Positions 1-64,000 of a stretch of 64,000 nt of DNA are shown here, piece after piece (within the stretch, counting starts at the first letter, position 1; each line of letters starts with the position of its first letter). The DNA is taken from the NCBI GenBank assembly GCA_021323945.1, contig JAJPKA010000014.1:186001-250000 (forward strand), read 5' to 3'. Below the pieces are notes generated by a model. The model searched no databases. It was not told the origin of the DNA and was given only the letters and a program-made list of their open reading frames with translations. The stretch is from Pseudomonadota bacterium (GTDB lineage Bacteria; Desulfobacterota; Binatia; Binatales; Binataceae). A program made the position numbers and the translations under genes.

Positions 1-145
1 AGGAACTCGCCCCTCTTGAAGCAAATCGGTGGGATCCGCCGGTTTCGAACGACGTAATTACACCATCAACAATTAATATTGAATTGAATCTTGGGGCAAC
101 CGCGTTTTTCCAGCCCGGTTCGCCAGACCACAGGATGGCAGGTGG

Positions 146-553
146 CTAGCGATTTTTTGGTTTGCGCTTGTCGAGCAAAGTCGCGATCGCATTGACGAGC
201 GGGTCAATCTTATAGGGCTTCCGGAGGAATGAATCGTAGCCGAGGCACCGTTCTTTGACGCTTTCCTCAGGCAATGCGCTGGTAACGATCACGGGAATCG
301 AGGAGTATTCGGGGCTGGCAGCCAGTACTTTGAGCACCGCGGCACCGTCCATTACGGGCATCATCAGGTCGAGCACAATCAGTTCGGGTTTATTTTCCTG
401 GACACGCATCAGTGCATCCCGCCCATTAAGTGCGGTTACTACTGAATAGCCAAGATCCGTCAGGATGAATTCGAGCACCTCGAGAACCCCGGCTTCGTCA
501 TCGACGATGAGTATCGTCCTGCCGGCCGGATTGGAATCGAGGGGCTTCGCCAT
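146..553 (-). CDS. Stand-alone response regulator receiver protein
   Basis: A 135-residue protein made of a single CheY-type receiver domain with no output domain. Seen: the acidic pocket VDDE (residues 17-20), the phosphoacceptor Asp62 in LDLMMP, the switch Thr91 in VTSA and the conserved Lys112 in LRKPYK. These are all the residues needed for phosphotransfer from a histidine kinase. It starts 12 bp after the stop of the KaiC-like ATPase on the same strand, so the two are probably cotranscribed. Single-domain receivers normally act through protein-protein contact. Inference: it is the phosphorylation input or output of the KaiC-like partner. No kinase gene is visible nearby. The family call is secure, the role is not. 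Confidence 0.9.
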   Translation of the reverse strand: MAKPLDSNPAGRTILIVDDEAGVLEVLEFILTDLGYSVVTALNGRDALMRVQENKPELIVLDLMMPVMDGAAVLKVLAASPEYSSIPVIVTSALPEESVKERCLGYDSFLRKPYKIDPLVNAIATLLDKRKPKNR

Positions 554-565
554 TCCTCACCACCA

Positions 566-2026
566 TCACTTCTCGCGCAACTCCACAGGTGATGGGGTCG
601 CGCGATACAGACCCGAGAGCAGCACTTCGGCACTGGCCGAATCCGGAGCGATCTCGATTCCCTGGCTAGTAATCGACAACTCGCGAAGATTAGAATCGAA
701 GGCGCTGTCACGGACCTTTAGGATCGATAGCACCCTGGATAACTTTGCCCCGAGCTCAACAAAACGCAGTATGATGTGATTGTCCGTGGTGTCTGAGAGG
801 CCGACCAACGGAGCGGTCATTGTCGGTCCTATAATTTCTACAGGCTCGGCCGTGCAGATCGTCGTGGTCCCCATTCGAGCCAAGGCCTCCGCCAAGGCGG
901 CCAAAAATGGCTCCATGGGGCGAGAACGAAGCGCTTTCTTGAAGCCGCCCAAGCCGTCGAGCACCAGACGGCGCACCTTTCTACGACTAACTGCCTCTAG
1001 CAGCCGAGCCGCCAGCTCATCGAGTACCCATTCGGAGGGTGCTTGCCAAAGAATCTCAATGATACCCGCATCAAGTGCCTCGACGAAATGGGGGAACATT
1101 TGAGCTCTGGTACGGATCCGCGCCGGAGTCTCGTAGAATCCGAATAACAAACCAGGTTCGTTGCTATTTGCTTGGGCCAGGAAGTGGAGTCCCATCGTAG
1201 TTTTGCCGGTGCCCGATGGCCCCACTACCATCGTCAAAGTGCGCTCCGGAATGCCTCCTCCCATCATTGAATCCAAGCGCTCAATTCCGGACGAGACGCG
1301 CTTGAGGCGGACATCGTCGGCTGGCAAATTGCGCATTTGCGCCTCTAGCCTTGGATATACCGTGATACCGCCCACACCTATCTGATAATTGTGAACCCCC
1401 TCGAGATAGGAACTGCCGCGAAACTTTCGAATCTGGAGTTCGCGCATCATCCCACAATTGCACAAGGCGCCCGCAAGATTAATGACACCGTCGACCATGG
1501 TTTCTTCGGACGACGGTTTGACCTCAACAGGATTAACCAGTAGAAACACGCTGCAATCCGCTGCATCCGCGTGAGTCTGAAGCTGCTGCACAAAGACTTT
1601 CAGCTCTTCAGAGGAGTGGGCCGAATCAGACGCCGAGGCGAAGCCGTCGAGCACCAGGATCGTCGCCTGGCGCATCGCCACTTCGCGTCGAAGCAGATGT
1701 AATAATCCTGTCAGCCCATCGCTTTTCAAAGTTTTAAATCCACTGATATAGAAAATACCAGTTCCGACCATCCTTTCATCAAAAAAATCCAAGCCGCTCA
1801 GATTACGGAGCATACGCCCAACAGTTTCGGCCATAAGTGTGACGTACAAGACGCTGCTGCCTGCTCGTGCATGACAAAAGGATAGTTGGTTGCCAAAAAT
1901 GGTCTTACCCGTACCCGGAGCGCCTTCAACGATGTAGAGGCCGCCCCTGATAAAGCCACCTTGGAGGACTCTATCCAGTCCGTCGATTCCCGAAGTTAGC
2001 CGTTCCAAATGCGCCTTAGCCATCAT
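566..2026 (-). CDS. KaiC-like double RecA-domain ATPase
   Basis: A 486-residue protein with two RecA/KaiC-type ATPase domains in tandem. The first P-loop is GAPGTGKT (residues 35-42) and the second is GPSGTGKT (269-276). Both domains open with the KaiC signature in which a SGI(D/E)-x-LD motif precedes a glycine-rich stretch (residues 12-24 and 246-258), and each has a hydrophobic strand ending in LDG (Walker B-like, near 125-128). This is the architecture of KaiC and of the circadian-clock-like ATPases found widely outside cyanobacteria. No KaiA or KaiB is visible. The receiver protein follows at once on the same strand. Likely a signalling ATPase; a true clock role is not supported. A second ATG sits one codon downstream; an AAGGGCG stretch lies upstream of the start. 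Confidence 0.9.
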   Translation of the reverse strand: MMAKAHLERLTSGIDGLDRVLQGGFIRGGLYIVEGAPGTGKTIFGNQLSFCHARAGSSVLYVTLMAETVGRMLRNLSGLDFFDERMVGTGIFYISGFKTLKSDGLTGLLHLLRREVAMRQATILVLDGFASASDSAHSSEELKVFVQQLQTHADAADCSVFLLVNPVEVKPSSEETMVDGVINLAGALCNCGMMRELQIRKFRGSSYLEGVHNYQIGVGGITVYPRLEAQMRNLPADDVRLKRVSSGIERLDSMMGGGIPERTLTMVVGPSGTGKTTMGLHFLAQANSNEPGLLFGFYETPARIRTRAQMFPHFVEALDAGIIEILWQAPSEWVLDELAARLLEAVSRRKVRRLVLDGLGGFKKALRSRPMEPFLAALAEALARMGTTTICTAEPVEIIGPTMTAPLVGLSDTTDNHIILRFVELGAKLSRVLSILKVRDSAFDSNLRELSITSQGIEIAPDSASAEVLLSGLYRATPSPVELREK

Positions 2027-2974
2027 TTATCGCCCTTGCGCTGAAAGTTCGCGCCAATCAGGTCATGCTTTCCAAATTGGAGAGTCTTTAATTCTGGACG
2101 GCCCGCGCTTACGCGAGCTCGGCCAATTTCTATTGGTGATACCTATGATGCTTTGTACTGGTCGTGATGCCTATGATGCCTTCTACCAGCCTAACGCAAC
2201 CACGCTTTACGGCAGCGCAGCAAGCAACAGCCGATGGGTTGGCGCAAGTACGCTCGAAGTTTGATTAAAAGCTCACACCTCCGATTTGCCACGGAGTGCC
2301 CCATAGGTGTCGAACGAAACCGAAGTTCGCGAGTTTCCACCAACTTTTCGACCGCTTCTCCCAGGCAACGGACAGGTCAGTTGTCCAGCACTGGTTAATG
2401 GTTTGACAGGGCGGCCGCTCATCTCTCTTCTCTCTCCTGGACGGTCGTCGGGACGCCAACGCGGAATCGTTCTCTCACTGCGGACGTCAGAATTCGACAT
2501 GCCAAAGTACACGCCACATCAACCACCGGCGGGATCATTTCGGACAAAATCGCGCGAGTTAAGCGTGGCACTAGCGATGAAAGATGACTTGCCAGCGCTG
2601 GCTGAATGAAGGTTGCGCTGTCCTCATGGCTTCGTCGTTGCCGTGAACTCGCGTCGTTCATTATGATAACTAATGGTAATTAAAGCCTAAATCGATTGGT
2701 GTTACCCCGGTTGCAAAAGAATGCGGACGCGCCGACACACTCAATGGTGCTCACTTGTGGTTTTCCTCAGTTGCTTGTAGCACAGTCTTTTAGCCCTCCT
2801 TGTCGCTATTTGCGGCGGGCTTAGGCGGCTTGCGTGCAATTTTGAGCAATATTCTAGAGATAAGCCAAATTAAGGATAGTGGTGCGCACTATTGACTGAC
2901 AGAGGCTCGTCGGCCTAGATGTCACATCTGTCTTGAAGACGAGCGTCGGGAGGTACGGATCTTACGGGGGTTGA
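2027..2974. other. Long non-coding interval between divergent loci
   Basis: About 950 bp lie between the start of the KaiC-like gene (minus strand) and the secreted-protein gene (plus strand). The open frames here (for example near 2307-2609) look like no known family and lack a ribosome binding site. The stretch must hold the promoters of both flanking genes, but I could not fix convincing -35/-10 pairs. The one clear structure is the 28-bp tandem repeat listed separately. Confidence 0.6.
2136..2191. repeat. Two tandem 28-bp imperfect direct repeats
   Basis: Two adjacent 28-bp units (2136-2163 and 2164-2191) agree at 22 of 28 positions. Both begin GTGAT and share the core CCTATGATGC. They lie about 110 bp upstream of the KaiC-like start codon, so they could be a protein-binding site or a small duplication. 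Confidence 0.6.
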
Positions 2975-3448
2975 ATGAGACGCCGGTTTCTTCTGGGTGT
3001 GACTGCCGCAGTCGTTACGTTTCTTTCCCCAGCAATGAGTGCGATGGCACAGACCAAAAGTTTATCGGAAAACGACTTGCTTAAATTACTCGCCGGCGGA
3101 GTCTACAACGCTCGCATTGCGTCGTTAGTCCGTTACCGGGGAATTAACTTCGCTCCGACTGCCCATGACCTGGAGTTGCTGAAGAGAGCGGGTGCGGATC
3201 AGCAGCTTCTCCATGAGGTGAGTGCTGCGTCGCGGAGATTACCGGCAGTAAACCAGTCTGAGGCTCAGGCGCAGCATCATTTCAACGCAACTCGGTCGTC
3301 GCCAGGGACAAGGGTCTCGCAACCGCCCAATCCGAACGGACCGGAGATCACAAGTTCAAACGCAGCGGCGGTGCCCGTGCGTCGCGCCCAAAATAGCCAT
3401 ATTGCCGATCTTTCCCATTCTTCCGGGTTCGTTCAGGCCACGAAGTAG
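2975..3448 (+). CDS. Secreted hypothetical protein
   Basis: A 157-residue protein that I do not recognise as a named family. Seen: an N-terminal signal peptide (MRRR, a hydrophobic core to about residue 23, then AMAQ as likely cleavage site). A conserved-looking helical segment at about residues 30-80 has alternating LLKLLAGG, a VRYRGI motif and LKRAGADQQLL, which resembles the short helical module seen at the N-termini of some acidobacterial and deltaproteobacterial secreted TPR proteins. A low-complexity Pro/Ser/Asn-rich tail follows. The ATG is preceded by a G-rich stretch. It may be cotranscribed with the ExeA-like ATPase 206 bp downstream. Function unknown. Confidence 0.75.
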   Translation: MRRRFLLGVTAAVVTFLSPAMSAMAQTKSLSENDLLKLLAGGVYNARIASLVRYRGINFAPTAHDLELLKRAGADQQLLHEVSAASRRLPAVNQSEAQAQHHFNATRSSPGTRVSQPPNPNGPEITSSNAAAVPVRRAQNSHIADLSHSSGFVQATK

Positions 3449-3654
3449 GGCAGGTCGTCAATTTGATAGGAGATGAGGTCACCAAAATCATGCGGCTTCG
3501 GATGCTGGTCGGCCCAGATTCAAAAACTGCCTGGAAATTCCTGACTGCATACCCTCGGCGACCACTCGCATTTCTAGCGTAATGATTTTTGAGTTTGCGG
3601 TGCCCACTAGGCTAGTCAGTTTGGTTCGGGCGTCGAGGTCTGGAGGGCGAGCGA

Positions 3655-5256
3655 TTGGCTACTCAACTATCATTCAATCTTTTTAATTTCGGTTGTAATT
3701 TATTCGATGGTTCGAACTATGTGTGTGAGCCATACTTGAGTGATTCATTCCAGCAAGCTTTACGCGCAGTTTACTATGGACTAGAGTATGGCAGTCGCAT
3801 TTTTATAATCCATGCCGGGCCGGGATTAGGTAAGACGACGTTACTCCATTACCTAAAGCGTCGGCTTCAACACCGCACCTCGACTCTGTTGCTTTCCGTG
3901 CAAAATGAAAATGATGGTGAGGTGCTTCGCAGGCTGCTGTCTGAGATCGGTAGCAAACCGAAAAGCGATGATCCGGTGATGCTGCGCGAACAAATCGACG
4001 AGACGCTGGGACAGCGCGCAGGCCGGGAAAAAACTCTAATCCTGCTGCTCGATTATGACCAGGACGGCAATCGCTCGACCCTTGAAGTGCTGCGCCATTT
4101 TGCCTCGCTCGAAGCAGTCGAGAAGGGCGTGCTGAGGATCGTGATTACAACCGGGCCGGAATTGGTTGAGCCGTTGCGTGTTTCAGGTCTGGCAGACGAA
4201 ATCATCGCGTTGCCGCCACTTACCGCCGAAGAAGTTAGTGGCTATATCGAACATAAGCTGCGGCTGAACGGATGGAAGGGTCCGCGGCTGGCGGACCGAG
4301 CCTGTCGGCTGATTGCTGAGAAAACTTCAGGAAGACCCTCGGCCATAGATGAGATTTGCTCGAAATTGTTCCAGAAGCTGGCAAATTCGACCAGCGACAT
4401 TGATTCGGGCAGCATTGAGCAGGAAGCCCCGGATGAGTCTTGCATCGAAGCTTTGCTCTCCGACAGAAAATTCGTGGACAGCGGGGCGCGTTACGTTGCT
4501 CGACTTGCACCATCAGGATGGTCACTCGACCCGCATACCGCTCTGCTTGCCTCGATAGTCCTGATATTGCTAATCGCAATTGTTGGCATCTATTACCAAA
4601 GCGTTACGAAAAAGCACGTTCAGAAGCATGTGGCGCCCGTTGGTCGTCTGCCACACGGTACATTTCGAGGCGGCAATTATGTGCAGCTGCCAGCACAGCT
4701 CAGGACCGCGGAAGCGAACGGGGTCGGTGCGAATGACCTGGTGACTGGGCGACGCACAAAAGCCGGCATGCCTTTGCCGGTTAAGTTGTCCGCGGCCTCG
4801 CCCAGCGGGTTAGCATCAAGTCAAAGCAGCTTTCGTCTCGACAAAGTCGAGGTCGGTCACTCAGACGTTGGCGTGCCAGTAAGGGATGGAGTAGCGGCGA
4901 ACCATCACTCCGGATCACCGATGGAGGCTGCCGACGCAAGCCGTAGAATCGCGAACTCGTCAGAGACTCAAGCACCCGCTGCTGATTCGAACCGGGGCGT
5001 TCCCTACGAGTCATCTCAGGCAATAGTCGCTACCAGGACATCATCGCTTAGGGCAAAAGATACCGACCTGGAAGCGGCGCAGGAGATGGCAGCATACCAG
5101 ATCCGATTGGGCGACGCTTACATGAACCTGGGTGACTACGACAGAGCGCGTTCGAGCTACTCGACCGCACTAAACCTGGTACCGAGCAAAGAGGCTTTCG
5201 ACCGGATTAAACGGGCTGATAGTGCCCAGGCAGCGGAGGAGAGCGTGTTGCGGTAG
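3655..5256 (+). CDS. ExeA/GspA-like AAA ATPase with membrane anchor and TPR
   Basis: A 533-residue protein. Seen: an N-terminal AAA ATPase domain with Walker A AGPGLGKT (residues 54-61) and a Walker B-like strand LILLLDYD (128-135); a winged region ending near residue 240; one transmembrane helix at about 296-314; a long, low-complexity Ser/Ala-rich periplasmic stretch; and one TPR motif near residues 480-520 (GDAYMNLGDYDRA). The ATPase half is of the ExeA/GspA type, which in secretion systems couples ATP hydrolysis to envelope assembly. Usual ExeA proteins end in a peptidoglycan-binding domain; here that is replaced by a TPR. The start is TTG at 3655, chosen for the GGAGGG sequence 8 bp upstream. 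No secretin or GspB partner lies nearby, so the role is open. Confidence 0.85.
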   Translation: MATQLSFNLFNFGCNLFDGSNYVCEPYLSDSFQQALRAVYYGLEYGSRIFIIHAGPGLGKTTLLHYLKRRLQHRTSTLLLSVQNENDGEVLRRLLSEIGSKPKSDDPVMLREQIDETLGQRAGREKTLILLLDYDQDGNRSTLEVLRHFASLEAVEKGVLRIVITTGPELVEPLRVSGLADEIIALPPLTAEEVSGYIEHKLRLNGWKGPRLADRACRLIAEKTSGRPSAIDEICSKLFQKLANSTSDIDSGSIEQEAPDESCIEALLSDRKFVDSGARYVARLAPSGWSLDPHTALLASIVLILLIAIVGIYYQSVTKKHVQKHVAPVGRLPHGTFRGGNYVQLPAQLRTAEANGVGANDLVTGRRTKAGMPLPVKLSAASPSGLASSQSSFRLDKVEVGHSDVGVPVRDGVAANHHSGSPMEAADASRRIANSSETQAPAADSNRGVPYESSQAIVATRTSSLRAKDTDLEAAQEMAAYQIRLGDAYMNLGDYDRARSSYSTALNLVPSKEAFDRIKRADSAQAAEESVLR

Positions 5257-5322
5257 AAGCGGGCACCTGTCGAACTCGCTCGAAGCACAGCGTACCGAAA
5301 CTGCAATTGTGAAGGATGGGCT

Positions 5323-6240
5323 ATGGACCACAGACGCTTAACGCCAGTATCCCGCGCTTCAAACACGCCAGCATCGCCAAAATCCGAACCAACGCCCCAA
5401 GTAGTCGACGCGCCTTCACCCAGGGAGCGCGCCGAGCCGGCCTCGGTACCGGTCCCCGGCAACAGCGCACCAGTATCGAAGTCCGATGGCGAAAAGCCGC
5501 TTAACAGGCTGAGCATGGTACTCGAGAAATCTCGCCAGGAACTGGGCAGACTCCTTTCCGAAACTCAGAGTATCCATGAACAAAGCTGGCGAGTCATTCA
5601 TAGCCTTCTCGAGGATTCGCAACTGAAGGCTGCCCAAACTATGGAAGAGTGCCTGGCACAGTTCGAAAAAGACGTCGAAGATCGTATGCGCAGCATGGCA
5701 GCGACGATCCTGCAGAATTTTGATGTCGAAGCCGGTGCTCGGATTGCCGCCCGGCTCGACCAGGGATTGGCTGCGGCCAAGCAGAGACAGCACAGCATCG
5801 AGCACGATCTGGCGGTTGCGGTTGCGGAAAACCGCAAGCAGTTAGACCAAATATCGACCGGCGCCGCCGAAGGATTGCGCCAACAAGCCAAACGCCTGCT
5901 GGGCGACTTGCAACGTGAGTCTGAACGGCAAATCAGCGAGCTCTCCAAGAAAGCCACGCAGATCCGAGAAAATATCGAGCAGCTGGCTGCAAATTTCTCC
6001 GGCGAACTCACCAGGCGTACCGAAGAAGCGTTTCAGAGCTTCCAGTCGCGGAGCGAAGCAGCCTGGCAGGAGATGGTAGTTCGCGCCGAGAAACGAGTTG
6101 CGGAGAGCGCAAGCGGGTACATCGCCGAGCTCGCCAAGCAGGCACGGCAAGTCGTCGATCGGGAGATGTCCGAGTTTCTCAGTAATGCCCTTCGACGATT
6201 CGATCGATCATCGGATTCAACGTCATCGAACCATAAATGA
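5323..6240 (+). CDS. Cytoplasmic coiled-coil protein
   Basis: A 305-residue protein with a Pro/Ser-rich N-terminus (about 1-60) and then an almost continuous amphipathic helical region (about 65-290) rich in Glu, Gln, Ala, Lys and Arg with heptad-like spacing, similar to apolipoprotein/tropomyosin-like repeats. There is no signal peptide or membrane segment. It follows the ExeA-like ATPase by 66 bp on the same strand and is probably in the same transcript. I do not recognise a family. It may be a structural or scaffold partner of the ATPase; that is inference from position only. Confidence 0.75.
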   Translation: MDHRRLTPVSRASNTPASPKSEPTPQVVDAPSPRERAEPASVPVPGNSAPVSKSDGEKPLNRLSMVLEKSRQELGRLLSETQSIHEQSWRVIHSLLEDSQLKAAQTMEECLAQFEKDVEDRMRSMAATILQNFDVEAGARIAARLDQGLAAAKQRQHSIEHDLAVAVAENRKQLDQISTGAAEGLRQQAKRLLGDLQRESERQISELSKKATQIRENIEQLAANFSGELTRRTEEAFQSFQSRSEAAWQEMVVRAEKRVAESASGYIAELAKQARQVVDREMSEFLSNALRRFDRSSDSTSSNHK

Positions 6241-6429
6241 GCACTTCGAGCGTTGGGGACGTCTGGGACCGGCATAGCATGTTGGCCCGTCGCCTACGTC
6301 ATGAATCGATATTGCCGCCGCCGAAACGTTCCCAAAATTCTTACCACATCAGCATATCGGTGCTTTAAATTTCGCTTGCGGAGCTGGACGGCGCGCGCGG
6401 TGCTCTTCTTGTAGACGTATGCCAATGGA

Positions 6430-6465
6430 CGTCCCAGACGGGATTTGAACCCGTGTTACCGACGT
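6430..6465 (-). repeat. Diverged 3' fragment of tRNA-Glu (old att site)
   Basis: Positions 6437-6465 match 29 of 29 bases of the T-arm and anticodon-arm side of the intact tRNA-Glu gene at 15981-16058. Positions 6430-6436 match the acceptor strand with one substitution. The 5' half of the tRNA is absent and the CCA is lost, so it is not a tRNA gene. It marks the left boundary of the older integrated element and is the outermost of three tRNA-derived repeats in direct orientation. Confidence 0.85.
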
Positions 6466-6646
6466 TCGAGTAGTAACTGTCGCCGTCCTGACGGACGCCG
6501 CGCGCCCCGAGGCGCTGGCGCGTTGCCGTCAAGTCGAGAATCAAATCGTCGAAGCGATCGAGGCGAACCGCTATCAGAGCGTCTACGAAATCGCGCGCAT
6601 GCTTCAAAGCTTGCCCGACGAATTTGCGTCGTGGTCGCTGCAATGA
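6449..6646 (+). pseudogene. 3' end of a gene truncated at the old att site
   Basis: An open frame with no start codon, read in from the tRNA-derived repeat at 6449 and ending with TGA at 6644-6646. The last 55 codons give a plausible helical protein tail (ending EFASWSLQ) and the stop overlaps the ATG of the primase gene (ATGA), the coupling seen throughout the related right element. This is best read as the C-terminus of an operon gene whose 5' part was deleted when sequence between it and the att site was lost. Family not recognised. Confidence 0.6.
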
Positions 6647-7374
6647 GCAATCTGCCCGCCATCCTGTCCCGGCTTCGCGCCGTCCGCTGGAGCGGGAACG
6701 GGTATGTCGCCCGTTGCCCCGCTCATGATGACCAAAACCCGAGCTTGTCTGTCCGCGAAGGGGAAGGCCGCCGCATCCTGCTTCACTGTTATGCGGGTTG
6801 CGATTACCTTTCCATCCTTCGCGCGCTGGAGCTGGAGCCGCAGCGGGCCGAACTGCCGCCGCTTCACCCGGTCAGCGACGGCGCTCGCATCGAGCATGCA
6901 CGCCGTCTCTGGCGCGAGGCGAAGCCGCTGGCCGGCACGCCCGCCCAGGCCTATCTCGAAGGACGAGAAATTGCACTTCCGAGCTGGCCGCCAACGCTGC
7001 GCTTTCATCCGCTCTGCTCGCATCAGTCCGGCAAGCGCCTGCCGGCGCTCCTGGCCGCCGTCTGCCGCGATCGTGAAGGGAGGCTTCGGCTTCGCGCCGT
7101 GCACCGCGTCTATATCACGCCCGACAGCCGCAAGGCCGCCATCGAGCCGCGCAAGGCCGCTCTGGGCGCCGTGAAGGGAAACCTCATTTTCCTTTCGCGT
7201 CGGACGAAAACACTGTGTGTCGCCGAGGGCGTCGAGAGCGCGCTCGCGGTCTCGGTCCTGTGCCAGCATGACCCTCGCTTCGCGGGCTGGTGCTGGAAGC
7301 CCTCATCGAACGCGAGATCGCACGCCTCGAACGCGAGATGGCGCATAAGGATCACGAGCGATGGCCGACTCTGA
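6643..7374 (+). pseudogene. CHC2 zinc-finger/Toprim primase, truncated and fused
   Basis: Starting at the ATG at 6643 (overlapping the stop of the preceding fragment), this encodes a primase N-terminus. Seen: a CHC2-type zinc finger (Cys25, His28, Cys49, Cys53), a linker, and the first Toprim motif (VAEGVESALA, about residue 197). The Toprim domain breaks off near residue 215 before the DxD motif. The last 25 codons, from about position 7285, are out of frame relative to a better coding frame that resembles the tail of the small membrane gene at 14676-14873. A deletion therefore seems to have joined the primase gene to that tail. The frame extends upstream to 6445, but that part is not protein-like. 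Non-functional as a primase, in all likelihood. Confidence 0.7.
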
Positions 7375-7379
7375 ACTGA
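7272..7379 (+). pseudogene. Remnant tail of the small membrane-protein gene
   Basis: A stop-free frame (stop TGA at 7377-7379) overlapping the end of the primase fragment in another frame. Its tail (an ARLE-rich helix, then HERWPTLN) aligns with the C-terminus of the 65-residue membrane protein at 14676-14873 (ERSWPSLPN), and both overlap the start of the following, homologous gene. It shows that the left element once had the same gene order as the right element. The membrane-spanning part is gone. Confidence 0.5.
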
Positions 7380-7960
7380 CCCCCGCGGTGCGCCCTTCCC
7401 GCTGCGCGCGCAAACGCGACGAAGCGGTCCGCCGCATCAGGCTCTGCAATCCCGCCCTGGACTCGCCGGCCGCCAGCTTGGCGGTCAGACGTTTGGCGCA
7501 ATTGACGTTGCTCAGCGAAAAGCTGTACGCACGTTGCAAGGCGGCCGAAACGGACGACGATCCGCAGGCGTTCATCCTGGCGGTCGAAAGCTTAAGGCGG
7601 TGCGCGCAAACCGCCAGCTTGCTCGAAAAAAATCTCCGCCTCGCCGTCAGCGTCGTCGATCCGCCGAGCAACCTCGCAGTCGAGCTGGCACGCCGAATCC
7701 GGGATCAACGCGCCGCCGCCGGCACGGAGGTTGTGTTCAGCCCGAGCGCATCCCACAACGGCCGCGAGGGGCAGAATTGGCGGGTTTCAAACCCTTCCTT
7801 CCTCTCTCGCTCATCGTCGTTGCTGCGTGAACGGATTGACCAGATCGCTGCGTCGTCCGCCGCCCGTGCATTTCGCCGCGAACTCCGCGCATACCGCGGC
7901 GTTGGTGTAATTCGGCGAACTCGGATCGTAACAGTCGTAATACAGATCATCGCAGCTTGA
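7361..7960 (+). CDS. Homologue of the right element's last operon gene
   Basis: The first 125 or so residues align along their length with the 136-residue product of 14852-15262: a basic N-terminus, then shared blocks such as VRRLAQL, DDPQAFILAVES, SLLEKNLR, AVSVV and PPSNL. The family is not recognised; it is a small basic, mostly helical protein. Unlike its partner it runs on for about 70 more codons past the point where the partner stops, and this extension is antisense to the gene at 7811-8296 and not protein-like, so the natural stop has probably been lost. It is the clearest evidence that the two tandem elements belong to one family. Confidence 0.65.
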   Translation: MADSELTPAVRPSRCARKRDEAVRRIRLCNPALDSPAASLAVRRLAQLTLLSEKLYARCKAAETDDDPQAFILAVESLRRCAQTASLLEKNLRLAVSVVDPPSNLAVELARRIRDQRAAAGTEVVFSPSASHNGREGQNWRVSNPSFLSRSSSLLRERIDQIAASSAARAFRRELRAYRGVGVIRRTRIVTVVIQIIAA

Positions 7961-8296
7961 GGAATCGTAAACCACGCTGAAATCGCTCGGCCTGGGCTCA
8001 ACATATTTGCCGGTCTTGATCTGTCGCACCGCTTCCGCGCGATCCTTGGCGGTTATTCGACCGTCGTCATCCAGCTCGCAGAAGATATGTGGTCCACGAT
8101 GAACCAACGCGAAAGTCGCACCGCTCGGCGTGATAAAGCGACGCTCGATGGCTTTGGTTCCCTTGAGCGCGGGCGGAACATGTCTCAGATAAACGTTACA
8201 GTCGGGATAGGGCGACGCGGCATGCGCGGCCGCACCGACGGCCGCGACGACAAGCACGCCAATCACGAAAGACGAATTTTGTCTCCTGAGCGTCAC
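7811..8296 (-). CDS. Secreted Cys-containing hypothetical protein (possible cargo)
   Basis: A 161-residue protein from the GTG at 8296. Seen: a signal peptide (TLRRQ, hydrophobic core VIGVLVVAAVGAA, cleavage near AHA), then a mature domain with about seven cysteines, including YPDC, FCELDDDGR, SSCDD, DCYD and a closing CxxxxxxC. The even spread of cysteines fits a disulfide-bonded exported protein. No family recognised. It is the only gene of the left element on the minus strand and has no counterpart in the right element, so it may be cargo. Its 3' end overlaps the extended tail of the convergent gene by 150 bp. An upstream TTG at 8353 would add 19 residues before the signal peptide and is less likely. 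Confidence 0.6.
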   Translation of the reverse strand: MTLRRQNSSFVIGVLVVAAVGAAAHAASPYPDCNVYLRHVPPALKGTKAIERRFITPSGATFALVHRGPHIFCELDDDGRITAKDRAEAVRQIKTGKYVEPRPSDFSVVYDSSSCDDLYYDCYDPSSPNYTNAAVCAEFAAKCTGGGRRSDLVNPFTQQRR

Positions 8297-8367
8297 AATC
8301 TCACCGCTGACCCGTTCCAGATATAACCCGCCGCCCGCGGCAGGTCCAACCAAACCTCGCCCAATCC

Positions 8368-8382
8368 TACGTGCTCAGCCAG
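8368..8382. repeat. Right-end motif shared by both elements (left copy)
   Basis: TACGTGCTCAGCCAG occurs here and again at 15278-15292, in each case downstream of the last operon gene. Some 20 bp further on both copies have a GCGCGCGAGCCGAAA stretch, then a G-rich run. This homologous non-coding segment marks the right end of each element. Confidence 0.7.
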
Positions 8383-8589
8383 AGCGCTCCGCCGCGCCGC
8401 GCGCGAGCCGAAACTTCTTGGGGGGAAGGACCTTTGGTACGAACCTTGCTTAATCCCCCCTGCTCGGGCGAGGCTGAAGCTTACGTAGTGAGCCGTTCAC
8501 CGCCCCGCGTCCGCGAGCTACCTGCTGTTTTCGATCCCCAACGCGAAGCCCGTGGCTAAATCCGTGGCTGTACTGGAGCCATCGCCAGC

Positions 8590-8653
8590 CGCTAAACCCT
8601 TGATTTTATTGGCGTCCCCGACGGGATTTGAACCCGTGTTACCGACGTGAAAG
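8590..8653. repeat. att site (64-bp direct repeat, left end of right element)
   Basis: These 64 bp are identical to 15961-16024. The repeat covers the 3' part of tRNA-Glu, from the anticodon loop through the T-arm and acceptor strand to the encoded CCA, plus 20 bp beyond the tRNA end. To the right of 8653 the sequence no longer matches the tRNA, so this copy is only an att half. It is the junction between the left remnant and the right element. Confidence 0.93.
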
Positions 8654-8787
8654 AACGAAAAGTAGGATTTGAAATGAGTTAGTATCCATGCGGCATATTG
8701 TCCGAATCGCCTACGGCCACAAGGGTTTTGTTCGCTTACTGAGTATCACGGAGTGCAACGGAGCAAGACGGGGTTTGGGCGCGAAAA

Positions 8788-8820
8788 TGGCACCAGGTTG
8801 GCACCGGGTTGGCACCACGG
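8788..8820 (+). repeat. Three tandem 11-bp TGGCACC repeats
   Basis: Units start at 8788, 8799 and 8810; each begins TGGCACC and the spacing is exactly 11 bp, about one helical turn. The same motif at the same 11-bp spacing recurs twice at 15914-15932 near the other att site. A pattern of short repeats on both sides of the att core is typical of arm-type integrase or excisionase sites. Confidence 0.8.
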
Positions 8821-8823
8821 AAG

Positions 8824-8850
8824 GTGACAGAGGTGATGATAGTGACAGAC
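8824..8850 (+). repeat. Triple 9-bp iteron cluster (GTGACAGAG type)
   Basis: Three contiguous 9-mers: GTGACAGAG, GTGATGATA, GTGACAGAC. The same triple-9-mer arrangement occurs at 8929-8955 (minus), 15586-15612 and 15710-15736. The middle unit has diverged. Confidence 0.75.
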
Positions 8851-8880
8851 TTCTTTCTCTAACGTCGGGGATTGGTTCCC

Positions 8881-8955
8881 CTGAATAATTGTGTGTGTCG
8901 ACGCTGGATCTGAAAACTGTTTTCCAAAATTCATCACTTCTGTCACTTCTGTCAC
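8881..8955 (-). repeat. 75-bp repeat module with triple 9-bp iterons (inverted copy)
   Basis: Read on the minus strand from 8955: three 9-mers (GTGACAGAA twice, then GTGATGAAT), a TTTT-containing spacer with GGAAAACAG, then a CACACACA stretch and an ending ATTCAG. It matches the two right-end modules (15586-15653 and 15710-15780) in the same order of parts, but in inverted orientation. Non-coding. Confidence 0.8.
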
Positions 8956-9065
8956 TTGCGCCCCTGACGGGTACGCTCGCCCTTCGCGTGGACGGGCGGC
9001 GGACGACCGAAAAACCTGACCCAACCTTGCCTAATCTCGCCCCTTCGCGCGGGCGGGCAGCGGGC

Positions 9066-10124
9066 TTACTTCGCCTGAGCTAGTGAAGCGGCGGAGTTGG
9101 GCGAGGCTCCGAGCTGGACGGCATCGACGGCGGCCCGCAGGTAGCTGTCGCTTAAATGGCTGTATCTCGCGGTCATGCGGCCGTCTTTGTGCCCGAGTAA
9201 TGCTTGCAATGCACGGCCCTGCAAGCCGGCCATCGCGTGAGCGCTGGCAAAGCAGTGCCGGCAATCGTGCAATCTGAAGTCTTCGATTCCCGCGCGGCGG
9301 ACGGCGCGCATGAAGGCGATGCTCACCTGATTTGGATTGAAGGGGAACAACCGGGCATCGCCGATCCGCGGCGGGAGCGAGCGTAACGCTTCGATCGCCG
9401 CGCTATTGAGATAGACGTGGCGCGCCTCGCCGTTCTTGGTATCGGTCAGCCGCGCTATGCGGTTCTGCCAGTCGATCGATTTGCGCGTCAAACTTAGGAT
9501 TTCGTTGCGCCGCATCCCCGTATTCAACGCCAGGATCGTGAACGCCTTGAGGTACGGGATCGACTCGCACGCCTGGAGCAGGCGATCGACTTCATCGAGG
9601 TTTAAGAAGCGGGTCCGGCCCGGCGGCTCCTTCAGATCGCGCAGGCCGTCCACCAGGTTCCCTTGCCCGTCTAAAAATGGATTGCGCGACAGGAACTTCC
9701 AGGCGACGGCGCGGCGCAGCATATGTTTCAGGACCGTCATTTCGCGGTTAATCGTCGATGGCTGCGCGCCTTGCTCGATACGGCTGGCGACATAGCGTTG
9801 CGCATCGGCGGCCGTGACGCCGCGCAGCGCGCCGGCGAAATGCGGCTTTAAATGTTGCTCGACGATCCCCGTCCAACGCTCGCGGGTGCGCGGACGGATC
9901 GTCGGTTCGATGCGCTTCAGCCATTCGGCGGCGAAGTCGGCAAAGCTTATTGGTGAATCGTCGATCAGCCCGAGGTGTTCTTGTCGCGCGACCTTCCCCA
10001 GATAGTTGTCTAGAACTTCGCGCGCGATCCGCTTATTCGGACCGATTTTCTTGCGGCGGCGGACGCCCTGGGCATCGCGAAAGTCGATCCACCAGCTATC
10101 ATTTCGGCGAAAGACGCGGCTCAT
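9066..10124 (-). CDS. Tyrosine recombinase / site-specific integrase
   Basis: A 352-residue integrase of the phage type. An N-terminal SAM-like core-binding domain (about 55-150) is followed by the catalytic domain (about 170-335). Catalytic residues are all present: Arg in TGMRRNE (about residue 208), Lys in TDTKNGEARH, the HxxR box in LHDCRH, His in LLGHKD, and the nucleophile Tyr in TARYSHLS. It integrates and excises the element at the tRNA-Glu att sites. Its ATG overlaps the stop of the zinc-finger gene (ATGA), and AAGGAGGAGG precedes it, so the two are translationally coupled. The gene points toward the left att site at 8590-8653. Full length and apparently functional. Confidence 0.95.
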   Translation of the reverse strand: MSRVFRRNDSWWIDFRDAQGVRRRKKIGPNKRIAREVLDNYLGKVARQEHLGLIDDSPISFADFAAEWLKRIEPTIRPRTRERWTGIVEQHLKPHFAGALRGVTAADAQRYVASRIEQGAQPSTINREMTVLKHMLRRAVAWKFLSRNPFLDGQGNLVDGLRDLKEPPGRTRFLNLDEVDRLLQACESIPYLKAFTILALNTGMRRNEILSLTRKSIDWQNRIARLTDTKNGEARHVYLNSAAIEALRSLPPRIGDARLFPFNPNQVSIAFMRAVRRAGIEDFRLHDCRHCFASAHAMAGLQGRALQALLGHKDGRMTARYSHLSDSYLRAAVDAVQLGASPNSAASLAQAK

Positions 10125-10717
10125 TTTCCCTCCTCCTTCGCGCGTCGTGCAGCGCGCGCGGCCTTGGCGACGCGGTTTCGGCGACGATTTTGTTCATATT
10201 GCCGTTGGCGTTCACGCCAGCGGCGCGTGTTATAGGCGCCCGTGCACTTGCCCGCGCACGCCGATTGATCGCGACGCAGCGCAATAAACACCTGTGAACA
10301 CACCGGGCAGCGCCGAATGCGGGCGGCGCTTTTGCCGGCCAGAATCGAGGTAACCATGTCGGCAATGTCACTGACCGGGCGGATCAGGCCGGCGGCATCA
10401 AGCGTGAGCATCGGCGCGAACGCGGCGGGGAATTCCACGCGGTCAGCACCATCGGCGAAGCTGTTTAGAATGTCGCGCGCGACCAGCGCGGCGCGCTCCG
10501 CAACCCAATCCGGCGGATCGCCCGACGTGAGCGCCGTCACTTCCGCGCTCGGAATCGACTGCGCGGGCGCCGCGATCCCCGTGAACGCCTGGCGCGCCAG
10601 CGCGCGCAGCCTGCGGACGTAAACGGGGTCAGCCAGGCCCGCGTCCGGCCGGACGAAATTCGCCAGCGCCGTCAGCCGCACCAAGTCTTGGTGAGATTTT
10701 TTTATCGGAATGTACAT
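10121..10717 (-). CDS. Zinc-finger protein encoded upstream of the integrase
   Basis: A 198-residue protein from the ATG at 10717. The N-terminal two-thirds is helical and unrecognised. The C-terminal part has a four-cysteine zinc ribbon (RRCPVC, then CAGKC about 15 residues on) followed by a strongly basic tail rich in RRWRERQR. This resembles the CGNR-type zinc fingers that bind nucleic acid. The start was chosen because a minus-strand promoter (-35 TTGACA at 10768-10773, -10 TATATG at 10745-10750) would place the transcript start near 10738, so longer reading frames to 10798 would begin outside the transcript. It is cotranscribed and coupled with the integrase, which suggests a role in recombination or its control. 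Confidence 0.75.
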   Translation of the reverse strand: MYIPIKKSHQDLVRLTALANFVRPDAGLADPVYVRRLRALARQAFTGIAAPAQSIPSAEVTALTSGDPPDWVAERAALVARDILNSFADGADRVEFPAAFAPMLTLDAAGLIRPVSDIADMVTSILAGKSAARIRRCPVCSQVFIALRRDQSACAGKCTGAYNTRRWRERQRQYEQNRRRNRVAKAARAARRAKEEGK

Positions 10718-10719
10718 AA

Positions 10720-10773
10720 ACAAGTTGTACGCTTGGTGCTTGACCATATAGCTGGATTGCATCAACTTGTCAA
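10720..10773. promoter_or_regulatory. Divergent promoter-operator between int and alpA modules
   Basis: An 8-bp inverted repeat, ACAAGTTG (10720-10727) and CAACTTGT (10763-10770), brackets a minus-strand promoter: -35 TTGACA at 10768-10773, 17-bp spacer, -10 TATATG at 10745-10750. The right arm overlaps the -35, so a bound dimer would repress the integrase operon. A weaker plus-strand promoter may use TTGTAC (10725-10730) and TATAGC (10747-10752), which also overlaps the left arm. Two TGTAC words (10711, 10726) lie nearby. The regulator is unknown; the AlpA-like protein encoded next door is the obvious candidate. Confidence 0.55.
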
Positions 10774-10775
10774 TC

Positions 10776-10976
10776 ATGAGGCGTGAAAAAACTCTCACCG
10801 AGCGGCGGGCCTATAGTGTGAACGAAGTCGCCGCCGCGCTCGGCGTCAGCGCTGGATTCGTGAGGCTGGAAATAGGCCGCAAAAACCTCCCAATCGTGCG
10901 GGCGGGACGGCGGGTCCTCATCTTAAAAGATGCTCTGGAAAACTACCTGCGGCGCGGCGCGGAGGCGGGCCGATGA
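10776..10976 (+). CDS. AlpA/excisionase-like helix-turn-helix protein
   Basis: A 66-residue protein with a MerR-like winged helix typical of excisionases and AlpA regulators. Seen: YSVNEVAAALGVSAGFVRLEI as the helix-turn-helix, then a short wing with LPIVRAGRRVLI and a terminal helix. The ATG at 10776 was preferred over an in-frame TTG at 10767. It is divergent from the integrase operon, and its stop overlaps the ATG of the primase (ATGA). AlpA-type proteins act as directionality factors or as activators of integrase genes. Here it probably controls excision and the divergent promoter. Confidence 0.8.
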   Translation: MRREKTLTERRAYSVNEVAAALGVSAGFVRLEIGRKNLPIVRAGRRVLILKDALENYLRRGAEAGR

Positions 10977-13291
10977 CCGCGGGCGAAACTATGCTGCTCA
11001 GCCAGCACCTGAGGTTTTTGCGCGACCGCGCCATTGCCGACGACGTTGCGCGACAACGCGGCTATCGAAGCGCGACCCGAAAATCGGAACTACAGGCGCT
11101 CGGCTTTGGCCGGGGGCAGCAGCTTGTGCCGTCGTTGATCATCCCGATCCACTCGGTTCGCGGTGAGATCGAGTCGTATCAGGTCCGGCCCGACGCGCCG
11201 CGCTTGAACGAAAAAGGCAAAGCCCGCAAGTACGAAATCAAATCGGGCGGCCGAACGCTGCTGGACGTGCATCCTCGACTGATGAAGCGCGATGGCCACG
11301 CAGCGCCACTTGCCGATGTCGGCGTCCCCCTGTTTTTAACCGAAGGCATCCCGAAAGCCGATGCGGCCGTTTCCGTCGGCTTGTGCTGCTTGGCGCTCCT
11401 CGGCGTTTGGAACTGGCGCGGATCGAACGACGCGGGCGGCACAACCGCACTTGCGGACTGGGAGTCAATCCCGCTGAATGGCCGATCCGTTTTTATCGTT
11501 TTCGACTCGGACGTCATGCAAAAGCCCGAAGTCGGCATGGCGCTGAAACGACTCAAGGCATTTCTCGAATCGCGCAGGGCCCGGGTTTTGATCGTCTACT
11601 TGCCGGCCGGCGCGCATGGCAAGAAAACCGGCCTTGACGACTTCATCGCGACCCAAAAGGCTGCCGGCAAAAGTGATCAGCAAATCTGCGACGCCTTGTT
11701 TGCGCTGGCGGTCGAAGACCTGCGCGGCGTGGCTGCGCCCCTCCCCGATGATCTGCGCAGCGCCGTCGCGACAATCATGCTCGATCGCGAGCGCCGGGAG
11801 TTTTCTAAACGGCGCGCCATCGCGGAAGCCGTACTCGCGCATTTGGATCGCGGCGGGTTTTTTTGCCGCGCAAGCGACGGTCGAGCTTTCTACTTTCGGC
11901 GGGCCGAGCGCTTTTTGTACGAGTTGGATAATGAGCAATTCGAATACCTATTGACCCGCGAAACCTCACTCGGTAGAGGCGAGGCCGTCTTCACATTTGT
12001 GCTCCACACGCTGAGAGCGCGCGCGGCCGAGCTGACACCAATTCCGATCCATACGGGCGCATATTTCGACGCGCCGACGGGCCGGCTCGCGGTTTCCGAC
12101 GGCGGTACGGGCATATGGATACGCGAGCGCGGCGGCCAGTGGACACGCGCCGATAATGGTCAAGACAATTTGCTATTTTTTTCGGAACCCGATGCGGAGC
12201 CTTTTTGCCCCGACTTCACCGGCGACGGCTCCAATCTGGCGTGGTTTTTGGACAAATTTTTGTTCGCGCCGCATGGCGATCTTTCTGTTTCGGATCAAAA
12301 AACCTTACTGCTTGTGTATTTACTGACCGAGTTGTTCCCGCCTTTCCGGCGGACCCGGATTATTCCGACATTGCTTGGCCCGCAAGGCAGCGGCAAGTCG
12401 TCGGCGGCGCGTCTGCTCGGCCGCTTGAAGGTGGGCAAGGACTTTGACGTGACCCCGTTGCGACGGGACGCCGAGGACGGATTCATCGCAGCCGTTTGCA
12501 ACCGGACCTTTTTAGCATTGGATAATGCCGACTCGCACGTGCCCTGGTTGGAGAATATGCTGGCGGTTTACGCTACCGGGTTGCGGTTCCGACTCCGTAA
12601 ACTGTATACGACAAACTCCGAGATCGCCTACGCGCCGCGTGCGTCGCTGGTGCTTACTTCACGCGACCCCCACTTTCGTCGGCCCGATGTGGCCGAGCGC
12701 TTGCTGACGCTGTTTTGCGAGAGGCCCGAAAACTACGTCGCGGAGGACGCGCTTTATGCGCAGCTTGCGCGGCGCCGCAACCTGATTTGGGGCGAGCTCT
12801 TAAAAAACGCTGCCACAATCGCGGATCAAATCGCGGAGGTCGAGGCGCCTCCGCTGCCTTTTCGAATGGCGGATTTCGCGAGTTTCGGCTGGCGCGTTTT
12901 CGCCCTCCGTGGACAGGCAGATGAGTGGGTGAAACTGCTCGCTCGCCTGGAACGGGCGCAGGCCGGCTTCTGCGCCGACGGCGACGGCCTGATCGAAGCG
13001 CTTCGCAGCATCTTCCAGCGGGATGGCACGATCGGCCCGCTCGATGCGGGCGCGCTCTATCGCGAGTGCGCCAAGGTGGCAGACGACATGCGCCTAGCGT
13101 TCCCGCGCACGGCGCAAGGTTTCGGGCGACGCTTCAACGCGGCGCGCCGGATGATCGAACTTCAATTGCGATGTCGCATCTCGGAGTGTGAAGCTGGCGG
13201 CGGCCGCCGACTGATTACCATTACGCCGCAGGCCAACAGCGTGAATTCGGCACACGATAACGAGGAGGTGGCGCATCATGACCCTGCTTGA
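10973..13291 (+). CDS. Toprim (DUF3854) primase - SF3-type helicase
   Basis: A 772-residue two-domain replication protein. N-terminal DUF3854/Toprim region (about 50-230): LTEG with Glu124, then DSD with Asp178 and Asp180, the metal-binding triad of Toprim primases. C-terminal P-loop NTPase: Walker A GPQGSGKS (469-476), Walker B-like FLALDNAD near 513-520, and an LTSRDP arginine/sensor-like segment (VLTSRDPHF), as in SF3/D5-like helicases. It would open and prime the element's origin. There is no CHC2 zinc finger, unlike the primase remnant of the left element, so the two elements carry different primase types. It overlaps the genes on both sides. Likely starts replication of the excised circle. 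Confidence 0.85.
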   Translation: MTAGETMLLSQHLRFLRDRAIADDVARQRGYRSATRKSELQALGFGRGQQLVPSLIIPIHSVRGEIESYQVRPDAPRLNEKGKARKYEIKSGGRTLLDVHPRLMKRDGHAAPLADVGVPLFLTEGIPKADAAVSVGLCCLALLGVWNWRGSNDAGGTTALADWESIPLNGRSVFIVFDSDVMQKPEVGMALKRLKAFLESRRARVLIVYLPAGAHGKKTGLDDFIATQKAAGKSDQQICDALFALAVEDLRGVAAPLPDDLRSAVATIMLDRERREFSKRRAIAEAVLAHLDRGGFFCRASDGRAFYFRRAERFLYELDNEQFEYLLTRETSLGRGEAVFTFVLHTLRARAAELTPIPIHTGAYFDAPTGRLAVSDGGTGIWIRERGGQWTRADNGQDNLLFFSEPDAEPFCPDFTGDGSNLAWFLDKFLFAPHGDLSVSDQKTLLLVYLLTELFPPFRRTRIIPTLLGPQGSGKSSAARLLGRLKVGKDFDVTPLRRDAEDGFIAAVCNRTFLALDNADSHVPWLENMLAVYATGLRFRLRKLYTTNSEIAYAPRASLVLTSRDPHFRRPDVAERLLTLFCERPENYVAEDALYAQLARRRNLIWGELLKNAATIADQIAEVEAPPLPFRMADFASFGWRVFALRGQADEWVKLLARLERAQAGFCADGDGLIEALRSIFQRDGTIGPLDAGALYRECAKVADDMRLAFPRTAQGFGRRFNAARRMIELQLRCRISECEAGGGRRLITITPQANSVNSAHDNEEVAHHDPA

Positions 13292-13622
13292 GACATTGCT
13301 CCAACTGTCGGCGCCGACGCGGCCCGAACCAGGCGATATTTCGCCCGCCGATCCGGTGACGGAAGCGCTCGAGGTGCTTCGGCGCCTCAAGTGTTACACC
13401 CTGCCGGCCGGCCGAATGGCCGCCGCGCGACTCCTGGCGCGCGGGCTCGAACCTTTGCTGCGCGCACCCAAGCTAGACCCCGCACGGGCACTGACTGCGC
13501 TCCAGCAACTCGAACGCGATCTCATCGCCCTGGGCGGTCGGCCCGACCCCGAGCTTGCCGCGGCGGTCGAGCTGGTCGAGCGGGTGTTCCCCGGTGCCCG
13601 TCTCGTTCAAGTCAAATCATGA
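13278..13622 (+). CDS. Small hypothetical element protein A
   Basis: A 114-residue, Leu/Ala/Arg-rich, largely helical protein with no recognised family. It overlaps the primase-helicase gene by 14 bp and its TGA overlaps the ATG of the next gene, so it belongs to the same operon. The start is preceded by GAGGAGG inside the primase gene. Small helical proteins at this place in satellite elements are often interference or replication accessory factors, but nothing in the sequence proves that here. Confidence 0.65.
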   Translation: MTLLETLLQLSAPTRPEPGDISPADPVTEALEVLRRLKCYTLPAGRMAAARLLARGLEPLLRAPKLDPARALTALQQLERDLIALGGRPDPELAAAVELVERVFPGARLVQVKS

Positions 13623-13924
13623 ACATCGACCCACAGCGCCTCGGACAATTCGCGAACCTGCTGATCGCCATTCGCCACGCGCGAGCCGCCTTCGCGCGCA
13701 GCGGGAAACCGCCCCAGTACTGGAACGCCCTGGCGAGCGGCATACGCGCTGACCTTCACGCCGGCGTCCCCCCGGCGCAGATTCGCCGCACGGTCGAAGC
13801 GTGGACCGAGCGGCTCGCTTTCACATCGATTAACCACCCGACAGGGTGGAAAGGAGATAACCAATGGAGAGCAAACCTCAACCCACGATCAACCTCGACG
13901 CGCTGGCCTTCGCGTTCGAGCTGA
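13619..13924 (+). CDS. Small hypothetical element protein B
   Basis: A 101-residue frame from the ATG at 13619 (overlapping the stop of the previous gene). The first 80 or so residues look like a real helical protein (LGQFANLLIAIRHARAAF, then an AQIRRTVEAWTERL helix). The last 20 overlap the next gene by 61 bp and look like out-of-frame translation, so the natural end may have been lost or the tail may be tolerated. Family not recognised. Confidence 0.5.
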   Translation: MNIDPQRLGQFANLLIAIRHARAAFARSGKPPQYWNALASGIRADLHAGVPPAQIRRTVEAWTERLAFTSINHPTGWKGDNQWRANLNPRSTSTRWPSRSS

Positions 13925-14052
13925 GCGAGGCCGAATTCCGCGACGCGCTGCGGGACATTCGCGGCAAGCTGCGCTTTGGCCGCCGGATTGTGCCAACGAT
14001 CGGCGACGTGCTGGAGCGCCGCCGCCATCAACGTGAAAGGGAGGGCAAGTAA
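13864..14052 (+). CDS. Small hypothetical element protein C
   Basis: A 62-residue acidic-then-basic protein with a good ribosome binding site (AAAGGAGAT, 5 bp before the ATG). The sequence LDALAFAFELSEAEFRDALRD followed by a basic RRHQRER tail suggests a helical DNA- or protein-binding miniprotein. Its TAA is directly followed by the ATG of the next gene. Family not recognised. Confidence 0.6.
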   Translation: MESKPQPTINLDALAFAFELSEAEFRDALRDIRGKLRFGRRIVPTIGDVLERRRHQREREGK

Positions 14053-14679
14053 ATGACAACACCAAGCGAGAAATCCGCCGAGCTGAGTAGTCTGCGGGCC
14101 GAAGTGCAACGGCTCGCCCGCCAAGCCGCCGAAGCCGGCTGCGACTGGGCAAGCGGCGACCTGCAGGTCTACTTCGACGAGTGCACAGAAACCCAGCGTG
14201 TAGATATGGCGCTGTTGCCCCAAGTGCTCGACTACTGGCGCGCCCGCTTCCAGAGCGCTTGCGCCGATCCGGGGCAGCGCCGTCCACCGTATATCAGCCT
14301 GCTTCAGGCGCGCGAGGTGGTGCGTACAGCGGACAGCAGAATCAGAAACCTCAGCGTCCGCGACCCGGGCCGGGTCCGCGAAGTCATCGCGCGGTATCAG
14401 GCCGCCGGCGACGATCGCGAAAAGGCGTTGCTGCTCGAGGCCGCCGAAGCCGCCAGCCAAATGCTCCCACCCGGGCTGGTGCTGCAAGCGCCCGAACCGC
14501 CAGTCGCGGAGGCCGCCGCCCTAATCCAGCGGCTCCGTGGCGCGGGCATCGGACTTTCCCTCAACGCCAGCGGACAGATTGAGGTCCACGGCGTGCTATC
14601 CGAGAGCCAGCGCCATCGCATCCGCGCTCTCAGAGCCGAGATCGTCGCATTCCTCAGCCAGCCGACGGAAATTCTATGA
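14053..14679 (+). CDS. Element protein with TubC N-terminal docking-like domain
   Basis: A 208-residue protein. The N-terminal half is an unrecognised helical region. The last 50 residues (about 155-204) look like a TubC_N-type docking fold: a helix with ALIQRLRGAGIGLSL, a short hairpin (SGQIEVHG), then an RIRALRAEIVAFL helix. TubC_N domains mediate protein docking in megasynthases and also recur next to primases in mobile elements. The start codon directly follows the stop of the preceding gene, and its TGA overlaps the next ATG. The role is probably protein-protein contact, perhaps with the replication protein. Confidence 0.65.
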   Translation: MTTPSEKSAELSSLRAEVQRLARQAAEAGCDWASGDLQVYFDECTETQRVDMALLPQVLDYWRARFQSACADPGQRRPPYISLLQAREVVRTADSRIRNLSVRDPGRVREVIARYQAAGDDREKALLLEAAEAASQMLPPGLVLQAPEPPVAEAAALIQRLRGAGIGLSLNASGQIEVHGVLSESQRHRIRALRAEIVAFLSQPTEIL

Positions 14680-14873
14680 ATGCCTGGCTCGCCTTCGCGG
14701 GCGGAGCCGTCGTCGGCGCAATCGTCGCGGTGCACTACATCAACTGGCGTACGGCCCATGCCCTGCGGGTTCTGGTGGCGACCGTCGAGGTCCACGCGCG
14801 GCTTTTGGAGGCCGACCTATCGCGCGTTGAACGATACAACGAGGAGCGCTCATGGCCGAGTCTACCCAATTAA
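14676..14873 (+). CDS. Small single-span membrane protein
   Basis: A 65-residue protein. Residues 3-20 (AWLAFAGGAVVGAIVAVH) form a glycine/alanine-rich transmembrane helix, followed by a cytoplasmic amphipathic helix rich in Glu and Arg. The layout recalls phage Rz-like spanins and small membrane anchors, but with no lysis genes nearby it cannot be named. It overlaps both neighbours. The tail resembles the remnant at 7272-7379 in the left element. Confidence 0.65.
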   Translation: MNAWLAFAGGAVVGAIVAVHYINWRTAHALRVLVATVEVHARLLEADLSRVERYNEERSWPSLPN

Positions 14874-15262
14874 CCCCTATGCCGCGCCCCTCCCGCCGTG
14901 TGCGCAAGCGCGATGAACAGGTCCGCCGGCTGGCCCGCCGCATCAGGCGCGCCGATCCCGCCCTGGACGTGCCGTCCGCCACCTTGGGGGTCCGCCGGCT
15001 GGCGCAATTGTCCCTGCTCAGCGAGCGCCTGTACGAGCGCGCGAAGCGGGCCGAAACCGGGGATGATCCGCAAGCGTTCATCCTGGCGGTCGAAAGCTTT
15101 CGCCGGTGCGCCCAGACCTGCTCATTGCTCGAAAAAAACCTCCGCTGCGCCGTCAGCGTCGTCGAGCCGCCTAGCAACCTCGTGCTCACAATGGCCCGCA
15201 CAATTCGGGAGCGCCGCGAACAGGCCGGCGCAGCGGTTCCTTTCAATCCGGGCGAGGATTAG
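14852..15262 (+). CDS. Last operon gene, conserved in both tandem elements
   Basis: A 136-residue basic helical protein, homologous over about 120 residues to the product of 7361-7960 in the left element (shared DDPQAFILAVES, SLLEKNLR, AVSVV and PPSNL blocks). Its N-terminus is very basic (RPSRRVRKRDEQVRR), which fits nucleic acid binding. Family not recognised. It overlaps the membrane-protein gene by 22 bp and its stop codon lies in a hairpin that may end the operon. Confidence 0.75.
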   Translation: MAESTQLTPMPRPSRRVRKRDEQVRRLARRIRRADPALDVPSATLGVRRLAQLSLLSERLYERAKRAETGDDPQAFILAVESFRRCAQTCSLLEKNLRCAVSVVEPPSNLVLTMARTIRERREQAGAAVPFNPGED

Positions 15263-15279
15263 GCCGGAATACCGGCCTA
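15260..15279 (+). terminator. Hairpin at the end of the element operon
   Basis: TAGGCCGG (15260-15267) and CCGGCCTA (15272-15279) form a perfect 8-bp stem with a 4-nt loop; the stop codon of the last gene is the first three bases of the stem. There is no T-run after it, so it may slow or stabilise transcript ends rather than act as a classic terminator. Confidence 0.5.
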
Positions 15280-15292
15280 CGTGCTCAGCCAG
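15278..15292. repeat. Right-end motif shared by both elements (right copy)
   Basis: Same TACGTGCTCAGCCAG as at 8368-8382, again just downstream of the last operon gene and followed by a GCGCGCGAGCCGAAA stretch and a G-rich run. Overlaps the hairpin by two bases. Confidence 0.7.
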
Positions 15293-15530
15293 TGCCACCC
15301 GCCCCATCGCGCGCGCGAGCCGAAAACCACTAGGGGAGGGGTCTGGCACGAGCTTTGCTAGCCCGGAAAGCTTCTACTTAAAGCCCGGGCTTGTGCCGAG
15401 GCCTGGGCGGGCCGTCCCTCGTGAGGCGAGCTACAGCCCTTTGCTCCACCCAAGGCCCAAGCCTTGGGCGGGCCGAGGCCCGGGCGGGCCGAGAAACCTG
15501 ATATCAGGCTTTCGCTACCGACCGCAAAAA

Positions 15531-15560
15531 TATCCCCTAATATCCCCTAACATCCCCTAG
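15531..15560 (+). repeat. Three tandem 10-bp TATCCCCTAA repeats
   Basis: Units TATCCCCTAA, TATCCCCTAA and CATCCCCTAG follow each other without gap. The 10-bp period places them on one helix face. They sit 26 bp before the first 9-bp iteron cluster. Likely a protein-binding array. Confidence 0.8.
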
Positions 15561-15585
15561 AGTGCCGGGCCGCCGAGCCGCGAAA

Positions 15586-15653
15586 GTGACAGAGGTGACA
15601 GAAGTGACGAAGATCGGAGGAAAGTTTTCGGATTCGATACGCACACACATCAG
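15586..15653 (+). repeat. Repeat module R1 with triple 9-bp iterons
   Basis: Begins with GTGACAGAG, GTGACAGAA, GTGACGAAG in tandem, continues through a TTTTCGG-containing spacer and ends CACACACATCAG. The first 26 bp are identical to those of module R2 and the last 11 bp (ACACACATCAG) are also shared. Confidence 0.8.
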
Positions 15654-15709
15654 CGCTTCGCACGGCTCCCCACTTGGCACCCTCCGCTAGCAGAAAACCC
15701 TGGCACGTA

Positions 15710-15780
15710 GTGACAGAGGTGACAGAAGTGACGAATTTCCGGAAACACTTTTAGAATCCGGTAACGTACACACACATCAG
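15710..15780 (+). repeat. Repeat module R2 with triple 9-bp iterons
   Basis: A direct copy of module R1 124 bp further on: the same 26-bp iteron start, a spacer with TTTT and AGAATCCGG, and the same ACACACATCAG end. Its spacer is closer to the inverted left module (8881-8955) than to R1. Confidence 0.8.
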
Positions 15781-15913
15781 CCGCTGTGATTCCCTCACCA
15801 AACGCCAGAGGCTGAATAGCAGCCTCTTGTAGCAGGGCAGACCGCCAGGCAAGCCTGAGCGCTGCGCTGCCCAGGCTCGCTACCGTTCCCGTACCCCCAA
15901 CCTGTGCTCAAAG

Positions 15914-15932
15914 TTGGCACCTATTTGGCACC
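15914..15932 (+). repeat. Two TTGGCACC repeats at 11-bp spacing
   Basis: TTGGCACC at 15914-15921 and 15925-15932, about 30 bp from the att repeat. Same motif, orientation and period as the three units at 8788-8820, so both arms of the element carry the same binding site array. Confidence 0.8.
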
Positions 15933-15960
15933 AGCACCGGAAACACCGTTATCACCAGCC

Positions 15961-16024
15961 CGCTAAACCCTTGATTTTATTGGCGTCCCCGACGGGATTT
16001 GAACCCGTGTTACCGACGTGAAAG
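15961..16024. repeat. att site (64-bp direct repeat, right end of right element)
   Basis: Identical to 8590-8653. Here the tRNA part of the repeat (15981-16024) is continuous with the intact tRNA-Glu gene, so the element has rebuilt the tRNA on integration. The 20 bp beyond the tRNA end (15961-15980) belong to the element's own right end, since they recur at the right end of the left remnant but not beside the outermost fragment at 6430. Confidence 0.93.
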
Positions 16025-16058
16025 GCCGGTGTCCTAGGCCGAGCTAGACGACGGGGAC
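15981..16058 (-). tRNA. tRNA-Glu (anticodon TTC)
   Basis: On the minus strand the gene starts at 16058 and folds into a full cloverleaf: acceptor GTCCCCG pairing with CGGGGAC, an anticodon arm with loop CTTTCAC (anticodon TTC) and a T-arm with GGTTCAAATCC. CCA is encoded (15981-15983). Its 3' half is the attachment target of the integrative elements to its left. Confidence 0.97.
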
Positions 16059-16160
16059 GATTGGGTGGGCATGCTTGCCGTAGCAGCGCGGACTGATTGA
16101 TTTGTCGAGGCTACCAGAGGCGCGACAAGTGGAGCAAGTCGGCTCGTGGCACGTGCCGAA

Positions 16161-17384
16161 TCAGGCGCTTTTTTTGGTCGCTACCCAGGCGTCACGCATT
16201 GTACCAATCGCAAAATCTATTTCATCTTCGGAGATCGTCAACGGTGGCGCCAGGCGAACGACCCGGTCGGCGTTGAGCGTCCAGTTCACCACCACGCCTC
16301 GAGACAGGGTCTGGGCGACGAACTGCCGTACGATTCTCACCTCGGGGAATTCGATTCCGATTAAAAGGCCGGCTCCGCGAATATGAATACCCTCGTGCGC
16401 GAAGAGTCTGTTCAGCTGCTGCTGCATGAAGTTGCCGGCCCTCCGCGCTCGCTCCCACAGCCGCTGCTCCATAATGGTCTCGAGCGTGGCGCGCCCGGCG
16501 GCGCATGAGAGTGGGTGTCCGCCAAACGTTGTGATGTGGCCGAGTGGGGGATCTCGCGATAATACGCTCATAACTGCGTCGGACGCGCAAAAGGCTCCCA
16601 AGGGAAGGCCGCCACCAAGTGCTTTGGCCAAAACCAGTATGTCGGGAGTGACGTTGAAATGCTCGAGCGCAAAGAGTTGTCCTGTGCGGCCGAGACCGGT
16701 TAAAACCTCATCGAAAATCAGCAAGGTTCCGAGCTCGGTGCAGCGCCGGCGCAGCGCCTGAATAAACGCCGCGTGAGGTATCCTGACTCCGCCCTCGGCC
16801 TGGATTGGCTCAATTACGACCGCAGCCACTCGCTCGTCGAGCGCAGCGAGCGCGGTCTCGTCATCGTAAACAAGATGAAAGACGGGCCCAGGCAAGTTGC
16901 CAAAGGGCGCGCGGAATGTGACGTTGCCGGCCAGGGCCAAAGCTCCCATCGTATCTCCGTGATAGGCTCCATCAAATGCGACGAGAGCATTGCGCCCGGT
17001 ATATTTGCGTGCCGCCTTGAGTGCACCTTCTATCGCTTCGGCGCCGCTGTTGGTGAAGTAGATTCGCTCCAGTCCGCGAGGCAATACCCGCGCCAGCTCG
17101 GCTGCCAGGGCGGCCTGACTTTCCAACACATATTCGCCGTACACCATCACATGCAAATGGCGTTCAAGTTGACGCTTTATCGCGGCGACAACGGCAGGAT
17201 GGCGATGACCGAGGGCGGTCACGCCGATCCCGGCGATGAGATCGAGATAGGGGCGGTTATCGCAGGTGTACAGCCACGAGCCCTCCGCATGGTGAATTTC
17301 CAGACCAATAGGTGAGTCAGAGGTCTGGGCGAGGTGAGCGTGGAAGGCCTGGCGGGCCTGGCTCAGATTCTCCGTTGGTGTCAC
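16161..17384 (-). CDS. Class III PLP-dependent aminotransferase
   Basis: A 407-residue fold-type I aminotransferase of the acetylornithine/ornithine/4-aminobutyrate group. Seen: the PLP phosphate/ring-binding region (NSGAEAIEGALKAAR, residues 112-126), FDGAYHG (138-143), the PLP N1-binding Asp in IFDEV (Asp225) and the Schiff-base Lys254 in LAKALGGGLPLG. It moves an amino group between an omega-amine or alpha-amino acid and 2-oxoglutarate or pyruvate. The N-terminus (HHAEGSWLYTCD) fits the general aspartate-aminotransferase-family subgroup more than ArgD, so the substrate is open. GTG start at 17384 overlaps the stop of the crotonase gene (GTGA). No arginine pathway genes nearby. Confidence 0.9.
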   Translation of the reverse strand: MTPTENLSQARQAFHAHLAQTSDSPIGLEIHHAEGSWLYTCDNRPYLDLIAGIGVTALGHRHPAVVAAIKRQLERHLHVMVYGEYVLESQAALAAELARVLPRGLERIYFTNSGAEAIEGALKAARKYTGRNALVAFDGAYHGDTMGALALAGNVTFRAPFGNLPGPVFHLVYDDETALAALDERVAAVVIEPIQAEGGVRIPHAAFIQALRRRCTELGTLLIFDEVLTGLGRTGQLFALEHFNVTPDILVLAKALGGGLPLGAFCASDAVMSVLSRDPPLGHITTFGGHPLSCAAGRATLETIMEQRLWERARRAGNFMQQQLNRLFAHEGIHIRGAGLLIGIEFPEVRIVRQFVAQTLSRGVVVNWTLNADRVVRLAPPLTISEDEIDFAIGTMRDAWVATKKSA

Positions 17385-18067
17385 TCGAGGAAAAAGCCGT
17401 TGATATTGGCCTTGGCTTGTGCGATCGCTTTGGGATTTTTTGCCGCCAGAGATTGAGCTAGTTCCATCGCGACCGGCATTAGCTCCTCTTTTTTCACGAC
17501 GCGGTTCAGGAGACCCCAGTTGTACAATTCATCGGCCTTGAAATGCCGGCAGGTGAAGATGATCTCTTTGGCCCGCGCGGCTCCGACATGGGCAGCCAAC
17601 CATTGCTCGGGGCCACGAGGCCCCGGCGAGCCGAGATCAACCTCCGGCATCCAGAATTCGGCAGTGTCAGCGGCAATGCGGAGGTCGCAGGCCAGCGCGA
17701 TAAACCACCCACCGCCGACCGCGTATCCATTGACCGCGGCCACGGTCGGAATCTCCAAGTCGGTGAGCAAGGCCAGGGTGCGCCGCAAAGCGCGCCGACG
17801 ACCTGAGGCGCCTGACGTGAAAATACGCTGGCGTTCGGCCTGATCAGTGATTCCCTTGAGCCGCGACAGGTCGGCCCCGGCGGAAAACGTGTTGCCGGAG
17901 CCAGTCAGCAGTAGAGCCCGCACCTCCTCGTCATCGCGGATGCGAATCAGGTTGGCCTCAAGCTCGGACACACTGTCTTCGTTTAGGGGGTTGCGTTTTT
18001 CATAGCGGTCGAAGGTTAGGAGAGCCACACCACCTTCTTTCTTGAGATTGAAATAATTGGACATCAT
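17381..18067 (-). CDS. Crotonase-fold protein (enoyl-CoA hydratase-like)
   Basis: A 228-residue crotonase-superfamily protein. The oxyanion-hole segments are present (FSAGADLS, residues 62-69, and NGYAVGGGW, about 114-122). The usual GGGxEL motif is GGGWFI, so the first catalytic Glu of enoyl-CoA hydratase is replaced by Phe; a Glu remains in MPEVDLG. Hydration is therefore uncertain; isomerase, hydrolase or decarboxylase chemistry on a CoA thioester is possible. It shares the GGGW and CRHF/Y signatures with the protein at 34069-34764, a clear paralogue. It is the first gene of a two-gene unit with the aminotransferase. Confidence 0.88.
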   Translation of the reverse strand: MMSNYFNLKKEGGVALLTFDRYEKRNPLNEDSVSELEANLIRIRDDEEVRALLLTGSGNTFSAGADLSRLKGITDQAERQRIFTSGASGRRRALRRTLALLTDLEIPTVAAVNGYAVGGGWFIALACDLRIAADTAEFWMPEVDLGSPGPRGPEQWLAAHVGAARAKEIIFTCRHFKADELYNWGLLNRVVKKEELMPVAMELAQSLAAKNPKAIAQAKANINGFFLE

Positions 18068-18247
18068 GATTCCTCGTCGACAATAAATCGCCTTTACACC
18101 GTGTGCGAAAGAGCAATGAATTGTTCGGTGGTCTCGTTATTACTCGATTGCATATTTTTCAGCCTCAATTTCGCATCGAGAGCAACCGGGCCGCCAGGTG
18201 TTGCGCTGCGATGGCCGTCAACGGCAGCAGTTGGGGGTGCGATTGAG

Positions 18248-19432
18248 CTATTGGATTACGCCTTCGCGACGCAGCGTTTCAAGTTCGTCTTGACCGACTC
18301 CTATCCGGCCCAACACGTCCACCGTATCCTGACCCAATTGTGGCACCCTGGTTGGAGCACGATCAGGGTCGGCGCCCGATAGCCTAATCGCCGAGCCGAG
18401 AACCTTTACAGTTTGACTGTTGAATTCGGCGTCCCGAATAAGGCCGCGCTGCGCAAGTTCCGGATCGGCGGCAACCTCAGCAATGGTGCGCACAGGCGCA
18501 CACGGAACGCCGTTTGCCAGTAGAATTTCGACCAATTCGTCGCGCGTGCGATGCGCTGTCCAATCGCCCACGAGGGCATCTACCTCATCGATAATCGCAT
18601 ACCGACTCAAGTGATCGCGATAACGCGGGTCGCTCAGCAAGTCGACACGACCCATCAATTGTGCCAGGCAGCGCCAATGCTCCTCGGTGAGACAATAGAT
18701 CAGAATTTCCCCATCGCTAGTCTTGTAAGTGTTGCTCGGGCATGCTGACGGATGGCGATTGCCGAGGCGCGGCAGGCTGCGTCCTTCCATCGCCGCGGCG
18801 ATCATGCCGTTGACGGCTGGGATGCAGACGTCGAGCATCGCCACTTCAACTTTACCGCCCCGCCCCGTGCGAGCACGCTCGATCAGTTTGGCCATAATCC
18901 CGGCGACCAGATGCATTCCCGCGCTGGTATCGACGAGCGCAGCAGTTGCACGGACGCCGGGGCGATCGCTATAGCCGGTCATGTCGATGATTCCAGCGGC
19001 CGCCTGTACCGTGAAATCCATTGCCCCGAGCCGAGCCCAGCGGCTATCGGTGCCGTAGCCTTTACATGAAGCATAGATCAAACGCGGCAAGCGACTGGCG
19101 AGTTCGTCGTAGCCGAGCCCGAGTCGTTCAAGCGCGCCGGCCGCGTAGTTTTCCACGAGTACATCGGAGTCTTCCAACAGGCGCATCAAGAGCTGGCGGC
19201 CCCGTGGGTCTTTCAGATTGAGAGCCAGTGACTTTTTACCAGGATTGAGCATCAGGAAATTACTGTTAGCGCCACGCGAGATGGGTGGGCGCATTCTTAG
19301 AAACTCGCCCTCTCGCGGTGGTTCCACTTTGATAACCTCCGCCCCGAAATGAGCGAGCTGAAGGCCGCAATAAGGCCCGGCGTAAATCTGGGCGAGTTCG
19401 ATCACCCGAATACCTTCGAGCGGTAATCCCAT
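18248..19432 (-). CDS. Class III (CaiB/BaiF) CoA-transferase
   Basis: A 394-residue family III CoA-transferase. Seen: the family opening GIRVIELAQIYAGPYCG with AEVIKVEPP soon after, a SLALNLKDPRG segment, and the catalytic-Asp region (ARLGAMDFTVQAAAG, where the family has an Asp that forms the acyl anhydride). Such enzymes move CoA from an acyl-CoA donor to a carboxylate, as in carnitine, oxalate or bile acid metabolism. The start at 19432 matches the usual family start; an open frame to 19543 would add 37 residues of doubtful sequence. It is near a flavin oxidoreductase and an amidohydrolase on the same strand. Substrate unknown. Confidence 0.9.
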   Translation of the reverse strand: MGLPLEGIRVIELAQIYAGPYCGLQLAHFGAEVIKVEPPREGEFLRMRPPISRGANSNFLMLNPGKKSLALNLKDPRGRQLLMRLLEDSDVLVENYAAGALERLGLGYDELASRLPRLIYASCKGYGTDSRWARLGAMDFTVQAAAGIIDMTGYSDRPGVRATAALVDTSAGMHLVAGIMAKLIERARTGRGGKVEVAMLDVCIPAVNGMIAAAMEGRSLPRLGNRHPSACPSNTYKTSDGEILIYCLTEEHWRCLAQLMGRVDLLSDPRYRDHLSRYAIIDEVDALVGDWTAHRTRDELVEILLANGVPCAPVRTIAEVAADPELAQRGLIRDAEFNSQTVKVLGSAIRLSGADPDRAPTRVPQLGQDTVDVLGRIGVGQDELETLRREGVIQ

Positions 19433-19571
19433 CTTTCCACGACCTGTTTTGATCTCGTCGACAATGGTCTTCAGTTCAGCAAAGGTTTTACTTGATACGC
19501 CGACATAGATTGCATGTTTTGACTCTCGCAGCCGGACGGCCAAGCGTGCTGCGCGTTTTCCGAACGGGACA

Positions 19572-20639
19572 CTAGTACTTGGCGATCACTTCACGGCTGA
19601 ACTCCTCGATCATCTCCCGCCCGTGGGGCCAGACCACCTGAATCGCGACCTGTCTGAGACCCGCTGCCTCGAGGGCCTTCAAGCGGGCGATCACCTCCTC
19701 GCCGCGACCTGTAAGCGTCATGGTGCGGACGAGTGTCTCATCCACATATTTCTCCTCGCCTGGTTTCATGTAGATCAGGTGACCTTCATGAACTTCGAGG
19801 TAACGCTTGTTGGTCGGCGTCTTCATATGGGCGACGTAATCGTCGCGGTAGCGTTCCCAAAGCTTCAGGAGCGGGGTCGGCAAACCGGCGGCAACGGTTG
19901 ATTGTTCCCACAGCGCATGCAGGAAGACGATCGCAAACGGTCCCATGCGTTCTATCACCCGAGGCGAAGTGGCCGACTCGCCGTCACGCAAGATGCATCC
20001 GGAGGTCAAGACCGTGTTGGGGAAATTTTCGAGTGACCGTCCAGCCCGCTGAGCACCACGTTTTACGGCCTCGAGCTTTTCACGAAACCTTTCGGGACCC
20101 GATAAAACCGTTAGCCAACCATCGCCGATTTCGCCAGCCAGCTCGAGCGCTTTAGGACCATCGGCCGCAATATGGATCGGGATCCGGTCCTGGAGATTGA
20201 TGTAGCCATGATGAGGGTGGAGAAAGCGTATCGCACGCTCGCGCTCACCTTCGCGGTAGATGACCTCTTCTCCATTTAACAGCGAGCGCACCATCTGGAC
20301 GTACGACCGGAGCCGCCCAAGGGGGATGGGTGGCAGCCCCATGGTATTGCGGCCGGTGAAACCGGTGCCGATGCCAAGAATGGTGCGACCTGGCGCGAGC
20401 AAATTTATCGTTGCGATCGAATGAGCGGTGACGGGCTCTATGCGATTGCTTGGAATTGCGACGCCGGTCCCGAGCTTAATCCGCCGCGTGTGCTCAGCCG
20501 CCAGTGCGAGGCAGACGTACACATCGCTGTAGATCATCTGTGAATCATAGAACCAGGCATGGGTGAAGCCGTGATCTTCGGCAATTACTACATCTTGCCA
20601 CGCGTCAGGACGTGCCGGATAAGCGATTGCAAATTCCAT
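19572..20639 (-). CDS. LLM-class flavin-dependent oxidoreductase
   Basis: A 355-residue luciferase-like monooxygenase-family protein (TIM barrel). Seen: EFAIAYPARPD at the start, the SRY-like cofactor region replaced by IKLGTGVAIPSNR, GRTILGIGTGF and the IHIAADGPKAL strand near residue 160. The family uses FMN or F420; the resemblance to methylenetetrahydromethanopterin reductase-like proteins makes F420 plausible, but F420 genes are not in the window. The start at 20639 has AGGAGA 7-12 bp upstream; the frame continues to 20753 through a terminator hairpin and is rejected there. Substrate unknown. Confidence 0.9.
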   Translation of the reverse strand: MEFAIAYPARPDAWQDVVIAEDHGFTHAWFYDSQMIYSDVYVCLALAAEHTRRIKLGTGVAIPSNRIEPVTAHSIATINLLAPGRTILGIGTGFTGRNTMGLPPIPLGRLRSYVQMVRSLLNGEEVIYREGERERAIRFLHPHHGYINLQDRIPIHIAADGPKALELAGEIGDGWLTVLSGPERFREKLEAVKRGAQRAGRSLENFPNTVLTSGCILRDGESATSPRVIERMGPFAIVFLHALWEQSTVAAGLPTPLLKLWERYRDDYVAHMKTPTNKRYLEVHEGHLIYMKPGEEKYVDETLVRTMTLTGRGEEVIARLKALEAAGLRQVAIQVVWPHGREMIEEFSREVIAKY

Positions 20640-20700
20640 TGAAGTCGTCTCCTGAGACACTGATTCGCGCCGGTCGCCGCCAATGTCAATCCTAAGACAG

Positions 20701-20744
20701 AAAAAAATTCGCCCGGAACGACGGGCTTTCGTTCCGGGCGAATT
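20701..20744 (-). terminator. Rho-independent terminator (minus strand)
   Basis: A perfect 16-bp inverted repeat: 20706-20721 pairs with 20729-20744 around a 7-nt loop, with a run of seven A at 20701-20707 (T-run on the minus strand). It ends transcription of the amidohydrolase gene upstream and separates it from the flavin oxidoreductase gene, which must have its own promoter in the remaining 60 bp. Confidence 0.9.
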
Positions 20745-20768
20745 GGCAATCACGGGATCAGCAGGCGC

Positions 20769-21893
20769 TCACTGCATGTTGTAGTATCGCATTGCACCGC
20801 CGGCCATCACATTCCACAAGGTTTTTTCAGGCATTCCCATTGCCTTGATCATTTGAGGGGCATTGGGAAAACCGTCCAGGTGTGGATAGTCTGTTGCCCA
20901 CAGGATATTCTCAGAACCGATATAGTCGGCCAGCAGCGGTAACGTACCTTCCACCGGCTCGAACGAAATAAAGCATTGCCGTCTGAAGATTTCGCTGGGG
21001 CGCGTCTTCAGTCCCGTATCGTTCATACCCACGTCGTCAAAATGGCGGTCCATGCGGTCGAGCCAACCGGCCATCCAGCCACCGCCTGCCTCGAGAAAGG
21101 CGATCTTGAGTCGCGGGAACCTGTCGCACACGCCGCACATGATGAGGCTCGTCGCCGCCGCCATCATCTCGAACGTATGTGCCACGACGTGACGTACCGC
21201 CCGCCCTCGGGTGAAACGATCCATGCCCAGGGTCGGCTGGCCGCTTTCGGAGCCTCCATGGATACCGATGGAAAAGTTGATTTCCTGCGCTTCACGCCAG
21301 AGCGGGTCAAACGCGGGATCGTGCAGGGCGCGGCCGTTATAGGGGTTCGGCCGGATAAAGCCGGCGCGGAAGCCCAGCTCTTTGGCGGCAAAACGCATTT
21401 CTTCGACAGCCAGTTCCACCGACTGCATCGGCAGCATTGCCGCCCCGAAGAGTCGTTGCGGGTACGGTTTGCAATAATCGGCGAGCCAGCGATTATAGGC
21501 CCGGGCCGCAGCGGCGGCGAATTCGGGATTCTTTATTGAGCCAAAGAACAGTCCCAGACTGGGATAGAGGAAGGCGGCGTCGATTCCTTCAGCATCCATG
21601 TCAGGAATCCGGGCATGCGGGTCGAATCCCCCTTTTCGCCCCTGCAGATAGGGTCCGTTAGGTTTTACCGAACCGTCACGTGCGCCGAACGCACCTACGG
21701 CGCCAAAGGTAATTCGCTGTTTTCCGCGGCTGAGGTCGATTGCATCGTCATACTCCACGCGGAGAATTTCGCTCCCGTTCTCGGTCGTAATCAGTTTCGG
21801 GCAGCCTTCCCGAAACTTCGGGTCCATATATTCTTCCCAGAGATTCGGCGGCTCAGTCACGTGGCCGTCGGCGTCGATGACGTTGTATTGCAT
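20769..21893 (-). CDS. Amidohydrolase-2 family metal-dependent hydrolase
   Basis: A 374-residue TIM-barrel hydrolase/decarboxylase of the amidohydrolase-2 type (ACMSD-like). Seen: DADGHVTEPPNLW at the start in place of the canonical DxHxH, HGGSESG near residue 215, an HVVAHTFEMM helix and ATDYPHLDG near 335, which carries the metal-binding Asp. Family members decarboxylate or hydrolyse aromatic acids and are common in catabolic clusters with LLM oxidoreductases. ATG at 21893 is chosen because GAGGTG lies 6 bp upstream; a GTG at 21902 would add three residues. It ends at a strong terminator. Confidence 0.88.
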   Translation of the reverse strand: MQYNVIDADGHVTEPPNLWEEYMDPKFREGCPKLITTENGSEILRVEYDDAIDLSRGKQRITFGAVGAFGARDGSVKPNGPYLQGRKGGFDPHARIPDMDAEGIDAAFLYPSLGLFFGSIKNPEFAAAAARAYNRWLADYCKPYPQRLFGAAMLPMQSVELAVEEMRFAAKELGFRAGFIRPNPYNGRALHDPAFDPLWREAQEINFSIGIHGGSESGQPTLGMDRFTRGRAVRHVVAHTFEMMAAATSLIMCGVCDRFPRLKIAFLEAGGGWMAGWLDRMDRHFDDVGMNDTGLKTRPSEIFRRQCFISFEPVEGTLPLLADYIGSENILWATDYPHLDGFPNAPQMIKAMGMPEKTLWNVMAGGAMRYYNMQ

Positions 21894-22019
21894 GCCGTTC
21901 ACCTCGCCCTTGAATTTTGTAGCGCCATCTAATCACGGGCGGTCTGGCTCGACAAGATAAAGAGAGGGAATAAAACAAGTCGGTTCCCCAGCCTACAGGC
22001 AGTAACCTGGCGACGCGGG

Positions 22020-23369
22020 CTACTCGCCTGCGATCATCATCTCGCTGATTTTAATCGTCGGCGCCACGATCGCCGAACGCCATCTCAAATCGTTGGCAAT
22101 CATTTCTATCGACATGAACATTTCCTTTAGATTGCCGGCGATAGTTATCTCCTGCACGGGGAAGACAAGTTGTCCATCTTCGATCCATAGTCCGCCAGCG
22201 CCGCGCGAGTAGTCGCCTGTGACGCTGTTGACGCCGAAGCCGATTAGTTCGGTGACGTACAATCCTCGTTTGACGGATCCGATTACCTGCTCCGGGGTGT
22301 AGGGGCCAGGTTCAAGGTAAAAGTTGGTTGGACTGACACCCGGCGCTTCACCAACTCCCCGCGACGCGTTACCGGTCGGCTCGAGCTTGAGTTTGCGCGC
22401 CGAATAGCAATCCAGCAGATAGGTCTTGAGCACCCCTTTTTCCACCACGATCTTTCGATTCGTCGGCAGGCCCTCGCCGTCAAATGGTCTGGAACCGAGT
22501 CCGCCGAGCATGCGGCCGTCGTCATGAATCGTTACGTTTGCTGACATAACCTGGTGACCGAGTTGGCCAATCAGGAAGGATGCGCCCTTGTAAACTGAGG
22601 GTCCTGATGCCGCGCCCGCGAATGCGCGCAGAAGGGACGCGGCCATATCAGGATCAAACACCACGGGAGCCCGGGTGGTCTTGATCTTGCGCGCTCCCAG
22701 GCGGCGTAACGCGCGGTGAGCGGCCGTCTTGCCGATGGATTCAGGGTCATCGAGCGTGTGAAAGTGACGTCCGGCGCTATACCAATAGCCCTGCTGCATT
22801 CGTCCATCGTCACTCTGAGCGATTGGCGCGACGGCGAGATTGTAGGAGCTGGCCGAATATTCGCCGACAAAACCGTTGCTGTTGGCGAACAGCACCGAAT
22901 AGAATCCAGAATGAAAATCGCCGCCCTCCGAATTGCGAATTCTAGGATCAGCTCCCAGTGCCGCTTTCTCCGCCGCTCGTGCAAGCTTGAGCGCTTCATC
23001 GGCTGCGATTATGCCGCGACTATCGGTCAGCTCCAGATCGCACAGATCGCGTGCCTGGCGGTCGGGCTCAGGCAAGCCGGAAAAAGGATCGGGAGCAGTC
23101 AGGCGAGCCATCGTGACGGTGTTTTGGATAAATTGATCGAGTGAAGCTCGCTCGAACTCTGCGGTCGAGGCGTTGGCCGAGGCGTGATCAACAAACACCC
23201 GCAAGCCCAGGCGCCGCTCACGGGAACTTTTGAGTTTTTCGACCTCGCCGAGCCGAACGCCGACGGTTATCGACTCGGCGCTGACCAGCATTACCTCCAC
23301 GGCGCTTGCGCCATGGCGTCGGGCCTGATCCACGACCCAGGGAGCGAGTGCCTGATCGAATTGATCCAT
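22020..23369 (-). CDS. pmbA: TldE/PmbA subunit of the TldD/E protease
   Basis: A 449-residue member of the TldE/PmbA family, the non-catalytic partner of TldD. Seen: the N-terminal VEVMLVSAESITVGVR region, GLRVFVDHASANAST, and a C-terminal barrel with SRGVGEAPGVSPTNFYLEPG and LWIEDGQLVFPVQEITIAG. It lacks the HExxxH motif, as expected. The complex degrades unfolded peptides and matures some microcins and PQQ-like peptides. A GAGGAGG site precedes the ATG, and it starts 23 bp after the stop of tldD in the same operon. Confidence 0.95.
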   Translation of the reverse strand: MDQFDQALAPWVVDQARRHGASAVEVMLVSAESITVGVRLGEVEKLKSSRERRLGLRVFVDHASANASTAEFERASLDQFIQNTVTMARLTAPDPFSGLPEPDRQARDLCDLELTDSRGIIAADEALKLARAAEKAALGADPRIRNSEGGDFHSGFYSVLFANSNGFVGEYSASSYNLAVAPIAQSDDGRMQQGYWYSAGRHFHTLDDPESIGKTAAHRALRRLGARKIKTTRAPVVFDPDMAASLLRAFAGAASGPSVYKGASFLIGQLGHQVMSANVTIHDDGRMLGGLGSRPFDGEGLPTNRKIVVEKGVLKTYLLDCYSARKLKLEPTGNASRGVGEAPGVSPTNFYLEPGPYTPEQVIGSVKRGLYVTELIGFGVNSVTGDYSRGAGGLWIEDGQLVFPVQEITIAGNLKEMFMSIEMIANDLRWRSAIVAPTIKISEMMIAGE

Positions 23370-23392
23370 CCCCCGTCCTCCTCAACGAATAG

Positions 23393-24841
23393 TTAAGCGC
23401 GGGTTCCGCCGACCGTAATGCCGTCGATTCGAATGGTCGGCAAGCCGACTCCGACTGGAACGGACTGACCATCCTTGCCGCAGGTGCCGATTCCAGAATC
23501 CAGAGCCAAATCGTTGCCAACCATGGAGACGCGGGTTAACACATCGGGTCCGTTGCCGATCAGAGTAGCACCCTTCACCGGTCGGGTGACTGCGCCGTCT
23601 TCGATCAGATAGGCTTCACTGGCCGAAAAGACAAACTTGCCGTTGGTGATATCGACTTGGCCACCGCCGAAGCTAACTGCATACAAGCCGCGTTTTACGG
23701 AGCGGATAATTTCCTCGGGAGTCGAGTCGCCGGGCAGCATAAACGTGTTCGTCATTCGCGGCATCGGCGCGTGCGCGAAGCTTTCACGCCGCCCATTACC
23801 GGTGGGAGCCATTTTCATAAGGCGTGCATTCAGCCGATCCTGGAGATATCCTCGCAGGATACCTTTCTCGATCAGCACCGTGCGTGACGTGGGGGTTCCC
23901 TCGTCGTCAACATTGAGACTGCCGCGACGGTTGGGCAAAGTTCCGTCGTCGACCACCGTGCAGAGCGTGCTGGCGACCTGCTGGCCGATCCGATTCGCGA
24001 AGGCCGACACGCCCTTGCGGTTGAAATCTCCTTCCAGGCCGTGACCGACTGCTTCATGCAGAAGGATGCCTGGCCACCCGGGCCCAAGTACCACGACCAT
24101 CTCGCCCGCCGGAGCCTCGACCGCATCGAGGTTAACAATTGCTTGCCGTGCTGCACGGAGGGTGAATTCTTTCCACCGTTCCTGTTCAAAAAAGTAGCGC
24201 CAGTCAACCCGACCACCCCCGCCGTAGACACCGATTTGTCGGTTTTTGCCCTCTTCGGCAATCACCGAGACATTGAGCCGGGACAGTGGTTGAACATCGG
24301 CGGCAAGTTGCCCCTCACTGTTGACAATCATCACCAGCTTGAGCTCGGCGGCGAATGAGGCCATCACGTTTCGAATTCGGGGGTCGAACGAGCGGGCGAC
24401 CTCGTCGATTCGCTTAAGCAGTTGCGCGCGCTCCTCAAGAGGGACATCCAGCGGGGTACTGTCGAGCTCGTAGAGGGTGTGGCGCCGAACCGGCTGCCCA
24501 ACTTGCACAGCGGGCCGATAATCGCTCCTTGAGTCCGCGATCGCGCAAGCAGTTTCGGCAGCCAGGCGCATACGATCGACCGTCACTTCATCGGAATAAG
24601 CATAACCCGTGCGATCTTCTGCGCAGACCCGCACTCCAACTCCCTGAGAAACACTTTTGGACGTATGATTAACAATCGATTCTTCCAGACTCAGTCCTTC
24701 GGCGGCGCGGTACTCAAAGTACAGATCGGCGTAATCGGCTTTACGCTGAAGGGCGCTGCCCAAGGTTCGTTCCAGGGCATTTTCGTTCATGCCAAAGCGC
24801 GACAAAAAGAATTTCTCCGGTGTCACCAGCTCGTCAGCCAT
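23393..24841 (-). CDS. tldD: TldD metalloprotease subunit
   Basis: A 482-residue TldD. The zinc-binding motif HEAVGH is at residues 262-267, within GPGWPGILLHEAVGHGLEGD. Other landmarks are the GVGVRV segment at 67-72, DDEGTPTSRT and the NGRRESFAHAPMPRMTNTFM region. It is the catalytic half of the TldD/TldE protease, with the TldE gene immediately downstream. Length is usual for the family. The start ATG has GAGGGAAG upstream. A housekeeping proteolysis and peptide-maturation module; no precursor peptide is seen next to it. Confidence 0.96.
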   Translation of the reverse strand: MADELVTPEKFFLSRFGMNENALERTLGSALQRKADYADLYFEYRAAEGLSLEESIVNHTSKSVSQGVGVRVCAEDRTGYAYSDEVTVDRMRLAAETACAIADSRSDYRPAVQVGQPVRRHTLYELDSTPLDVPLEERAQLLKRIDEVARSFDPRIRNVMASFAAELKLVMIVNSEGQLAADVQPLSRLNVSVIAEEGKNRQIGVYGGGGRVDWRYFFEQERWKEFTLRAARQAIVNLDAVEAPAGEMVVVLGPGWPGILLHEAVGHGLEGDFNRKGVSAFANRIGQQVASTLCTVVDDGTLPNRRGSLNVDDEGTPTSRTVLIEKGILRGYLQDRLNARLMKMAPTGNGRRESFAHAPMPRMTNTFMLPGDSTPEEIIRSVKRGLYAVSFGGGQVDITNGKFVFSASEAYLIEDGAVTRPVKGATLIGNGPDVLTRVSMVGNDLALDSGIGTCGKDGQSVPVGVGLPTIRIDGITVGGTRA

Positions 24842-25127
24842 CAGCTTCCCTCGTAGATCTGAAACGCACCTGTCGGCGCGTTAAGCCTTTTAACTTTGTT
24901 CCCAGCAGAGCTACGGCGCGCCATTATTTCCCAGGCACACAAAGACAAATGCGCGTGTGTCACTTCAGATCACACTCGCCGGTCAACCATTTTATCGTTT
25001 TTCGCCAGACGTGGCATGAACCCACATCTTGCAGGAAGAGCCGATTAGCGGAGTTTGGGCACAGATTAGCAACTCTTAGGCAATAATTGCTATGTCGCTG
25101 TTAGCGAATTGTTATGAACGGGTCTGT

Positions 25128-25829
25128 TCAGCTGGCGGCTTGCCCAGCCGCAACAAGGGTTGATAAGTCGTAATCCAGCAACCACGCGATACGGTCAATC
25201 GTTAGGTCGGCCGGGCGGTACTTGGCCACCTCCTTCTCGTCCAGCGCGTAGTGGCCTTGGCGTGGGAAGACAGTCGTTACGCGCGAACCCCAGGCGTTCT
25301 TGACAGCGGCCAGGATGCGCACTTTGTCGTCAATCAACACATAATGGTCAGCCGGATAGCGGGCGATGATATCGTCCAGCTCGTGTTCTTTGTGGATATA
25401 GATCAAGACCCGTGAATCAAAGGCGTCCATCAGCCCGGACCGGCGGATTTTGAGCGGCTGAAATACCACATCGCCGTCCGTGACGATCACCGCCTCAGCC
25501 CATCGGCGAACATGCGCAACGACCTCCAGGGCCTTGGGAAACAGCCGGTCGGCGAAAGAATAATCAATCAGGTAATGCGAAACCGCGAGGATGTGCGAGT
25601 CGCGCGGATATTCCAGGCGATAGCGCTGCAGCGCGCCGAGATAATCTGCATACCCTAGTTCGCTTCTAAGCTGTTCGAAATGCATCCAGTATCGCTGCTG
25701 ACGTTCGTGGCCAACCTCACGTTCGAGGTACGCCATCAGATCCCGCACCACATGGTCGTTATCCAGAAGGGTATTGTCGACGTCGAACAATAAGACAATT
25801 TTATCCGGTGCCATAGCTGGTAATGCCAT
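25128..25829 (-). CDS. HAD-family hydrolase
   Basis: A 233-residue haloacid dehalogenase-like phosphatase. Motif I FDVDNTLLD (residues 15-23) supplies the nucleophile and acid/base Asp; motif II is IVTDG near 115; the motif III Lys is in the LKIRRSGL region; and motif IV is LIDDK near 166, an acid pair for Mg. An alpha-helical cap lies between motifs I and II. A phosphomonoester substrate is likely; identity unknown. A second ATG (MAPDK, 25814) is a possible start. A different HAD protein is at 36591-37298; the two share only the fold motifs. Confidence 0.85.
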   Translation of the reverse strand: MALPAMAPDKIVLLFDVDNTLLDNDHVVRDLMAYLEREVGHERQQRYWMHFEQLRSELGYADYLGALQRYRLEYPRDSHILAVSHYLIDYSFADRLFPKALEVVAHVRRWAEAVIVTDGDVVFQPLKIRRSGLMDAFDSRVLIYIHKEHELDDIIARYPADHYVLIDDKVRILAAVKNAWGSRVTTVFPRQGHYALDEKEVAKYRPADLTIDRIAWLLDYDLSTLVAAGQAAS

Positions 25830-26043
25830 TACTTTTTACAAACTGAATTCGACGCACAGCGCTATCCGTCTGACTGATCCGAACCGTTCTCCGACCCATT
25901 AGTCATCATTGCAAGCAGTTATACGAGCAATCGTGGTTATGGGGCAAAACCGACTTCGTGAATTGCTCAACTGCCGGCAGGATACCGGTTTGTGTCCGCC
26001 GGCTGTCAGCGTGTCCTCATGCGAGCCTTGGAAGGCAAACAGG

Positions 26044-26361
26044 CTAATGGCCGCAACGCTTATCCAAAACTCGAGTCTCGTCGGTATTCTTCATGGTCAA
26101 ATCTGAAATCGTCTTATCGGTCTCGTCTGGCGTAAATGCGTGCAGTTGATTACTAACGCTAATTTGTTTCCATCCGATCGAGCCATCACCGAGGATGATC
26201 GTACCGCTAGTAATCCAAGAGCCATCTGCGTTTTTTTTGAACGCAGTGCACGGAAGCGATTCAATGGCTTGGCGCCAGGTTTTCGCGTAGTAGCTAGGCG
26301 TGCCACTTGCTGCCGAAGCCACAAGTGCACAACCGAGCAGAGCTAGCATAGAGGCTTTCAT
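26044..26361 (-). CDS. Small secreted hypothetical protein
   Basis: A 105-residue protein with a clear signal peptide (MKASMLALLGCALVASAASG, cleavage about residue 20). The mature part has two cysteines (LPCTAFKKN, KRCGH) and a DGSWITSGTIILGDG strand pair, suggesting a small disulfide-linked beta-rich periplasmic protein. AAGAAG precedes the ATG. No family recognised. It stands alone, with about 350 bp of non-coding DNA upstream. Confidence 0.7.
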   Translation of the reverse strand: MKASMLALLGCALVASAASGTPSYYAKTWRQAIESLPCTAFKKNADGSWITSGTIILGDGSIGWKQISVSNQLHAFTPDETDKTISDLTMKNTDETRVLDKRCGH

Positions 26362-26710
26362 TTGCGGATCTTCTTAACAGAAGCGGAGTCACAAAACAGC
26401 GAGGGCCGGGCATTTCTGCCCGGCCCCCGGCGCCCTCACCGCCACCGCCTCACCGCCCGAACCTGTCTCGACAGGCATGAAGGGACCGGCTCCGGAGAAA
26501 CTCCAATCCCCTGCCCGCCGCGCAAGCTTCGTTCCACCGCCGCATCAACACCAAAACTCCACCTCGCTTAGCGCCAGCCTCTGCAGCCTCCGCGCCACAG
26601 CCTCATACTCACTTACCCGAGGACGCTGACCACCACCATTGTCTCTCCGGAGCCTGGATCACCAGCTTCAAGACCGGATCGCCAAATCGCTGACTAACAG
26701 TGAACTTGGA
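26362..26710. other. Non-coding interval with a hairpin
   Basis: About 350 bp without a gene. It contains the hairpin at 26403-26426 followed by a C-rich run of CACCGCC words (about 26436-26460). The promoter of the small secreted protein (minus strand) should lie at the left of this interval. Confidence 0.5.
26403..26426 (-). terminator. Perfect 10-bp stem hairpin
   Basis: GGGCCGGGCA (26403-26412) pairs with TGCCCGGCCC (26417-26426) around a 4-nt loop. On the minus strand it is followed by a short T-containing stretch (GCTGTTTTGTG), so it may end transcription coming from 26711-27040. No long T-run, hence moderate confidence. Confidence 0.5.
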
Positions 26711-27040
26711 TCAACTGTGAAATTTCAAACGACGCTCGACACCGTGATTGTGGTCGACCGCCGGGGCGGCCCGGCAGACCAGGTTTGCCTTTGACGCAGC
26801 GGCACTGGTGATACGCCATTTACTAATGCCACCACGTGACCATTCGGCATTTCTAAACCAGAACACCACTCCGCAATGTGCGCATCTTAGACTCACCTCA
26901 AAAGGCAAATTACTTACCGAGGTAAGTATGACGCCATCGATCAGGTCGTGACCGCCGCTGCGAAGTGCCCGAACATCGTTAGATTCCAGCAATCGCAGTC
27001 GCGCCTCTCCGAACTGCTGTTCCCATATGCCGTTGCCCAT
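26711..27040 (-). CDS. Possible small zinc-binding protein
   Basis: A 109-residue frame with a strong ribosome binding site (AAGGAGA, 9 bp before the ATG). One CxxC pair (CAHCGVVFWF) lies near residue 53; a second pair is not present, so metal binding is uncertain. The middle (LIDGVILTSVSNLPFEVSLRCAHCG) reads as beta strands. It is 117 bp downstream of nrdJ on the same strand. The last 35 residues are low-quality. No family recognised; it may be a real small gene or a chance frame. Confidence 0.35.
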   Translation of the reverse strand: MGNGIWEQQFGEARLRLLESNDVRALRSGGHDLIDGVILTSVSNLPFEVSLRCAHCGVVFWFRNAEWSRGGISKWRITSAAASKANLVCRAAPAVDHNHGVERRLKFHS

Positions 27041-27157
27041 TTGCCCGTCTCCTTGAGACGCCTGGCTCGGCGGATTCTCGTGCGGCTAGGCAAAAAGCAT
27101 CGCAGTTAGGTTGGTTGCCGCTGCCAGCGATTTGCCAAAAGGGAGTTTCCTGGCAAC

Positions 27158-30115
27158 TTACGAGCACCCGCTCGTCGCACCGCAGTTGAGACACTTATAA
27201 CAAGTGCCGTTGCGTACCATGATGCAGCCACAGTCGGGACACGGTGGCGCGTCCGCTTGGTTAATGAAGCTTTGACGTGTTACCGCCGTCTCGAAATTGC
27301 TGGTGTCGGAAAAGGCGGTTACCAACCTGCGCTCGCTGCCGGTGAATGCAGGATGCTGACCCATGCGCCACTCTTCGCCGTCACTCGTCGCGGCTGGATT
27401 GGTGGCGGAAGAGGCTCGCGCCAGGGGGGTGCTGGACGATGGAGTTATAACGCCGACTTCCTGGCGGGCCCGCTCATCGAGAAATTTGGAGGCGAGCCAT
27501 CGAAACAGATAATCGACTATCGACTTCGCATAGGGGATTTCGGGATTCTTCGTGAAACCTGAGGGCTCAAACCGCATGTGAGCAAACTTGTCGACCAGGA
27601 ACTGCAGGGGAACTCCATACTGCAAGGCATAAGAGATCGCCGTCGCAAACGAGTCCATCAGGCCCGAGATCGTTGAGCCCTGCTTGGACATGGAGACAAA
27701 GATCTCACCCGGATTGCCGTCCTCGTACATTCCGACTGTGATATAGCCTTCGTGACCGGCAATATCGAATTTATGGGTGATAGAGCGGCGTTCATCGGGC
27801 AGTTTGCGGCGATGGGGGCGGAACTCGTCCGCCAAGATGGCGGAGGTCGCAGCTTTGTCCTCACTGCCAGCGGACCGCTGGGAAGCCGCTGCGGTCGACT
27901 GCTTGTTACCAAGATTAAGTGGCTGGGTGCGTTTCGACCCGTCTCGGTAAATTGCGACTGCCTTGAGACCCAGTTTCCATCCGGTTATGTATGCTTCCGC
28001 GACCTCCTCAACGGTGCTTTCTGCGGGCATGTTGATGGTTTTCGAAATCGCGCCCGACAGAAAAGGCTGCACCGCCGCCATCATCTTGAGATGGCCCATG
28101 TAGTGAATCGCGCGTGAGCCGGCGCGTGGCTTGAACGCGCAGTCAAAGACGGGCAGATGCGCGTCCGCCAGGTGCGGCGCTCCCTCGATCGTCTCGTGCT
28201 CGTCGAGATACTCGACGATTTCCTGGATCTCGCGTGAGTCGTAGCCCAAACGCTTCAACGCTCGCGGCACTGTTTGGTTGACAATTTTGAACACGCCCCC
28301 GCCAACCAGTTTTTTGTACTTGATAAGGGCGATATCAGGCTCGATGCCGGTTGTGTCGCAGTCCATCATAAATGCGATGGTGCCGGTGGGGGCGAGCACG
28401 GTCGCCTGCGAATTGCGGAAGCCCACACTTTGACCCAGGCGCACGGCCTCGTCCCACGAATCGCGCGCGGCGCGGAGCAACTCCAGCGGCACGTAGGCCG
28501 GGTTCAGCTCGCGCGCGTAACTGCGATGCCGCTCGATGACTTTGCGCATCGGTTCGCGGTTCAGTGCGTAAGCTTCAAACGGCGCGGTCGCACGTGCCAG
28601 ACGCGCCGACTGCAAATAAGCTTCGCCGGTCATTAAGGCTGTAATTGCGGCGGCATAACCGCGACCAGGGTCAGAATCGTAAGCTAGACCCAAGGCCATC
28701 AGAGTCGCGCCGAGATTGGCGTAGCCGAGGCCAAGCTGACGAAAGACATGGGCATTGCGCGCGATTTCTTCGTTCGGGTACGACGAATTGTCGACGATAA
28801 TATCCTGCGCCGTGATCATTATGTCGACAGCGTGGCGGAAACCCTTGACATCGAACTCCCCGCGCTCATCGAGGAATTTGAGCAGATTGAGTGAAGCAAG
28901 GTTGCAGGCGGAATTATCCAGATGCATGTACTCGCTGCACGGATTGGAAGCCGTGATTGGGCCCGAGTTCGGGCACGTATGCCACGAATTAATCGTGGTG
29001 TCGAATTGCATGCCGGGGTCACCGCACGCCCAAGCCGCCTCCGCGATCATCCGCAACAACTCACGCGCCTTGTACTCAGCGGCGACTTCGCGGGTTTTGA
29101 CAAAACGCGTTTGCCAGGGGCCGTCGTCGAGCACCGCCTGCATGAATTCATCGGTGACCCGAACCGAATTGTTAGCGTTCTGAAAGAACACCGAACCATA
29201 AGCTGGCCCATCAAGCGATGAATCATAGCCGGCGGCAATTAAGGCCCAGGCCTTCTTCTCCTCTTCCTGTTTGCATTTGATGAAGTCGACGATATCAGGG
29301 TGATCAATGTTGAGTACCACCATTTTAGCCGCACGGCGTGTCTTGCCTCCGGACTTGATCACCCCGGCAGAGGCATCTGCGGCTTTCATGAAAGACAAGG
29401 GACCGGATGCGGTGCCACCCGAGGAAAGCGGCTCGCGACACGAGCGCAGATTGGAGAGGTTGACCCCGGAACCAGAACCGCCTTTGAAGATCATTCCCTC
29501 ATTGCGGTACCAGTTCAGGATTGACTCCATGTTATCTTCGACTTTCAGTATGAAACAGGCCGAACATTGAGGTCGTGGCTCGATCCCGACATTGAAATAG
29601 ACCGGGCTGTTAAACGCGGCCATCTGATGGACCAGCAAATAAGTAAGCTCTGCCCTGAATGCTTCGCGGTCGCTTTCAGTGGCGAAATAATGCTGCTTGG
29701 CGCCCCAGCCTGAAATGGTATCGACCACGCGCGAAATCAGTTGGCGCACAGAGGTTTCCCGACGCGGATTGCCCGGGTTTCCACCGCGAAAATATTTCGA
29801 AACAACAACGTTGGTCGCGGTCTGAGACCATTCGCGGGGCGCCTCGATATCACGCTGCTCAAAAACCACCCGGCCATCTTCTCCGGCGATGATTGCGGAG
29901 CGCAGTTCCCACTCGACCTCCGAAAAAGGGTCCACACCCGGACGTGTGAACAAGCGCTCCACCGCGAGGCCGTGGTGCCCGTCGGCCTGACCGGCATCTG
30001 GCCATTGCGAGTCAAATTGTTGCGCTCTTTGTTCGCCTGCCATTAGTTCGACCCCGTTGAACTCTACCGGCCGCAAATACAACTCGGCGACTTTTACGAG
30101 GGGTGAGCTATTCAC
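27158..30115 (-). CDS. nrdJ: Class II (B12-dependent) ribonucleotide reductase
   Basis: A 985-residue adenosylcobalamin-dependent ribonucleotide reductase, which makes deoxynucleotides without oxygen dependence. Seen: the MAAFNSPVYFNVG and CSACFIL region near 180 (first active-site Cys), FKGGSGSGVNLS, NPCSEYMHLDNSACNLASLNL near 393 (active-site Cys and Glu), the PTGTIAFMMDCDTTGIEPD loop near 580, and a C-terminal four-Cys zinc ribbon (CPDCGC, CYKCLNC) that carries the redox tail. GTG start at 30115 with AAGGAG upstream. A likely NrdR operator lies at 30165-30212. The window shows no B12 riboswitch and no class I or III enzyme. Confidence 0.97.
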   Translation of the reverse strand: MNSSPLVKVAELYLRPVEFNGVELMAGEQRAQQFDSQWPDAGQADGHHGLAVERLFTRPGVDPFSEVEWELRSAIIAGEDGRVVFEQRDIEAPREWSQTATNVVVSKYFRGGNPGNPRRETSVRQLISRVVDTISGWGAKQHYFATESDREAFRAELTYLLVHQMAAFNSPVYFNVGIEPRPQCSACFILKVEDNMESILNWYRNEGMIFKGGSGSGVNLSNLRSCREPLSSGGTASGPLSFMKAADASAGVIKSGGKTRRAAKMVVLNIDHPDIVDFIKCKQEEEKKAWALIAAGYDSSLDGPAYGSVFFQNANNSVRVTDEFMQAVLDDGPWQTRFVKTREVAAEYKARELLRMIAEAAWACGDPGMQFDTTINSWHTCPNSGPITASNPCSEYMHLDNSACNLASLNLLKFLDERGEFDVKGFRHAVDIMITAQDIIVDNSSYPNEEIARNAHVFRQLGLGYANLGATLMALGLAYDSDPGRGYAAAITALMTGEAYLQSARLARATAPFEAYALNREPMRKVIERHRSYARELNPAYVPLELLRAARDSWDEAVRLGQSVGFRNSQATVLAPTGTIAFMMDCDTTGIEPDIALIKYKKLVGGGVFKIVNQTVPRALKRLGYDSREIQEIVEYLDEHETIEGAPHLADAHLPVFDCAFKPRAGSRAIHYMGHLKMMAAVQPFLSGAISKTINMPAESTVEEVAEAYITGWKLGLKAVAIYRDGSKRTQPLNLGNKQSTAAASQRSAGSEDKAATSAILADEFRPHRRKLPDERRSITHKFDIAGHEGYITVGMYEDGNPGEIFVSMSKQGSTISGLMDSFATAISYALQYGVPLQFLVDKFAHMRFEPSGFTKNPEIPYAKSIVDYLFRWLASKFLDERARQEVGVITPSSSTPLARASSATNPAATSDGEEWRMGQHPAFTGSERRLVTAFSDTSNFETAVTRQSFINQADAPPCPDCGCIMVRNGTCYKCLNCGATSGCS

Positions 30116-30473
30116 CTTTGCTCCTTATGAATAGGCGCTAAGGCAGAAAGAGTCAACGGCCGAAGCTCAACATATTGTGTATACAACCCTGTTGATAACC
30201 TATATATTCGGTTGTTTATAGATCTTTCATTAATCTTCGCCGAAGCTACAACAAAGCTTATGCAGTTACGCTTAAAAGTGGCAGATGCCCCTCAAAATAT
30301 TCTTAAATCAGCGTGCTGACGGGCCGCTCACCAACCGCGCCGTTGTCGACGTTTCCCAAGAGTGGCTGTGCATTGAGGGAAATGTGGATAGAAGGCAGCC
30401 GGGACTGTTTAAAAGCGTAAGCCCTGTTCTTAGTCTAAAGGCGTAAGCGCCCTTCAGCAGGAGTTACCGGGCC
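30116..30473. other. Divergent promoter region nrdJ / dciA-like gene
   Basis: 358 bp, markedly AT-rich at 30165-30260, separating nrdJ (minus) from the DUF721 gene (plus). It holds the two putative NrdR boxes. I found no gene and no cobalamin riboswitch core. Confidence 0.6.
30165..30212 (-). promoter_or_regulatory. Putative pair of NrdR boxes upstream of nrdJ
   Basis: Two 16-bp sites resembling the known NrdR consensus acaCwAtATaTwGtgt. Box 1 (30197-30212) contains CTATATATT and fits the core; box 2 (30165-30180) contains ACATATTGTGT and fits the right half. Their centres are 32 bp apart, about three helical turns, the usual spacing for NrdR pairs. They lie 50-97 bp upstream of the nrdJ start. 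NrdR itself is not in the window. Confidence 0.5.
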
Positions 30474-30911
30474 TTGAGACAGCGGAAGTTTTTTCAGCAC
30501 GTTGGCGGCACTATCCAAGATTTGCTTTCCAGTCTCGACTCAGGAAGCCATTTCGAATTGGCCAGGCTCATCCGGTTGTGGCCTGGGATAGTCGGCGACA
30601 CGATAGCACGCCGAACTGAGGTAAGCGCCTTGAAGTTCCACACTGCGGTCGTGCGAGTATCAAACGCGATGTGGATTCAAGAGCTGAACCTGATGCGAAC
30701 GCATATCTTGTCACGCGTAAACGAGGCAATGCGTAATGACGCTGTTCGTGAGATCCGCTTCGTACAAGGCAGAATTACACGGCGCCCTCCCAAACGCTTG
30801 CGCTCCGTGCCACGCATGCGGCGCAAACCTCAATTGCCAGATTTTGCCGACTCCCAACTTCGGGAAGCCTTTGAGCGTCTGGTCGAAGCTTGGGGACGAG
30901 CCGCGCGCTAA
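30474..30911 (+). CDS. DUF721 / DciA-like protein
   Basis: A 145-residue protein of the DUF721 (DciA) family. Seen: the N-terminal half with a WPGIVGDTIARRTEVSALK motif and a KFHTAVVRVSNAMWIQEL strand-helix, typical of the DciA KH-like fold, then a basic Arg-rich linker (RRPPKRLRS). DciA loads the replicative helicase DnaB in bacteria without DnaC. The TTG start at 30474 has GCAGGAG about 11 bp upstream. It is divergent from nrdJ, so two replication-linked functions share a promoter region. Symbol withheld because short DUF721 paralogues also exist. Confidence 0.8.
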   Translation: MRQRKFFQHVGGTIQDLLSSLDSGSHFELARLIRLWPGIVGDTIARRTEVSALKFHTAVVRVSNAMWIQELNLMRTHILSRVNEAMRNDAVREIRFVQGRITRRPPKRLRSVPRMRRKPQLPDFADSQLREAFERLVEAWGRAAR

Positions 30912-30983
30912 CTGCCTTCAGTAAGGGCACATCGCAAAACCCATCCGGACGGTGCCCGCAGAATAATTCAAACCCTCGCCAAC

Positions 30984-31406
30984 TTATTTAGTGAACGATG
31001 GCGAGAGAGAATCGGAGCCCTCAGCCCGGTTTTGGGTGGTTTGGGCGAACAACAATTGCAGTGCTTGGCCGAGCTCTAGCTGACTGTATTTAGGGTCGGA
31101 GTAGAGAGCATCAAGCTTGCGGACCGCTTCTTCAGGCTCGATGTTGTTCATCGACAGCTCCTGGGTGAGCTGACCGATGATTTTATCGGCACCTCTCCAA
31201 TGCAGGTATTTCGCCGCAATTGAAAGCGTGTTGACTTGTTGGACGCTCACTTCCATGGCGTCCCGGTAGCCGTTGATATAGCCGGTCTTGGCCCCCCTCG
31301 TGAGCTGCTGCCAGAAAGAACCGTTATGCTCAAAGGTAGGCGATGCCAATCCGACTCCGCAGCTCAGCCCACAACCGACCACCACCCCCGCGACAAACTT
31401 TTTCAT
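30984..31406 (-). CDS. Secreted hypothetical protein
   Basis: A 140-residue protein from the ATG at 31406, chosen for GGAGGAGG upstream and because it places a signal peptide at the start (MKKFVAGVVVGCGLSCGVGLA). A Cys inside the hydrophobic core is probably not a lipobox. The mature domain is helical: ARGAKTGYINGYRDAM, then a helix ending in GADKIIGQL and EEAVRKLDALY. The GYxxGY pattern occurs in small secreted proteins of unknown function. An upstream start (31460) would bury the signal. Function unknown. Confidence 0.75.
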   Translation of the reverse strand: MKKFVAGVVVGCGLSCGVGLASPTFEHNGSFWQQLTRGAKTGYINGYRDAMEVSVQQVNTLSIAAKYLHWRGADKIIGQLTQELSMNNIEPEEAVRKLDALYSDPKYSQLELGQALQLLFAQTTQNRAEGSDSLSPSFTK

Positions 31407-31545
31407 CAGCGCGCCCTCCTCCGAGGCGGCATCTGAACTTGTTAGCAAATCGAGGCCCAAGGTGAAACATGCTCGTAATAGAGCTTGATTACCCGCCTGA
31501 CACCTGATGTGCGTTGAACCCCTTGGTTGACGGAGCGATTATAGA

Positions 31546-34023
31546 ATGAACGTCAATCGACATAACCTGGAACCGTTCCGTCGTGCTTCCATGACCCTTT
31601 TTCAGCGAGTGCTCGCCTATATAAACGCGCCTAACCCTCAGGAATTTTCTTCGCTCGCTTTAGAGGTGTTTCGCTATCAAGCGGCGCACGTACCGGTTTA
31701 CCGTAAATATCTCGCCAGCTTGAACGTCGACCCAGCGCTGGTCGGTTCGCTCGAAGAGATTCCACCGATGAGCACCCTCGCTTATAAATACGCGCGCATC
31801 GAAAACGAGTTACATCCGGAATCCGCCGCCTCTCGAGTGTTCCTCACCAGCGGTACCACACGCGGTCAGGAGCAACGCGGACGCCATCATGTACCCGCAC
31901 CCGAGATCTACCGGGCGTCCGCGATAGGGCATCTGCGCGCCATGGTGTTTCCCGACGGTAAGCGCCTTTCGATGCTTGCCCTCCATCCTATCGCGGAGCG
32001 AATGCCCGGATCGTCGTTGGCGCAAATGATCAGTTGGTGCATTGAAGAATTCGGCGATGGCACTACGGTTTGTGCGGCAACTCCTGAATCAATTGATACA
32101 GCGTCCGCGATCGAGTTCCTCCTGGCGGCGGAACGAAGCAACCGCCCGGTTTGCATCCTCGGCACCACCGCTTCCTGCGCCGCTCTGTTCGCTGCTATTC
32201 AAGATCGAGGTGTTCGAATTTCACTGCCCAAAGGTTCGCGCTTGATGGACACCGGGGGACCGAAGGGTCAGTCCAATCCGCTCCCTCCTGATCAGGTGGT
32301 CGCCGAGGCCTATCAGCTGCTGGGTCTCGACCCAGAGTTGGTGATCAATGAGTACGGCATGACCGAGATGTGTTCGCAGCTCTACGATGCCACCAGTTTC
32401 AATTGGCCATCAGCTGCTACACCGGGCATGAAGGTAAAGATCGCGCCCCCATGGTTGAGGCCCGCTGCGCTCGACCCAATTACCTTGATTCCTGCCCGCC
32501 AGGGACAGCCCGGCATCCTCGCTTTTTTCGACCTCGCTAATGTCGGCTCGATTTCGGCATTGATGACCGAGGATCTAGGAATCGTCGACGGGTACCGGGT
32601 CGTGGTCCTGGGACGGGCAAGCGGGGCGGATATCCGTGGCTGCGCGCTCGCCATCCGCCAATTCGTGCAGAATATTGAAAATCCCTCGTGGTCTTCAGCG
32701 ACGGCGGTTGTACATGGTCAGTCATTCGACCATCAGCCGGTGGAATCCAGCAGGCGACTGGAACCGATCGACATTGAAATTGCGGCTCGGCAATTGAGCT
32801 CCAGACTGACTGTGCCGTCAGTCGGGCACAGTGCGGCTGTGCTGTCTACGATCCTGCGAGAACTGACACAGACCGTGACGAGTGGTTCCAATGGCTGGCG
32901 AGAAGCTGTCCACCGGATCGCAGTCAATTCGGGATGCTCGGAGACGTTGCTCAAACTCTCCCTGGGCGCGCTGATGAAGCCGCTTGCCGATGGCGTTGAG
33001 TTTGCCGACAAGATCAAGCAACGACGCACCCTGTTCGGCTTTATCATGCCCGGCAATGTTCCCGGTGCTGGGGTTCACGAGCTGCTCGCGGTCCTGGTCG
33101 CCGGAGGCGCCGCTCTTGTGAAAACCTCCACAGCCGAGCCGGTTTTTTTCTCCCAATTTGCCGCGACGCTTCGCCAGTTGGATGGCCGGTTCGGTACCGA
33201 CCTGGGCAGTCGGTTGCGGGTGTTCAATTGGTCTCGCGAGCGCAAAGATCTCACCGAGACGCTGGTGAGAAACTGTCAGCACGTGGTGGCTCTCGGGGAT
33301 GACCTCACGATTGCGCAACTGGAGCAGCTAGCGCCGGGCGGACAAATCATTGGCTTCGGCAGCCGTGCCAGTGCGGCAGCGGTGTTGGCCGACGCCATGG
33401 AAGGGGACGCGATCGTATCCACGGCTGACCGTTTGGCGCTGGATTGTGCGATGTTCGACCAGCGGGGATGCCTTTCGCCGCACCATATCTTTGTCGAGGG
33501 GCGGCCGCGGGAGTTTGCCGCAGAATTGGCGGCTGCCCTCTCTCGACTGGCTCCAATTGCTTTTTGTAACGACGGATTGCAGAGCCTGGCCCTGCAACAA
33601 AAGGCGGCTCTCCGTAGGGTGCGAGAAACTGCCCGATGGCGCCAGCTGGGAGGCCATGGCGTTGAACTTTGGCAGGATGCCAATTTCGGCTGGACGGTCG
33701 TTCTTGACGAGGCGGCAGCGTTCACGGTTTCGCCCGGATTCCGAACGGTGTATGTCTCAGGCTTTCGTGATCCATCCGAACTCGAACGTCGGCTGGAACC
33801 GATAAGGGACAAGATTGAGGGCTTCATTATTGCCGACGGTCCACCCTGCGAACGCGTCCATGCGGGCTCTCGCTCTAATACGAGTGCAGCGACGGCCGCG
33901 GCGATTCGCGCAATAGCTGCCCGTTGCGGTGCCACGCACATCTGCGGGCCTGGCGAGATCCAGTCCCCCCCGCTTTTGTGGCGACACGGCGGCGGTCAGT
34001 TCATTCGGCTGTTTATCGAGTAG
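31546..34023 (+). CDS. LuxE-LuxC fusion: acyl-protein synthetase / acyl-CoA reductase
   Basis: A single 825-residue frame joining two proteins that are normally separate. Residues 1-370 are LuxE-like (adenylate-forming acyl-protein synthetase): FLTSGTTRGQEQRG near 100, DTGGPKGQS near 236, NEYGMTEMCSQLYD near 266. Residues about 405-825 are LuxC-like (aldehyde-dehydrogenase-fold acyl reductase): GFIMPGNVPGAG near 500, the KTSTAEP strand, and the nucleophile Cys642 in FDQRGCLSP. LuxE activates a fatty acid and passes it to LuxC, which reduces it to an aldehyde with NADPH; fusion would channel the acyl group. GGAG is 9 bp before the ATG. There is no luxAB or luxD; the aldehyde probably feeds lipid or wax metabolism. 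A crotonase gene follows 45 bp on. Confidence 0.9.
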   Translation: MNVNRHNLEPFRRASMTLFQRVLAYINAPNPQEFSSLALEVFRYQAAHVPVYRKYLASLNVDPALVGSLEEIPPMSTLAYKYARIENELHPESAASRVFLTSGTTRGQEQRGRHHVPAPEIYRASAIGHLRAMVFPDGKRLSMLALHPIAERMPGSSLAQMISWCIEEFGDGTTVCAATPESIDTASAIEFLLAAERSNRPVCILGTTASCAALFAAIQDRGVRISLPKGSRLMDTGGPKGQSNPLPPDQVVAEAYQLLGLDPELVINEYGMTEMCSQLYDATSFNWPSAATPGMKVKIAPPWLRPAALDPITLIPARQGQPGILAFFDLANVGSISALMTEDLGIVDGYRVVVLGRASGADIRGCALAIRQFVQNIENPSWSSATAVVHGQSFDHQPVESSRRLEPIDIEIAARQLSSRLTVPSVGHSAAVLSTILRELTQTVTSGSNGWREAVHRIAVNSGCSETLLKLSLGALMKPLADGVEFADKIKQRRTLFGFIMPGNVPGAGVHELLAVLVAGGAALVKTSTAEPVFFSQFAATLRQLDGRFGTDLGSRLRVFNWSRERKDLTETLVRNCQHVVALGDDLTIAQLEQLAPGGQIIGFGSRASAAAVLADAMEGDAIVSTADRLALDCAMFDQRGCLSPHHIFVEGRPREFAAELAAALSRLAPIAFCNDGLQSLALQQKAALRRVRETARWRQLGGHGVELWQDANFGWTVVLDEAAAFTVSPGFRTVYVSGFRDPSELERRLEPIRDKIEGFIIADGPPCERVHAGSRSNTSAATAAAIRAIAARCGATHICGPGEIQSPPLLWRHGGGQFIRLFIE

Positions 34024-34068
34024 CGCATCGCGCTGAATTTGCCTATAAGCCGATGATGGGGAGAAAAG

Positions 34069-34764
34069 ATGCCTGAGAACTTTGAATTCGAATCCGGGGG
34101 CGCGATCAGCACGATCACATTCAATCGGCCCGAGCGGCGTAACTGTATGAGTCGCGAGGTCATGCTCGAATTCGAGCAACTTATCCTACGAGTGCGCGAC
34201 GATCGTGCCACGCGCGTGCTGATTGTCACTGGGAATGGACCTGCGTTTTCGGCCGGTGCCGACATTTCAGGCACTAAGGGAATCGAGGATCCGGTCGCGC
34301 GGCAGCGCATTTTCGCCGAGCGCAACCGCGGGTTGCCGCGCATCATCGGGCGGGTATTCGACACGATCCTGCGCCTGGATTGTATGACAATTGGTGCGGT
34401 GAATGGCTTCGCCGTGGGCGGCGGATGGGCGCTGGCGGCGGCATTTGATTTCATTGTCGCGGCCGAGAACGCACAGTTCTGGGTGCCGGAGGTCGAATTG
34501 GGAGTGCCTTTTGCCGGGTTACCGGCGGAGGTAATGGCTAGACGGCTCGGCCCCTGGCTTGCCAAGGAAGCCATGATCGTCTGCCGACACTACAGTGCGC
34601 AAGAATTGTTCGCGCTGGGTATGATTAACAAAGTGGTTAGAAACGACCAACTGATGCCCGCTGCGCGCGAACTGGCCGAGCGTTTGTTAAAGTTGCCAGC
34701 CAAGTCCGCGACTGCAACGAAGCACGTGATTGACGGGGTGTTCGCCGGTCCGCGACTCTACTAA
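34069..34764 (+). CDS. Crotonase-fold protein, paralogue of 17381-18067
   Basis: A 231-residue enoyl-CoA hydratase/isomerase-family protein. The oxyanion-hole segments FSAGADISG (about 62-70) and NGFAVGGGWALAA (about 110-122) are present, but the usual GGGxEL is GGGWAL, so the first catalytic Glu is Ala; the PEVELG segment keeps a Glu. The GGGW signature, CRHYSAQELFALG and LMPAARELAERL align with the 17381 protein, so both came from one ancestor. Hydratase activity is doubtful; a different CoA-ester reaction is likely. It begins an operon with the VOC protein and flavin oxidoreductase. SD GGGGAGA upstream. Confidence 0.88.
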   Translation: MPENFEFESGGAISTITFNRPERRNCMSREVMLEFEQLILRVRDDRATRVLIVTGNGPAFSAGADISGTKGIEDPVARQRIFAERNRGLPRIIGRVFDTILRLDCMTIGAVNGFAVGGGWALAAAFDFIVAAENAQFWVPEVELGVPFAGLPAEVMARRLGPWLAKEAMIVCRHYSAQELFALGMINKVVRNDQLMPAARELAERLLKLPAKSATATKHVIDGVFAGPRLY

Positions 34765-34836
34765 GCTGATTGCCAGCCATTGCAGGCAGCTTGTTGCCAT
34801 GAAGTTGCTCACACCAACCGAGGGAGCCCGCTAGCG

Positions 34837-35334
34837 ATGATCCTGCCAGACAGAATTGGACATGTCGTAATCAAGGTCCGCAATCTCGAGCGTTCCAAGC
34901 AGTTTTTCACTGAGGTGCTCGGACTTCAGCTGATGATGGAGCTGCCGAAACTCAAAATTGCATTCTTTGCCAGTAACGGTCGCGACCACCATGAGATCGC
35001 ATGCGCCGAAGTCGGCGACGAGGCGGAGGGCCAGCACCGCAAACAAATCGGCCTGCAGCATATCGCTTTCCGCCTCAAGGATGAGGCCCATCTGCGCGCC
35101 GCCTACCGACAGCTCAAGGAAAAGCGCGTTCCCATCGAGTTCACGGTCGATCACGGAGTCACGAAGAGCATTTACTTTCGGGATCCCGACGGGCTGCTGT
35201 TTGAAGTGTACTGCGATAATCCGCCGGAATATGTCGCCCGCATGAAGGCCAATAGTTATGCGGGCATGGACAAACTGGATTTCGCTGCCGAGGAGCGTAG
35301 CCTGGCCGAGGCGTTGAGCGGCTTGATGGAATAG
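34837..35334 (+). CDS. VOC / glyoxalase-fold protein
   Basis: A 165-residue vicinal-oxygen-chelate protein. The opening RIGHVVIKVRNLERSKQFFTEVLGL is the classic first beta-alpha-beta unit with a metal-binding His. A second His lies in LQHIAFRLKD, and a Glu in the GLLFEVYCDNPPEY strand completes a His-His-Glu metal site. It resembles extradiol dioxygenases and methylmalonyl-CoA epimerase relatives; the single pair of modules fits the 150-170-residue group. The ATG at 34837 follows GAGGGAG; an upstream ATG (34780) adds an unlikely segment. Substrate unknown; neighbours suggest an aromatic or acyl-CoA compound. Confidence 0.88.
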   Translation: MILPDRIGHVVIKVRNLERSKQFFTEVLGLQLMMELPKLKIAFFASNGRDHHEIACAEVGDEAEGQHRKQIGLQHIAFRLKDEAHLRAAYRQLKEKRVPIEFTVDHGVTKSIYFRDPDGLLFEVYCDNPPEYVARMKANSYAGMDKLDFAAEERSLAEALSGLME

Positions 35335-35509
35335 CAAGGCAAGGGTGAGTTGAGCTCATCGGCCCGAGATACGTTGGTTCAGCACGCGGGCCTGACGCCA
35401 GGTTGCCTGGTCTCCAACAGGCAGGTGGCATCGTTTGAGCGGCGGCTGGAGCTCTCGCGCAAGCCGTTCGCGAAGCAAACTGCCGCTCTCGGTTGTGGCG
35501 GAGACCGTC

Positions 35510-36559
35510 ATGAAGTTTGGAGTTCACTATCAGTCCTATTCCGGTACTGAGCCGGTGCGATGGTATCGCGAGACGCTGGAGGAGGCCGTTCACGCCGAAG
35601 CTCTTGGGTTTGAGTCGATCTGGCCGGTGGAACAGCACTTCATAGCCGACCTATCGATTCTATCAGCTCCGCTTCTATTTCTGGCGGCGGCGGCGGAACG
35701 CACTAAAACTTTGCGGCTCGGCATTGCGGTCATATTGTTGCCGCTCTCTCATCCGGTCCGCATTGCCGAAGAGGTTGCGACACTTGACGTGTTGAGCAAT
35801 GGTCGGGTGGAATTCGGTATTGGCAGAGGGGCGATCCCGGCGCATTTCAGTGGTTTTGGAGTGCCTCAGAACGAGAGCCGCGATCGCTTTCTGGAGAGCC
35901 TGGACGTTGTGTTGCGGGCGTGGCAAGAAGGCACTCTTTCTTATCACGGACGATTCTTCGAATTCGACAACCTGAACGTAGTACCCAAGCCGGTGCAAAG
36001 ACCGCATCCACCGCTGCGAGTAGCCTGCAATAGTGCCGACACTTTTGAACTGATGGGGCAACTCGGGTACAAGATCTTTGCCGCTTCCCAAGTCAACCCC
36101 TACCATCGAATCAAGGAATACCTGGCGATCTACGATCAGGGTCGAGCGGTGGCAGGACATCAGGGACGGACTGAAGATGATTTCACCCTGCTGACGCCAC
36201 TTTTCGTGGCTGAAGATACGGCCCGAATTCATCGCGAGATGGCACCGAGTGTGCGCCATTTGTTGCAAACCGCAACTTCGCTCCTGGAATCGGCTGCGGT
36301 GCCGGCAAAGGCTGCCGCACACTTGCGCGAAGTAGCTGAACGCTCGCGCCGGCTGACGTACGAGCGTATGAGCGAAACCATGGCGATCTTTGATACGCCG
36401 GAGCGCTGTATTGAGCGCTTGGGACGCCTGCAGGAAGAGTTCAAAATGGAACGCACGATTTGCTGGTTTAACCCGGGTGGGCGGGTTCCCCACGAGCGAG
36501 TGATGCAGAGCATGGAACTGTTCGCCGCCAAGGTGATGCCTTGGTTCGTTAAGAACTGA
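35510..36559 (+). CDS. LLM-class flavin-dependent oxidoreductase
   Basis: A 349-residue luciferase-like monooxygenase. Seen: MKFGVHYQSY, EAVHAEALGFESIWPVEQHF, RLGIAVILLPLSHPVRIAEEVA (the cofactor-binding barrel strand) and LSNGRVEFGIGRG, all typical of the LLM family. It probably uses FMNH2 or F420. The start at 35510 has GGAGA 6 bp upstream; the frame continues back to 35435 without a site. It is on the same strand as the crotonase and VOC genes, as the LLM at 19572 is with its crotonase, so the two regions share a module. Bioluminescence is not implied: a partner alpha/beta subunit is missing. Confidence 0.9.
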   Translation: MKFGVHYQSYSGTEPVRWYRETLEEAVHAEALGFESIWPVEQHFIADLSILSAPLLFLAAAAERTKTLRLGIAVILLPLSHPVRIAEEVATLDVLSNGRVEFGIGRGAIPAHFSGFGVPQNESRDRFLESLDVVLRAWQEGTLSYHGRFFEFDNLNVVPKPVQRPHPPLRVACNSADTFELMGQLGYKIFAASQVNPYHRIKEYLAIYDQGRAVAGHQGRTEDDFTLLTPLFVAEDTARIHREMAPSVRHLLQTATSLLESAAVPAKAAAHLREVAERSRRLTYERMSETMAIFDTPERCIERLGRLQEEFKMERTICWFNPGGRVPHERVMQSMELFAAKVMPWFVKN

Positions 36560-36590
36560 GTGATGCCTCGGCTTTGATGCGTGCGAAACG

Positions 36591-37298
36591 ATGGTCGAGG
36601 AGCTAGGAGGGGCCAGGCTGAATTTGATCTTCGACGCCGACGATACGCTTTGGGATTCAAATGTTCATTTTCTCGAAGCCGAAGCTGAAATCGTCGAGCT
36701 GTTGAGTATCCGCGGGCTCACTGGGGCACAAATTCGTGCAGCGATTCGCCGCCACGAATTGGATATTATTACTGAAATGGGCTATGGACGGCGCCCCTAT
36801 GTCTTGGCTGTCCAGCGTACTATTCGGGAATTGTTGCCGCTCGACGGTTACGAAGCGGTGGCGTTGGAGGTCGAACGCATTGGCGGACGTCTGATGGATC
36901 GTCCTTGCCCACTCTTGCCTGGAGTTGAACCGACGCTTCGGGAACTCGCAGGCCGCCATCGGCTGCTGTTGTTTACCAAGGGGCAGCCGGAGGAACAAAT
37001 GGCCAAGCTTGAGCGAGCCGGGCTGCGTTCTTTGTTCGCCCGCGTCGGTATTCCGTTGGAGAAGGATGAAGCGGCCTATCGATTGCTTTTGGCACAGGCC
37101 GAACTGGATCCTGGACGAACGTTTATGATTGGCAACAGCCCCCGCTCTGACATCAATCCAGCGCTACGTGCCGGCTTGAGAGGGGCAGTTTTCATCCCGC
37201 ATCCGCACACGTGGGAGCTGGAGCAGGAAGATCTGGAAGTGCGAGATAGCCGCGTGACCACGCTCACAAGCTTTTCTGGTCTGCTTGAACTGTTCTAG
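36591..37298 (+). CDS. HAD-family hydrolase
   Basis: A 235-residue HAD phosphatase: motif I FDADDTLWDSN (residues 14-24), a helical cap, motif II LLFTKG near 126, motif III Lys (LPLEKDEAAYR region) and motif IV IGNSPRSDINPAL near 180. The Asp-Asp-Thr pattern at motif I is usual for phosphomonoesterases of the FIGfam YjjG/phosphoglycolate group. An AGGAGG stretch lies inside the frame at about 36605, just before Leu codons, so the true start could be a few codons downstream of 36591. Function otherwise unknown. It follows the LLM gene closely on the same strand. Confidence 0.8.
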   Translation: MVEELGGARLNLIFDADDTLWDSNVHFLEAEAEIVELLSIRGLTGAQIRAAIRRHELDIITEMGYGRRPYVLAVQRTIRELLPLDGYEAVALEVERIGGRLMDRPCPLLPGVEPTLRELAGRHRLLLFTKGQPEEQMAKLERAGLRSLFARVGIPLEKDEAAYRLLLAQAELDPGRTFMIGNSPRSDINPALRAGLRGAVFIPHPHTWELEQEDLEVRDSRVTTLTSFSGLLELF

Positions 37299-37311
37299 AA
37301 TTGACTAGCCA

Positions 37312-38277
37312 ATGGGTACTACTGCAGGTCTTCAGCTACTGGACGGCTCCGTTGAGCATCCTCTACGCCGGAAACTTTACCAGCGCAACCCGCCGATACC
37401 CCTAAGGCCGTTGCATCGGATGTGGCGGCGCACGATTGACGAAATCGAGATCGTGCGGGTTGAGCTCCCGGTTCGTCGGTTACATCCAGAACTTAATGGG
37501 ATCATTGCCTGTCAGATAAGTGATTTTCATCTGGATCGCGATGAAGATGTGGTTCGGCTCGAGCAGGCCGTCAAAGCCATCAATCGACAACATCCGGAGT
37601 TCGTGTTTTTGACGGGTGACTATTTTTCGGGCCCGACGACCATGCGTCGTTACATCGACCCCTTCCGCCACGCTTTGGCGGAACTGCAGCCCTCTGTCGG
37701 GGTCTTTGCGATTCCTGGTAATCACGACCACTGGTCATCCATAAGTGTCATCGCCCAGGCGCTGAATGCTGCGGGTGTGCGTGTCCTCGCCAACGAGCAC
37801 CAACGCGTAGTGACGCGCGGTCGAGACCTCGTGATCGTCGGCATTGACGATCTTTGGTCGCGACGCGCCGAGCCAGCTCGGGCGTTTCAGGGCCTTGGGC
37901 CGGATGACTGCACGATCGTGCTGGCACACAATCCCGATACCGCGCTCTACACCCGCCACCTGGGGCCAGGGGTGATGCTATGCGGTCATACCCATGGGGG
38001 TGTGGTGCGCATCCCGTTTTACGGGTCGGTGATCAATTCGATCTTAAGGATCGGAAAACAGTACTACGCAGGACTTAACCGTTACGGCGAGTTCTACATT
38101 TACACCAATCGCGGGCTCGGTACCTTTTGGCTGCGGATCCGGATCAATTGTCGACCCGAGATCTCGCGCTTTCGCCTTAGCTCGTTCGACGACGACGTCG
38201 TGCAGGAGCCTCCGCGGCCCCGCAGCTCCAGTCGCCGTCATCATCCGCGGCTGCACCGTTATACCCATTTTAGATGA
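37312..38277 (+). CDS. Calcineurin-like metallophosphoesterase
   Basis: A 321-residue metallophosphoesterase. All motifs are present in order: DFHLD (the usual GDxHG/DxH variant, near residue 70), GDYF near 101, GNHDHW near 136, AHNPD near 203 and GHTHGG near 222. This is the UDP-2,3-diacylglucosamine hydrolase / YkuE-like group, several members of which hydrolyse phospholipids or nucleotides. No signal peptide or membrane anchor is seen. Starts 14 bp after the HAD gene. Its end overlaps the convergent CoA-transferase gene by 8 bp. Substrate unknown. Confidence 0.88.
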   Translation: MGTTAGLQLLDGSVEHPLRRKLYQRNPPIPLRPLHRMWRRTIDEIEIVRVELPVRRLHPELNGIIACQISDFHLDRDEDVVRLEQAVKAINRQHPEFVFLTGDYFSGPTTMRRYIDPFRHALAELQPSVGVFAIPGNHDHWSSISVIAQALNAAGVRVLANEHQRVVTRGRDLVIVGIDDLWSRRAEPARAFQGLGPDDCTIVLAHNPDTALYTRHLGPGVMLCGHTHGGVVRIPFYGSVINSILRIGKQYYAGLNRYGEFYIYTNRGLGTFWLRIRINCRPEISRFRLSSFDDDVVQEPPRPRSSSRRHHPRLHRYTHFR

Positions 38278-39478
38278 TTTTACGTTCGCGTAACGAAGTT
38301 ATCTCCTGGGCGGTTAAGCCTAGTTCGCCACAATAGACACTTTCATTGTCAGCACCCAATTGGGGACTGGGTGAGTGCGGCGGGGTCGGTTTGCCGTTAA
38401 AGCGTACTGGCGAAGTGAATATAGTGATCGGGCCGAGTTGAGGATGATCAATCTTTTGTAGCGCGCCACGCTCGACTAAATGCGGGTCCGTCATAACTTC
38501 CGGCAGGTCTTTGATAACTCCGCAAATAATGTCATTGGCATGCAGCAACTCCATGATCTCGGCTCTCGTCTTCATGCTGGTCCATTGCCCAATCAGCGCG
38601 TCAATTTCGTCGCGATGCTGCGAGCGGGCCGATAATTTGGCAAAGCGAGGATCCTCACCCAGCTCCGGGCGTCCGATGATTTGGCACAGCCGACGCCAGC
38701 GGGCATTATCTGCCGCCAGGATCATGACCCAGCCGTCGCTGGCCGGATATGCGTTAGCTGGGGTAATTACACCGGCGGAGCCGCGGTTGCCTTCGCGCAA
38801 CTGCCGCAAGCCCATTCCATAGTAGGCACTGATGTGTGAGACCATCGAGGGCAGCACTGCTTCCTGCATTGAGATCTCGACCATGACGCCTTCGCCGGTG
38901 CGGTCACGCTGGCGGAGAGCGGCGAGGATGCCAGCGCACAGATGGGTTGCGCCGAGCACATCGGCGATGATTGCTCCGCATTTCAGTGGGGGATCGTCCG
39001 GCCAGCCAGTTACCGCCATTACGCCGCTCATCGCCTGGACTATGGGATCAAAGGCGGGAAGGTTGCGGTTGGGTCCAGACTGTCCGTATCCCGTACTGCT
39101 GGCGTAGACAAGGCGGGGGTTGAGTTGACGTAGCGCCTCGTAGTTCAGACCCATCCGTTCCATGGTGCCAGCTTCGAAGTTCTCTACGACGACGTCGGCT
39201 TTTCGGACCAGACGCTTGAAAATTTCCCGCCCCTCGTCGGTCTTGAGATTGAGCGTGATCGAGCGCTTGTTGGCATTCATCAAGGCGAAGGCCAGCCCGA
39301 TGGACTGCGTCGAGTCGCGGCGATACGCGGGGCGCATGCCATCGCCCCATTTAGGCGATTCAACTTTGATGATTTCGGCACCCATATATCCGAGCAACAT
39401 AGTGGCATACGGGCCATTGACGAAATGAGTCAGATCGAGCACGCGAATGCCGTCCAGTGGAAGTATCGCCTGTTGCAT
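38270..39478 (-). CDS. Class III (CaiB/BaiF) CoA-transferase
   Basis: A 402-residue family III CoA-transferase, paralogous to 18248-19432. Seen: GIRVLDLTHFVNGPYATMLLG, AEIIKVESP, SITLNLKTDEGR, VENFEAGTMERMGLNYE and NLPAFDPIVQAMSG, where the Asp is the family's catalytic residue. It transfers CoA between an acyl-CoA and a carboxylate. The start ATG at 39478 is the usual family position; upstream frame to 39646 is low-complexity. It is divergent from the SGNH gene and convergent with the phosphoesterase. Part of the second copy of the crotonase / LLM / CoA-transferase set. Confidence 0.9.
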   Translation of the reverse strand: MQQAILPLDGIRVLDLTHFVNGPYATMLLGYMGAEIIKVESPKWGDGMRPAYRRDSTQSIGLAFALMNANKRSITLNLKTDEGREIFKRLVRKADVVVENFEAGTMERMGLNYEALRQLNPRLVYASSTGYGQSGPNRNLPAFDPIVQAMSGVMAVTGWPDDPPLKCGAIIADVLGATHLCAGILAALRQRDRTGEGVMVEISMQEAVLPSMVSHISAYYGMGLRQLREGNRGSAGVITPANAYPASDGWVMILAADNARWRRLCQIIGRPELGEDPRFAKLSARSQHRDEIDALIGQWTSMKTRAEIMELLHANDIICGVIKDLPEVMTDPHLVERGALQKIDHPQLGPITIFTSPVRFNGKPTPPHSPSPQLGADNESVYCGELGLTAQEITSLRERKII

Positions 39479-39554
39479 CAGCGCAGACCTCGTCGTTGGC
39501 GTCAGCCGAGATGTTTGGCTACATATCGCTGCCAACGCATAATACGCAAGTCGC

Positions 39555-40766
39555 ATGATTAAGAAGTGGTGCGGTACACTCGCGCTCATCATCGCTGGCT
39601 TTGCCCTCGCCTTGGGTCTGGCCGACGTTGGCGTGCGAGTGGCCAACTGGTGGTTTCCGTATTTCTATTGCTACGACCCTCACCGTGGATGGGGCTTGAA
39701 TGCGGGATCTCACGGATGGTATCGGCGCGAGGGTGTAGCCTACGTCAGGATCAATCATGACGGTTTTCGGGGGCCAGACTACGCCAGAACAAAGCCTCCG
39801 GGAGTTTTTCGGGTAGCCGTATTGGGAGACTCATATGTTGAAGCGATCCAAGTACCCGAAGATAAAACTTTCACGGCGGTTATCGGCCGTCGCCTCTCCC
39901 ATTGCCCGTCGCTCAAAGGCAAGCATGTCGAATCTATGAACTTCGGCGTGGACGGATACGGCACTGCCCAGGAACTGATAACGTTGCGCCGCAAAGTCTG
40001 GCAGTACTCACCGGACGTTGTGGTCCTGGCGATCTTTCTAGGCAACGATCTCCGCAACAATTCAATTGCACTCGAAACGGATCAATGCCGACCGTTTTAC
40101 ACCTACCAAGACGGGCATCTCAGGTTGGCCGGGCCGCTAGTCGATTCAGCGGCGTATCGAATGTGGTGTGCGGCGCGATTCGATTACCGCGATCTGCGCT
40201 TCGTGGAACTCTTCCGCAACACGTGGGAGACACTAAAGCACGGCCCCAGTCTGCCAACAGCGCAACATCCGATCGAGAAAGCCATCAATTACGATATCTA
40301 TAAGCCGCCCACCAGCCGTGCATGGCAGGATGCGTGGCAGGTGACGGAGGCACTTATCAGCCAAATCCATGATGAGGTGTTGCGTCATCACGCGATGTTC
40401 CTGGCGGTCACGGAAGACACTAGCATTCAAGTGTGGCCGCAGTCGCAAACTCGCAAGCAGTTCGAGGAAAAGCTCGGGGTGTCAGATCTGTTCTACCCGG
40501 ATCGGAGGATCGCGGCGCTGGGGCGTCGAGACGGTTTCCAAGTGCTGAACCTCGCACCCATCCTGCAAGTTTACGCGGAGACGCATCACGTCTTTCTCCA
40601 CGGTTTCAAAAATACGCCGATGGGTTTCGGACATTGGAACGAGACCGGGCACGAACAGGCGGGACGTGCGATCGCCGACAAGCTATGCGACATGCTGGCC
40701 GAGAATCCGACACACGATGATCAGATTACCGCTCCACGACAAGCTCACTTTGCGGGAGATTCATGA
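39555..40766 (+). CDS. Membrane-anchored SGNH-family hydrolase
   Basis: A 403-residue protein with an N-terminal signal anchor (about 8-24) and an SGNH/GDSL hydrolase domain. Seen: block I GDSYVEA with nucleophile Ser93, a Gly block FGVDGYGTAQ near 130, the Asn of block III in LGNDLRNN near 158, and the Asp/His pair of block V replaced by GHWNETGHEQAG near 374. The large spacing and the periplasmic location fit the DltD/AlgX-like acyltransferase-esterase group that modifies polysaccharides. Stand-alone here. Esterase or acetyl-transfer activity is inferred from the motifs only. Confidence 0.82.
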   Translation: MIKKWCGTLALIIAGFALALGLADVGVRVANWWFPYFYCYDPHRGWGLNAGSHGWYRREGVAYVRINHDGFRGPDYARTKPPGVFRVAVLGDSYVEAIQVPEDKTFTAVIGRRLSHCPSLKGKHVESMNFGVDGYGTAQELITLRRKVWQYSPDVVVLAIFLGNDLRNNSIALETDQCRPFYTYQDGHLRLAGPLVDSAAYRMWCAARFDYRDLRFVELFRNTWETLKHGPSLPTAQHPIEKAINYDIYKPPTSRAWQDAWQVTEALISQIHDEVLRHHAMFLAVTEDTSIQVWPQSQTRKQFEEKLGVSDLFYPDRRIAALGRRDGFQVLNLAPILQVYAETHHVFLHGFKNTPMGFGHWNETGHEQAGRAIADKLCDMLAENPTHDDQITAPRQAHFAGDS

Positions 40767-40831
40767 TTCGCGGCGATAGGAATGCAGATCCGCGGCAAAC
40801 TATCGCTCCACATCCTGATAATAGCTCACGC

Positions 40832-41896
40832 CTAAGCCGCGTCGGCCAGTTCCGGCAAAGTGAAAAGGCTTAAGGGTTGCTCGAGTCCGGTTATGGAATG
40901 GCGGCCCCTGGGCGCGAGCTTCTCGCTGCAATGCTCAGCGACCGCATCGGAGATCAGCACTGGACACTGAAGCCGACGGCACAATCTTTCGAGACGACTT
41001 GTCAGGTTGACCGCGGGACCAATGGCTGTGAAGTCCAGCCGGTCGGGCGCACCGATATTGCCGTACACCACCGCTCCGAGATGAAGTGCCACTCCGAATG
41101 GAAGGGAAGGCAAACCCGCATGAGCGCGCTGCTCATTCAATGCCCGCATGCCGTGGCGCGCGGCACGCACAGCTGACAGCGCGGCGCTGCAGGCGGCTAT
41201 CGTGCCATGTGATGCCAACGGGAAGATAGCCAGCAACCCGTCGCCGATGAACTTCAAGACCTCACCGCCAAACGGGTGAATTGCACCGACCAAGCGCCCA
41301 CAATAATCGTTAAGAGCACTAATGAGCTGCTCGGGCCGTAGCGTTAGCGACAGTGCGGTGAAGTCGCGCAAATCAGAAATCCAGATGACCGCTTCGATAG
41401 TTTCGCCCACACCGCGCTGGACCATGCCGCCGAGTACCTTTTCGGCGCTTCGACGTCCGAGGTAAGCGCGAAGCAGACTTCGTGTGGTCTCGCGTTCGAT
41501 TACCACCTGAAGCGGAGCGGCCATTACCACAGCGATCTGCTCCAGATAGACTCGCTGCTTGCGATTAAAGCCCGATGAATCCGAGGCTACCCACGCAATC
41601 TCGTGGCTGCTTCCGTTTAACCTGAAACGAAGCGTTCGACCGTTGTCGGCTGCGTCTCCTATCGCCGTCATTCCATGGAAGAGTACCTCTTCACTGGCGC
41701 GTTTATCGGTGATCTGCCATCGCCATCGGCTTGCTGCGAGCAGTGGATCGAGCCGGGCGATAGTCAATAGCGCGCGACTTAGTGGCAATCCTTCGGCCGC
41801 GAGCCGATTGCAGAGCTCGCTGAGCAAAACACCGGGTGTCGCCACCCGGGCACCTTGGCGCAACAGCCAGTCAATGGCGGTGGTTGACGACAGCAC
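40832..41896 (-). CDS. Class III adenylate/guanylate cyclase
   Basis: A 354-residue cyclase. The N-terminal half (about 1-150) is an unrecognised helical sensor-like region. The catalytic domain (about 165-345) has both metal-binding aspartates (Asp175 in ISDLRDF, Asp219 in FIGDG) and the transition-state Asn/Arg pair in AIGPAVNLTSRLERL. Lys215 in KFIGD suggests adenine rather than guanine specificity. It would make cAMP; no receptor protein is in the window. No membrane helix, so cytoplasmic. GTG start without a clear ribosome site, so the start is uncertain by some residues. Confidence 0.88.
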   Translation of the reverse strand: MLSSTTAIDWLLRQGARVATPGVLLSELCNRLAAEGLPLSRALLTIARLDPLLAASRWRWQITDKRASEEVLFHGMTAIGDAADNGRTLRFRLNGSSHEIAWVASDSSGFNRKQRVYLEQIAVVMAAPLQVVIERETTRSLLRAYLGRRSAEKVLGGMVQRGVGETIEAVIWISDLRDFTALSLTLRPEQLISALNDYCGRLVGAIHPFGGEVLKFIGDGLLAIFPLASHGTIAACSAALSAVRAARHGMRALNEQRAHAGLPSLPFGVALHLGAVVYGNIGAPDRLDFTAIGPAVNLTSRLERLCRRLQCPVLISDAVAEHCSEKLAPRGRHSITGLEQPLSLFTLPELADAA

Positions 41897-41981
41897 AGGG
41901 TTAAAGTTTTTTGAATGGAGGTCTTATGTGTCTGGCGGCGATCCTTGGAGGCATCGCTCCGCCGGTTACGTGAAACACGAG

Positions 41982-42446
41982 TCAGGTCGAAACGCTGCGC
42001 CGGGGCTGATTGAGGCGAGGGTCAGGCCCGGGCTCGCCGCCACTGGCAGCAATTACCAGACGCCCCAAATAGTGAGACCATCCATCGCTGTGTTCCGGTA
42101 CTGCCTCGGGTGGTAAGCCGCTATGTGTGAAGCGCACCAGGGTGTGACCCTCAATGGGCACCAGCTCGATTTCGATGAGCGAAGAACCCGGCGCAACCGA
42201 CGCCTTATCGCTTTCCCAGCCCCAGGTGTAGGCAAGTCGCGAGACTGGGACCACTTCCCTGAACTCGCCTCGGGCAACTCGGCCGTGGCCGGCGTCAACC
42301 AGAAAAATTCCACCCGGACGTGGATCGAGTTCTGCCGACAAACCCATCCAACGCACTAGGCGCTGAGGGTCGGTGAAAAAGGCGAACACCGTGGCGGGAT
42401 CCGCAGCGATCCTGAACTCGCGCCTGATTGTATTTTCGCTCTCCAT
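41982..42446 (-). CDS. SRPBCC/AHSA1-domain protein
   Basis: A 154-residue START/Bet v1-like (AHSA1) protein. Seen: the opening TIRREFRIAADPATVFAFFTDP, RLVRWMG, the strand LDPRPGGIFLVDAG, and the closing helix GWSHYLGRLV; this is the standard SRPBCC fold with a hydrophobic pocket. Family members bind lipids, polyketides or aromatic ligands, or activate Hsp90 in eukaryotes. In bacteria it is often next to ArsR-type regulators, which are not seen here. The ligand is unknown. It is 39 bp downstream of msrB on the same strand and may share its transcript. Confidence 0.88.
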   Translation of the reverse strand: MESENTIRREFRIAADPATVFAFFTDPQRLVRWMGLSAELDPRPGGIFLVDAGHGRVARGEFREVVPVSRLAYTWGWESDKASVAPGSSLIEIELVPIEGHTLVRFTHSGLPPEAVPEHSDGWSHYLGRLVIAASGGEPGPDPRLNQPRRSVST

Positions 42447-42485
42447 CGCGGCGATAACCCGCCTTGATGCGTCCCACCGGACTGA

Positions 42486-42887
42486 TTATTCCGACTTCTT
42501 GACGAAGTTGAGCGACGCTGAATTGATGCAATAGCGCAAGCCGGTCGGTGCCGGACCATCATCGAAAACGTGGCCGAGATGAGCGCCGCAGCGGCTGCAC
42601 ATCACCTCAGTTCGGTTCATTCCCCAGCTGTAGTCGGGCGCTTCCTCGATATGTTCGCTCTTCAACGGTGCATAGAAGCTGGGCCAGCCGCATTCGGAAT
42701 CAAATTTGGTCTCGGAGCTGAAGAGCTCGTTGCCGCAGCAGACGCAGAGATAAACTCCAGGTTCGTTGAACGCCCAATATTTGCCGGTAAAGGCGCGTTC
42801 GGTGCCCTTGCGCCGGGTTACGGCAAACTGCTCTGGCGTGAGCAGCTGGCGCCATTCTTCATCGGTTTTGGTAATTCGGTCGCCCAT
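42486..42887 (-). CDS. msrB: Peptide-methionine (R)-S-oxide reductase
   Basis: A 133-residue MsrB, which reduces methionine-R-sulfoxide in oxidised proteins using thioredoxin. Seen: a structural zinc site of Cys48, Cys51, Cys97 and Cys100 (CVCC and CSRC), the resolving Cys66 in SECGWPSF, and the nucleophile Cys120 in [11 protein letters not shown]. Length is normal for a single-domain MsrB; no MsrA is fused. AGGACGG precedes the ATG. Likely a constitutive repair enzyme; the downstream SRPBCC gene may be cotranscribed. Confidence 0.96.
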
Positions 42888-43216
42888 AGAAAGTACCGTC
42901 CTGATAGCTCACCTTAAACCATACAATATTTCTCGCCCGTACCGCCATTATCAAACCTCTCGGTCGGGCTCCGCACTGGCGTGGTGTTTTCCGTTTGCGG
43001 GTTGCGTTTGCTATGGAAGTTGTGAAAACCTGTAACTGTATATATGTTGATTCGGAGGATTCGGCCGGCGGGTGTTCCACTTTTAGAGACTGAAGGCAGG
43101 ATTGTTCATGGCTGAGCGCGAGCTCAGCAACTACAAAACCCAGCCTCGCCAGGGAAGCCGGTCATACCGCCCGCCATCCCGTCTCAGTCACAACGGCGCA
43201 AGGAGCAAGGAAACCA
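42888..43216. other. Divergent promoter region msrB / gltA
   Basis: 329 bp without a gene between msrB (minus) and citrate synthase (plus). There is an AT-rich patch with TATATATG at 43037-43044, which may be part of a -10, but the -35 is unclear. A short open frame at 43102-43317 has no protein-like features and overlaps the gltA start. Confidence 0.5.
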
Positions 43217-44548
43217 ATGGCCAAAAACTCATTGTCGATTATCGACAACCGCACCGGCAAGCAGTACGAGATTCCGATCGAAGAGGGCGGTGTGATCCGT
43301 GCCAGTTATCTGCGTAATATCAAGACCGGTCCGGACGACTTTGGTTTGATGTCATACGATCCAGCTTTTACCAACACCGCCTCTTGCCGCAGCAAAATCA
43401 CCTTCATCGATGGCGAAAAAGGCATTCTTCGCTACCGCGGCTACCCCATCGAGGAGTTGGCCGAGCGAAGCAACTATCTTGAAGTCGCCTATCTCATCGT
43501 TAAGGGGGAGCTACCCGATCGCAAGCACTATTTGGCCTGGGAGCACAACATCAAGATCCATACGATGGTGCATGAGAACATCAAGAATTTCATGCAAGGC
43601 TTTCGTTATGATGCTCATCCGATGGGAATGTTGGTCGGGACAATTGGCGCGCTCTCCACATTTTATCCCGACGCCAACAATATCCATGATCTGGAATCGC
43701 GGCGCTTGCAGACCCGTCGCTTAATCGGCAAGCTGCCGACCATCGCGGCGTTTGCCTACCGGCATGCGCTTGGCTTCCCCTATGTTTATCCGGACAACGA
43801 TCTGAGTTACACCGGTAACTTCCTGTCGATGTTGTTCAAGATGACCGAGCTCAAGTACAAACCGAACCCCACACTTGAGCGGGCACTGGACGTCCTGTTC
43901 ATATTGCACGCCGATCACGAGCAGAATTGTTCGGCCAACGCGATGCGCGCGGTGGGGAGTTCACAAGTTGATCCATATTCGGCGGTCGCGGCCGCGACCG
44001 CGGCGCTGTACGGGCCGCTGCATGGTGGCGCCAACGAAGCCGTGATTCGGATGCTGATGGAGATCGGTTCACCCAAGAACGTGCCGGCTTTCATCAAAGC
44101 GGTAAAAAATGGCGAACGGCGGCTGATGGGATTCGGCCATCGGATCTACAAGAGCTACGACCCGCGGGCCAAGATCGTCAAACGGATAGCTTACGAGGTC
44201 TTTGATGTAACAGGTCGCAATCCGTTGATTGATATTGCCCTGGAGCTGGAGCGGATCGCCCTGGAAGACGATTATTTTGTCACCCGCAAGCTTTACCCCA
44301 ATGTGGATTTCTACACGGGCGTAACCTATCAAGCGATGGGGTTCCCGATGACCATGTTTCCAGTGTTGTTCGCGATTCCACGCACTTCCGGATGGATGGC
44401 ACAGTGGGCGGAAATGGTGCGGGATCCCGAACAAAAAATCGCGCGTCCACGCCAGGTGTACACGGGCGAAAACCTGCGCCACTGGATTCCCATTGACGAA
44501 CGGCCGGAACCGTTGATGCGCGAAGACGCAGTGAGCGATCGCATCTGA
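43217..44548 (+). CDS. gltA: Citrate synthase
   Basis: A 443-residue citrate synthase, condensing acetyl-CoA with oxaloacetate. The catalytic triad is complete: His234 in HADHEQNCS, His269 in GPLHGGAN and Asp364 in DFYTG. The first 65 residues, with SKITFIDGEKGILRYRGYPI, are the type II domain seen in hexameric Gram-negative citrate synthases. Homologues include 2-methylcitrate synthases, but no prp genes are nearby and the long type II form favours citrate synthase. AAGGAAACC precedes the ATG. A nested hairpin follows the stop. Confidence 0.97.
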   Translation: MAKNSLSIIDNRTGKQYEIPIEEGGVIRASYLRNIKTGPDDFGLMSYDPAFTNTASCRSKITFIDGEKGILRYRGYPIEELAERSNYLEVAYLIVKGELPDRKHYLAWEHNIKIHTMVHENIKNFMQGFRYDAHPMGMLVGTIGALSTFYPDANNIHDLESRRLQTRRLIGKLPTIAAFAYRHALGFPYVYPDNDLSYTGNFLSMLFKMTELKYKPNPTLERALDVLFILHADHEQNCSANAMRAVGSSQVDPYSAVAAATAALYGPLHGGANEAVIRMLMEIGSPKNVPAFIKAVKNGERRLMGFGHRIYKSYDPRAKIVKRIAYEVFDVTGRNPLIDIALELERIALEDDYFVTRKLYPNVDFYTGVTYQAMGFPMTMFPVLFAIPRTSGWMAQWAEMVRDPEQKIARPRQVYTGENLRHWIPIDERPEPLMREDAVSDRI

Positions 44549-44567
44549 GGCAGCGTTGGGAGCGTGT

Positions 44568-44619
44568 CGTGCCGGTTCAAAGCCTTCGTCGTCAAGGCGC
44601 ACGATCGTGAACCGGCACG
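44568..44619 (+). terminator. Nested hairpin downstream of gltA
   Basis: A perfect 12-bp inverted repeat CGTGCCGGTTCA (44568-44579) and TGAACCGGCACG (44608-44619), with an inner 5-bp hairpin GCCTT / AAGGC (44582-44598). It sits 20 bp after the stop. No T-run follows, so it may work as a Rho-dependent or stability element rather than a classic terminator. Confidence 0.5.
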
Positions 44620-44764
44620 CCTGCCGTTGCGGAGCAAAGCTGCCCAAGATGTGAATTAACTTCCTCGGTCTACCTTATTGAGCTTTTACTCGCGCGGAGC
44701 GAAATGGTAGTTTGGAGCACTCTGAGCATTGTCGAGGGTTGCATCTCGATGTGCGCCGAGCTCC

Positions 44765-44998
44765 ATGGCTTCCGAGGAAGACGAGATTCTCACGATCAAA
44801 GAGTTATCGGAGCATCTGCGAGTTCACCCGACCACCATTTACAGGCTTCTCCGGCAAGGTAAACTCCCTGGCTTTCGCATTGGCAGCAATTGGCGGTTCA
44901 ATCGGGCTACGATCAAGGAGTGGGAGAAGCTGCAATCGTCGCTGACTCGAGCGGCCAGTACTCGTGGCCGCTCGAAGGGCCCGAAAAAGGGGGATTGA
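44765..44998 (+). CDS. Small helix-turn-helix (excisionase/BldC-like) protein
   Basis: A 77-residue protein. Residues 8-50 form a MerR-like helix-turn-helix and wing: ILTIKELSEHLRVHPTTIYRLLRQGKLPGFRIGSNWRFN. This 'helix-turn-helix domain' group covers excisionases, BldC-like regulators and modification-linked DNA-binding proteins. A basic Arg/Lys/Gly tail follows. The start at ATG 44765 was chosen over an upstream TTG at 44729. No mobile element lies close, so a chromosomal transcription regulator role is more likely than excision. Target unknown. Confidence 0.75.
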   Translation: MASEEDEILTIKELSEHLRVHPTTIYRLLRQGKLPGFRIGSNWRFNRATIKEWEKLQSSLTRAASTRGRSKGPKKGD

Positions 44999-45023
44999 GC
45001 ATGGATATCCGCGGCTCCGCCAT

Positions 45024-45052
45024 TTGACAAAACACCCTTAAACACATAGCTA
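45024..45052 (+). promoter_or_regulatory. Possible promoter of the hydrolase operon
   Basis: A perfect TTGACA at 45024-45029, followed after 17 bp by TAGCTA (45047-45052), a weak -10. It lies about 110 bp before the start of the alpha/beta hydrolase gene. The -35 is good, the -10 poor, so the call is tentative. Confidence 0.3.
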
Positions 45053-45161
45053 AACGGCTGTTGGTGCTGGAGCGCTCTGGCCGCCCGGCGCCGAGGCGCG
45101 ACAATAGCGCACTCAACCACGAGCAGGCAGAACCGCATAGCAGACGTTCCGAGGGGTGCCG

Positions 45162-45977
45162 ATGCCAACCAAGTATGTCGAGGTAAACGGCTACGCAACT
45201 TATTTTTACTACATTGGCAAAACCACCTTGCCCGACATCGTCCCCGATTTCTCGCGAGGCCGGGCTGTTTTGCTACTGCACGGCGCAGGATCCAATGGTC
45301 ATGCCTGGCATTACCAATACGAGCATCTTGGCCAGCATCACAGTCCGATTGCGCCCGATCTGCCGGGACATGGTCGCTCCTCAGGCGTCGAAGGACTGCC
45401 GACCATTGAAGATTACGCCGCATTCACTGCAGCGTTGATCGATGCCCTCAAGCTGGATTCAGTGGTGGTCGCGGGCCATTCCATGGGTGGCGCAATAGCT
45501 ATGCAACTAGCGCTGCAGGACCCGCGTCGCGTATCAGCCTTGGTGCTGGTCGCCACAGCGGCCAAATTTGAAATCCCCAAGGAACGCATCGAGACCTGGC
45601 GGTCCGTCGCGATGGGACGAATGCCGCAACCGTTTGACAACCTGGGCTATTCTCCCAAGACTATCGCGAGCAAACCTGAAATAATTCGTGAAGGATGGGC
45701 GGAGCAGGTGCGGACCGATCCGAGAGTACGGTGGGGCGACCTGGTGGCGTGTTCGCGATTTGATTTGCGCGATCAACTCGGCAGGCTTGACAAGCCTACT
45801 CTAATCCTGGCCGGCGCGGACGACACCATTACACCGGTGACTGAAGCCCAGTCGCTCAGAAGCCTGATCCCCGGAGCAAGTCTCGAAGTCGTTCCCGAGG
45901 CGGGTCATCGCCTCACGACTGAACGTCCCGACGTAGTCAATAGCGCCATCGAGCAATTCCTCGACGGTTTGCGATGA
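45162..45977 (+). CDS. Alpha/beta-fold hydrolase
   Basis: A 271-residue serine hydrolase. Seen: VLLLHGAGSNGHAW (oxyanion region, about 36-49), the nucleophile elbow VVAGHSMGGAIA (Ser in GHSMG near residue 107), the acid Asp in LAGADDTITPV near 225 and the His in VVPEAGHRLTTERP near 253. This is the meta-cleavage-product hydrolase or esterase type. The ATG at 45162 is preferred because GAGGGG is 6 bp upstream; the GTG at 45156 is too close to it. First gene of a catabolic operon (hydrolase, thiolase, DUF35, PHP, MaoC, MaoC). Confidence 0.9.
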   Translation: MPTKYVEVNGYATYFYYIGKTTLPDIVPDFSRGRAVLLLHGAGSNGHAWHYQYEHLGQHHSPIAPDLPGHGRSSGVEGLPTIEDYAAFTAALIDALKLDSVVVAGHSMGGAIAMQLALQDPRRVSALVLVATAAKFEIPKERIETWRSVAMGRMPQPFDNLGYSPKTIASKPEIIREGWAEQVRTDPRVRWGDLVACSRFDLRDQLGRLDKPTLILAGADDTITPVTEAQSLRSLIPGASLEVVPEAGHRLTTERPDVVNSAIEQFLDGLR

Positions 45978-46078
45978 TTGCCTGCGACGAATTCTGCGCC
46001 TGCTGATGCTGGCGGGAAACGCGGCGTTCGGGTCTGGTCCTGATTGCTCGCTAAGCTGATGCTTTAACGGAGTGCAAC

Positions 46079-47239
46079 ATGAGCCTCAGTCGCAAGACCG
46101 CCGTGGTCGGTGTCTATGAGCATCCGACACGGTTCGCTCCTGACAAGAGCATGTATCAGATTATGGCCGAAAGTATCCGCGGTGCACTCGATGACGCCGG
46201 TTTGACGATCAAGGACGTCGACGGCATCTGCGCCGCGGGGATGGGAATGAGCGCGATGGGGATTGTCGGATTCTGTGACTACATGAATCTGACCCCCAAT
46301 TTCATGGACAGCACTAATATCGGCGGCGCTTCGTTTGTCGCTCATACTGCGCACGCGGCGGCAGCAATTCACGCCGGGCTGTGCAATGTGGCGGTTGTTG
46401 CATACGGCTCGACCGCCGCGTCCGCCCGCGTTGCCATTGGCACCGGCGGAGGGGGGGCTGGTGGCGACCCCTGCGACCAGTACGAGTTGCCTTACGGCCC
46501 CACCACCGTCGGCGCATATGCGATGATCGCTCAGCGCCACATGCACGAATACGGGACGCGACCTGAACAGTTAGCTGAGATAGCAGTGACCATGCGCTAT
46601 CATGCCTCTCTCAATCCTGTAGCCAAGTACCGCGAGCCGATCACGGTGGACGACGTGCTGGCGTCGCGCATAATCTCATCGCCCCTTCATCTGCTCGACT
46701 GCTGCATCATTAGTGATGGCGGTGGCGCCGTGGTCGTGACCTCGGCCGAAAGAGCGCGCGATCTGAAAAAGAAACCAGTATATATCCTGGGCGTTGGTGA
46801 AACAGTCCGCCACGCGGCGCGTGGCCAGCGCGACTTCCTGGAGATCGCGGCCGCGCAATCGGGTCGCCTGGCTTTCGAACGTGCCGGAGTCACGCACAAA
46901 GATATCGACATGGCGATGATATACGACTCCTTTACCATTACTGTGTTGACCACCCTGGAAAATCTCGGTTTCTGTCAGCGGGGTGAGGGCGGCGACTTCG
47001 TTACCGGCGGCCGTCTACGTTATGATGGCGAGCTCCCGCTGAACACCGACGGTGGCGGCCTCTCGTCGAATCATCCAGGAATGCGTGGAATTTTTTTGGT
47101 GATCGAGGCAGTGAAGCAATTGCGGGGCGAATGCGGTCCACGCCAGGTTAAGGACTGCAAAATTGCGCTGGCTCACGGCACCGGCGGTGCACTTGGCACC
47201 CGGCACTCAGGCGCCACCTTGATCATGACCAACCAATAA
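46079..47239 (+). CDS. Thiolase-like protein (Ltp2/SCP-x thiolase type)
   Basis: A 386-residue thiolase-fold protein of the lipid-transfer/SCP-x group. Seen: TAVVGVYEHPTRFAPDKSM at the start, TNIGGASFVAHTAHAAAAI (about 79-97) where a classical thiolase would have the nucleophile Cys, DMAMIYDSFTITVL near 280, and the closing LNTDGGGLSSNHPGMRG and AHGTGGALGTRHSG. Members with a DUF35 partner cleave side-chain aldol or beta-keto bonds, notably in steroid degradation. The DUF35 gene follows directly, so the two probably form one enzyme. GGAG lies 6 bp before the ATG. Confidence 0.9.
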   Translation: MSLSRKTAVVGVYEHPTRFAPDKSMYQIMAESIRGALDDAGLTIKDVDGICAAGMGMSAMGIVGFCDYMNLTPNFMDSTNIGGASFVAHTAHAAAAIHAGLCNVAVVAYGSTAASARVAIGTGGGGAGGDPCDQYELPYGPTTVGAYAMIAQRHMHEYGTRPEQLAEIAVTMRYHASLNPVAKYREPITVDDVLASRIISSPLHLLDCCIISDGGGAVVVTSAERARDLKKKPVYILGVGETVRHAARGQRDFLEIAAAQSGRLAFERAGVTHKDIDMAMIYDSFTITVLTTLENLGFCQRGEGGDFVTGGRLRYDGELPLNTDGGGLSSNHPGMRGIFLVIEAVKQLRGECGPRQVKDCKIALAHGTGGALGTRHSGATLIMTNQ

Positions 47240-47259
47240 GGTTGGAGGTCCGAACAAAG

Positions 47260-47688
47260 ATGCCGCAAGAAAAAGAGGCCAGGACTTATCGCAAACCATT
47301 GCCCCACATTGACGAAGAGATGCGGCCCTGGTGGGAAGCGCTTCAACGTCATGAACTGTATGTGCAGAAGTGCCGCGATTGTGGCGACCTCCGATTTCAT
47401 CCACGGGCCTTGTGTCCGAGCTGTTTGTCGCCGCGAACCGAATGGCTGCGGGCAAAAGGTACTGGCAAAATCTACACGTTTACCACAACCTACCAGAATC
47501 AAGCTTCGGGGTTTCGCGATTCCCTGCCATACACCTTGGCCTGGGTCGAATTGGACGAGGGCCTCAAGCTGCTGACTAATATTGTCGACTGCTCCCCAGA
47601 ACAGGTTAGAATTAATATGCCTGTCGAGGCGGTATTCGACGACGTCACCCCCGAGGTGACGCTGCTGAAGTTCCGGCCCGCACGGTAG
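47260..47688 (+). CDS. DUF35 (OB-fold, zinc ribbon) partner of the thiolase
   Basis: A 142-residue acyl-CoA-binding OB-fold protein. A zinc ribbon (Cys38, Cys41, Cys52, Cys55: CRDC and CPSC) is followed by an OB-fold with GKIYTFTTTYQNQ, PYTLAWVELDEG and LLTNIVDC strands. DUF35 proteins partner Ltp2-type thiolases as retro-aldolases. The ATG at 47260 was taken because GGAGG sits 13 bp upstream, just after the stop of the thiolase gene; a frame to 47242 would start inside the stop region. Substrate unknown; the pairing itself is strong. Confidence 0.92.
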   Translation: MPQEKEARTYRKPLPHIDEEMRPWWEALQRHELYVQKCRDCGDLRFHPRALCPSCLSPRTEWLRAKGTGKIYTFTTTYQNQASGFRDSLPYTLAWVELDEGLKLLTNIVDCSPEQVRINMPVEAVFDDVTPEVTLLKFRPAR

Positions 47689-47759
47689 TCGCAGGCTATG
47701 GGAAGCGCCAAAAGCGGTCTAATGTGCCACATATCGGCAATAGGAGCTCGGAGCCCGAG

Positions 47760-48443
47760 GTGAGTACAGTTCTTGATCTGCACAGTCACAGCGAGGCCTC
47801 CGAAGACAGCCGTGCGCCGCTCGAAGCCTATCTCAACTGGCTTAAATTGCGCAGATCCGAGCGGCCCGTCGACGGCATCGTGCTAACCGAGCATCGCCAA
47901 TTCAACAAGAACGCCGATTATCGCGCGCTCGAAGACAGGTTCGGGATTCTGGTGCTCAAGGCTTCTGAGGTCGAGACTGACTACGGCCACATGCTTGTCT
48001 TCGGCGTTACCGATGAAATGACGCGCCGCTTTGACTTCGCCGACGTCCATCTGCCCGCGCAGCTATTCATCGACGAGATCGCACGAATGGGCGGGATCGT
48101 CGTTCCCTGTCATCCCGGAAGGCCTCATGTTGGGCTGTTCGAGCATTACGCAAACCGGCCACCTTTGGAAAACGTGGTGGCCGTTGAGGTCTACAACGGC
48201 GGCTCGCGGAAGGGAGAGGATGAGCGCAGTCTGGAGCTTGCCCGGCGCTTCGGGTACCGACAAATTGGCGGTTCCGATAGCCATTTGGTGAGCTTGATTG
48301 GGCTGTGCGCGACACGTTTCGAGGCCGAGGTGCGCAGTATCGAAGATCTCGTAAATGAATTGAAACGTGGTGCGTACGAACCAGTCGATTTCCGCCCTCG
48401 CCGCAAACCAGTTCAGCCGGCTGTGGCAGTTGAGGTGAAATAA
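47760..48443 (+). CDS. PHP-domain phosphoesterase
   Basis: A 227-residue polymerase-and-histidinol-phosphatase (PHP) protein with all metal-binding motifs in order: DLHSHSEAS, TEHRQF, a Glu in KASEVET, PCHPGRPH and GSDSHL, which bind two or three metals. Such proteins cleave phosphoesters. It sits within a catabolic operon between the DUF35 and MaoC genes, an odd place for a phosphatase. The start at GTG 47760 has GGAG upstream; another GTG at 47724 adds 12 residues. The specific substrate is not known. Confidence 0.85.
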   Translation: MSTVLDLHSHSEASEDSRAPLEAYLNWLKLRRSERPVDGIVLTEHRQFNKNADYRALEDRFGILVLKASEVETDYGHMLVFGVTDEMTRRFDFADVHLPAQLFIDEIARMGGIVVPCHPGRPHVGLFEHYANRPPLENVVAVEVYNGGSRKGEDERSLELARRFGYRQIGGSDSHLVSLIGLCATRFEAEVRSIEDLVNELKRGAYEPVDFRPRRKPVQPAVAVEVK

Positions 48444-48445
48444 GT

Positions 48446-48889
48446 ATGGTCGACTACGATCCCGCGCTGATTGGGCGTGTTTTCGAGGTCACCGATCCAG
48501 TGCCCGTCACCGCAGAGATGATCCGGGATTTTTGCCGAGCTACCGGTGAAACCAGTCCGCTGTTTGTCGACGAAGAAGCCGCGAAACGCGGACCCTATGG
48601 CTCAATTGTCGCCCCGCCATCATTTGCGGTTACGTTTCGCAACGGGCGCCAATTCTTTGAGCATATTCCGCGTTTCGGCCGTCAAGGTTTCGATGCCGGT
48701 AAAGATGTTGAGTTTGTCGCGCCAATCCGTCCGGGTGATAAGATAACGCTCAGCTCTCACGTTAAAGAGATTTACGAAAAAACCGGGCGTACAGGGTCAA
48801 TGGTCTTCGTTGTCGTTCGTTCAACGCTGAAAAATCAGAATGACGAAATCGTGGCCCACGTCGACCATCGGTTTATGAATCGGCCCTAA
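48446..48889 (+). CDS. MaoC-type hot-dog dehydratase (N-terminal family)
   Basis: A 147-residue protein of the FAS1-dehydratase/MaoC N-terminal type. Seen: ALIGRVFEVTDPVPVTAEMIRDF, APPSFAVTF where the family often has the catalytic region, FDAGKDVEFVAPIRPGD and the closing VDHRFMNRP strand. It is one half of a heteromeric hydratase in which the second MaoC protein (48914-49342) supplies the other. GAGGTG precedes the ATG within the PHP gene's end. It likely hydrates an enoyl-CoA before the thiolase step. Confidence 0.87.
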   Translation: MVDYDPALIGRVFEVTDPVPVTAEMIRDFCRATGETSPLFVDEEAAKRGPYGSIVAPPSFAVTFRNGRQFFEHIPRFGRQGFDAGKDVEFVAPIRPGDKITLSSHVKEIYEKTGRTGSMVFVVVRSTLKNQNDEIVAHVDHRFMNRP

Positions 48890-48913
48890 TCGCCGCGTGC
48901 ACGGTTGGAAAGC

Positions 48914-49342
48914 ATGCCGCAATCGCAAAGGAAGTACGAGGACGTCAAAGTCGGAGACGCCCTGGGTCCCCAGGAGCTGTTTTTAAGCAAGGAGCAGGTT
49001 CGCGCCTATGCTCGCACCACTGGAATGTGGGTCCCGCGCTTCACCGACGACGAGGGGGCCCGCAAAGAGGGGCTGCCGGGAATGATTACTCCGGGCAACA
49101 TGAGCCTGGCTCTGCTAAGCAAGCTGGTGACTGATTGGCTCGGTTCCAGCGACGCTCGGTTAGTCCGAGTCGGTACCACTTACCGCCAGCCGGTCTTGCC
49201 TGATCACACGATAATCCTGCAGGGCTTCGTGACACATACCAATGACGCCGACCGAACCGCTGATATGGATATTTGGATCGAAAACGAGGAAGCCGAACGG
49301 CTGGTGATTGGCACGGCCACGGTGCAGTTCGGCAAATCATAA
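48914..49342 (+). CDS. MaoC-type hot-dog hydratase
   Basis: A 142-residue MaoC-like hydratase. Seen: VGDALGPQELFLSKEQVRAYARTTG, the motif GMITPGNMSLALLSKLVTDWLG and TTYRQPVLPDHTIILQG. The classic R-hydratase Asp-x4-His site is not obvious, so catalysis may need the partner protein at 48446-48889, as in ChsH1/ChsH2 of steroid side-chain degradation. Start ATG 48914; a TTG 9 bp upstream is also possible. Together with Ltp2 and DUF35 the pair matches the ChsH1-ChsH2-Ltp2 type steroid side-chain module. That match is by gene composition only. Confidence 0.85.
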   Translation: MPQSQRKYEDVKVGDALGPQELFLSKEQVRAYARTTGMWVPRFTDDEGARKEGLPGMITPGNMSLALLSKLVTDWLGSSDARLVRVGTTYRQPVLPDHTIILQGFVTHTNDADRTADMDIWIENEEAERLVIGTATVQFGKS

Positions 49343-49671
49343 AACGAACGGGGGCTACGGGGACTGCTATATTTGCTGATATAGTGTTGTTCGTCCAGAC
49401 CATCTACAGACCACGGCGTCTTCTTGCCCTTGAGCGCTACAAGCCTGAACCCGCAGAGTCTTCGGTTTAGGCGTCGGACCGCAAATGTTCGAACAGTGAA
49501 AGCTGGGATTCCCCAGCCGGTCCACTCAATGGTCTGCAAAGAAGGGATTCGACGCGGTGCTCTCTCTTTCGCGGTGTGAGTGAGCAGCGGCTACTCTGCT
49601 AAGGGTGGTCGGTCGAAAAAGCGTTAATTCAGCCACAAAGCCGTAATCCAGCGATGACTTGCGGGCAGATT
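49343..49671. other. Non-coding interval before tRNA-Ala
   Basis: 329 bp from the end of the MaoC gene to the tRNA. Short open frames here look random. A small palindromic CTATAT / ATATAG pair lies near 49369-49385. I see no conserved RNA. Confidence 0.5.
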
Positions 49672-49747
49672 TGGTGGAGCAGAAGGGATTTGAACCCTCG
49701 ACCCCTACGTTGCGAACGTAGTGCTCTCCCAGCTGAGCTACTGCCCC
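49672..49747 (-). tRNA. tRNA-Ala (anticodon CGC)
   Basis: On the minus strand the gene reads GGGGCAG at the 5' end, a D-arm with AGCTCAGCTGGGAGAGC, an anticodon loop TTCGCAA (anticodon CGC), and T-arm GGTTCAAATCC; CCA is encoded (49672-49674). The full cloverleaf is visible. Confidence 0.96.
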
Positions 49748-49808
49748 ACACTCGAAGACGCAAACGCCTGACTAAGATACCGCGACCTCATCAGCATCGC
49801 CAGTGCTG

Positions 49809-50693
49809 CTAGCCTCTTCCTCGCGGCCCATCCGCTCGCAGAGTCATTTCCAGCCATACGCGCAAATTATCGGCGAGTTCAGGCCGCTTGAGACCAAAGC
49901 CGATTTGCGCTGTCAGGTAGCCGAGACGGTCTCCCAGATCGTAACGGATACCCTCGAATTCGTAGCCTAGCATCGTGCGCTTTTTGCTCAGTGCCAACAA
50001 TCCGTCGGTGAGCTGAATCTCACCGCCAGCACCTGGCTGGGCCTGCGCCAGCAAGTCAAAGATATCAGGCGTCAGGACGTATCGGCCCACGATTGCAAGA
50101 TCACTCGGTGCCAGCTCAATTCGCGGCTTCTCAACCATTCCCTGCAATTCGTACAGGCGCGGCCGGACGGCGCGAACCGCGACAATGCCGTACTTGGGGA
50201 TATCCCGTTCGGCGACTCGCATCAACGCGACTGATGGCGTAGCGGCTCCGCTGATATCGAGCAATTGCTGCAGACAAGGTCGCTCACAATCGAAGATATC
50301 GTCGGGCAGGATAACGGCGAATGGCTCGTCGCCGACTGCTTCTCGTGCCTGCAAGACGGCATGACCGAGACCTAGGGGTTCACTCTGCCAAACCGCAACA
50401 AACTGGGCGAGTCGAGTGGGTTGGCGAACCGCCTCGAGCATGTCGTTCTTACCTCGCTGCTGCAGATAACTTTCCAAGGCCGACGCGGGCTGGAAGTGCG
50501 CCAATCCAAGAGTGCGGTTCGGATTGAGCACCAGGATTATTTGTTCGATCCCCGAAGCCACCGCTTCTTCAACCACTAGCTGCAAGGCTGGTTTATCGAC
50601 AACTGGTAGCAGTTCCTTAGGTATTACTTTTGAAGCCGGCAGCATCCTGGTGCCAAGGCCGGCCGCAACAATTACAGCCTTACGAATTTTCAC
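49809..50693 (-). CDS. galU: UTP-glucose-1-phosphate uridylyltransferase
   Basis: A 294-residue GalU, making UDP-glucose from UTP and glucose-1-phosphate. Seen: KAVIVAAGLGTRMLPASKVIPKELLPVVDKP, the nucleotide-binding loop and catalytic Lys region; EPLGLGHAVLQA; and AVILPDDIFDC with the metal-binding Asp pair near 130; then GMVEKPR and GRYVLTPDIF. Length is typical. UDP-glucose feeds cell-envelope polysaccharide. GTG start at 50693 with a weak site. It is downstream of the tRNA on the same strand and divergent from larC. Confidence 0.95.
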   Translation of the reverse strand: MKIRKAVIVAAGLGTRMLPASKVIPKELLPVVDKPALQLVVEEAVASGIEQIILVLNPNRTLGLAHFQPASALESYLQQRGKNDMLEAVRQPTRLAQFVAVWQSEPLGLGHAVLQAREAVGDEPFAVILPDDIFDCERPCLQQLLDISGAATPSVALMRVAERDIPKYGIVAVRAVRPRLYELQGMVEKPRIELAPSDLAIVGRYVLTPDIFDLLAQAQPGAGGEIQLTDGLLALSKKRTMLGYEFEGIRYDLGDRLGYLTAQIGFGLKRPELADNLRVWLEMTLRADGPRGRG

Positions 50694-50926
50694 TGATCTC
50701 TACCAACTGCTCGGGTTTGATCGTGTGTTGGAGCGAATTGTCGGTGCACCGGTCAACCTCGAGGCTGCGGGATTAGCCGCAAGTGCCACAATACGGACCG
50801 TTCCTGCTGCGCGAGCAGTCACCAGTTCTGAGATTGCTCGAATGCCAAGGTGCGTCTCGATTGCTATGACTATCGAACGCATTTCAGAATTCTATTAACC
50901 CATATTGATGATGTAAAGTTGAACCA

Positions 50927-52102
50927 ATGAAGTCTGCCTATTTCGACGCGTTCTCGGGGCTCAGCGGCGACATGATTGTCGGCGCGATGCTCGATGCGGG
51001 CGCCGAGCTGGATGAGCTCAGGAGCCTTGTGGCAGGGTTGCGCCTGACCGGCTGCGAGCTCTCAATGCGCCGCAAGTCGGTAAGCGGAATTGAAGCCGTC
51101 AAGTTCGACGTGAAGGTATTGGAACCGCAGCCGGAACGCCACCTTGGGGAGATCCGCGAAATTATTGACCAAGCCGGCCTCGCACCCAGGATAGCGCGCG
51201 ACGCGATCCGAGTATTCGAACTGCTCGCTGAGGCGGAAGCAGCCATTCACCATACAACGCCCGAACGGGTTCACTTCCACGAAGTGGGGGCGGTTGATTC
51301 GATCGTCGATGTCGTCGGCGCGGTTTGGGGAATCGAGACGCTGGGACTCGACGACCTGCTCGTGTCGGAGCTGCCGCTGGGAAATGGGTTTGTGCAGTCG
51401 CGCCACGGCGTAATCCCCGTGCCGGCGCCGGCCACTGTTGCCTTGCTGGCAGGCTTCCCCGTGCGCCTGAATGACGGGCCTTCGGAAATGGTGACGCCCA
51501 CGGGTGCCGCGATTGTTAAAGCCTTTATGCAGCCGGTCCGGGGTGTGCTGGATTTCGAGGTGGAACGAATTGGATACGGAGCGGGCAGCAAAAACTTCGC
51601 CGACCGCCCGAACGTTTTGCGCCTAGTGGTCGGGCGCCGCGGCGGGGGATTCGATGCGGATGAGCTGGTTGAAATCGTTGCGAATATCGACGATTCGAAT
51701 CCTCAAATATACGATCATGTATGCCAGCGGTTATTTGCCGCGGGTGCTCGTGATGTGACAATTATCCCGGCAATTATGAAAAAGGGGCGCCCCGGAGTGA
51801 TCCTTTCGGCGCTGGCGGATCGTGCGCTCCGAGAACCAATCGCCAGGATCATATTTGCGGAAACCTCAACTATTGGCCTTCGCTTTCACCCGGTCTCACG
51901 CCTGAAGCTGCCACGGCGGATTGTGTCGGTGAATACTCGGTTCGGATCGATTCGTGTCAAAGTGTCAGGCATTGGCGCTTCACCTTGGACGATCGCCCCG
52001 GAATATGACGACTGCCAGCGAGCCGCACTCGCCCACAATGTTGCCCTGAAGGTTGTGATGGACGAAGCGCGGACCGCAGCGCTCCAGGTCACGATGACGT
52101 GA
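50927..52102 (+). CDS. larC: Nickel-pincer cofactor biosynthesis protein LarC
   Basis: A 391-residue LarC, which inserts nickel into the nickel-pincer nucleotide cofactor. Seen: SAYFDAFSGLSGDMIVGAMLDAG, the family signature; FHEVGAVDSIVDVVGA with likely nickel-binding His; GNGFVQSRHGVIPVPAPA; and MVTPTGAAIVKAF. In some Gram-positives larC is split by a programmed frameshift; here it is one unbroken frame. LarA, LarB and LarE are not in the window, so the client enzyme is unknown. Its stop overlaps the queE start (GTGA), so the two are coupled. Confidence 0.93.
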   Translation: MKSAYFDAFSGLSGDMIVGAMLDAGAELDELRSLVAGLRLTGCELSMRRKSVSGIEAVKFDVKVLEPQPERHLGEIREIIDQAGLAPRIARDAIRVFELLAEAEAAIHHTTPERVHFHEVGAVDSIVDVVGAVWGIETLGLDDLLVSELPLGNGFVQSRHGVIPVPAPATVALLAGFPVRLNDGPSEMVTPTGAAIVKAFMQPVRGVLDFEVERIGYGAGSKNFADRPNVLRLVVGRRGGGFDADELVEIVANIDDSNPQIYDHVCQRLFAAGARDVTIIPAIMKKGRPGVILSALADRALREPIARIIFAETSTIGLRFHPVSRLKLPRRIVSVNTRFGSIRVKVSGIGASPWTIAPEYDDCQRAALAHNVALKVVMDEARTAALQVTMT

Positions 52103-52749
52103 GTGAACGCCTGCGCATTACCGAAATCTTCTTTAGCATCCAGGGTGAATCGACCTGGGCGGGCTGCCCTTGTGTCTTCGTGCGGCTGACCGGCTGCAAT
52201 CTACGTTGTCATTGGTGCGATACTGAGTACGCATTCCACGAAGGACGTCACTTAGAAATTGACGAGATCGTCGAGCAGGTGCGGGGTTATGGCTGTAACC
52301 TGGTCGAAGTGACCGGAGGGGAACCGCTGTTGCAAAAAGGTGTCTACCGACTGTTCGAGTTGCTCCTCGAAAACCGATTCACGGTGCTGGTGGAGACTTC
52401 GGGGGAGCGAGACTTAAGTTCGGTCGACCCGCGGGTCATCAAGATAATGGACCTGAAGTGTCCTTCTAGCGGTGAATGTGCTCGCAACCGCATGAGTAAT
52501 CTTCGTTACCTCTCCAATCGCGATGAATTGAAGTTTGTGATTGCCGACCGCTGCGACTTCGAATGGGCCTGTGAGATCGTTAGGCAGCATCGACTCGCTG
52601 ATCGAGTGCACGCCATCCTCATGAGCCCGGCTTTCGGTTACCTTGCTCCTGCGGAGCTGGCCAATTGGATCCTGCGGGAACGCCTGCCCGTGCGCATGCA
52701 ATTGCAACTGCACAAGCACATCTGGCCACCTGACACCAGGGGCGTTTAG
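52099..52749 (+). CDS. queE: 7-carboxy-7-deazaguanine synthase
   Basis: A 216-residue radical SAM enzyme of queuosine/deazapurine biosynthesis. Seen: the iron-sulfur motif CNLRCHWC (Cys33, Cys37, Cys40), IFFSIQGESTW at the start, VEVTGGEPLLQ near 82-92 for SAM binding, and DLKCPSSGE with the later LKFVIADRCD. It ring-contracts carboxytetrahydropterin to carboxydeazaguanine. QueC, QueD and QueF are not in the window. GTG start within the larC stop region. Coupling of LarC and QueE in translation is unusual. Confidence 0.95.
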   Translation: MSERLRITEIFFSIQGESTWAGCPCVFVRLTGCNLRCHWCDTEYAFHEGRHLEIDEIVEQVRGYGCNLVEVTGGEPLLQKGVYRLFELLLENRFTVLVETSGERDLSSVDPRVIKIMDLKCPSSGECARNRMSNLRYLSNRDELKFVIADRCDFEWACEIVRQHRLADRVHAILMSPAFGYLAPAELANWILRERLPVRMQLQLHKHIWPPDTRGV

Positions 52750-52794
52750 GGATCTTGCTATTTGTCCGCCGGAGCGGGGTGCGAGTAAACGAAA

Positions 52795-54042
52795 TCAGTC
52801 TGCGCCGTCATCGTGGCTGACGACGCGTGCTGGTAACGCTGCCCCTGAATTATCGCTGTTGACCGGGGACGCGGAGTCGCGATCGGTGAGTGCGGAACCC
52901 GCACCGGTTGCGCTGGCAGACGACCCGGCGACCTGTACGGGTGCAGGAGTCGCAAGGCTGGCTGTTGCAAGGCCGCCCCCCGGCTCGGGCCCCGGCATCA
53001 CGTATGTCGGAATCCCTGCACGGAGTTCAACGGCCCGCTCCAGCTTTCCCATATCGACCTGGTCCTCGAGACCGAGGCGCTGCACTTCATGCTGGGCGTA
53101 GTTCCACAAGCCCGGGTAACGGGCGTACAAGTCGTCATGAACTTCGACATAGAGGTTCTCATCGCGCCAGCCGAACTTAATGGGTTGGTAGACGAATCTG
53201 CCGGGAGTACCGATCTTAACTTTTGAGTATAGACGCTCAATATCCTCCGGATAAAGTCGCACACATCCGTGGCTGACATTCATTCCCACGCCCCAGGGAA
53301 CGTTGGTGCCGTGCAGCGCATATTCCGGTAGGCTGAGCGAAAGTCGGTAATGACCGAGGGGGTTGTCAGGGTCGCCGCCTGGAATTACGTGGTCAGCCTC
53401 ACCATCTCGTTCCAGATGCTCCTGGTAAATATCATCCGGCACCACCCAGGTTGGGTCCTTGGTTTTGGCTACCACTGTCCAAGCGCCGACCGGCGTCTTC
53501 CAGTCGAAACGGCCTAATCCGACTGGGAAGGTGTACACCACCGAGGCCGGTCGTCGGCTGAACGACACGGCCTTTAGCTTTCCGTGGCGATGCACTGGAG
53601 TAGGCGGGGGATAAAAATAGTAAAGCCTCATTTCAGGGATGTTGAGAACGATTCCGACACGTGGTCCTTCCGGCAGTATATGTTCGGTCGGCAGTATAAT
53701 CTCCTTGCCCACCGGCGGCGCCCACCAGTCCAGATGGTTGTTTGCGTCAGACACCTCTTTGGCCGACAAACCGTACCAACGCCCGACGTCAAGTAGCGTA
53801 TCGCCCTTTCGTATCTTGTAAGTGGTGAGCGAACCGATGATGTCACTGCGCGGGCCGGGCATCGGATAGGCGTATAGCGGCCGGTTGGCAAAATCATCTT
53901 CGCTCCAGCCACGAGCGATCGAGGGCGAAAGGATAAAAGTAATGAGTAAACTTGCAAGCAGGAACAACGGTGTTAGCCATCGAATGGATACAAGCGTAAA
54001 TGAAGCCCCTTCAAATCGGGCCGCGAGACCTCCATGGTCCAT
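52795..54042 (-). CDS. L,D-transpeptidase (YkuD) with LysM
   Basis: A 415-residue envelope protein: an N-terminal signal anchor (about 20-40); a LysM (about 75-118: YKIRKGDTLLDVGRWYGLSAKEV); and a YkuD domain (about 128-290) with the catalytic motif HGTNVPWGVGMNVSHGCVRL, His258 and Cys260. A low-complexity Pro/Ala/Ser-rich C-terminal tail (about 340-415) follows. It makes 3-3 cross-links or attaches proteins to peptidoglycan. Convergent with queE, 45 bp apart. The LysM targets it to the cell wall; the long tail is unusual but may be a linker. Confidence 0.93.
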   Translation of the reverse strand: MDHGGLAARFEGASFTLVSIRWLTPLFLLASLLITFILSPSIARGWSEDDFANRPLYAYPMPGPRSDIIGSLTTYKIRKGDTLLDVGRWYGLSAKEVSDANNHLDWWAPPVGKEIILPTEHILPEGPRVGIVLNIPEMRLYYFYPPPTPVHRHGKLKAVSFSRRPASVVYTFPVGLGRFDWKTPVGAWTVVAKTKDPTWVVPDDIYQEHLERDGEADHVIPGGDPDNPLGHYRLSLSLPEYALHGTNVPWGVGMNVSHGCVRLYPEDIERLYSKVKIGTPGRFVYQPIKFGWRDENLYVEVHDDLYARYPGLWNYAQHEVQRLGLEDQVDMGKLERAVELRAGIPTYVMPGPEPGGGLATASLATPAPVQVAGSSASATGAGSALTDRDSASPVNSDNSGAALPARVVSHDDGAD

Positions 54043-54108
54043 AATCGGTTTACCCCCGCTCGTTTAGCCGAGCTGGTGTTCTGATACTAAATTCTAAGTT
54101 GCGTGCAA

Positions 54109-56292
54109 TTAGTCGGCAATCGGGCGTAGATTAGCGAATTTAAGCATCAGTAATTTAAGACCGCCTCGTTCGAAAGCGATCCAAGCCTTGGCCCCGTCGC
54201 CACGACCTTCACGCCGCTTAACCACACCGAGACCAAAAGTTGGATGGTAAACTTTTGCGCCGATATTGAAGTCGGCTTCGGTTCCTTGTTCGGCTTCTGG
54301 CAGCTGACTGTCGCTATAATCCACATAGGGCTCACGCGGCGGTGGACGCACGAAGCTCGAGGAAATATATTCGGGAGCAATTCGGCGCATCAAATTATGT
54401 TCGATTTCACTCAGAAAGCGCGACGGGATCGTGTCCTGGCGATTTCCATAGAGCTCCCGCGAGAGCGCGTTGGTTAAATAAAGCAGGCGGCGGGCTCGCG
54501 TCATACCGACGTAAACCAACCTGCGCTCTTCTTCAATTTCGTGGTCATTGTCCTGGGGGCGCAGATGCGGGCAGAGTCCTTCTTCCATCCCGGTGATGAA
54601 GACCACCGGATACTCCAGACCCTTGGACGTGTGCAGCGTCATGAGGGTGATCCTGCCACCACCAGCATCGACCTGATCGGCATCGTTAACCAACGCGACC
54701 TGTTCGAGAAACTCACCCAAGCCACCTTCGGCGTGCTCAGCATCGAAAGCGTCAGCGGCTGCCAGCAGCTCCGAAAGGTTGGTGAGGCGAACCTTAGCGT
54801 CAGGCATGCTCGCGAGATAATTCTCAAAGCCACTTCGTGCAATGATCTGATCGAGGATTGCCCGCACGGACATGGCGCTGACGCGTCCCATCAACTCCCG
54901 CAGCCAGGAGTAGAGATTGCTGGCCTGCTTGGCGATGCGTAGAGCTACGCGGGACTCGCTTTCCAGTCTGCCCAGCGCCTCGAACATCGAGATCTGCTCA
55001 CGCGCCGAAAGCTCGGCAATGACTTCAAGGGTCTTGGCGCCAATTCCCCGCGGGGGAGCACCAATTGCGCGGGCGAGGCTCAGTCCGTCAGCCGGGTTTG
55101 CAATGACACGCAAGTAGGCGACCAAGTCCTTAATCTCGCGCTGATCGTAAAAGCGCAGCCCGCCGACAATGTAATAGGGCAATCGATGCCGCATCAGCGC
55201 CTCTTCGAGGACGCGCGACTGGGCGTTGACGCGATAGAAGATCACGATGTCCGCGGGTCGCATCCCCTGCTCGAGCAGCCGCACGATCTCGCGTGCGATG
55301 TATTCAGCCTCGTCGCGTTCGTGACGCGCAGTGTAATAGGTTACTGGCTCGCCGGTTGCATTCTCGGTCCACAGCTGTTTTGGTTTTCGCTCGCGATTGT
55401 TCTGAATCACCGCGCCCGCAGCAGCCAGGATGGTCTTGGTAGAGCGGTAGTTCTGCTCGAGTTTTAAAATCAGGGCGTTGGGATAGTCGCGTTCAAAATC
55501 GAGGATGTTGCGAATATCGGCTCCTCGCCAGCGATAGATTGACTGATCCTCGTCGCCAACCACGAAGAGGTTGCTGGTGGCCGCCGAGAGTGCTCGTACC
55601 AACAGATACTGGGCGTGATTCGTATCCTGATATTCATCGACCAAAAGGTGTTGCGCCCGCTGTTGCCATCTGCTCAAGACCGAGCGATCGGTTTCGAACA
55701 ATCGATAGACCAGCAGGATCAGATCGCCGAAGTCCATCGAGTTCATCTCGCGCAGACGCTGCTGGTAAAGTCGATAAAGCTCGGCGATGGTACGTTCGCG
55801 AGTCGACGTGGCGGCTTCGGCCATCTCCTCGGGCAAGGTGCCTTCGTTTTTGGCCTGCTCGATCCGTGAGCGTAAGACCTCGGCCGGGGGCGGATCGGGC
55901 AGATTCGCCTCATTCAACACCTGACGGACGATTGCAAGGGCGTCGGCCTCGTCAAGGATTGAAAAACTCGGTGTATAGCCCAACAGATGAGCTTCCCGAC
56001 GCAATACTCGTGCGCAGAAGGCGTGAAAGGTGCCTACCCAGGGAAGGTGCTTGCGATCACCCACCAACGCAGACACCCGCTCGCGCATTTCAGCAGCCGC
56101 CTTGTTAGTAAATGTGACCGCCAGTGTTCCCTCAGGCGGAGCTCCACGATCGGCCAGCAAATGCGCAATCCGATAGGTCAAAACTCGAGTCTTGCCGGAG
56201 CCTGCTCCTGCAAGGATGAGAATCGGACCGTCATGAGCGAGCACCGCTTCGCGTTGCTCCGGATTGAGATCAGCGAGCGTAATCGAGGGCAT
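54109..56292 (-). CDS. pcrA: ATP-dependent DNA helicase PcrA/UvrD
   Basis: A 727-residue superfamily I 3'-5' helicase acting in repair and in removal of RecA or stalled replisomes. Seen: LNPEQREAVLAHDGPILILAGAGSGKT (motif I, Walker A GAGSGKT at 29-35), AVTFTNKAAAEMRERV, LLVDEYQDTNHAQY (motif II), GDEDQSIYRWRGADI (motif III), FYETPxN-type replacement by LEQNYRS, and VTFITGMEEGLCPHLR with VYVGMTRARRLLYL (motifs V and VI). The C-terminal Tudor-like region (VYHPTFGLGVV) marks the PcrA/UvrD type. A weak palindrome lies just upstream of the start. Confidence 0.95.
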   Translation of the reverse strand: MPSITLADLNPEQREAVLAHDGPILILAGAGSGKTRVLTYRIAHLLADRGAPPEGTLAVTFTNKAAAEMRERVSALVGDRKHLPWVGTFHAFCARVLRREAHLLGYTPSFSILDEADALAIVRQVLNEANLPDPPPAEVLRSRIEQAKNEGTLPEEMAEAATSTRERTIAELYRLYQQRLREMNSMDFGDLILLVYRLFETDRSVLSRWQQRAQHLLVDEYQDTNHAQYLLVRALSAATSNLFVVGDEDQSIYRWRGADIRNILDFERDYPNALILKLEQNYRSTKTILAAAGAVIQNNRERKPKQLWTENATGEPVTYYTARHERDEAEYIAREIVRLLEQGMRPADIVIFYRVNAQSRVLEEALMRHRLPYYIVGGLRFYDQREIKDLVAYLRVIANPADGLSLARAIGAPPRGIGAKTLEVIAELSAREQISMFEALGRLESESRVALRIAKQASNLYSWLRELMGRVSAMSVRAILDQIIARSGFENYLASMPDAKVRLTNLSELLAAADAFDAEHAEGGLGEFLEQVALVNDADQVDAGGGRITLMTLHTSKGLEYPVVFITGMEEGLCPHLRPQDNDHEIEEERRLVYVGMTRARRLLYLTNALSRELYGNRQDTIPSRFLSEIEHNLMRRIAPEYISSSFVRPPPREPYVDYSDSQLPEAEQGTEADFNIGAKVYHPTFGLGVVKRREGRGDGAKAWIAFERGGLKLLMLKFANLRPIAD

Positions 56293-56293
56293 T

Positions 56294-56346
56294 TGCTAGA
56301 ATCAAGCGCAGGACAACAGCGCGCATCGAATGAAGCGTTTCTAGCA
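56294..56346. promoter_or_regulatory. Palindromic TGCTAGAA-TTCTAGCA pair upstream of pcrA
   Basis: Perfect 8-bp inverted arms at 56294-56301 and 56339-56346, 37 bp apart, just upstream of the pcrA start (minus strand). Could be an operator or part of a leader hairpin. No known LexA box is visible. Confidence 0.35.
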
Positions 56347-56457
56347 TAACCGTGCCCCGACTCATCGCAAAGTAGAGGCTCGAGGAATTTCCACAGGCCC
56401 GAAAGCTTGCACCCGCAAGGAAAAGCGCAAGATGGCTGAAGGGAACTGATCAATTCG

Positions 56458-57057
56458 ATGGCTCGCTATCAGTATCGCGATCGCTTTTATCGCCAGGCGG
56501 CAGAGCGAGGTTGGCCCTCGCGGGCAGCCTTCAAGCTCGAAGAATTACTTGAACGGTTCAAGCTGATCGGTCAAGGAGCTCGAGTCGTGGATCTTGGTTC
56601 CGCACCTGGTGGCTGGCTGGCAATCCTCTCACGCAAAGTTGGCCAAGAGGGCCGGGTGGTCGGCATAGACCTCGTCCCCTGTGTGGCGTCGACAGCCAAT
56701 ACCATCACGCTCGTTGGCGACGTCCGCGATCAAGCACTACATCGGCGAACCGCCCAAGCACTGGGAAGCCCCGCCGATCTGTTGACCAGCGACCTGGCGC
56801 CCAAGCTAAGTGGAATAGCCGAGCGCGATCAGGCTAAATCCCTTGAGTTAATCGAGGCGGCGCTTGCTTTTGGGCGTTCGGTGCTCAAACCTGGGGGCGC
56901 GATGGTAGCCAAGGTCTTTATGGGCTCAGAGTTCGAGGAAGCAAGGCGGCTTTTTACCCATGATTTTGTCAAAGTTTCGGTGGTGCGAACGCGAGCGAGC
57001 CGCCCTGGATCGTCGGAGCTATACTTCGTCGCTCGGGAATTGCAAAAGATTCATTGA
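56458..57057 (+). CDS. rlmE: 23S rRNA 2'-O-ribose methyltransferase RlmE
   Basis: A 199-residue RrmJ/FtsJ-family enzyme that methylates U2552 of 23S rRNA. The catalytic tetrad K-D-K-E is complete: Lys26 in RAAFKL, Asp112 in TSDLAPK, Lys152 in VAKVF and Glu187 in GSSELYFVA. The SAM site VVDLGSAPGGW is at 43-53. Length is normal. AAGGGAA lies 11 bp before the ATG. Divergent from pcrA and coupled, by overlap of the ORF end, with the downstream DUF151-PDZ frame. A housekeeping ribosome-maturation gene. Confidence 0.95.
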   Translation: MARYQYRDRFYRQAAERGWPSRAAFKLEELLERFKLIGQGARVVDLGSAPGGWLAILSRKVGQEGRVVGIDLVPCVASTANTITLVGDVRDQALHRRTAQALGSPADLLTSDLAPKLSGIAERDQAKSLELIEAALAFGRSVLKPGGAMVAKVFMGSEFEEARRLFTHDFVKVSVVRTRASRPGSSELYFVARELQKIH

Positions 57058-57197
57058 CTCCTTTTCCGGTACCTGTGCCATTCTTCCGGCCAGGTCTCGA
57101 GCCGGGCGCGCTCATCGGCCTGGGTCAGGGGGTCGGTTCACGGCGAGAAGGCGTTGAAGCGCGATTGTGGCGTGCAGGACGTCACCCAACTAAGCCT

Positions 57198-58010
57198 ATG
57201 ACATCTGTTCGCACAGTGTTGCCATTCTACGCGGCGATGCTGCTGTGCCTGTCGGCATGTGCGCATGAGTCCGCGAGCGTGCCTGCGTTGTCTGATCAGG
57301 TCCGAGTCGATGTCGCCGACGTCGCATATGATCACTCGGCGGGTGTCCATTACCTGGTGCTCGAGGAAAAGGCTGGACGACGCGTTCTGCCGATAGTTGT
57401 CGGGGACGACGAAGCTCAGGCCATTATGTTCGAATTACGCGGCGTCCGGCCGCAACGGCCGCTCACGTATGAATTGCTGCTTCAGCTGATCCAACTAACC
57501 GGAAACAGGATCGACCGAGTAGTGATTGGCGACGTGCGTGATGAAGTATATTACGCGACCGTATATCTCGACGGGGGTCGCTATGCATTGGATAGTCGGC
57601 CGAGCGACGCGGTCGCGCTGGCGATTGGCGCCAAGGCGCCAATTTTCGTTGCCGACAAGCTGCTGCAAGTGGCCGCCGGGGAGAACCATCCACCAAATAT
57701 CAAGCTGGCCAAGGCCCTCGGTATAACCATCCAGGAATTGACCCCCGAACTTGCTGAATACTTTGGTGTGGACACCCACGGCGGAGTCCTGGTTGCGGAT
57801 ATCGGCAAGGAGGCACAGCGTGCGGGACTGCGGCGGGGCGATATCCTCACGGAGATCGACCGCAGGCCGGTGACGACTATTGAGGATTTTTCCCAAGTAG
57901 CCGCGGCGGCGATGAGCCAAAGTGAGCCTGAAGTCACCCTGACTATCAAACGTGGAGACACCCTTCAAATTTTGACCATCGGTAAGAAACCATCTGCTCG
58001 GCGAAATTGA
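57198..58010 (+). CDS. DUF151 (bifunctional nuclease-like) - PDZ lipoprotein
   Basis: A 270-residue protein with a lipoprotein signal (MTSVRTVLPFYAAMLLCLSAC, lipobox LSAC with Cys at residue 21). Then a DUF151 domain (about 30-160): VLPIVVGDDEAQAIMFEL and SRPSDAVALAIGAKAPIFV are the family blocks. Then a PDZ domain (about 175-265: GVLVADIGKEAQRAGLRRGDILTEI). DUF151 proteins are described as nucleases, though the evidence is thin. A lipid anchor and a PDZ suggest an envelope role, unlike cytosolic DUF151 proteins. Start at 57198 gives the lipobox; an upstream frame adds 48 odd residues. Confidence 0.85.
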   Translation: MTSVRTVLPFYAAMLLCLSACAHESASVPALSDQVRVDVADVAYDHSAGVHYLVLEEKAGRRVLPIVVGDDEAQAIMFELRGVRPQRPLTYELLLQLIQLTGNRIDRVVIGDVRDEVYYATVYLDGGRYALDSRPSDAVALAIGAKAPIFVADKLLQVAAGENHPPNIKLAKALGITIQELTPELAEYFGVDTHGGVLVADIGKEAQRAGLRRGDILTEIDRRPVTTIEDFSQVAAAAMSQSEPEVTLTIKRGDTLQILTIGKKPSARRN

Positions 58011-58013
58011 GCA

Positions 58014-59720
58014 TTACCGCCGCAGCAGCAGACTGCGGATGAATCTCGGATCGATCTCCCGCGAGGGGTCAAGCTCGGCGAATTCTTCCTCGAGCATGTT
58101 GAGACAGGAATTGACAAAACCTTCACAGCGCTCTCGCAGCTCGGGCTCCAGGCGACTTTCCAGAATGTCCCGGACGACTTGCTGGAATCTTTCAGATAGC
58201 CGCGCCGGCCGATCGGCCGTCATTAAAGCAGCGCGGACGTCGCGAAGCCGGTTTGCTTCGAACGGCTCGATCGCCAGTCGTCTATCGAGGCACTGTCGTG
58301 CCATGAGGGTGAGCAGAATCTGACTGAGTCGGACTTCGTGGCCAGCAACATTCGCGCGAAACTGGGCCGAAGCGATATCGAGCCCTACCAGCGATTTGAA
58401 GAGGTCCGGAACGGCATCAAGTTGCTCGAGCATCGCATAACCCAAATGGAGATCGCGCATCGAGCGAAAATCACGCATTGTGGTAGAGCCGTCGCGGTCG
58501 AGCCCGCCATAGAACTGCGGGCGGCGCTGCAGGAAACCCGCTAGCGCTTCCCGATAGGGCGAATCCAGGTAAGGGATTTCGCGGGTCCGCTGGGCCGAGA
58601 GCCCAAGCTTGGTCACCAGCGCCTGGGCGCGTGTGCGCAGATCAATGGTCAGGCTGACCCCGAGCCGAAACAACAGTTGCAGATGGGTGGCACGGAGGTG
58701 CTCGATTGCCGAGGTCAGGTCGCCGGCGGCCAGATTCTCTAGTGCAAGATTGAGATAATTGTGGGTCATTTCGACCGCAACGCGCACCGCCTCCAGGTCA
58801 CCAAAGTCTACCGACAGAGCCACCAGCACCTGGTTCGAAACCAACGCCATCTCGCTGCGCAACTGGCGCTGTCCTTGCGCGGCAAAGCCGGCGGTCAGCG
58901 CCATATTGAAGAGCGAATTTTCACCGATACTCAAAACCGGGGACATCTCAGGGGGCATTACGTCGTCGCCCTCCAAGGCATCACGGATCGGCGGTGCGTA
59001 TTCCGAGCGGAGTTCGAGAAACCTTTGCGGATTTATATAGCTGAACACGGCCTGGGCATCGTAATAATCCGGGAAGCCATGATCGGCAAGACGAGCACTA
59101 CGGAACTGGTATGCTTGCTCCTCCAGTTCGGCCTCAACTCCCCAGTAAATCTCTTCCATTAAGGCGGTAAAGTAATTGTAATCGCGCTCAAAAGCTTCCT
59201 CTAAAAATTCGAGCAGAAACTGATGTATCGTGTCGTAGCGAATTGACTCGATCAGGTAATGTTCATCGAATTGCACGAAGCGCTCCGAAGGCAGGTCGGG
59301 AGTATCCTGCGGCGCGTCCAAACGATGCACCTTGAAGTACTCGCGCAGTAGCAGTGACACCAGCTCCAGATCGATTCCCATCAAACCGTCGGCCAGCCGC
59401 TTGCGGCCGCCTTCAGCCAGCGCCTCGATCCATTCGCGCATCCGGTCCTTGTTCGGCTGATCCTTCTGCCAGCAATCGAGGTCGAACAGCCACCGCACCT
59501 GCTCAGGAACGGCGAGACTCAATAGATCGCCAGCATCTGCGATGCCGATTTCCTTGAGCGTGTAGAAAAGCGTCTCGGGAGCGAAAGAGCGAACCAACCG
59601 CTCCGCATCCGGCGACGATAGGATGAGATCGCGCTTTTGACGCGCAGGCAGGCCGTACAGGAATTCGAGCTTCTCCTGAAAAGGGAGGTTGAGGAATTCT
59701 TCTTGCCGGACTGTGCCCAT
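58014..59720 (-). CDS. DUF6178-like hypothetical protein
   Basis: A 568-residue cytosolic protein, without signal or membrane segments, largely helical. It resembles the DUF6178 proteins known from Desulfobacterota and relatives: an EFLNLPFQEKLEFLYGLPARQKRDLI opening, DLDCWQKDQPNKDRMREWIEAL, FDEHYLIESIRYDTIHQFLLEFLEEAFERDY and a YYDAQAVFSYINPQRF block. Its function is unknown. Convergent with the DUF151-PDZ gene, with 3 bp between the stop codons, and divergent from thiD. The family call rests on recall of the domain; I am fairly but not fully sure. Confidence 0.75.
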   Translation of the reverse strand: MGTVRQEEFLNLPFQEKLEFLYGLPARQKRDLILSSPDAERLVRSFAPETLFYTLKEIGIADAGDLLSLAVPEQVRWLFDLDCWQKDQPNKDRMREWIEALAEGGRKRLADGLMGIDLELVSLLLREYFKVHRLDAPQDTPDLPSERFVQFDEHYLIESIRYDTIHQFLLEFLEEAFERDYNYFTALMEEIYWGVEAELEEQAYQFRSARLADHGFPDYYDAQAVFSYINPQRFLELRSEYAPPIRDALEGDDVMPPEMSPVLSIGENSLFNMALTAGFAAQGQRQLRSEMALVSNQVLVALSVDFGDLEAVRVAVEMTHNYLNLALENLAAGDLTSAIEHLRATHLQLLFRLGVSLTIDLRTRAQALVTKLGLSAQRTREIPYLDSPYREALAGFLQRRPQFYGGLDRDGSTTMRDFRSMRDLHLGYAMLEQLDAVPDLFKSLVGLDIASAQFRANVAGHEVRLSQILLTLMARQCLDRRLAIEPFEANRLRDVRAALMTADRPARLSERFQQVVRDILESRLEPELRERCEGFVNSCLNMLEEEFAELDPSREIDPRFIRSLLLRR

Positions 59721-59887
59721 ACACCAACCGCATCCGACAGGCTCGAACCTGTCATCCTGATTAATCGCATCCTGAAAGTCGGAACATCTCGGTCGTCAGG
59801 GGCACCTTCCCATCTTTGGGCGTGGGGCGCCAATACGAGCGACCATCGCGGTATGCTAGCTTAGCACGGGTGACCTCGAACCGCATC

Positions 59888-60715
59888 GTGAGCCAACGGC
59901 GCATCAGGCACTTTCCAGTTGCAATGACAATTGCCGGCAGCGATCCGAGCGGTGGCGCGGGTCTTCAGGCCGATCTAAAGACATTCGCGGCGCTTGGCGT
60001 TTACGGTCTATCGGTGCTGACGGCAGTGATCGCGCAGAATAGCGCTCGCGTTCAGCGTGTGTGTTCGGTGTCAGCCGAAATGGTTACGGCTCAGCTTGGG
60101 ACGATCATTGAAGAGCGCAAGCCCGATGCCGTCAAGATCGGTGCGCTGGTCGCTGCGCCAATCGTCAAGTCAATAGCCAAGGCCATTGACCGATTTGGCC
60201 TTCCCGCCCCGGTTGTCGACCCGATACTGGTGGCAAGTAGTGGTGCGCGCTTGCTCGATCGTGGGGCTGAGCGGATCCTCAGTTCACAACTCATACCCCG
60301 TGCACTTCTTGTCACTCCCAATATTCCGGAAGCCGAAGTATTGAGTGGAATAAAAATTAATGGCATCAGCGCGATGCGTCAGGCGGCGCGGGCCCTGCAC
60401 AAACTGGGACCACGCTCGGTATTGATCAAGGGCGGCCATTGGCCGGCAGCGAGTGCTGCCGACGGCGTCTCATCCAAGGTAATTGATCTCTTTTTCGATG
60501 GGCGTCGCTTTGTCGAATTCGCGGCTGACCGTATCCCCGGTGGCGGGGCACACGGCACCGGGTGCGCCCTGTCGGCCGCGGTTGCAGCCTGGCTCGCGCG
60601 TGGTGCTGACCTCGAGACGGCAATCGCGCGGGCCAAGCGTTATGTCACGCAGGCGTTGAAACGGCGGCTCTTGATAGGAGCCGGCCGCTACGTGTTGGAT
60701 CATTCGACGCGCTGA
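59888..60715 (+). CDS. thiD: Hydroxymethylpyrimidine/phosphomethylpyrimidine kinase
   Basis: A 275-residue ThiD of the ribokinase fold. Seen: VAMTIAGSDPSGGAGLQADLKTFAALGVYG at the start, VVDPILVASSGARLLD, LVTPNIPEAEVLSG, and the anion-hole signature IPGGGAHGTGCALSAAVAA near 232-250 with the catalytic Asp replaced in the GAHGTGC motif position; usual for the family is GTGCTLSAA, which is retained. It phosphorylates HMP twice for thiamin. GTG at 59888 matches the usual distance to the first motif; longer frames start at 59816. No other thi genes are nearby. Confidence 0.9.
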   Translation: MSQRRIRHFPVAMTIAGSDPSGGAGLQADLKTFAALGVYGLSVLTAVIAQNSARVQRVCSVSAEMVTAQLGTIIEERKPDAVKIGALVAAPIVKSIAKAIDRFGLPAPVVDPILVASSGARLLDRGAERILSSQLIPRALLVTPNIPEAEVLSGIKINGISAMRQAARALHKLGPRSVLIKGGHWPAASAADGVSSKVIDLFFDGRRFVEFAADRIPGGGAHGTGCALSAAVAAWLARGADLETAIARAKRYVTQALKRRLLIGAGRYVLDHSTR

Positions 60716-60834
60716 CCGGTCTTTGCCGGTTTTGAGTCAGTTACGTCAGAACACACATGGCGCGCGCGGCTGCCTTCCAGTTATTCCTGGTTAGGATCGA
60801 GGGAAGCCTGCAAATGGCAGCTTAGCGAATAGCT

Positions 60835-60954
60835 CTACTTCTTCTGCTCCATTGCGCTCCCACAGCACTTAATTGTTCCGCTTCCGCCCTTGGTGACAAT
60901 CACTTGCGAGCCACACTTGCCACAGATGTAGACTTTTCCAAGCTGATTAGCCAT
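60835..60954 (-). CDS. Desulforedoxin-like small iron protein
   Basis: A 39-residue protein not found by length-filtered gene calling. It has the four cysteines of desulforedoxin: CGKC (residues 11-14) and adjacent CC (30-31). Its sequence order VYICGKCG, then GGSGTIKCCG, then M-E-Q-K-K parallels the 36-residue desulforedoxin of Desulfovibrio and the N-terminal domain of desulfoferrodoxin. Such proteins bind one iron in an Fe(Cys)4 site and act in electron transfer or superoxide reduction. GGAG lies 9 bp before the ATG. It stands alone between thiD and the acyl-CoA operon, and has no desulfoferrodoxin catalytic domain. Confidence 0.75.
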   Translation of the reverse strand: MANQLGKVYICGKCGSQVIVTKGGSGTIKCCGSAMEQKK

Positions 60955-61000
60955 TTCAACCTACTCCAGAGCTCCAACCCCCAATTGCCGCGCTGAACGG

Positions 61001-61816
61001 TTAGCTGCCCTTGAAGATGGGTTTTCGCTTTTCCAGAAAGGCTCTAATTCCCTCAGCGCGATCGGCCGTAGTTTGTAGCAATGCGTAGAGGTCTTCTTCA
61101 AGCCTGATCCCCTGCTCGAGTGTCATATCAATGCCCTTGTGGACGGCTTCCTTGACCAGGCGGACGCCGAGAGGCCCTCGACTTTCGATTCGTTCACAGA
61201 GATCGCGAGCGGTCCGCTCCAGGTTCCGCCGGTCATCGGCCAGATAGGTCACCAACCCACGGCGCATCGCCTCGACCCCCCCAATCTCGTGGCCAGTCAG
61301 CAACATCGTCAAAGCCTGGGTTGCGCCAACCAGCCGGGGTAGACGTTGGGTACCACCGAAACGCGGCAGCATTCCGCGTTCGAGCTGGGTCATCGCAAAC
61401 CGCGCTCTTTTGGTAGCTATTCGCAGATCCAGCGCGAGGGCTAATTCGAGGCCCTCGTCCAAGGCGTCGCCGTTCAGGATTGCGATTGTCGGCTTGGATA
61501 AGGCATAGAGAGATTCCACGGTGCGCGCATCCACGTCGGCGTCGAATCCTGAGCTGAAAGTGTCGCCTGCGCCGGTGATCGCCAAAACTCGGACCGTTTC
61601 ATCATCTTCGGCTTCTTCCGCCAACTCCATCAGTTCACGCGCCATTATCGCGCTTAGTCGGTTCTGCCGCGGCCGATTGAGGGTGACTAGCAGCGAGCCA
61701 CCGATTCGGCGGACCTCTATTGTACCTGCTTCAACGTTTTTGGGCTGCCGGCGTGATCGCAAATGGCCGCGTGAGCCGTCGGAGAAGGAGGAAAGTTCGT
61801 GTGAATTTCGCTTCAC
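61001..61816 (-). CDS. Enoyl-CoA hydratase/isomerase-family protein
   Basis: A 271-residue crotonase-fold protein. The oxyanion-hole segment is FSSGFDADVD (about 87-96). The second segment NGDALDEGLELALALDLRIA lacks the usual GGG but keeps a Glu (in DEGLELA), and TQLERGMLPRFGGTQRLPRLVG carries the second Glu region and the GGTQRL motif typical of true hydratases. The first 28 residues, rich in Ser and Arg, may be an over-long start; the GTG at 61816 lies 9 bp after the acyl-CoA ligase stop. Last gene of a minus-strand operon. Either enoyl-CoA hydration or isomerisation fits. Confidence 0.85.
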   Translation of the reverse strand: MKRNSHELSSFSDGSRGHLRSRRQPKNVEAGTIEVRRIGGSLLVTLNRPRQNRLSAIMARELMELAEEAEDDETVRVLAITGAGDTFSSGFDADVDARTVESLYALSKPTIAILNGDALDEGLELALALDLRIATKRARFAMTQLERGMLPRFGGTQRLPRLVGATQALTMLLTGHEIGGVEAMRRGLVTYLADDRRNLERTARDLCERIESRGPLGVRLVKEAVHKGIDMTLEQGIRLEEDLYALLQTTADRAEGIRAFLEKRKPIFKGS

Positions 61817-61825
61817 TGCACGAGG

Positions 61826-63388
61826 CTAATGTTGCGTTTGCGCCTGCTCTTGTTCGCGGGCATGCAACTCCTTGCGCAGGATCTTGCCCAGCGGGTTTTT
61901 GGGCAGCGCCTCGATAAAAACAATCTCTTCTGGTCGCTTAAAGCTTGCCAGTCGGGTGCGGCAGAACTCCCGCAAGCTATCGGCGCTAACCTGTTGCCCG
62001 GGACGCAGAACGACAAAGGCCTTCACCGTCTGGCCCCATTCCACGGATGGGACGCCAATTACCGCTGCTTCATCCACTGCGGGATGACTCATCAGAACCG
62101 CTTCGATTTCGGCGGGTGCGATGTTTTCACCGCCACGGATTATCATGTCGTCCTTTCGGCCCGCGAAAAATACGTAGCCATCCTCGTCTATCCAGCCCAG
62201 GTCGCCGGTGGCGCGCCATCCTTCGGCTAGTGCGGCGTCGTCTTCACGACCGGCGTAGCCTTTCATTATTCGGGGGGTACGGATGATGATTTCCCCGACT
62301 TGCCCCGGGGGTAAGAAGTTATTGGCTTCGTCCCTTACTCGGATTTCGACATCGGGAAGAGGCTTGCCGATGGAATTGAGACGCTTGAGCTTCAACTCGA
62401 CCTCAGCGGGAGAGCCCTCGATGCGGTGGTCGTCAGGGCCCAGCACCGTCAATGAAGACGTGGTTTCGGTCTGGCCGTACGCGTTCACGAACCCGACGCT
62501 TTTAGGGAACATGTCGATGGCGCGGCGGATGACTGCCAGAGGCATCGGCGCACCGCCGTAAGCCAGGTTGGTCAGTGACGAGAGGTCAGTGCTGGTGAAG
62601 GTCGGGTCGTCGAGCAACTGCTTCATCATCGTCGGCACGACGAAAGCATGCGTAACCCGTTCTCGCTCGACAAGCTCGAGCCACAATTTAGGCTCGAATT
62701 GGGGCATTACCACCATTTTCCGGCCGGTCCATAGATTGGTCATCATCGCGGTCGTCCCCGCGATGTGGTAGAAGGGCGCGCAGACCAGGAAGACGCCGCG
62801 ATCAGTGCCGTCGGCCATTTCCACGTTTGCTGTCACATAGGCCGTAAAGTCACGAAAACTCAGCATTACGCCCTTGGGAAGCGAGGTGGTGCCGCTGGTA
62901 TACATCAACACTGAAACATCTTCGTCCTCAACCTCGGCCTCGGTCTCATCGACTTCAGCCTTTTCGAGCAAGGTAGCCAAGCGAGGCATGCGGCCATCGC
63001 CCTGTCCCATTGCGACTAGTTGAGTGCCGGGCAGCTTGCTGGCGATACGGTTAATGAGCTCGACATAACGGTCACCGGTAAGCAGGATCCGGGCGTTGGC
63101 CGTGTTGACCATATATTCCAGTTCAGCATCTTTGGCCCGATAATTCAGCGGCAAAAATGTCAACCCGGCCTTGGCCGCCGCGTAGTAACTGGCGACATAC
63201 AGGTGGGAATTGGTATCGAGGATCGCGATCACGTCACGCTGACGCAGCCCCAATTGCTTAAACGTGAATGAAAGCTTCGCAATCAGTTCGTTTAAGGCCT
63301 GATAAGTCAGCCGTTCTTGGCCGAAGACCAGGATTTCCTGATTCGGCACAATCGACCCCGGTATCGTGACGAAGTTAACCGTATTCAC
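61826..63388 (-). CDS. Long- or medium-chain acyl-CoA synthetase (AMP-forming)
   Basis: A 520-residue AMP-dependent ligase activating a carboxylic acid to its CoA ester. Seen: VLMYTSGTTSLPKGVMLS (P-loop, about 162-179), GAPMPLAVIRRAIDMFP, the adenine motif AYGQTETTSSLT near 298, GDLGWIDEDGYVFFAGRKDDMII (hinge Asp and Arg) near 400-422, and the C-terminal GKILRKEL with catalytic Lys. GTG start at 63388 with AGGAGG 11 bp upstream. Substrate length cannot be read from the sequence. Sits between two crotonase-fold genes, so it likely starts a beta-oxidation-type route. Confidence 0.93.
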   Translation of the reverse strand: MNTVNFVTIPGSIVPNQEILVFGQERLTYQALNELIAKLSFTFKQLGLRQRDVIAILDTNSHLYVASYYAAAKAGLTFLPLNYRAKDAELEYMVNTANARILLTGDRYVELINRIASKLPGTQLVAMGQGDGRMPRLATLLEKAEVDETEAEVEDEDVSVLMYTSGTTSLPKGVMLSFRDFTAYVTANVEMADGTDRGVFLVCAPFYHIAGTTAMMTNLWTGRKMVVMPQFEPKLWLELVERERVTHAFVVPTMMKQLLDDPTFTSTDLSSLTNLAYGGAPMPLAVIRRAIDMFPKSVGFVNAYGQTETTSSLTVLGPDDHRIEGSPAEVELKLKRLNSIGKPLPDVEIRVRDEANNFLPPGQVGEIIIRTPRIMKGYAGREDDAALAEGWRATGDLGWIDEDGYVFFAGRKDDMIIRGGENIAPAEIEAVLMSHPAVDEAAVIGVPSVEWGQTVKAFVVLRPGQQVSADSLREFCRTRLASFKRPEEIVFIEALPKNPLGKILRKELHAREQEQAQTQH

Positions 63389-63392
63389 GCGA

Positions 63393-64000
63393 TTAGCTAC
63401 CTCCTGGTTGCGAAATGCGCATCAGCGCGATTCTGTTCGCCAGCCGCCGTTCGAGTTCAAGCCCTGCCGCGAGCGTTCCGTTCAGGCCCTCCCATACTGC
63501 CAGCTTCGCTATCGCGACGTGCTCACGCGGTAGGCGGCTTAGACGCACAGCCCATCTGTGGGCAGTTCGGTTCAGCGCATCGGGAGTGACCACCTGGGCA
63601 ACCAACCCCAAAGCCAGCGCCTGGCGAGCATCCAGCCAACGACCGGTGATACATAGATCCAGCGCCCAGCCAAAGGGCAGGCGGCGTGCGGCCGTCTGCG
63701 TGCCAGCAACGCCCGGGATCATCCCGAGGCCGGTCTCCGGCAAGCAAAACCGCGTGTCGGTGGCGGCTACGGCGACATCACACAACAGTACCATTTCCAT
63801 TCCGCCTCCCACGGTGAACCCATGGGCAGCGGCGATCGTGGGCACTGGCAAATTACGCAACCGCCCCCACACGTCACGGCGAAAACGGATCCATCGCGCA
63901 GCAGTCGGCGAAGGGGCCTGGCCGAATTCCGTCACGTCACCGCCCGTTGAAAAAGAGCTCCCGGCGCCAGCCAGAACCATCGCGCGGACCTCTGGATCGT
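63393..64000 (-). CDS. Enoyl-CoA hydratase/isomerase, 5' end outside the window
   Basis: The frame is open to the right edge of the window, so the N-terminus is missing; an internal ATG (63980) is not the true start, since the codons before it read as family sequence (DPEVRAMVLAGAG). Seen: FSTGGDVTEFG (oxyanion hole), HGFTVGGGMEMVLLCD with the catalytic Glu of a true hydratase (GGGMEM), and LPETGLGMIPGVAGTQTAARRL. The complete motif set favours real enoyl-CoA hydratase activity, unlike the GGGW paralogues at 17381 and 34069. First gene of the operon with the acyl-CoA ligase. Confidence 0.87.
   Translation of the reverse strand, partial: DPEVRAMVLAGAGSSFSTGGDVTEFGQAPSPTAARWIRFRRDVWGRLRNLPVPTIAAAHGFTVGGGMEMVLLCDVAVAATDTRFCLPETGLGMIPGVAGTQTAARRLPFGWALDLCITGRWLDARQALALGLVAQVVTPDALNRTAHRWAVRLSRLPREHVAIAKLAVWEGLNGTLAAGLELERRLANRIALMRISQPGGS

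Follow-up and report, generated by a model that had tools for sequence, protein, structure and literature searches.

The 64,000-nucleotide stretch of DNA analysed here, which we call the window, comes from a Binataceae genome (G000; 3.74 Mb in 22 contigs) and carries a single gene with both a LuxE-type and a LuxC-type domain. LuxE and LuxC are separate subunits in luminous bacteria, where they make fatty aldehydes. The features relevant to the analysis are listed below.

16161-17384, minus strand: class-III aminotransferase gene, the likely orthologue of the gene directly after LuxC in relatives
17381-18067, minus strand: neighbouring enoyl-CoA hydratase family gene, overlapping the start of the aminotransferase gene by 4 bases
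30984-31460, minus strand: gene, divergent from the fusion gene, whose small product has a signal-like N-terminus; it marks the family's LuxE locus
31546-34023, plus strand: LuxE-LuxC fusion gene, 825 amino acids in a single open frame
31591-32670, plus strand: LuxE domain (adenylating, acyl-protein synthetase-like), residues 16-375
32641-32643, plus strand: codon of Cys366 (in RGCAL), putative acyl acceptor at the end of the LuxE domain
32683-32760, plus strand: low-confidence linker, residues 380-405
32731-34020, plus strand: LuxC domain (acyl reductase, aldehyde-dehydrogenase fold), residues 396-825
33469-33471, plus strand: codon of Cys642 (in FDQRGCLSP), putative reductase nucleophile
34069-36559, plus strand: crotonase, VOC and LLM genes downstream of the fusion gene, which are lineage-specific neighbours by Pfam and locus comparison as far as tested

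The open frame of the fusion gene runs for 825 uninterrupted codons from an ATG at 31546 to a stop at 34021-34023. The true start may be at 31591, because Met16 is aligned with a methionine in four of the five other fused Binataceae proteins. Pfam model PF04443 (LuxE) matched residues 33-372 with 66.5 bits against a gathering cut-off of 24.9, and PF05893 (LuxC) matched residues 496-755 with 130 bits against a cut-off of 21. The LuxE domain contains the motifs TSGTT at residues 101-105 and YGMTE at residues 270-274. A profile made from the alignment of six fused proteins (A1) matched both chains of the solved Photobacterium complex 7xc6, with E values of 3.4e-22 for LuxE and 2e-21 for LuxC. In these profile alignments Cys366 lies opposite the cysteine of GCSL in the LuxE chain 7xc6_E, and Cys642 lies opposite the cysteine of QQACFS in the LuxC chain 7xc6_A. 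We take these counterparts to be the acyl-carrying cysteines of the lux system, in which the LuxE cysteine is acylated. Both positions are invariant in a 63-sequence alignment that includes the window protein, with cysteine in all 36 rows having a letter at the Cys366 position and in all 33 having one at the Cys642 position. A preliminary description of this DNA had picked out Cys642 as the nucleophile, and the alignments agree with that choice of residue; the same description overlooked both Cys366 and the conserved class-III aminotransferase.

The NCBI equivalog models for bioluminescence scored far under their cut-offs, with 52.7 bits against 550 for LuxE (NF052244) and 46.8 bits against 750 for LuxC (NF052251). 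The fusion is therefore a relative of the luminous enzymes and not a luminous enzyme. Judged by its sequence, the protein combines, in a natural fusion, a predicted LuxE-type acyl-adenylating enzyme with a predicted LuxC-type acyl reductase.

An AlphaFold2 model of the full-length fusion, built on the 63 aligned sequences, had a mean pLDDT of 89.1 and a pTM of 0.90. The single stretch with pLDDT below 50 was at residues 380-405, between the two halves. For residues 396-825 of the predicted model the best structural match was LuxC of 7xc6, with a Z-score of 32.9 and an rmsd of 2.9 over 389 aligned residues; the next entry scored 29.0, and Foldseek likewise ranked LuxC of 7xc6 first. The LuxE half modelled alone had a pLDDT of 87.6. 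Among the matches listed for this half, PaaK-type adenylating ligases were the best (Z-score 24.6, rmsd 3.3, 312 aligned residues), other adenylating enzymes were also present, and 7xc6_E did not appear despite its strong sequence match. The first half of the fusion is thus predicted to fold like an acid-activating enzyme. Because this predicted fold is of the PaaK type, the acid need not be fatty. The production of an aldehyde from an acid, which the preliminary description had proposed, is still the most likely role for the fusion, but the fatty nature of the acid in that proposal is not required.

A scan of genome contigs with the single protein found no relative, and a scan with the A1 alignment found 335, of which 80 were kept. 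Both domains were present within the locus in 28 of the 30 Binataceae loci sampled. Six of these 28 are fused (G000, G003, G004, G009, G018 and G028), and the same six genomes gave the only matches spanning both domains without a stop, among the matches listed for 148 genomes of the class. A LuxE-LuxC fusion was also found outside the Binataceae in a Myxococcales metagenome-assembled genome (L060). The draft genome G001, from the same genus as the window genome, does not contain the start of LuxE/C. At the junctions of the 22 split loci the LuxC ATG overlaps the LuxE stop by four bases in nine cases. On phylogenetic trees (LuxE, 44 rows of which 42 were scored; LuxC, 42 rows) the fused state requires at least four changes, one of them for L060, which is itself on a long branch. 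An AU test rejected a single clade for the six Binataceae fusions with a p value of 0.0001, for a group named after the tree had been seen.

These distributions bear on whether the single frame in the window genome could have arisen through faulty assembly or base calling in which a stop separating two genes was lost. Such an error is conceivable, since two genes are present at 22 of 28 Binataceae loci and, in six of the split loci (L002, L006, L007, L010, L019 and L029), they share a frame and only a stretch containing at least one stop comes between them. A base error in the window genome alone would, however, leave unexplained the fusions in five other Binataceae assemblies and in the Myxococcales genome, which alignments show to have linkers of different lengths, as well as the four state changes on the trees. 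The contig carrying the window is also long, at 383,842 bases. An artefact of this kind is accordingly very improbable. The fusion is real and recurrent, and its description as natural is upheld; two genes in related genomes, which were to have counted against it, do occur, but the fusion stands beside them. A DNA-level comparison with a phage collection gave no match. Neither a LuxE-LuxC fusion nor a LuxE-LuxC-aminotransferase set is described in the titles or abstract openings of the open-licence papers among the matches listed.

In relatives, the gene after LuxC encodes a protein of around 400 amino acids, which is a class-III aminotransferase (PF00202) in those scanned. An aminotransferase homologue follows LuxC in 20 of the 27 other Binataceae loci, and these are all 20 of the loci that reach past LuxC; the remaining seven (L035, L039, L041, L042, L044, L047 and L052) end inside LuxE/LuxC or just after LuxE. 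The window copy (PF00202, 344.5 bits) lies 14 kb from the fusion gene on the opposite strand. It is 66% identical to the copy at locus L032, as against 40% for the next-best match in the genome. Lys254, in the motif LAKALGG, is the candidate PLP lysine and is presumably the PLP-binding residue.

Outside the Binataceae, an aminotransferase homologue of 47-58% identity is found beside LuxE or LuxC in 26 of 53 loci, which by record title belong to Binatia, Methylomirabilota, Nitrospirae, KSB1 and others. The aminotransferase of L060 is a weaker match at 33% identity. A further 26 of the 53 loci have no aminotransferase in the locus, some of them ending near LuxE, and in Gemmatimonadetes and Halalkalibacter there are LuxE-LuxC pairs that have none despite long flanks. 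A single stop-to-stop frame holds both LuxC and the aminotransferase at L077 (the same record as L122), L089, L102, L106, L110 and L121, with the Pfam domains read on L077 and L102. Both neighbouring pairs in the order LuxE, LuxC, aminotransferase therefore occur joined, the first in the Binataceae and the second elsewhere. The joining of steps one and two, and of steps two and three, fits a linear path from acid to aldehyde to amine.

Plasmids carry a different arrangement. Plasmid matches numbered 28 records, of which four were read, from Lactiplantibacillus, Azospirillum, Pantoea and Priestia. The four plasmid regions (L111-L114) contain LuxE and LuxC with an SDR or 3-oxoacyl-ACP-reductase gene and without an aminotransferase, and two of them contain an ABC transporter. 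This composition suggests a separate branch that would convert an acid to an alcohol, perhaps for an imported compound. One of the plasmid operons adjoins a family-23 permease gene.

The presence of the aminotransferase was compared with that of LuxE/C in 148 genomes of the class, with thresholds of E 1e-20 for LuxE/C and 1e-100 for the aminotransferase among the candidates scored per genome. LuxE/C was present in 107 genomes and the aminotransferase in 101; both were found in 101 genomes, LuxE/C only in six, the aminotransferase only in none and neither in 41. The six genomes with LuxE/C only (G062, G077, G078, G080, G089 and G103) are assemblies of 470 to 1200 contigs with completeness of 80 to 100, two of them being listed as 96% and 100% complete. 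In a set of 57 relatives, which overlaps the 148 genomes and to which many of the 27 Binataceae loci also belong, LuxE/C was found in 50, and the same 50 had an aminotransferase match at 9.1e-128 or better. The seven relatives lacking LuxE/C had only weaker aminotransferase matches, of 1e-70 to 3e-82 and 39-43% identity. The Fisher p value of 2e-30 for co-occurrence in the 148 genomes takes no account of kinship and linkage and should not be read literally. As the genes mostly lie next to each other, part of their joint absence is due to linkage and common descent. Better evidence than the p value is provided by the genomes in which the genes are unlinked. These are the window genome, G021, where LuxE/C and the aminotransferase are on different contigs, and, so far as can be read from its draft, G001, where an aminotransferase of 75% identity is on a different contig from LuxE/C.

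The genes immediately downstream of the fusion gene are, as first described, those for crotonase, VOC and LLM proteins. The setting is also non-luminous as stated: the neighbouring LLM protein scored 115.5 bits against a luciferase alpha cut-off of 600 bits, in a comparison that covered the fusion neighbourhood. Bioluminescence was rejected for this neighbourhood on that score. The preliminary description went on to read a function from the three downstream genes, a step that the wider comparison does not bear out. Crotonase and VOC genes were each found in none of the 27 other Binataceae loci, and an LLM gene was found in two, with 32-34% identity; 17 of the 27 extend at least 3 kb beyond LuxC. 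In G001, as in the window, crotonase (82% identity) and VOC (88%) genes come after the end of LuxC. A set of crotonase, CoA-transferase III and LLM genes occurs twice in the window, at 17381-20753 and at 34069-39646, with crotonases that are around 41% identical. Since one set lies downstream of the fusion gene and the other lies upstream of the aminotransferase gene in its reading direction, and since crotonase and VOC genes are retained after LuxC in G001, the fusion and the aminotransferase might together serve degradation or detoxification with these enzymes. The association has so far been seen in this genus only and was not found at the other Binataceae loci, and we regard such a role as quite improbable.

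The proposed wax purpose fared no better. A wax-ester synthase domain (WS/DGAT, PF03007) was matched in 34 of 57 genomes and in none of the six fused Binataceae genomes, though a match is present in G001, and wax esters were rejected on these grounds. More broadly, the fusion could make a fatty aldehyde from which lipids, wax esters or alcohols are formed, or which the neighbouring LLM monooxygenase uses, with the aminotransferase acting elsewhere. The general precedent of LuxE and LuxC in luminous bacteria favours a fatty aldehyde, and outlets for it can be named in the LLM gene 1.4 kb downstream, the SDR-type gene of the plasmid relatives, which could form an alcohol, and the WS/DGAT match in G001. 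Against this explanation are the lack of a WS/DGAT match in the window genome and the other five fused genomes, the failure to find crotonase and VOC genes and the rarity of LLM genes at the 27 other loci, and the way in which the aminotransferase tracks LuxE/C over 148 genomes. It appears unlikely on balance. A natural-product cluster around the trio of genes was also considered and rejected, as the neighbour proteins scanned, which were a selection, were mixed and none pointed to a product. Near Binataceae loci they include a histidine kinase, a PEP-mutase-like protein and a PDZ protease, and elsewhere TPR, PRISE-like reductase, release factor, QueG-like, MFS and beta-lactamase-fold proteins.

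We favour, with a probability of about 0.65, a pathway in which the LuxE-LuxC fusion would form an aldehyde from an acid, using ATP and NAD(P)H, and the aminotransferase would convert this aldehyde to a primary amine. Following the precedent of the two families, the LuxE half would activate a carboxylic acid with ATP, the activated acyl group would be loaded on Cys366 as a thioester and handed to Cys642, and the LuxC half would reduce the acyl thioester to the aldehyde with NAD(P)H. The class-III aminotransferase encoded at 16161-17384 would then turn the aldehyde into the amine. The direct basis for this pathway is the fusion itself, the two conserved cysteines, the predicted folds, the repeated occurrence of fusion and the co-occurrence of the aminotransferase; from these we infer the reaction steps, the amine product and the nature of the acid, for which a fatty acid is the default assumption.

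Several observations count against amine formation. The aminotransferase gene is out of the operon in the genus of the window genome, six LuxE/C-positive genomes have no aminotransferase match, and related LuxE or LuxE-LuxC genes elsewhere have no aminotransferase in the locus. Over the last third of LuxC, identity between the window and G001 is 54%, lower than the 82% and 88% of the downstream crotonase and VOC genes, and the window LuxC is on a long branch in the tree. This low conservation and the long branch could reflect relaxed constraint.

A wider proposal can be put forward only tentatively, and we would rate it at somewhat below even odds. Binatia and several other phyla may share an undescribed pathway, free of CoA and ACP, in which LuxE, LuxC and a dedicated aminotransferase would convert an acid to a primary amine in three steps, with the acyl group passed between cysteines and with fusion of steps one and two or of steps two and three. 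A long-chain amine in the cell envelope could be the product. If so, the lux-type aldehyde enzymes would have a second and widespread job, the making of amines, across a large bacterial group whose members are mostly uncultured. The window would also offer a compact biocatalyst, namely an acid reductase in one chain that depends on ATP and NAD(P)H, together with its aminotransferase. An acid-to-amine route by LuxE, LuxC and an aminotransferase would be uncharacterised.

The closest comparison for the fusion is the LuxC-LuxE complex of Photobacterium phosphoreum (PDB 7xc6), which is made of the same two families, has both cysteines in alignment with those of the window protein and shares the LuxC fold. 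It differs from the window protein in having two chains instead of one, and the window protein scores below the equivalog cut-offs and has no luciferase-level LLM protein in its neighbourhood.

For the formation of amines, the nearest parallels come from tambjamine and prodigiosin biosynthesis. TamA and TamH of the tambjamine YP1 pathway are reported to convert fatty acids to amines, with TamH joining a class-III aminotransferase to a domain that resembles acyl-ACP reductases (PMC9594044). As in the pathway proposed here, fusion proteins share out the activation of an acid, the reduction of a thioester and the formation of a primary amine by class-III transamination. In that account, however, the reductase is acyl-ACP-reductase-like and the acyl group is carried on ACP, whereas the window enzyme is of the LuxC type and its acyl group would be carried on cysteines. 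PigE of the prodigiosin pathway combines a thioester reductase and a class-III aminotransferase in a single chain, in parallel with the LuxC-aminotransferase open frames of other relatives; its reductase is likened to acyl-ACP reductases (PMC8341465), and there is no LuxE, unlike in the system described here. The window aminotransferase scored 291.7 bits against the PigE model, below its cut-off of 850. Of the components that define a Tam/Pig-type pathway, the class-III aminotransferase partner is present in the window and the acyl-ACP-reductase-type reductase is absent, with a LuxC of aldehyde-dehydrogenase fold found instead. By analogy the chemistry would be the same as in Tam/Pig amine formation, but with the LuxE and LuxC families providing activation and reduction.

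Homologues of luxE and luxC are also reported in a non-luminous setting in the flagellar glycosylation islands of Aeromonas (PMC7874193). They resemble the window gene in their non-luminous setting but are listed as separate genes in a glycosyltransferase context. The mel2 locus is described as having a LuxC-like gene and no clear LuxE gene (PMC1793995).

The small protein encoded divergently from the fusion gene has a homologue in 24 of the 27 other Binataceae loci. Its direct matches are to Binataceae loci only, and at E 0.001 it matched no Pfam family. The idea of a divergent regulator conserved across many phyla was considered and rejected, because the large cluster of minus-strand open reading frames is mostly antisense to LuxE.

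Adjoining the aminotransferase gene is a region bounded by an exact 65-bp direct repeat, at 8589-8653 and 15960-16024. The 3' end of a tRNA-Glu is part of the repeat. Between the repeats are genes for a tyrosine integrase (9066-10124) and a DUF3854 protein (10973-13291). The region 8589-16024 has a GC content of 0.62, compared with 0.58 for the window, and is probably an integrated element of about 7.4 kb.
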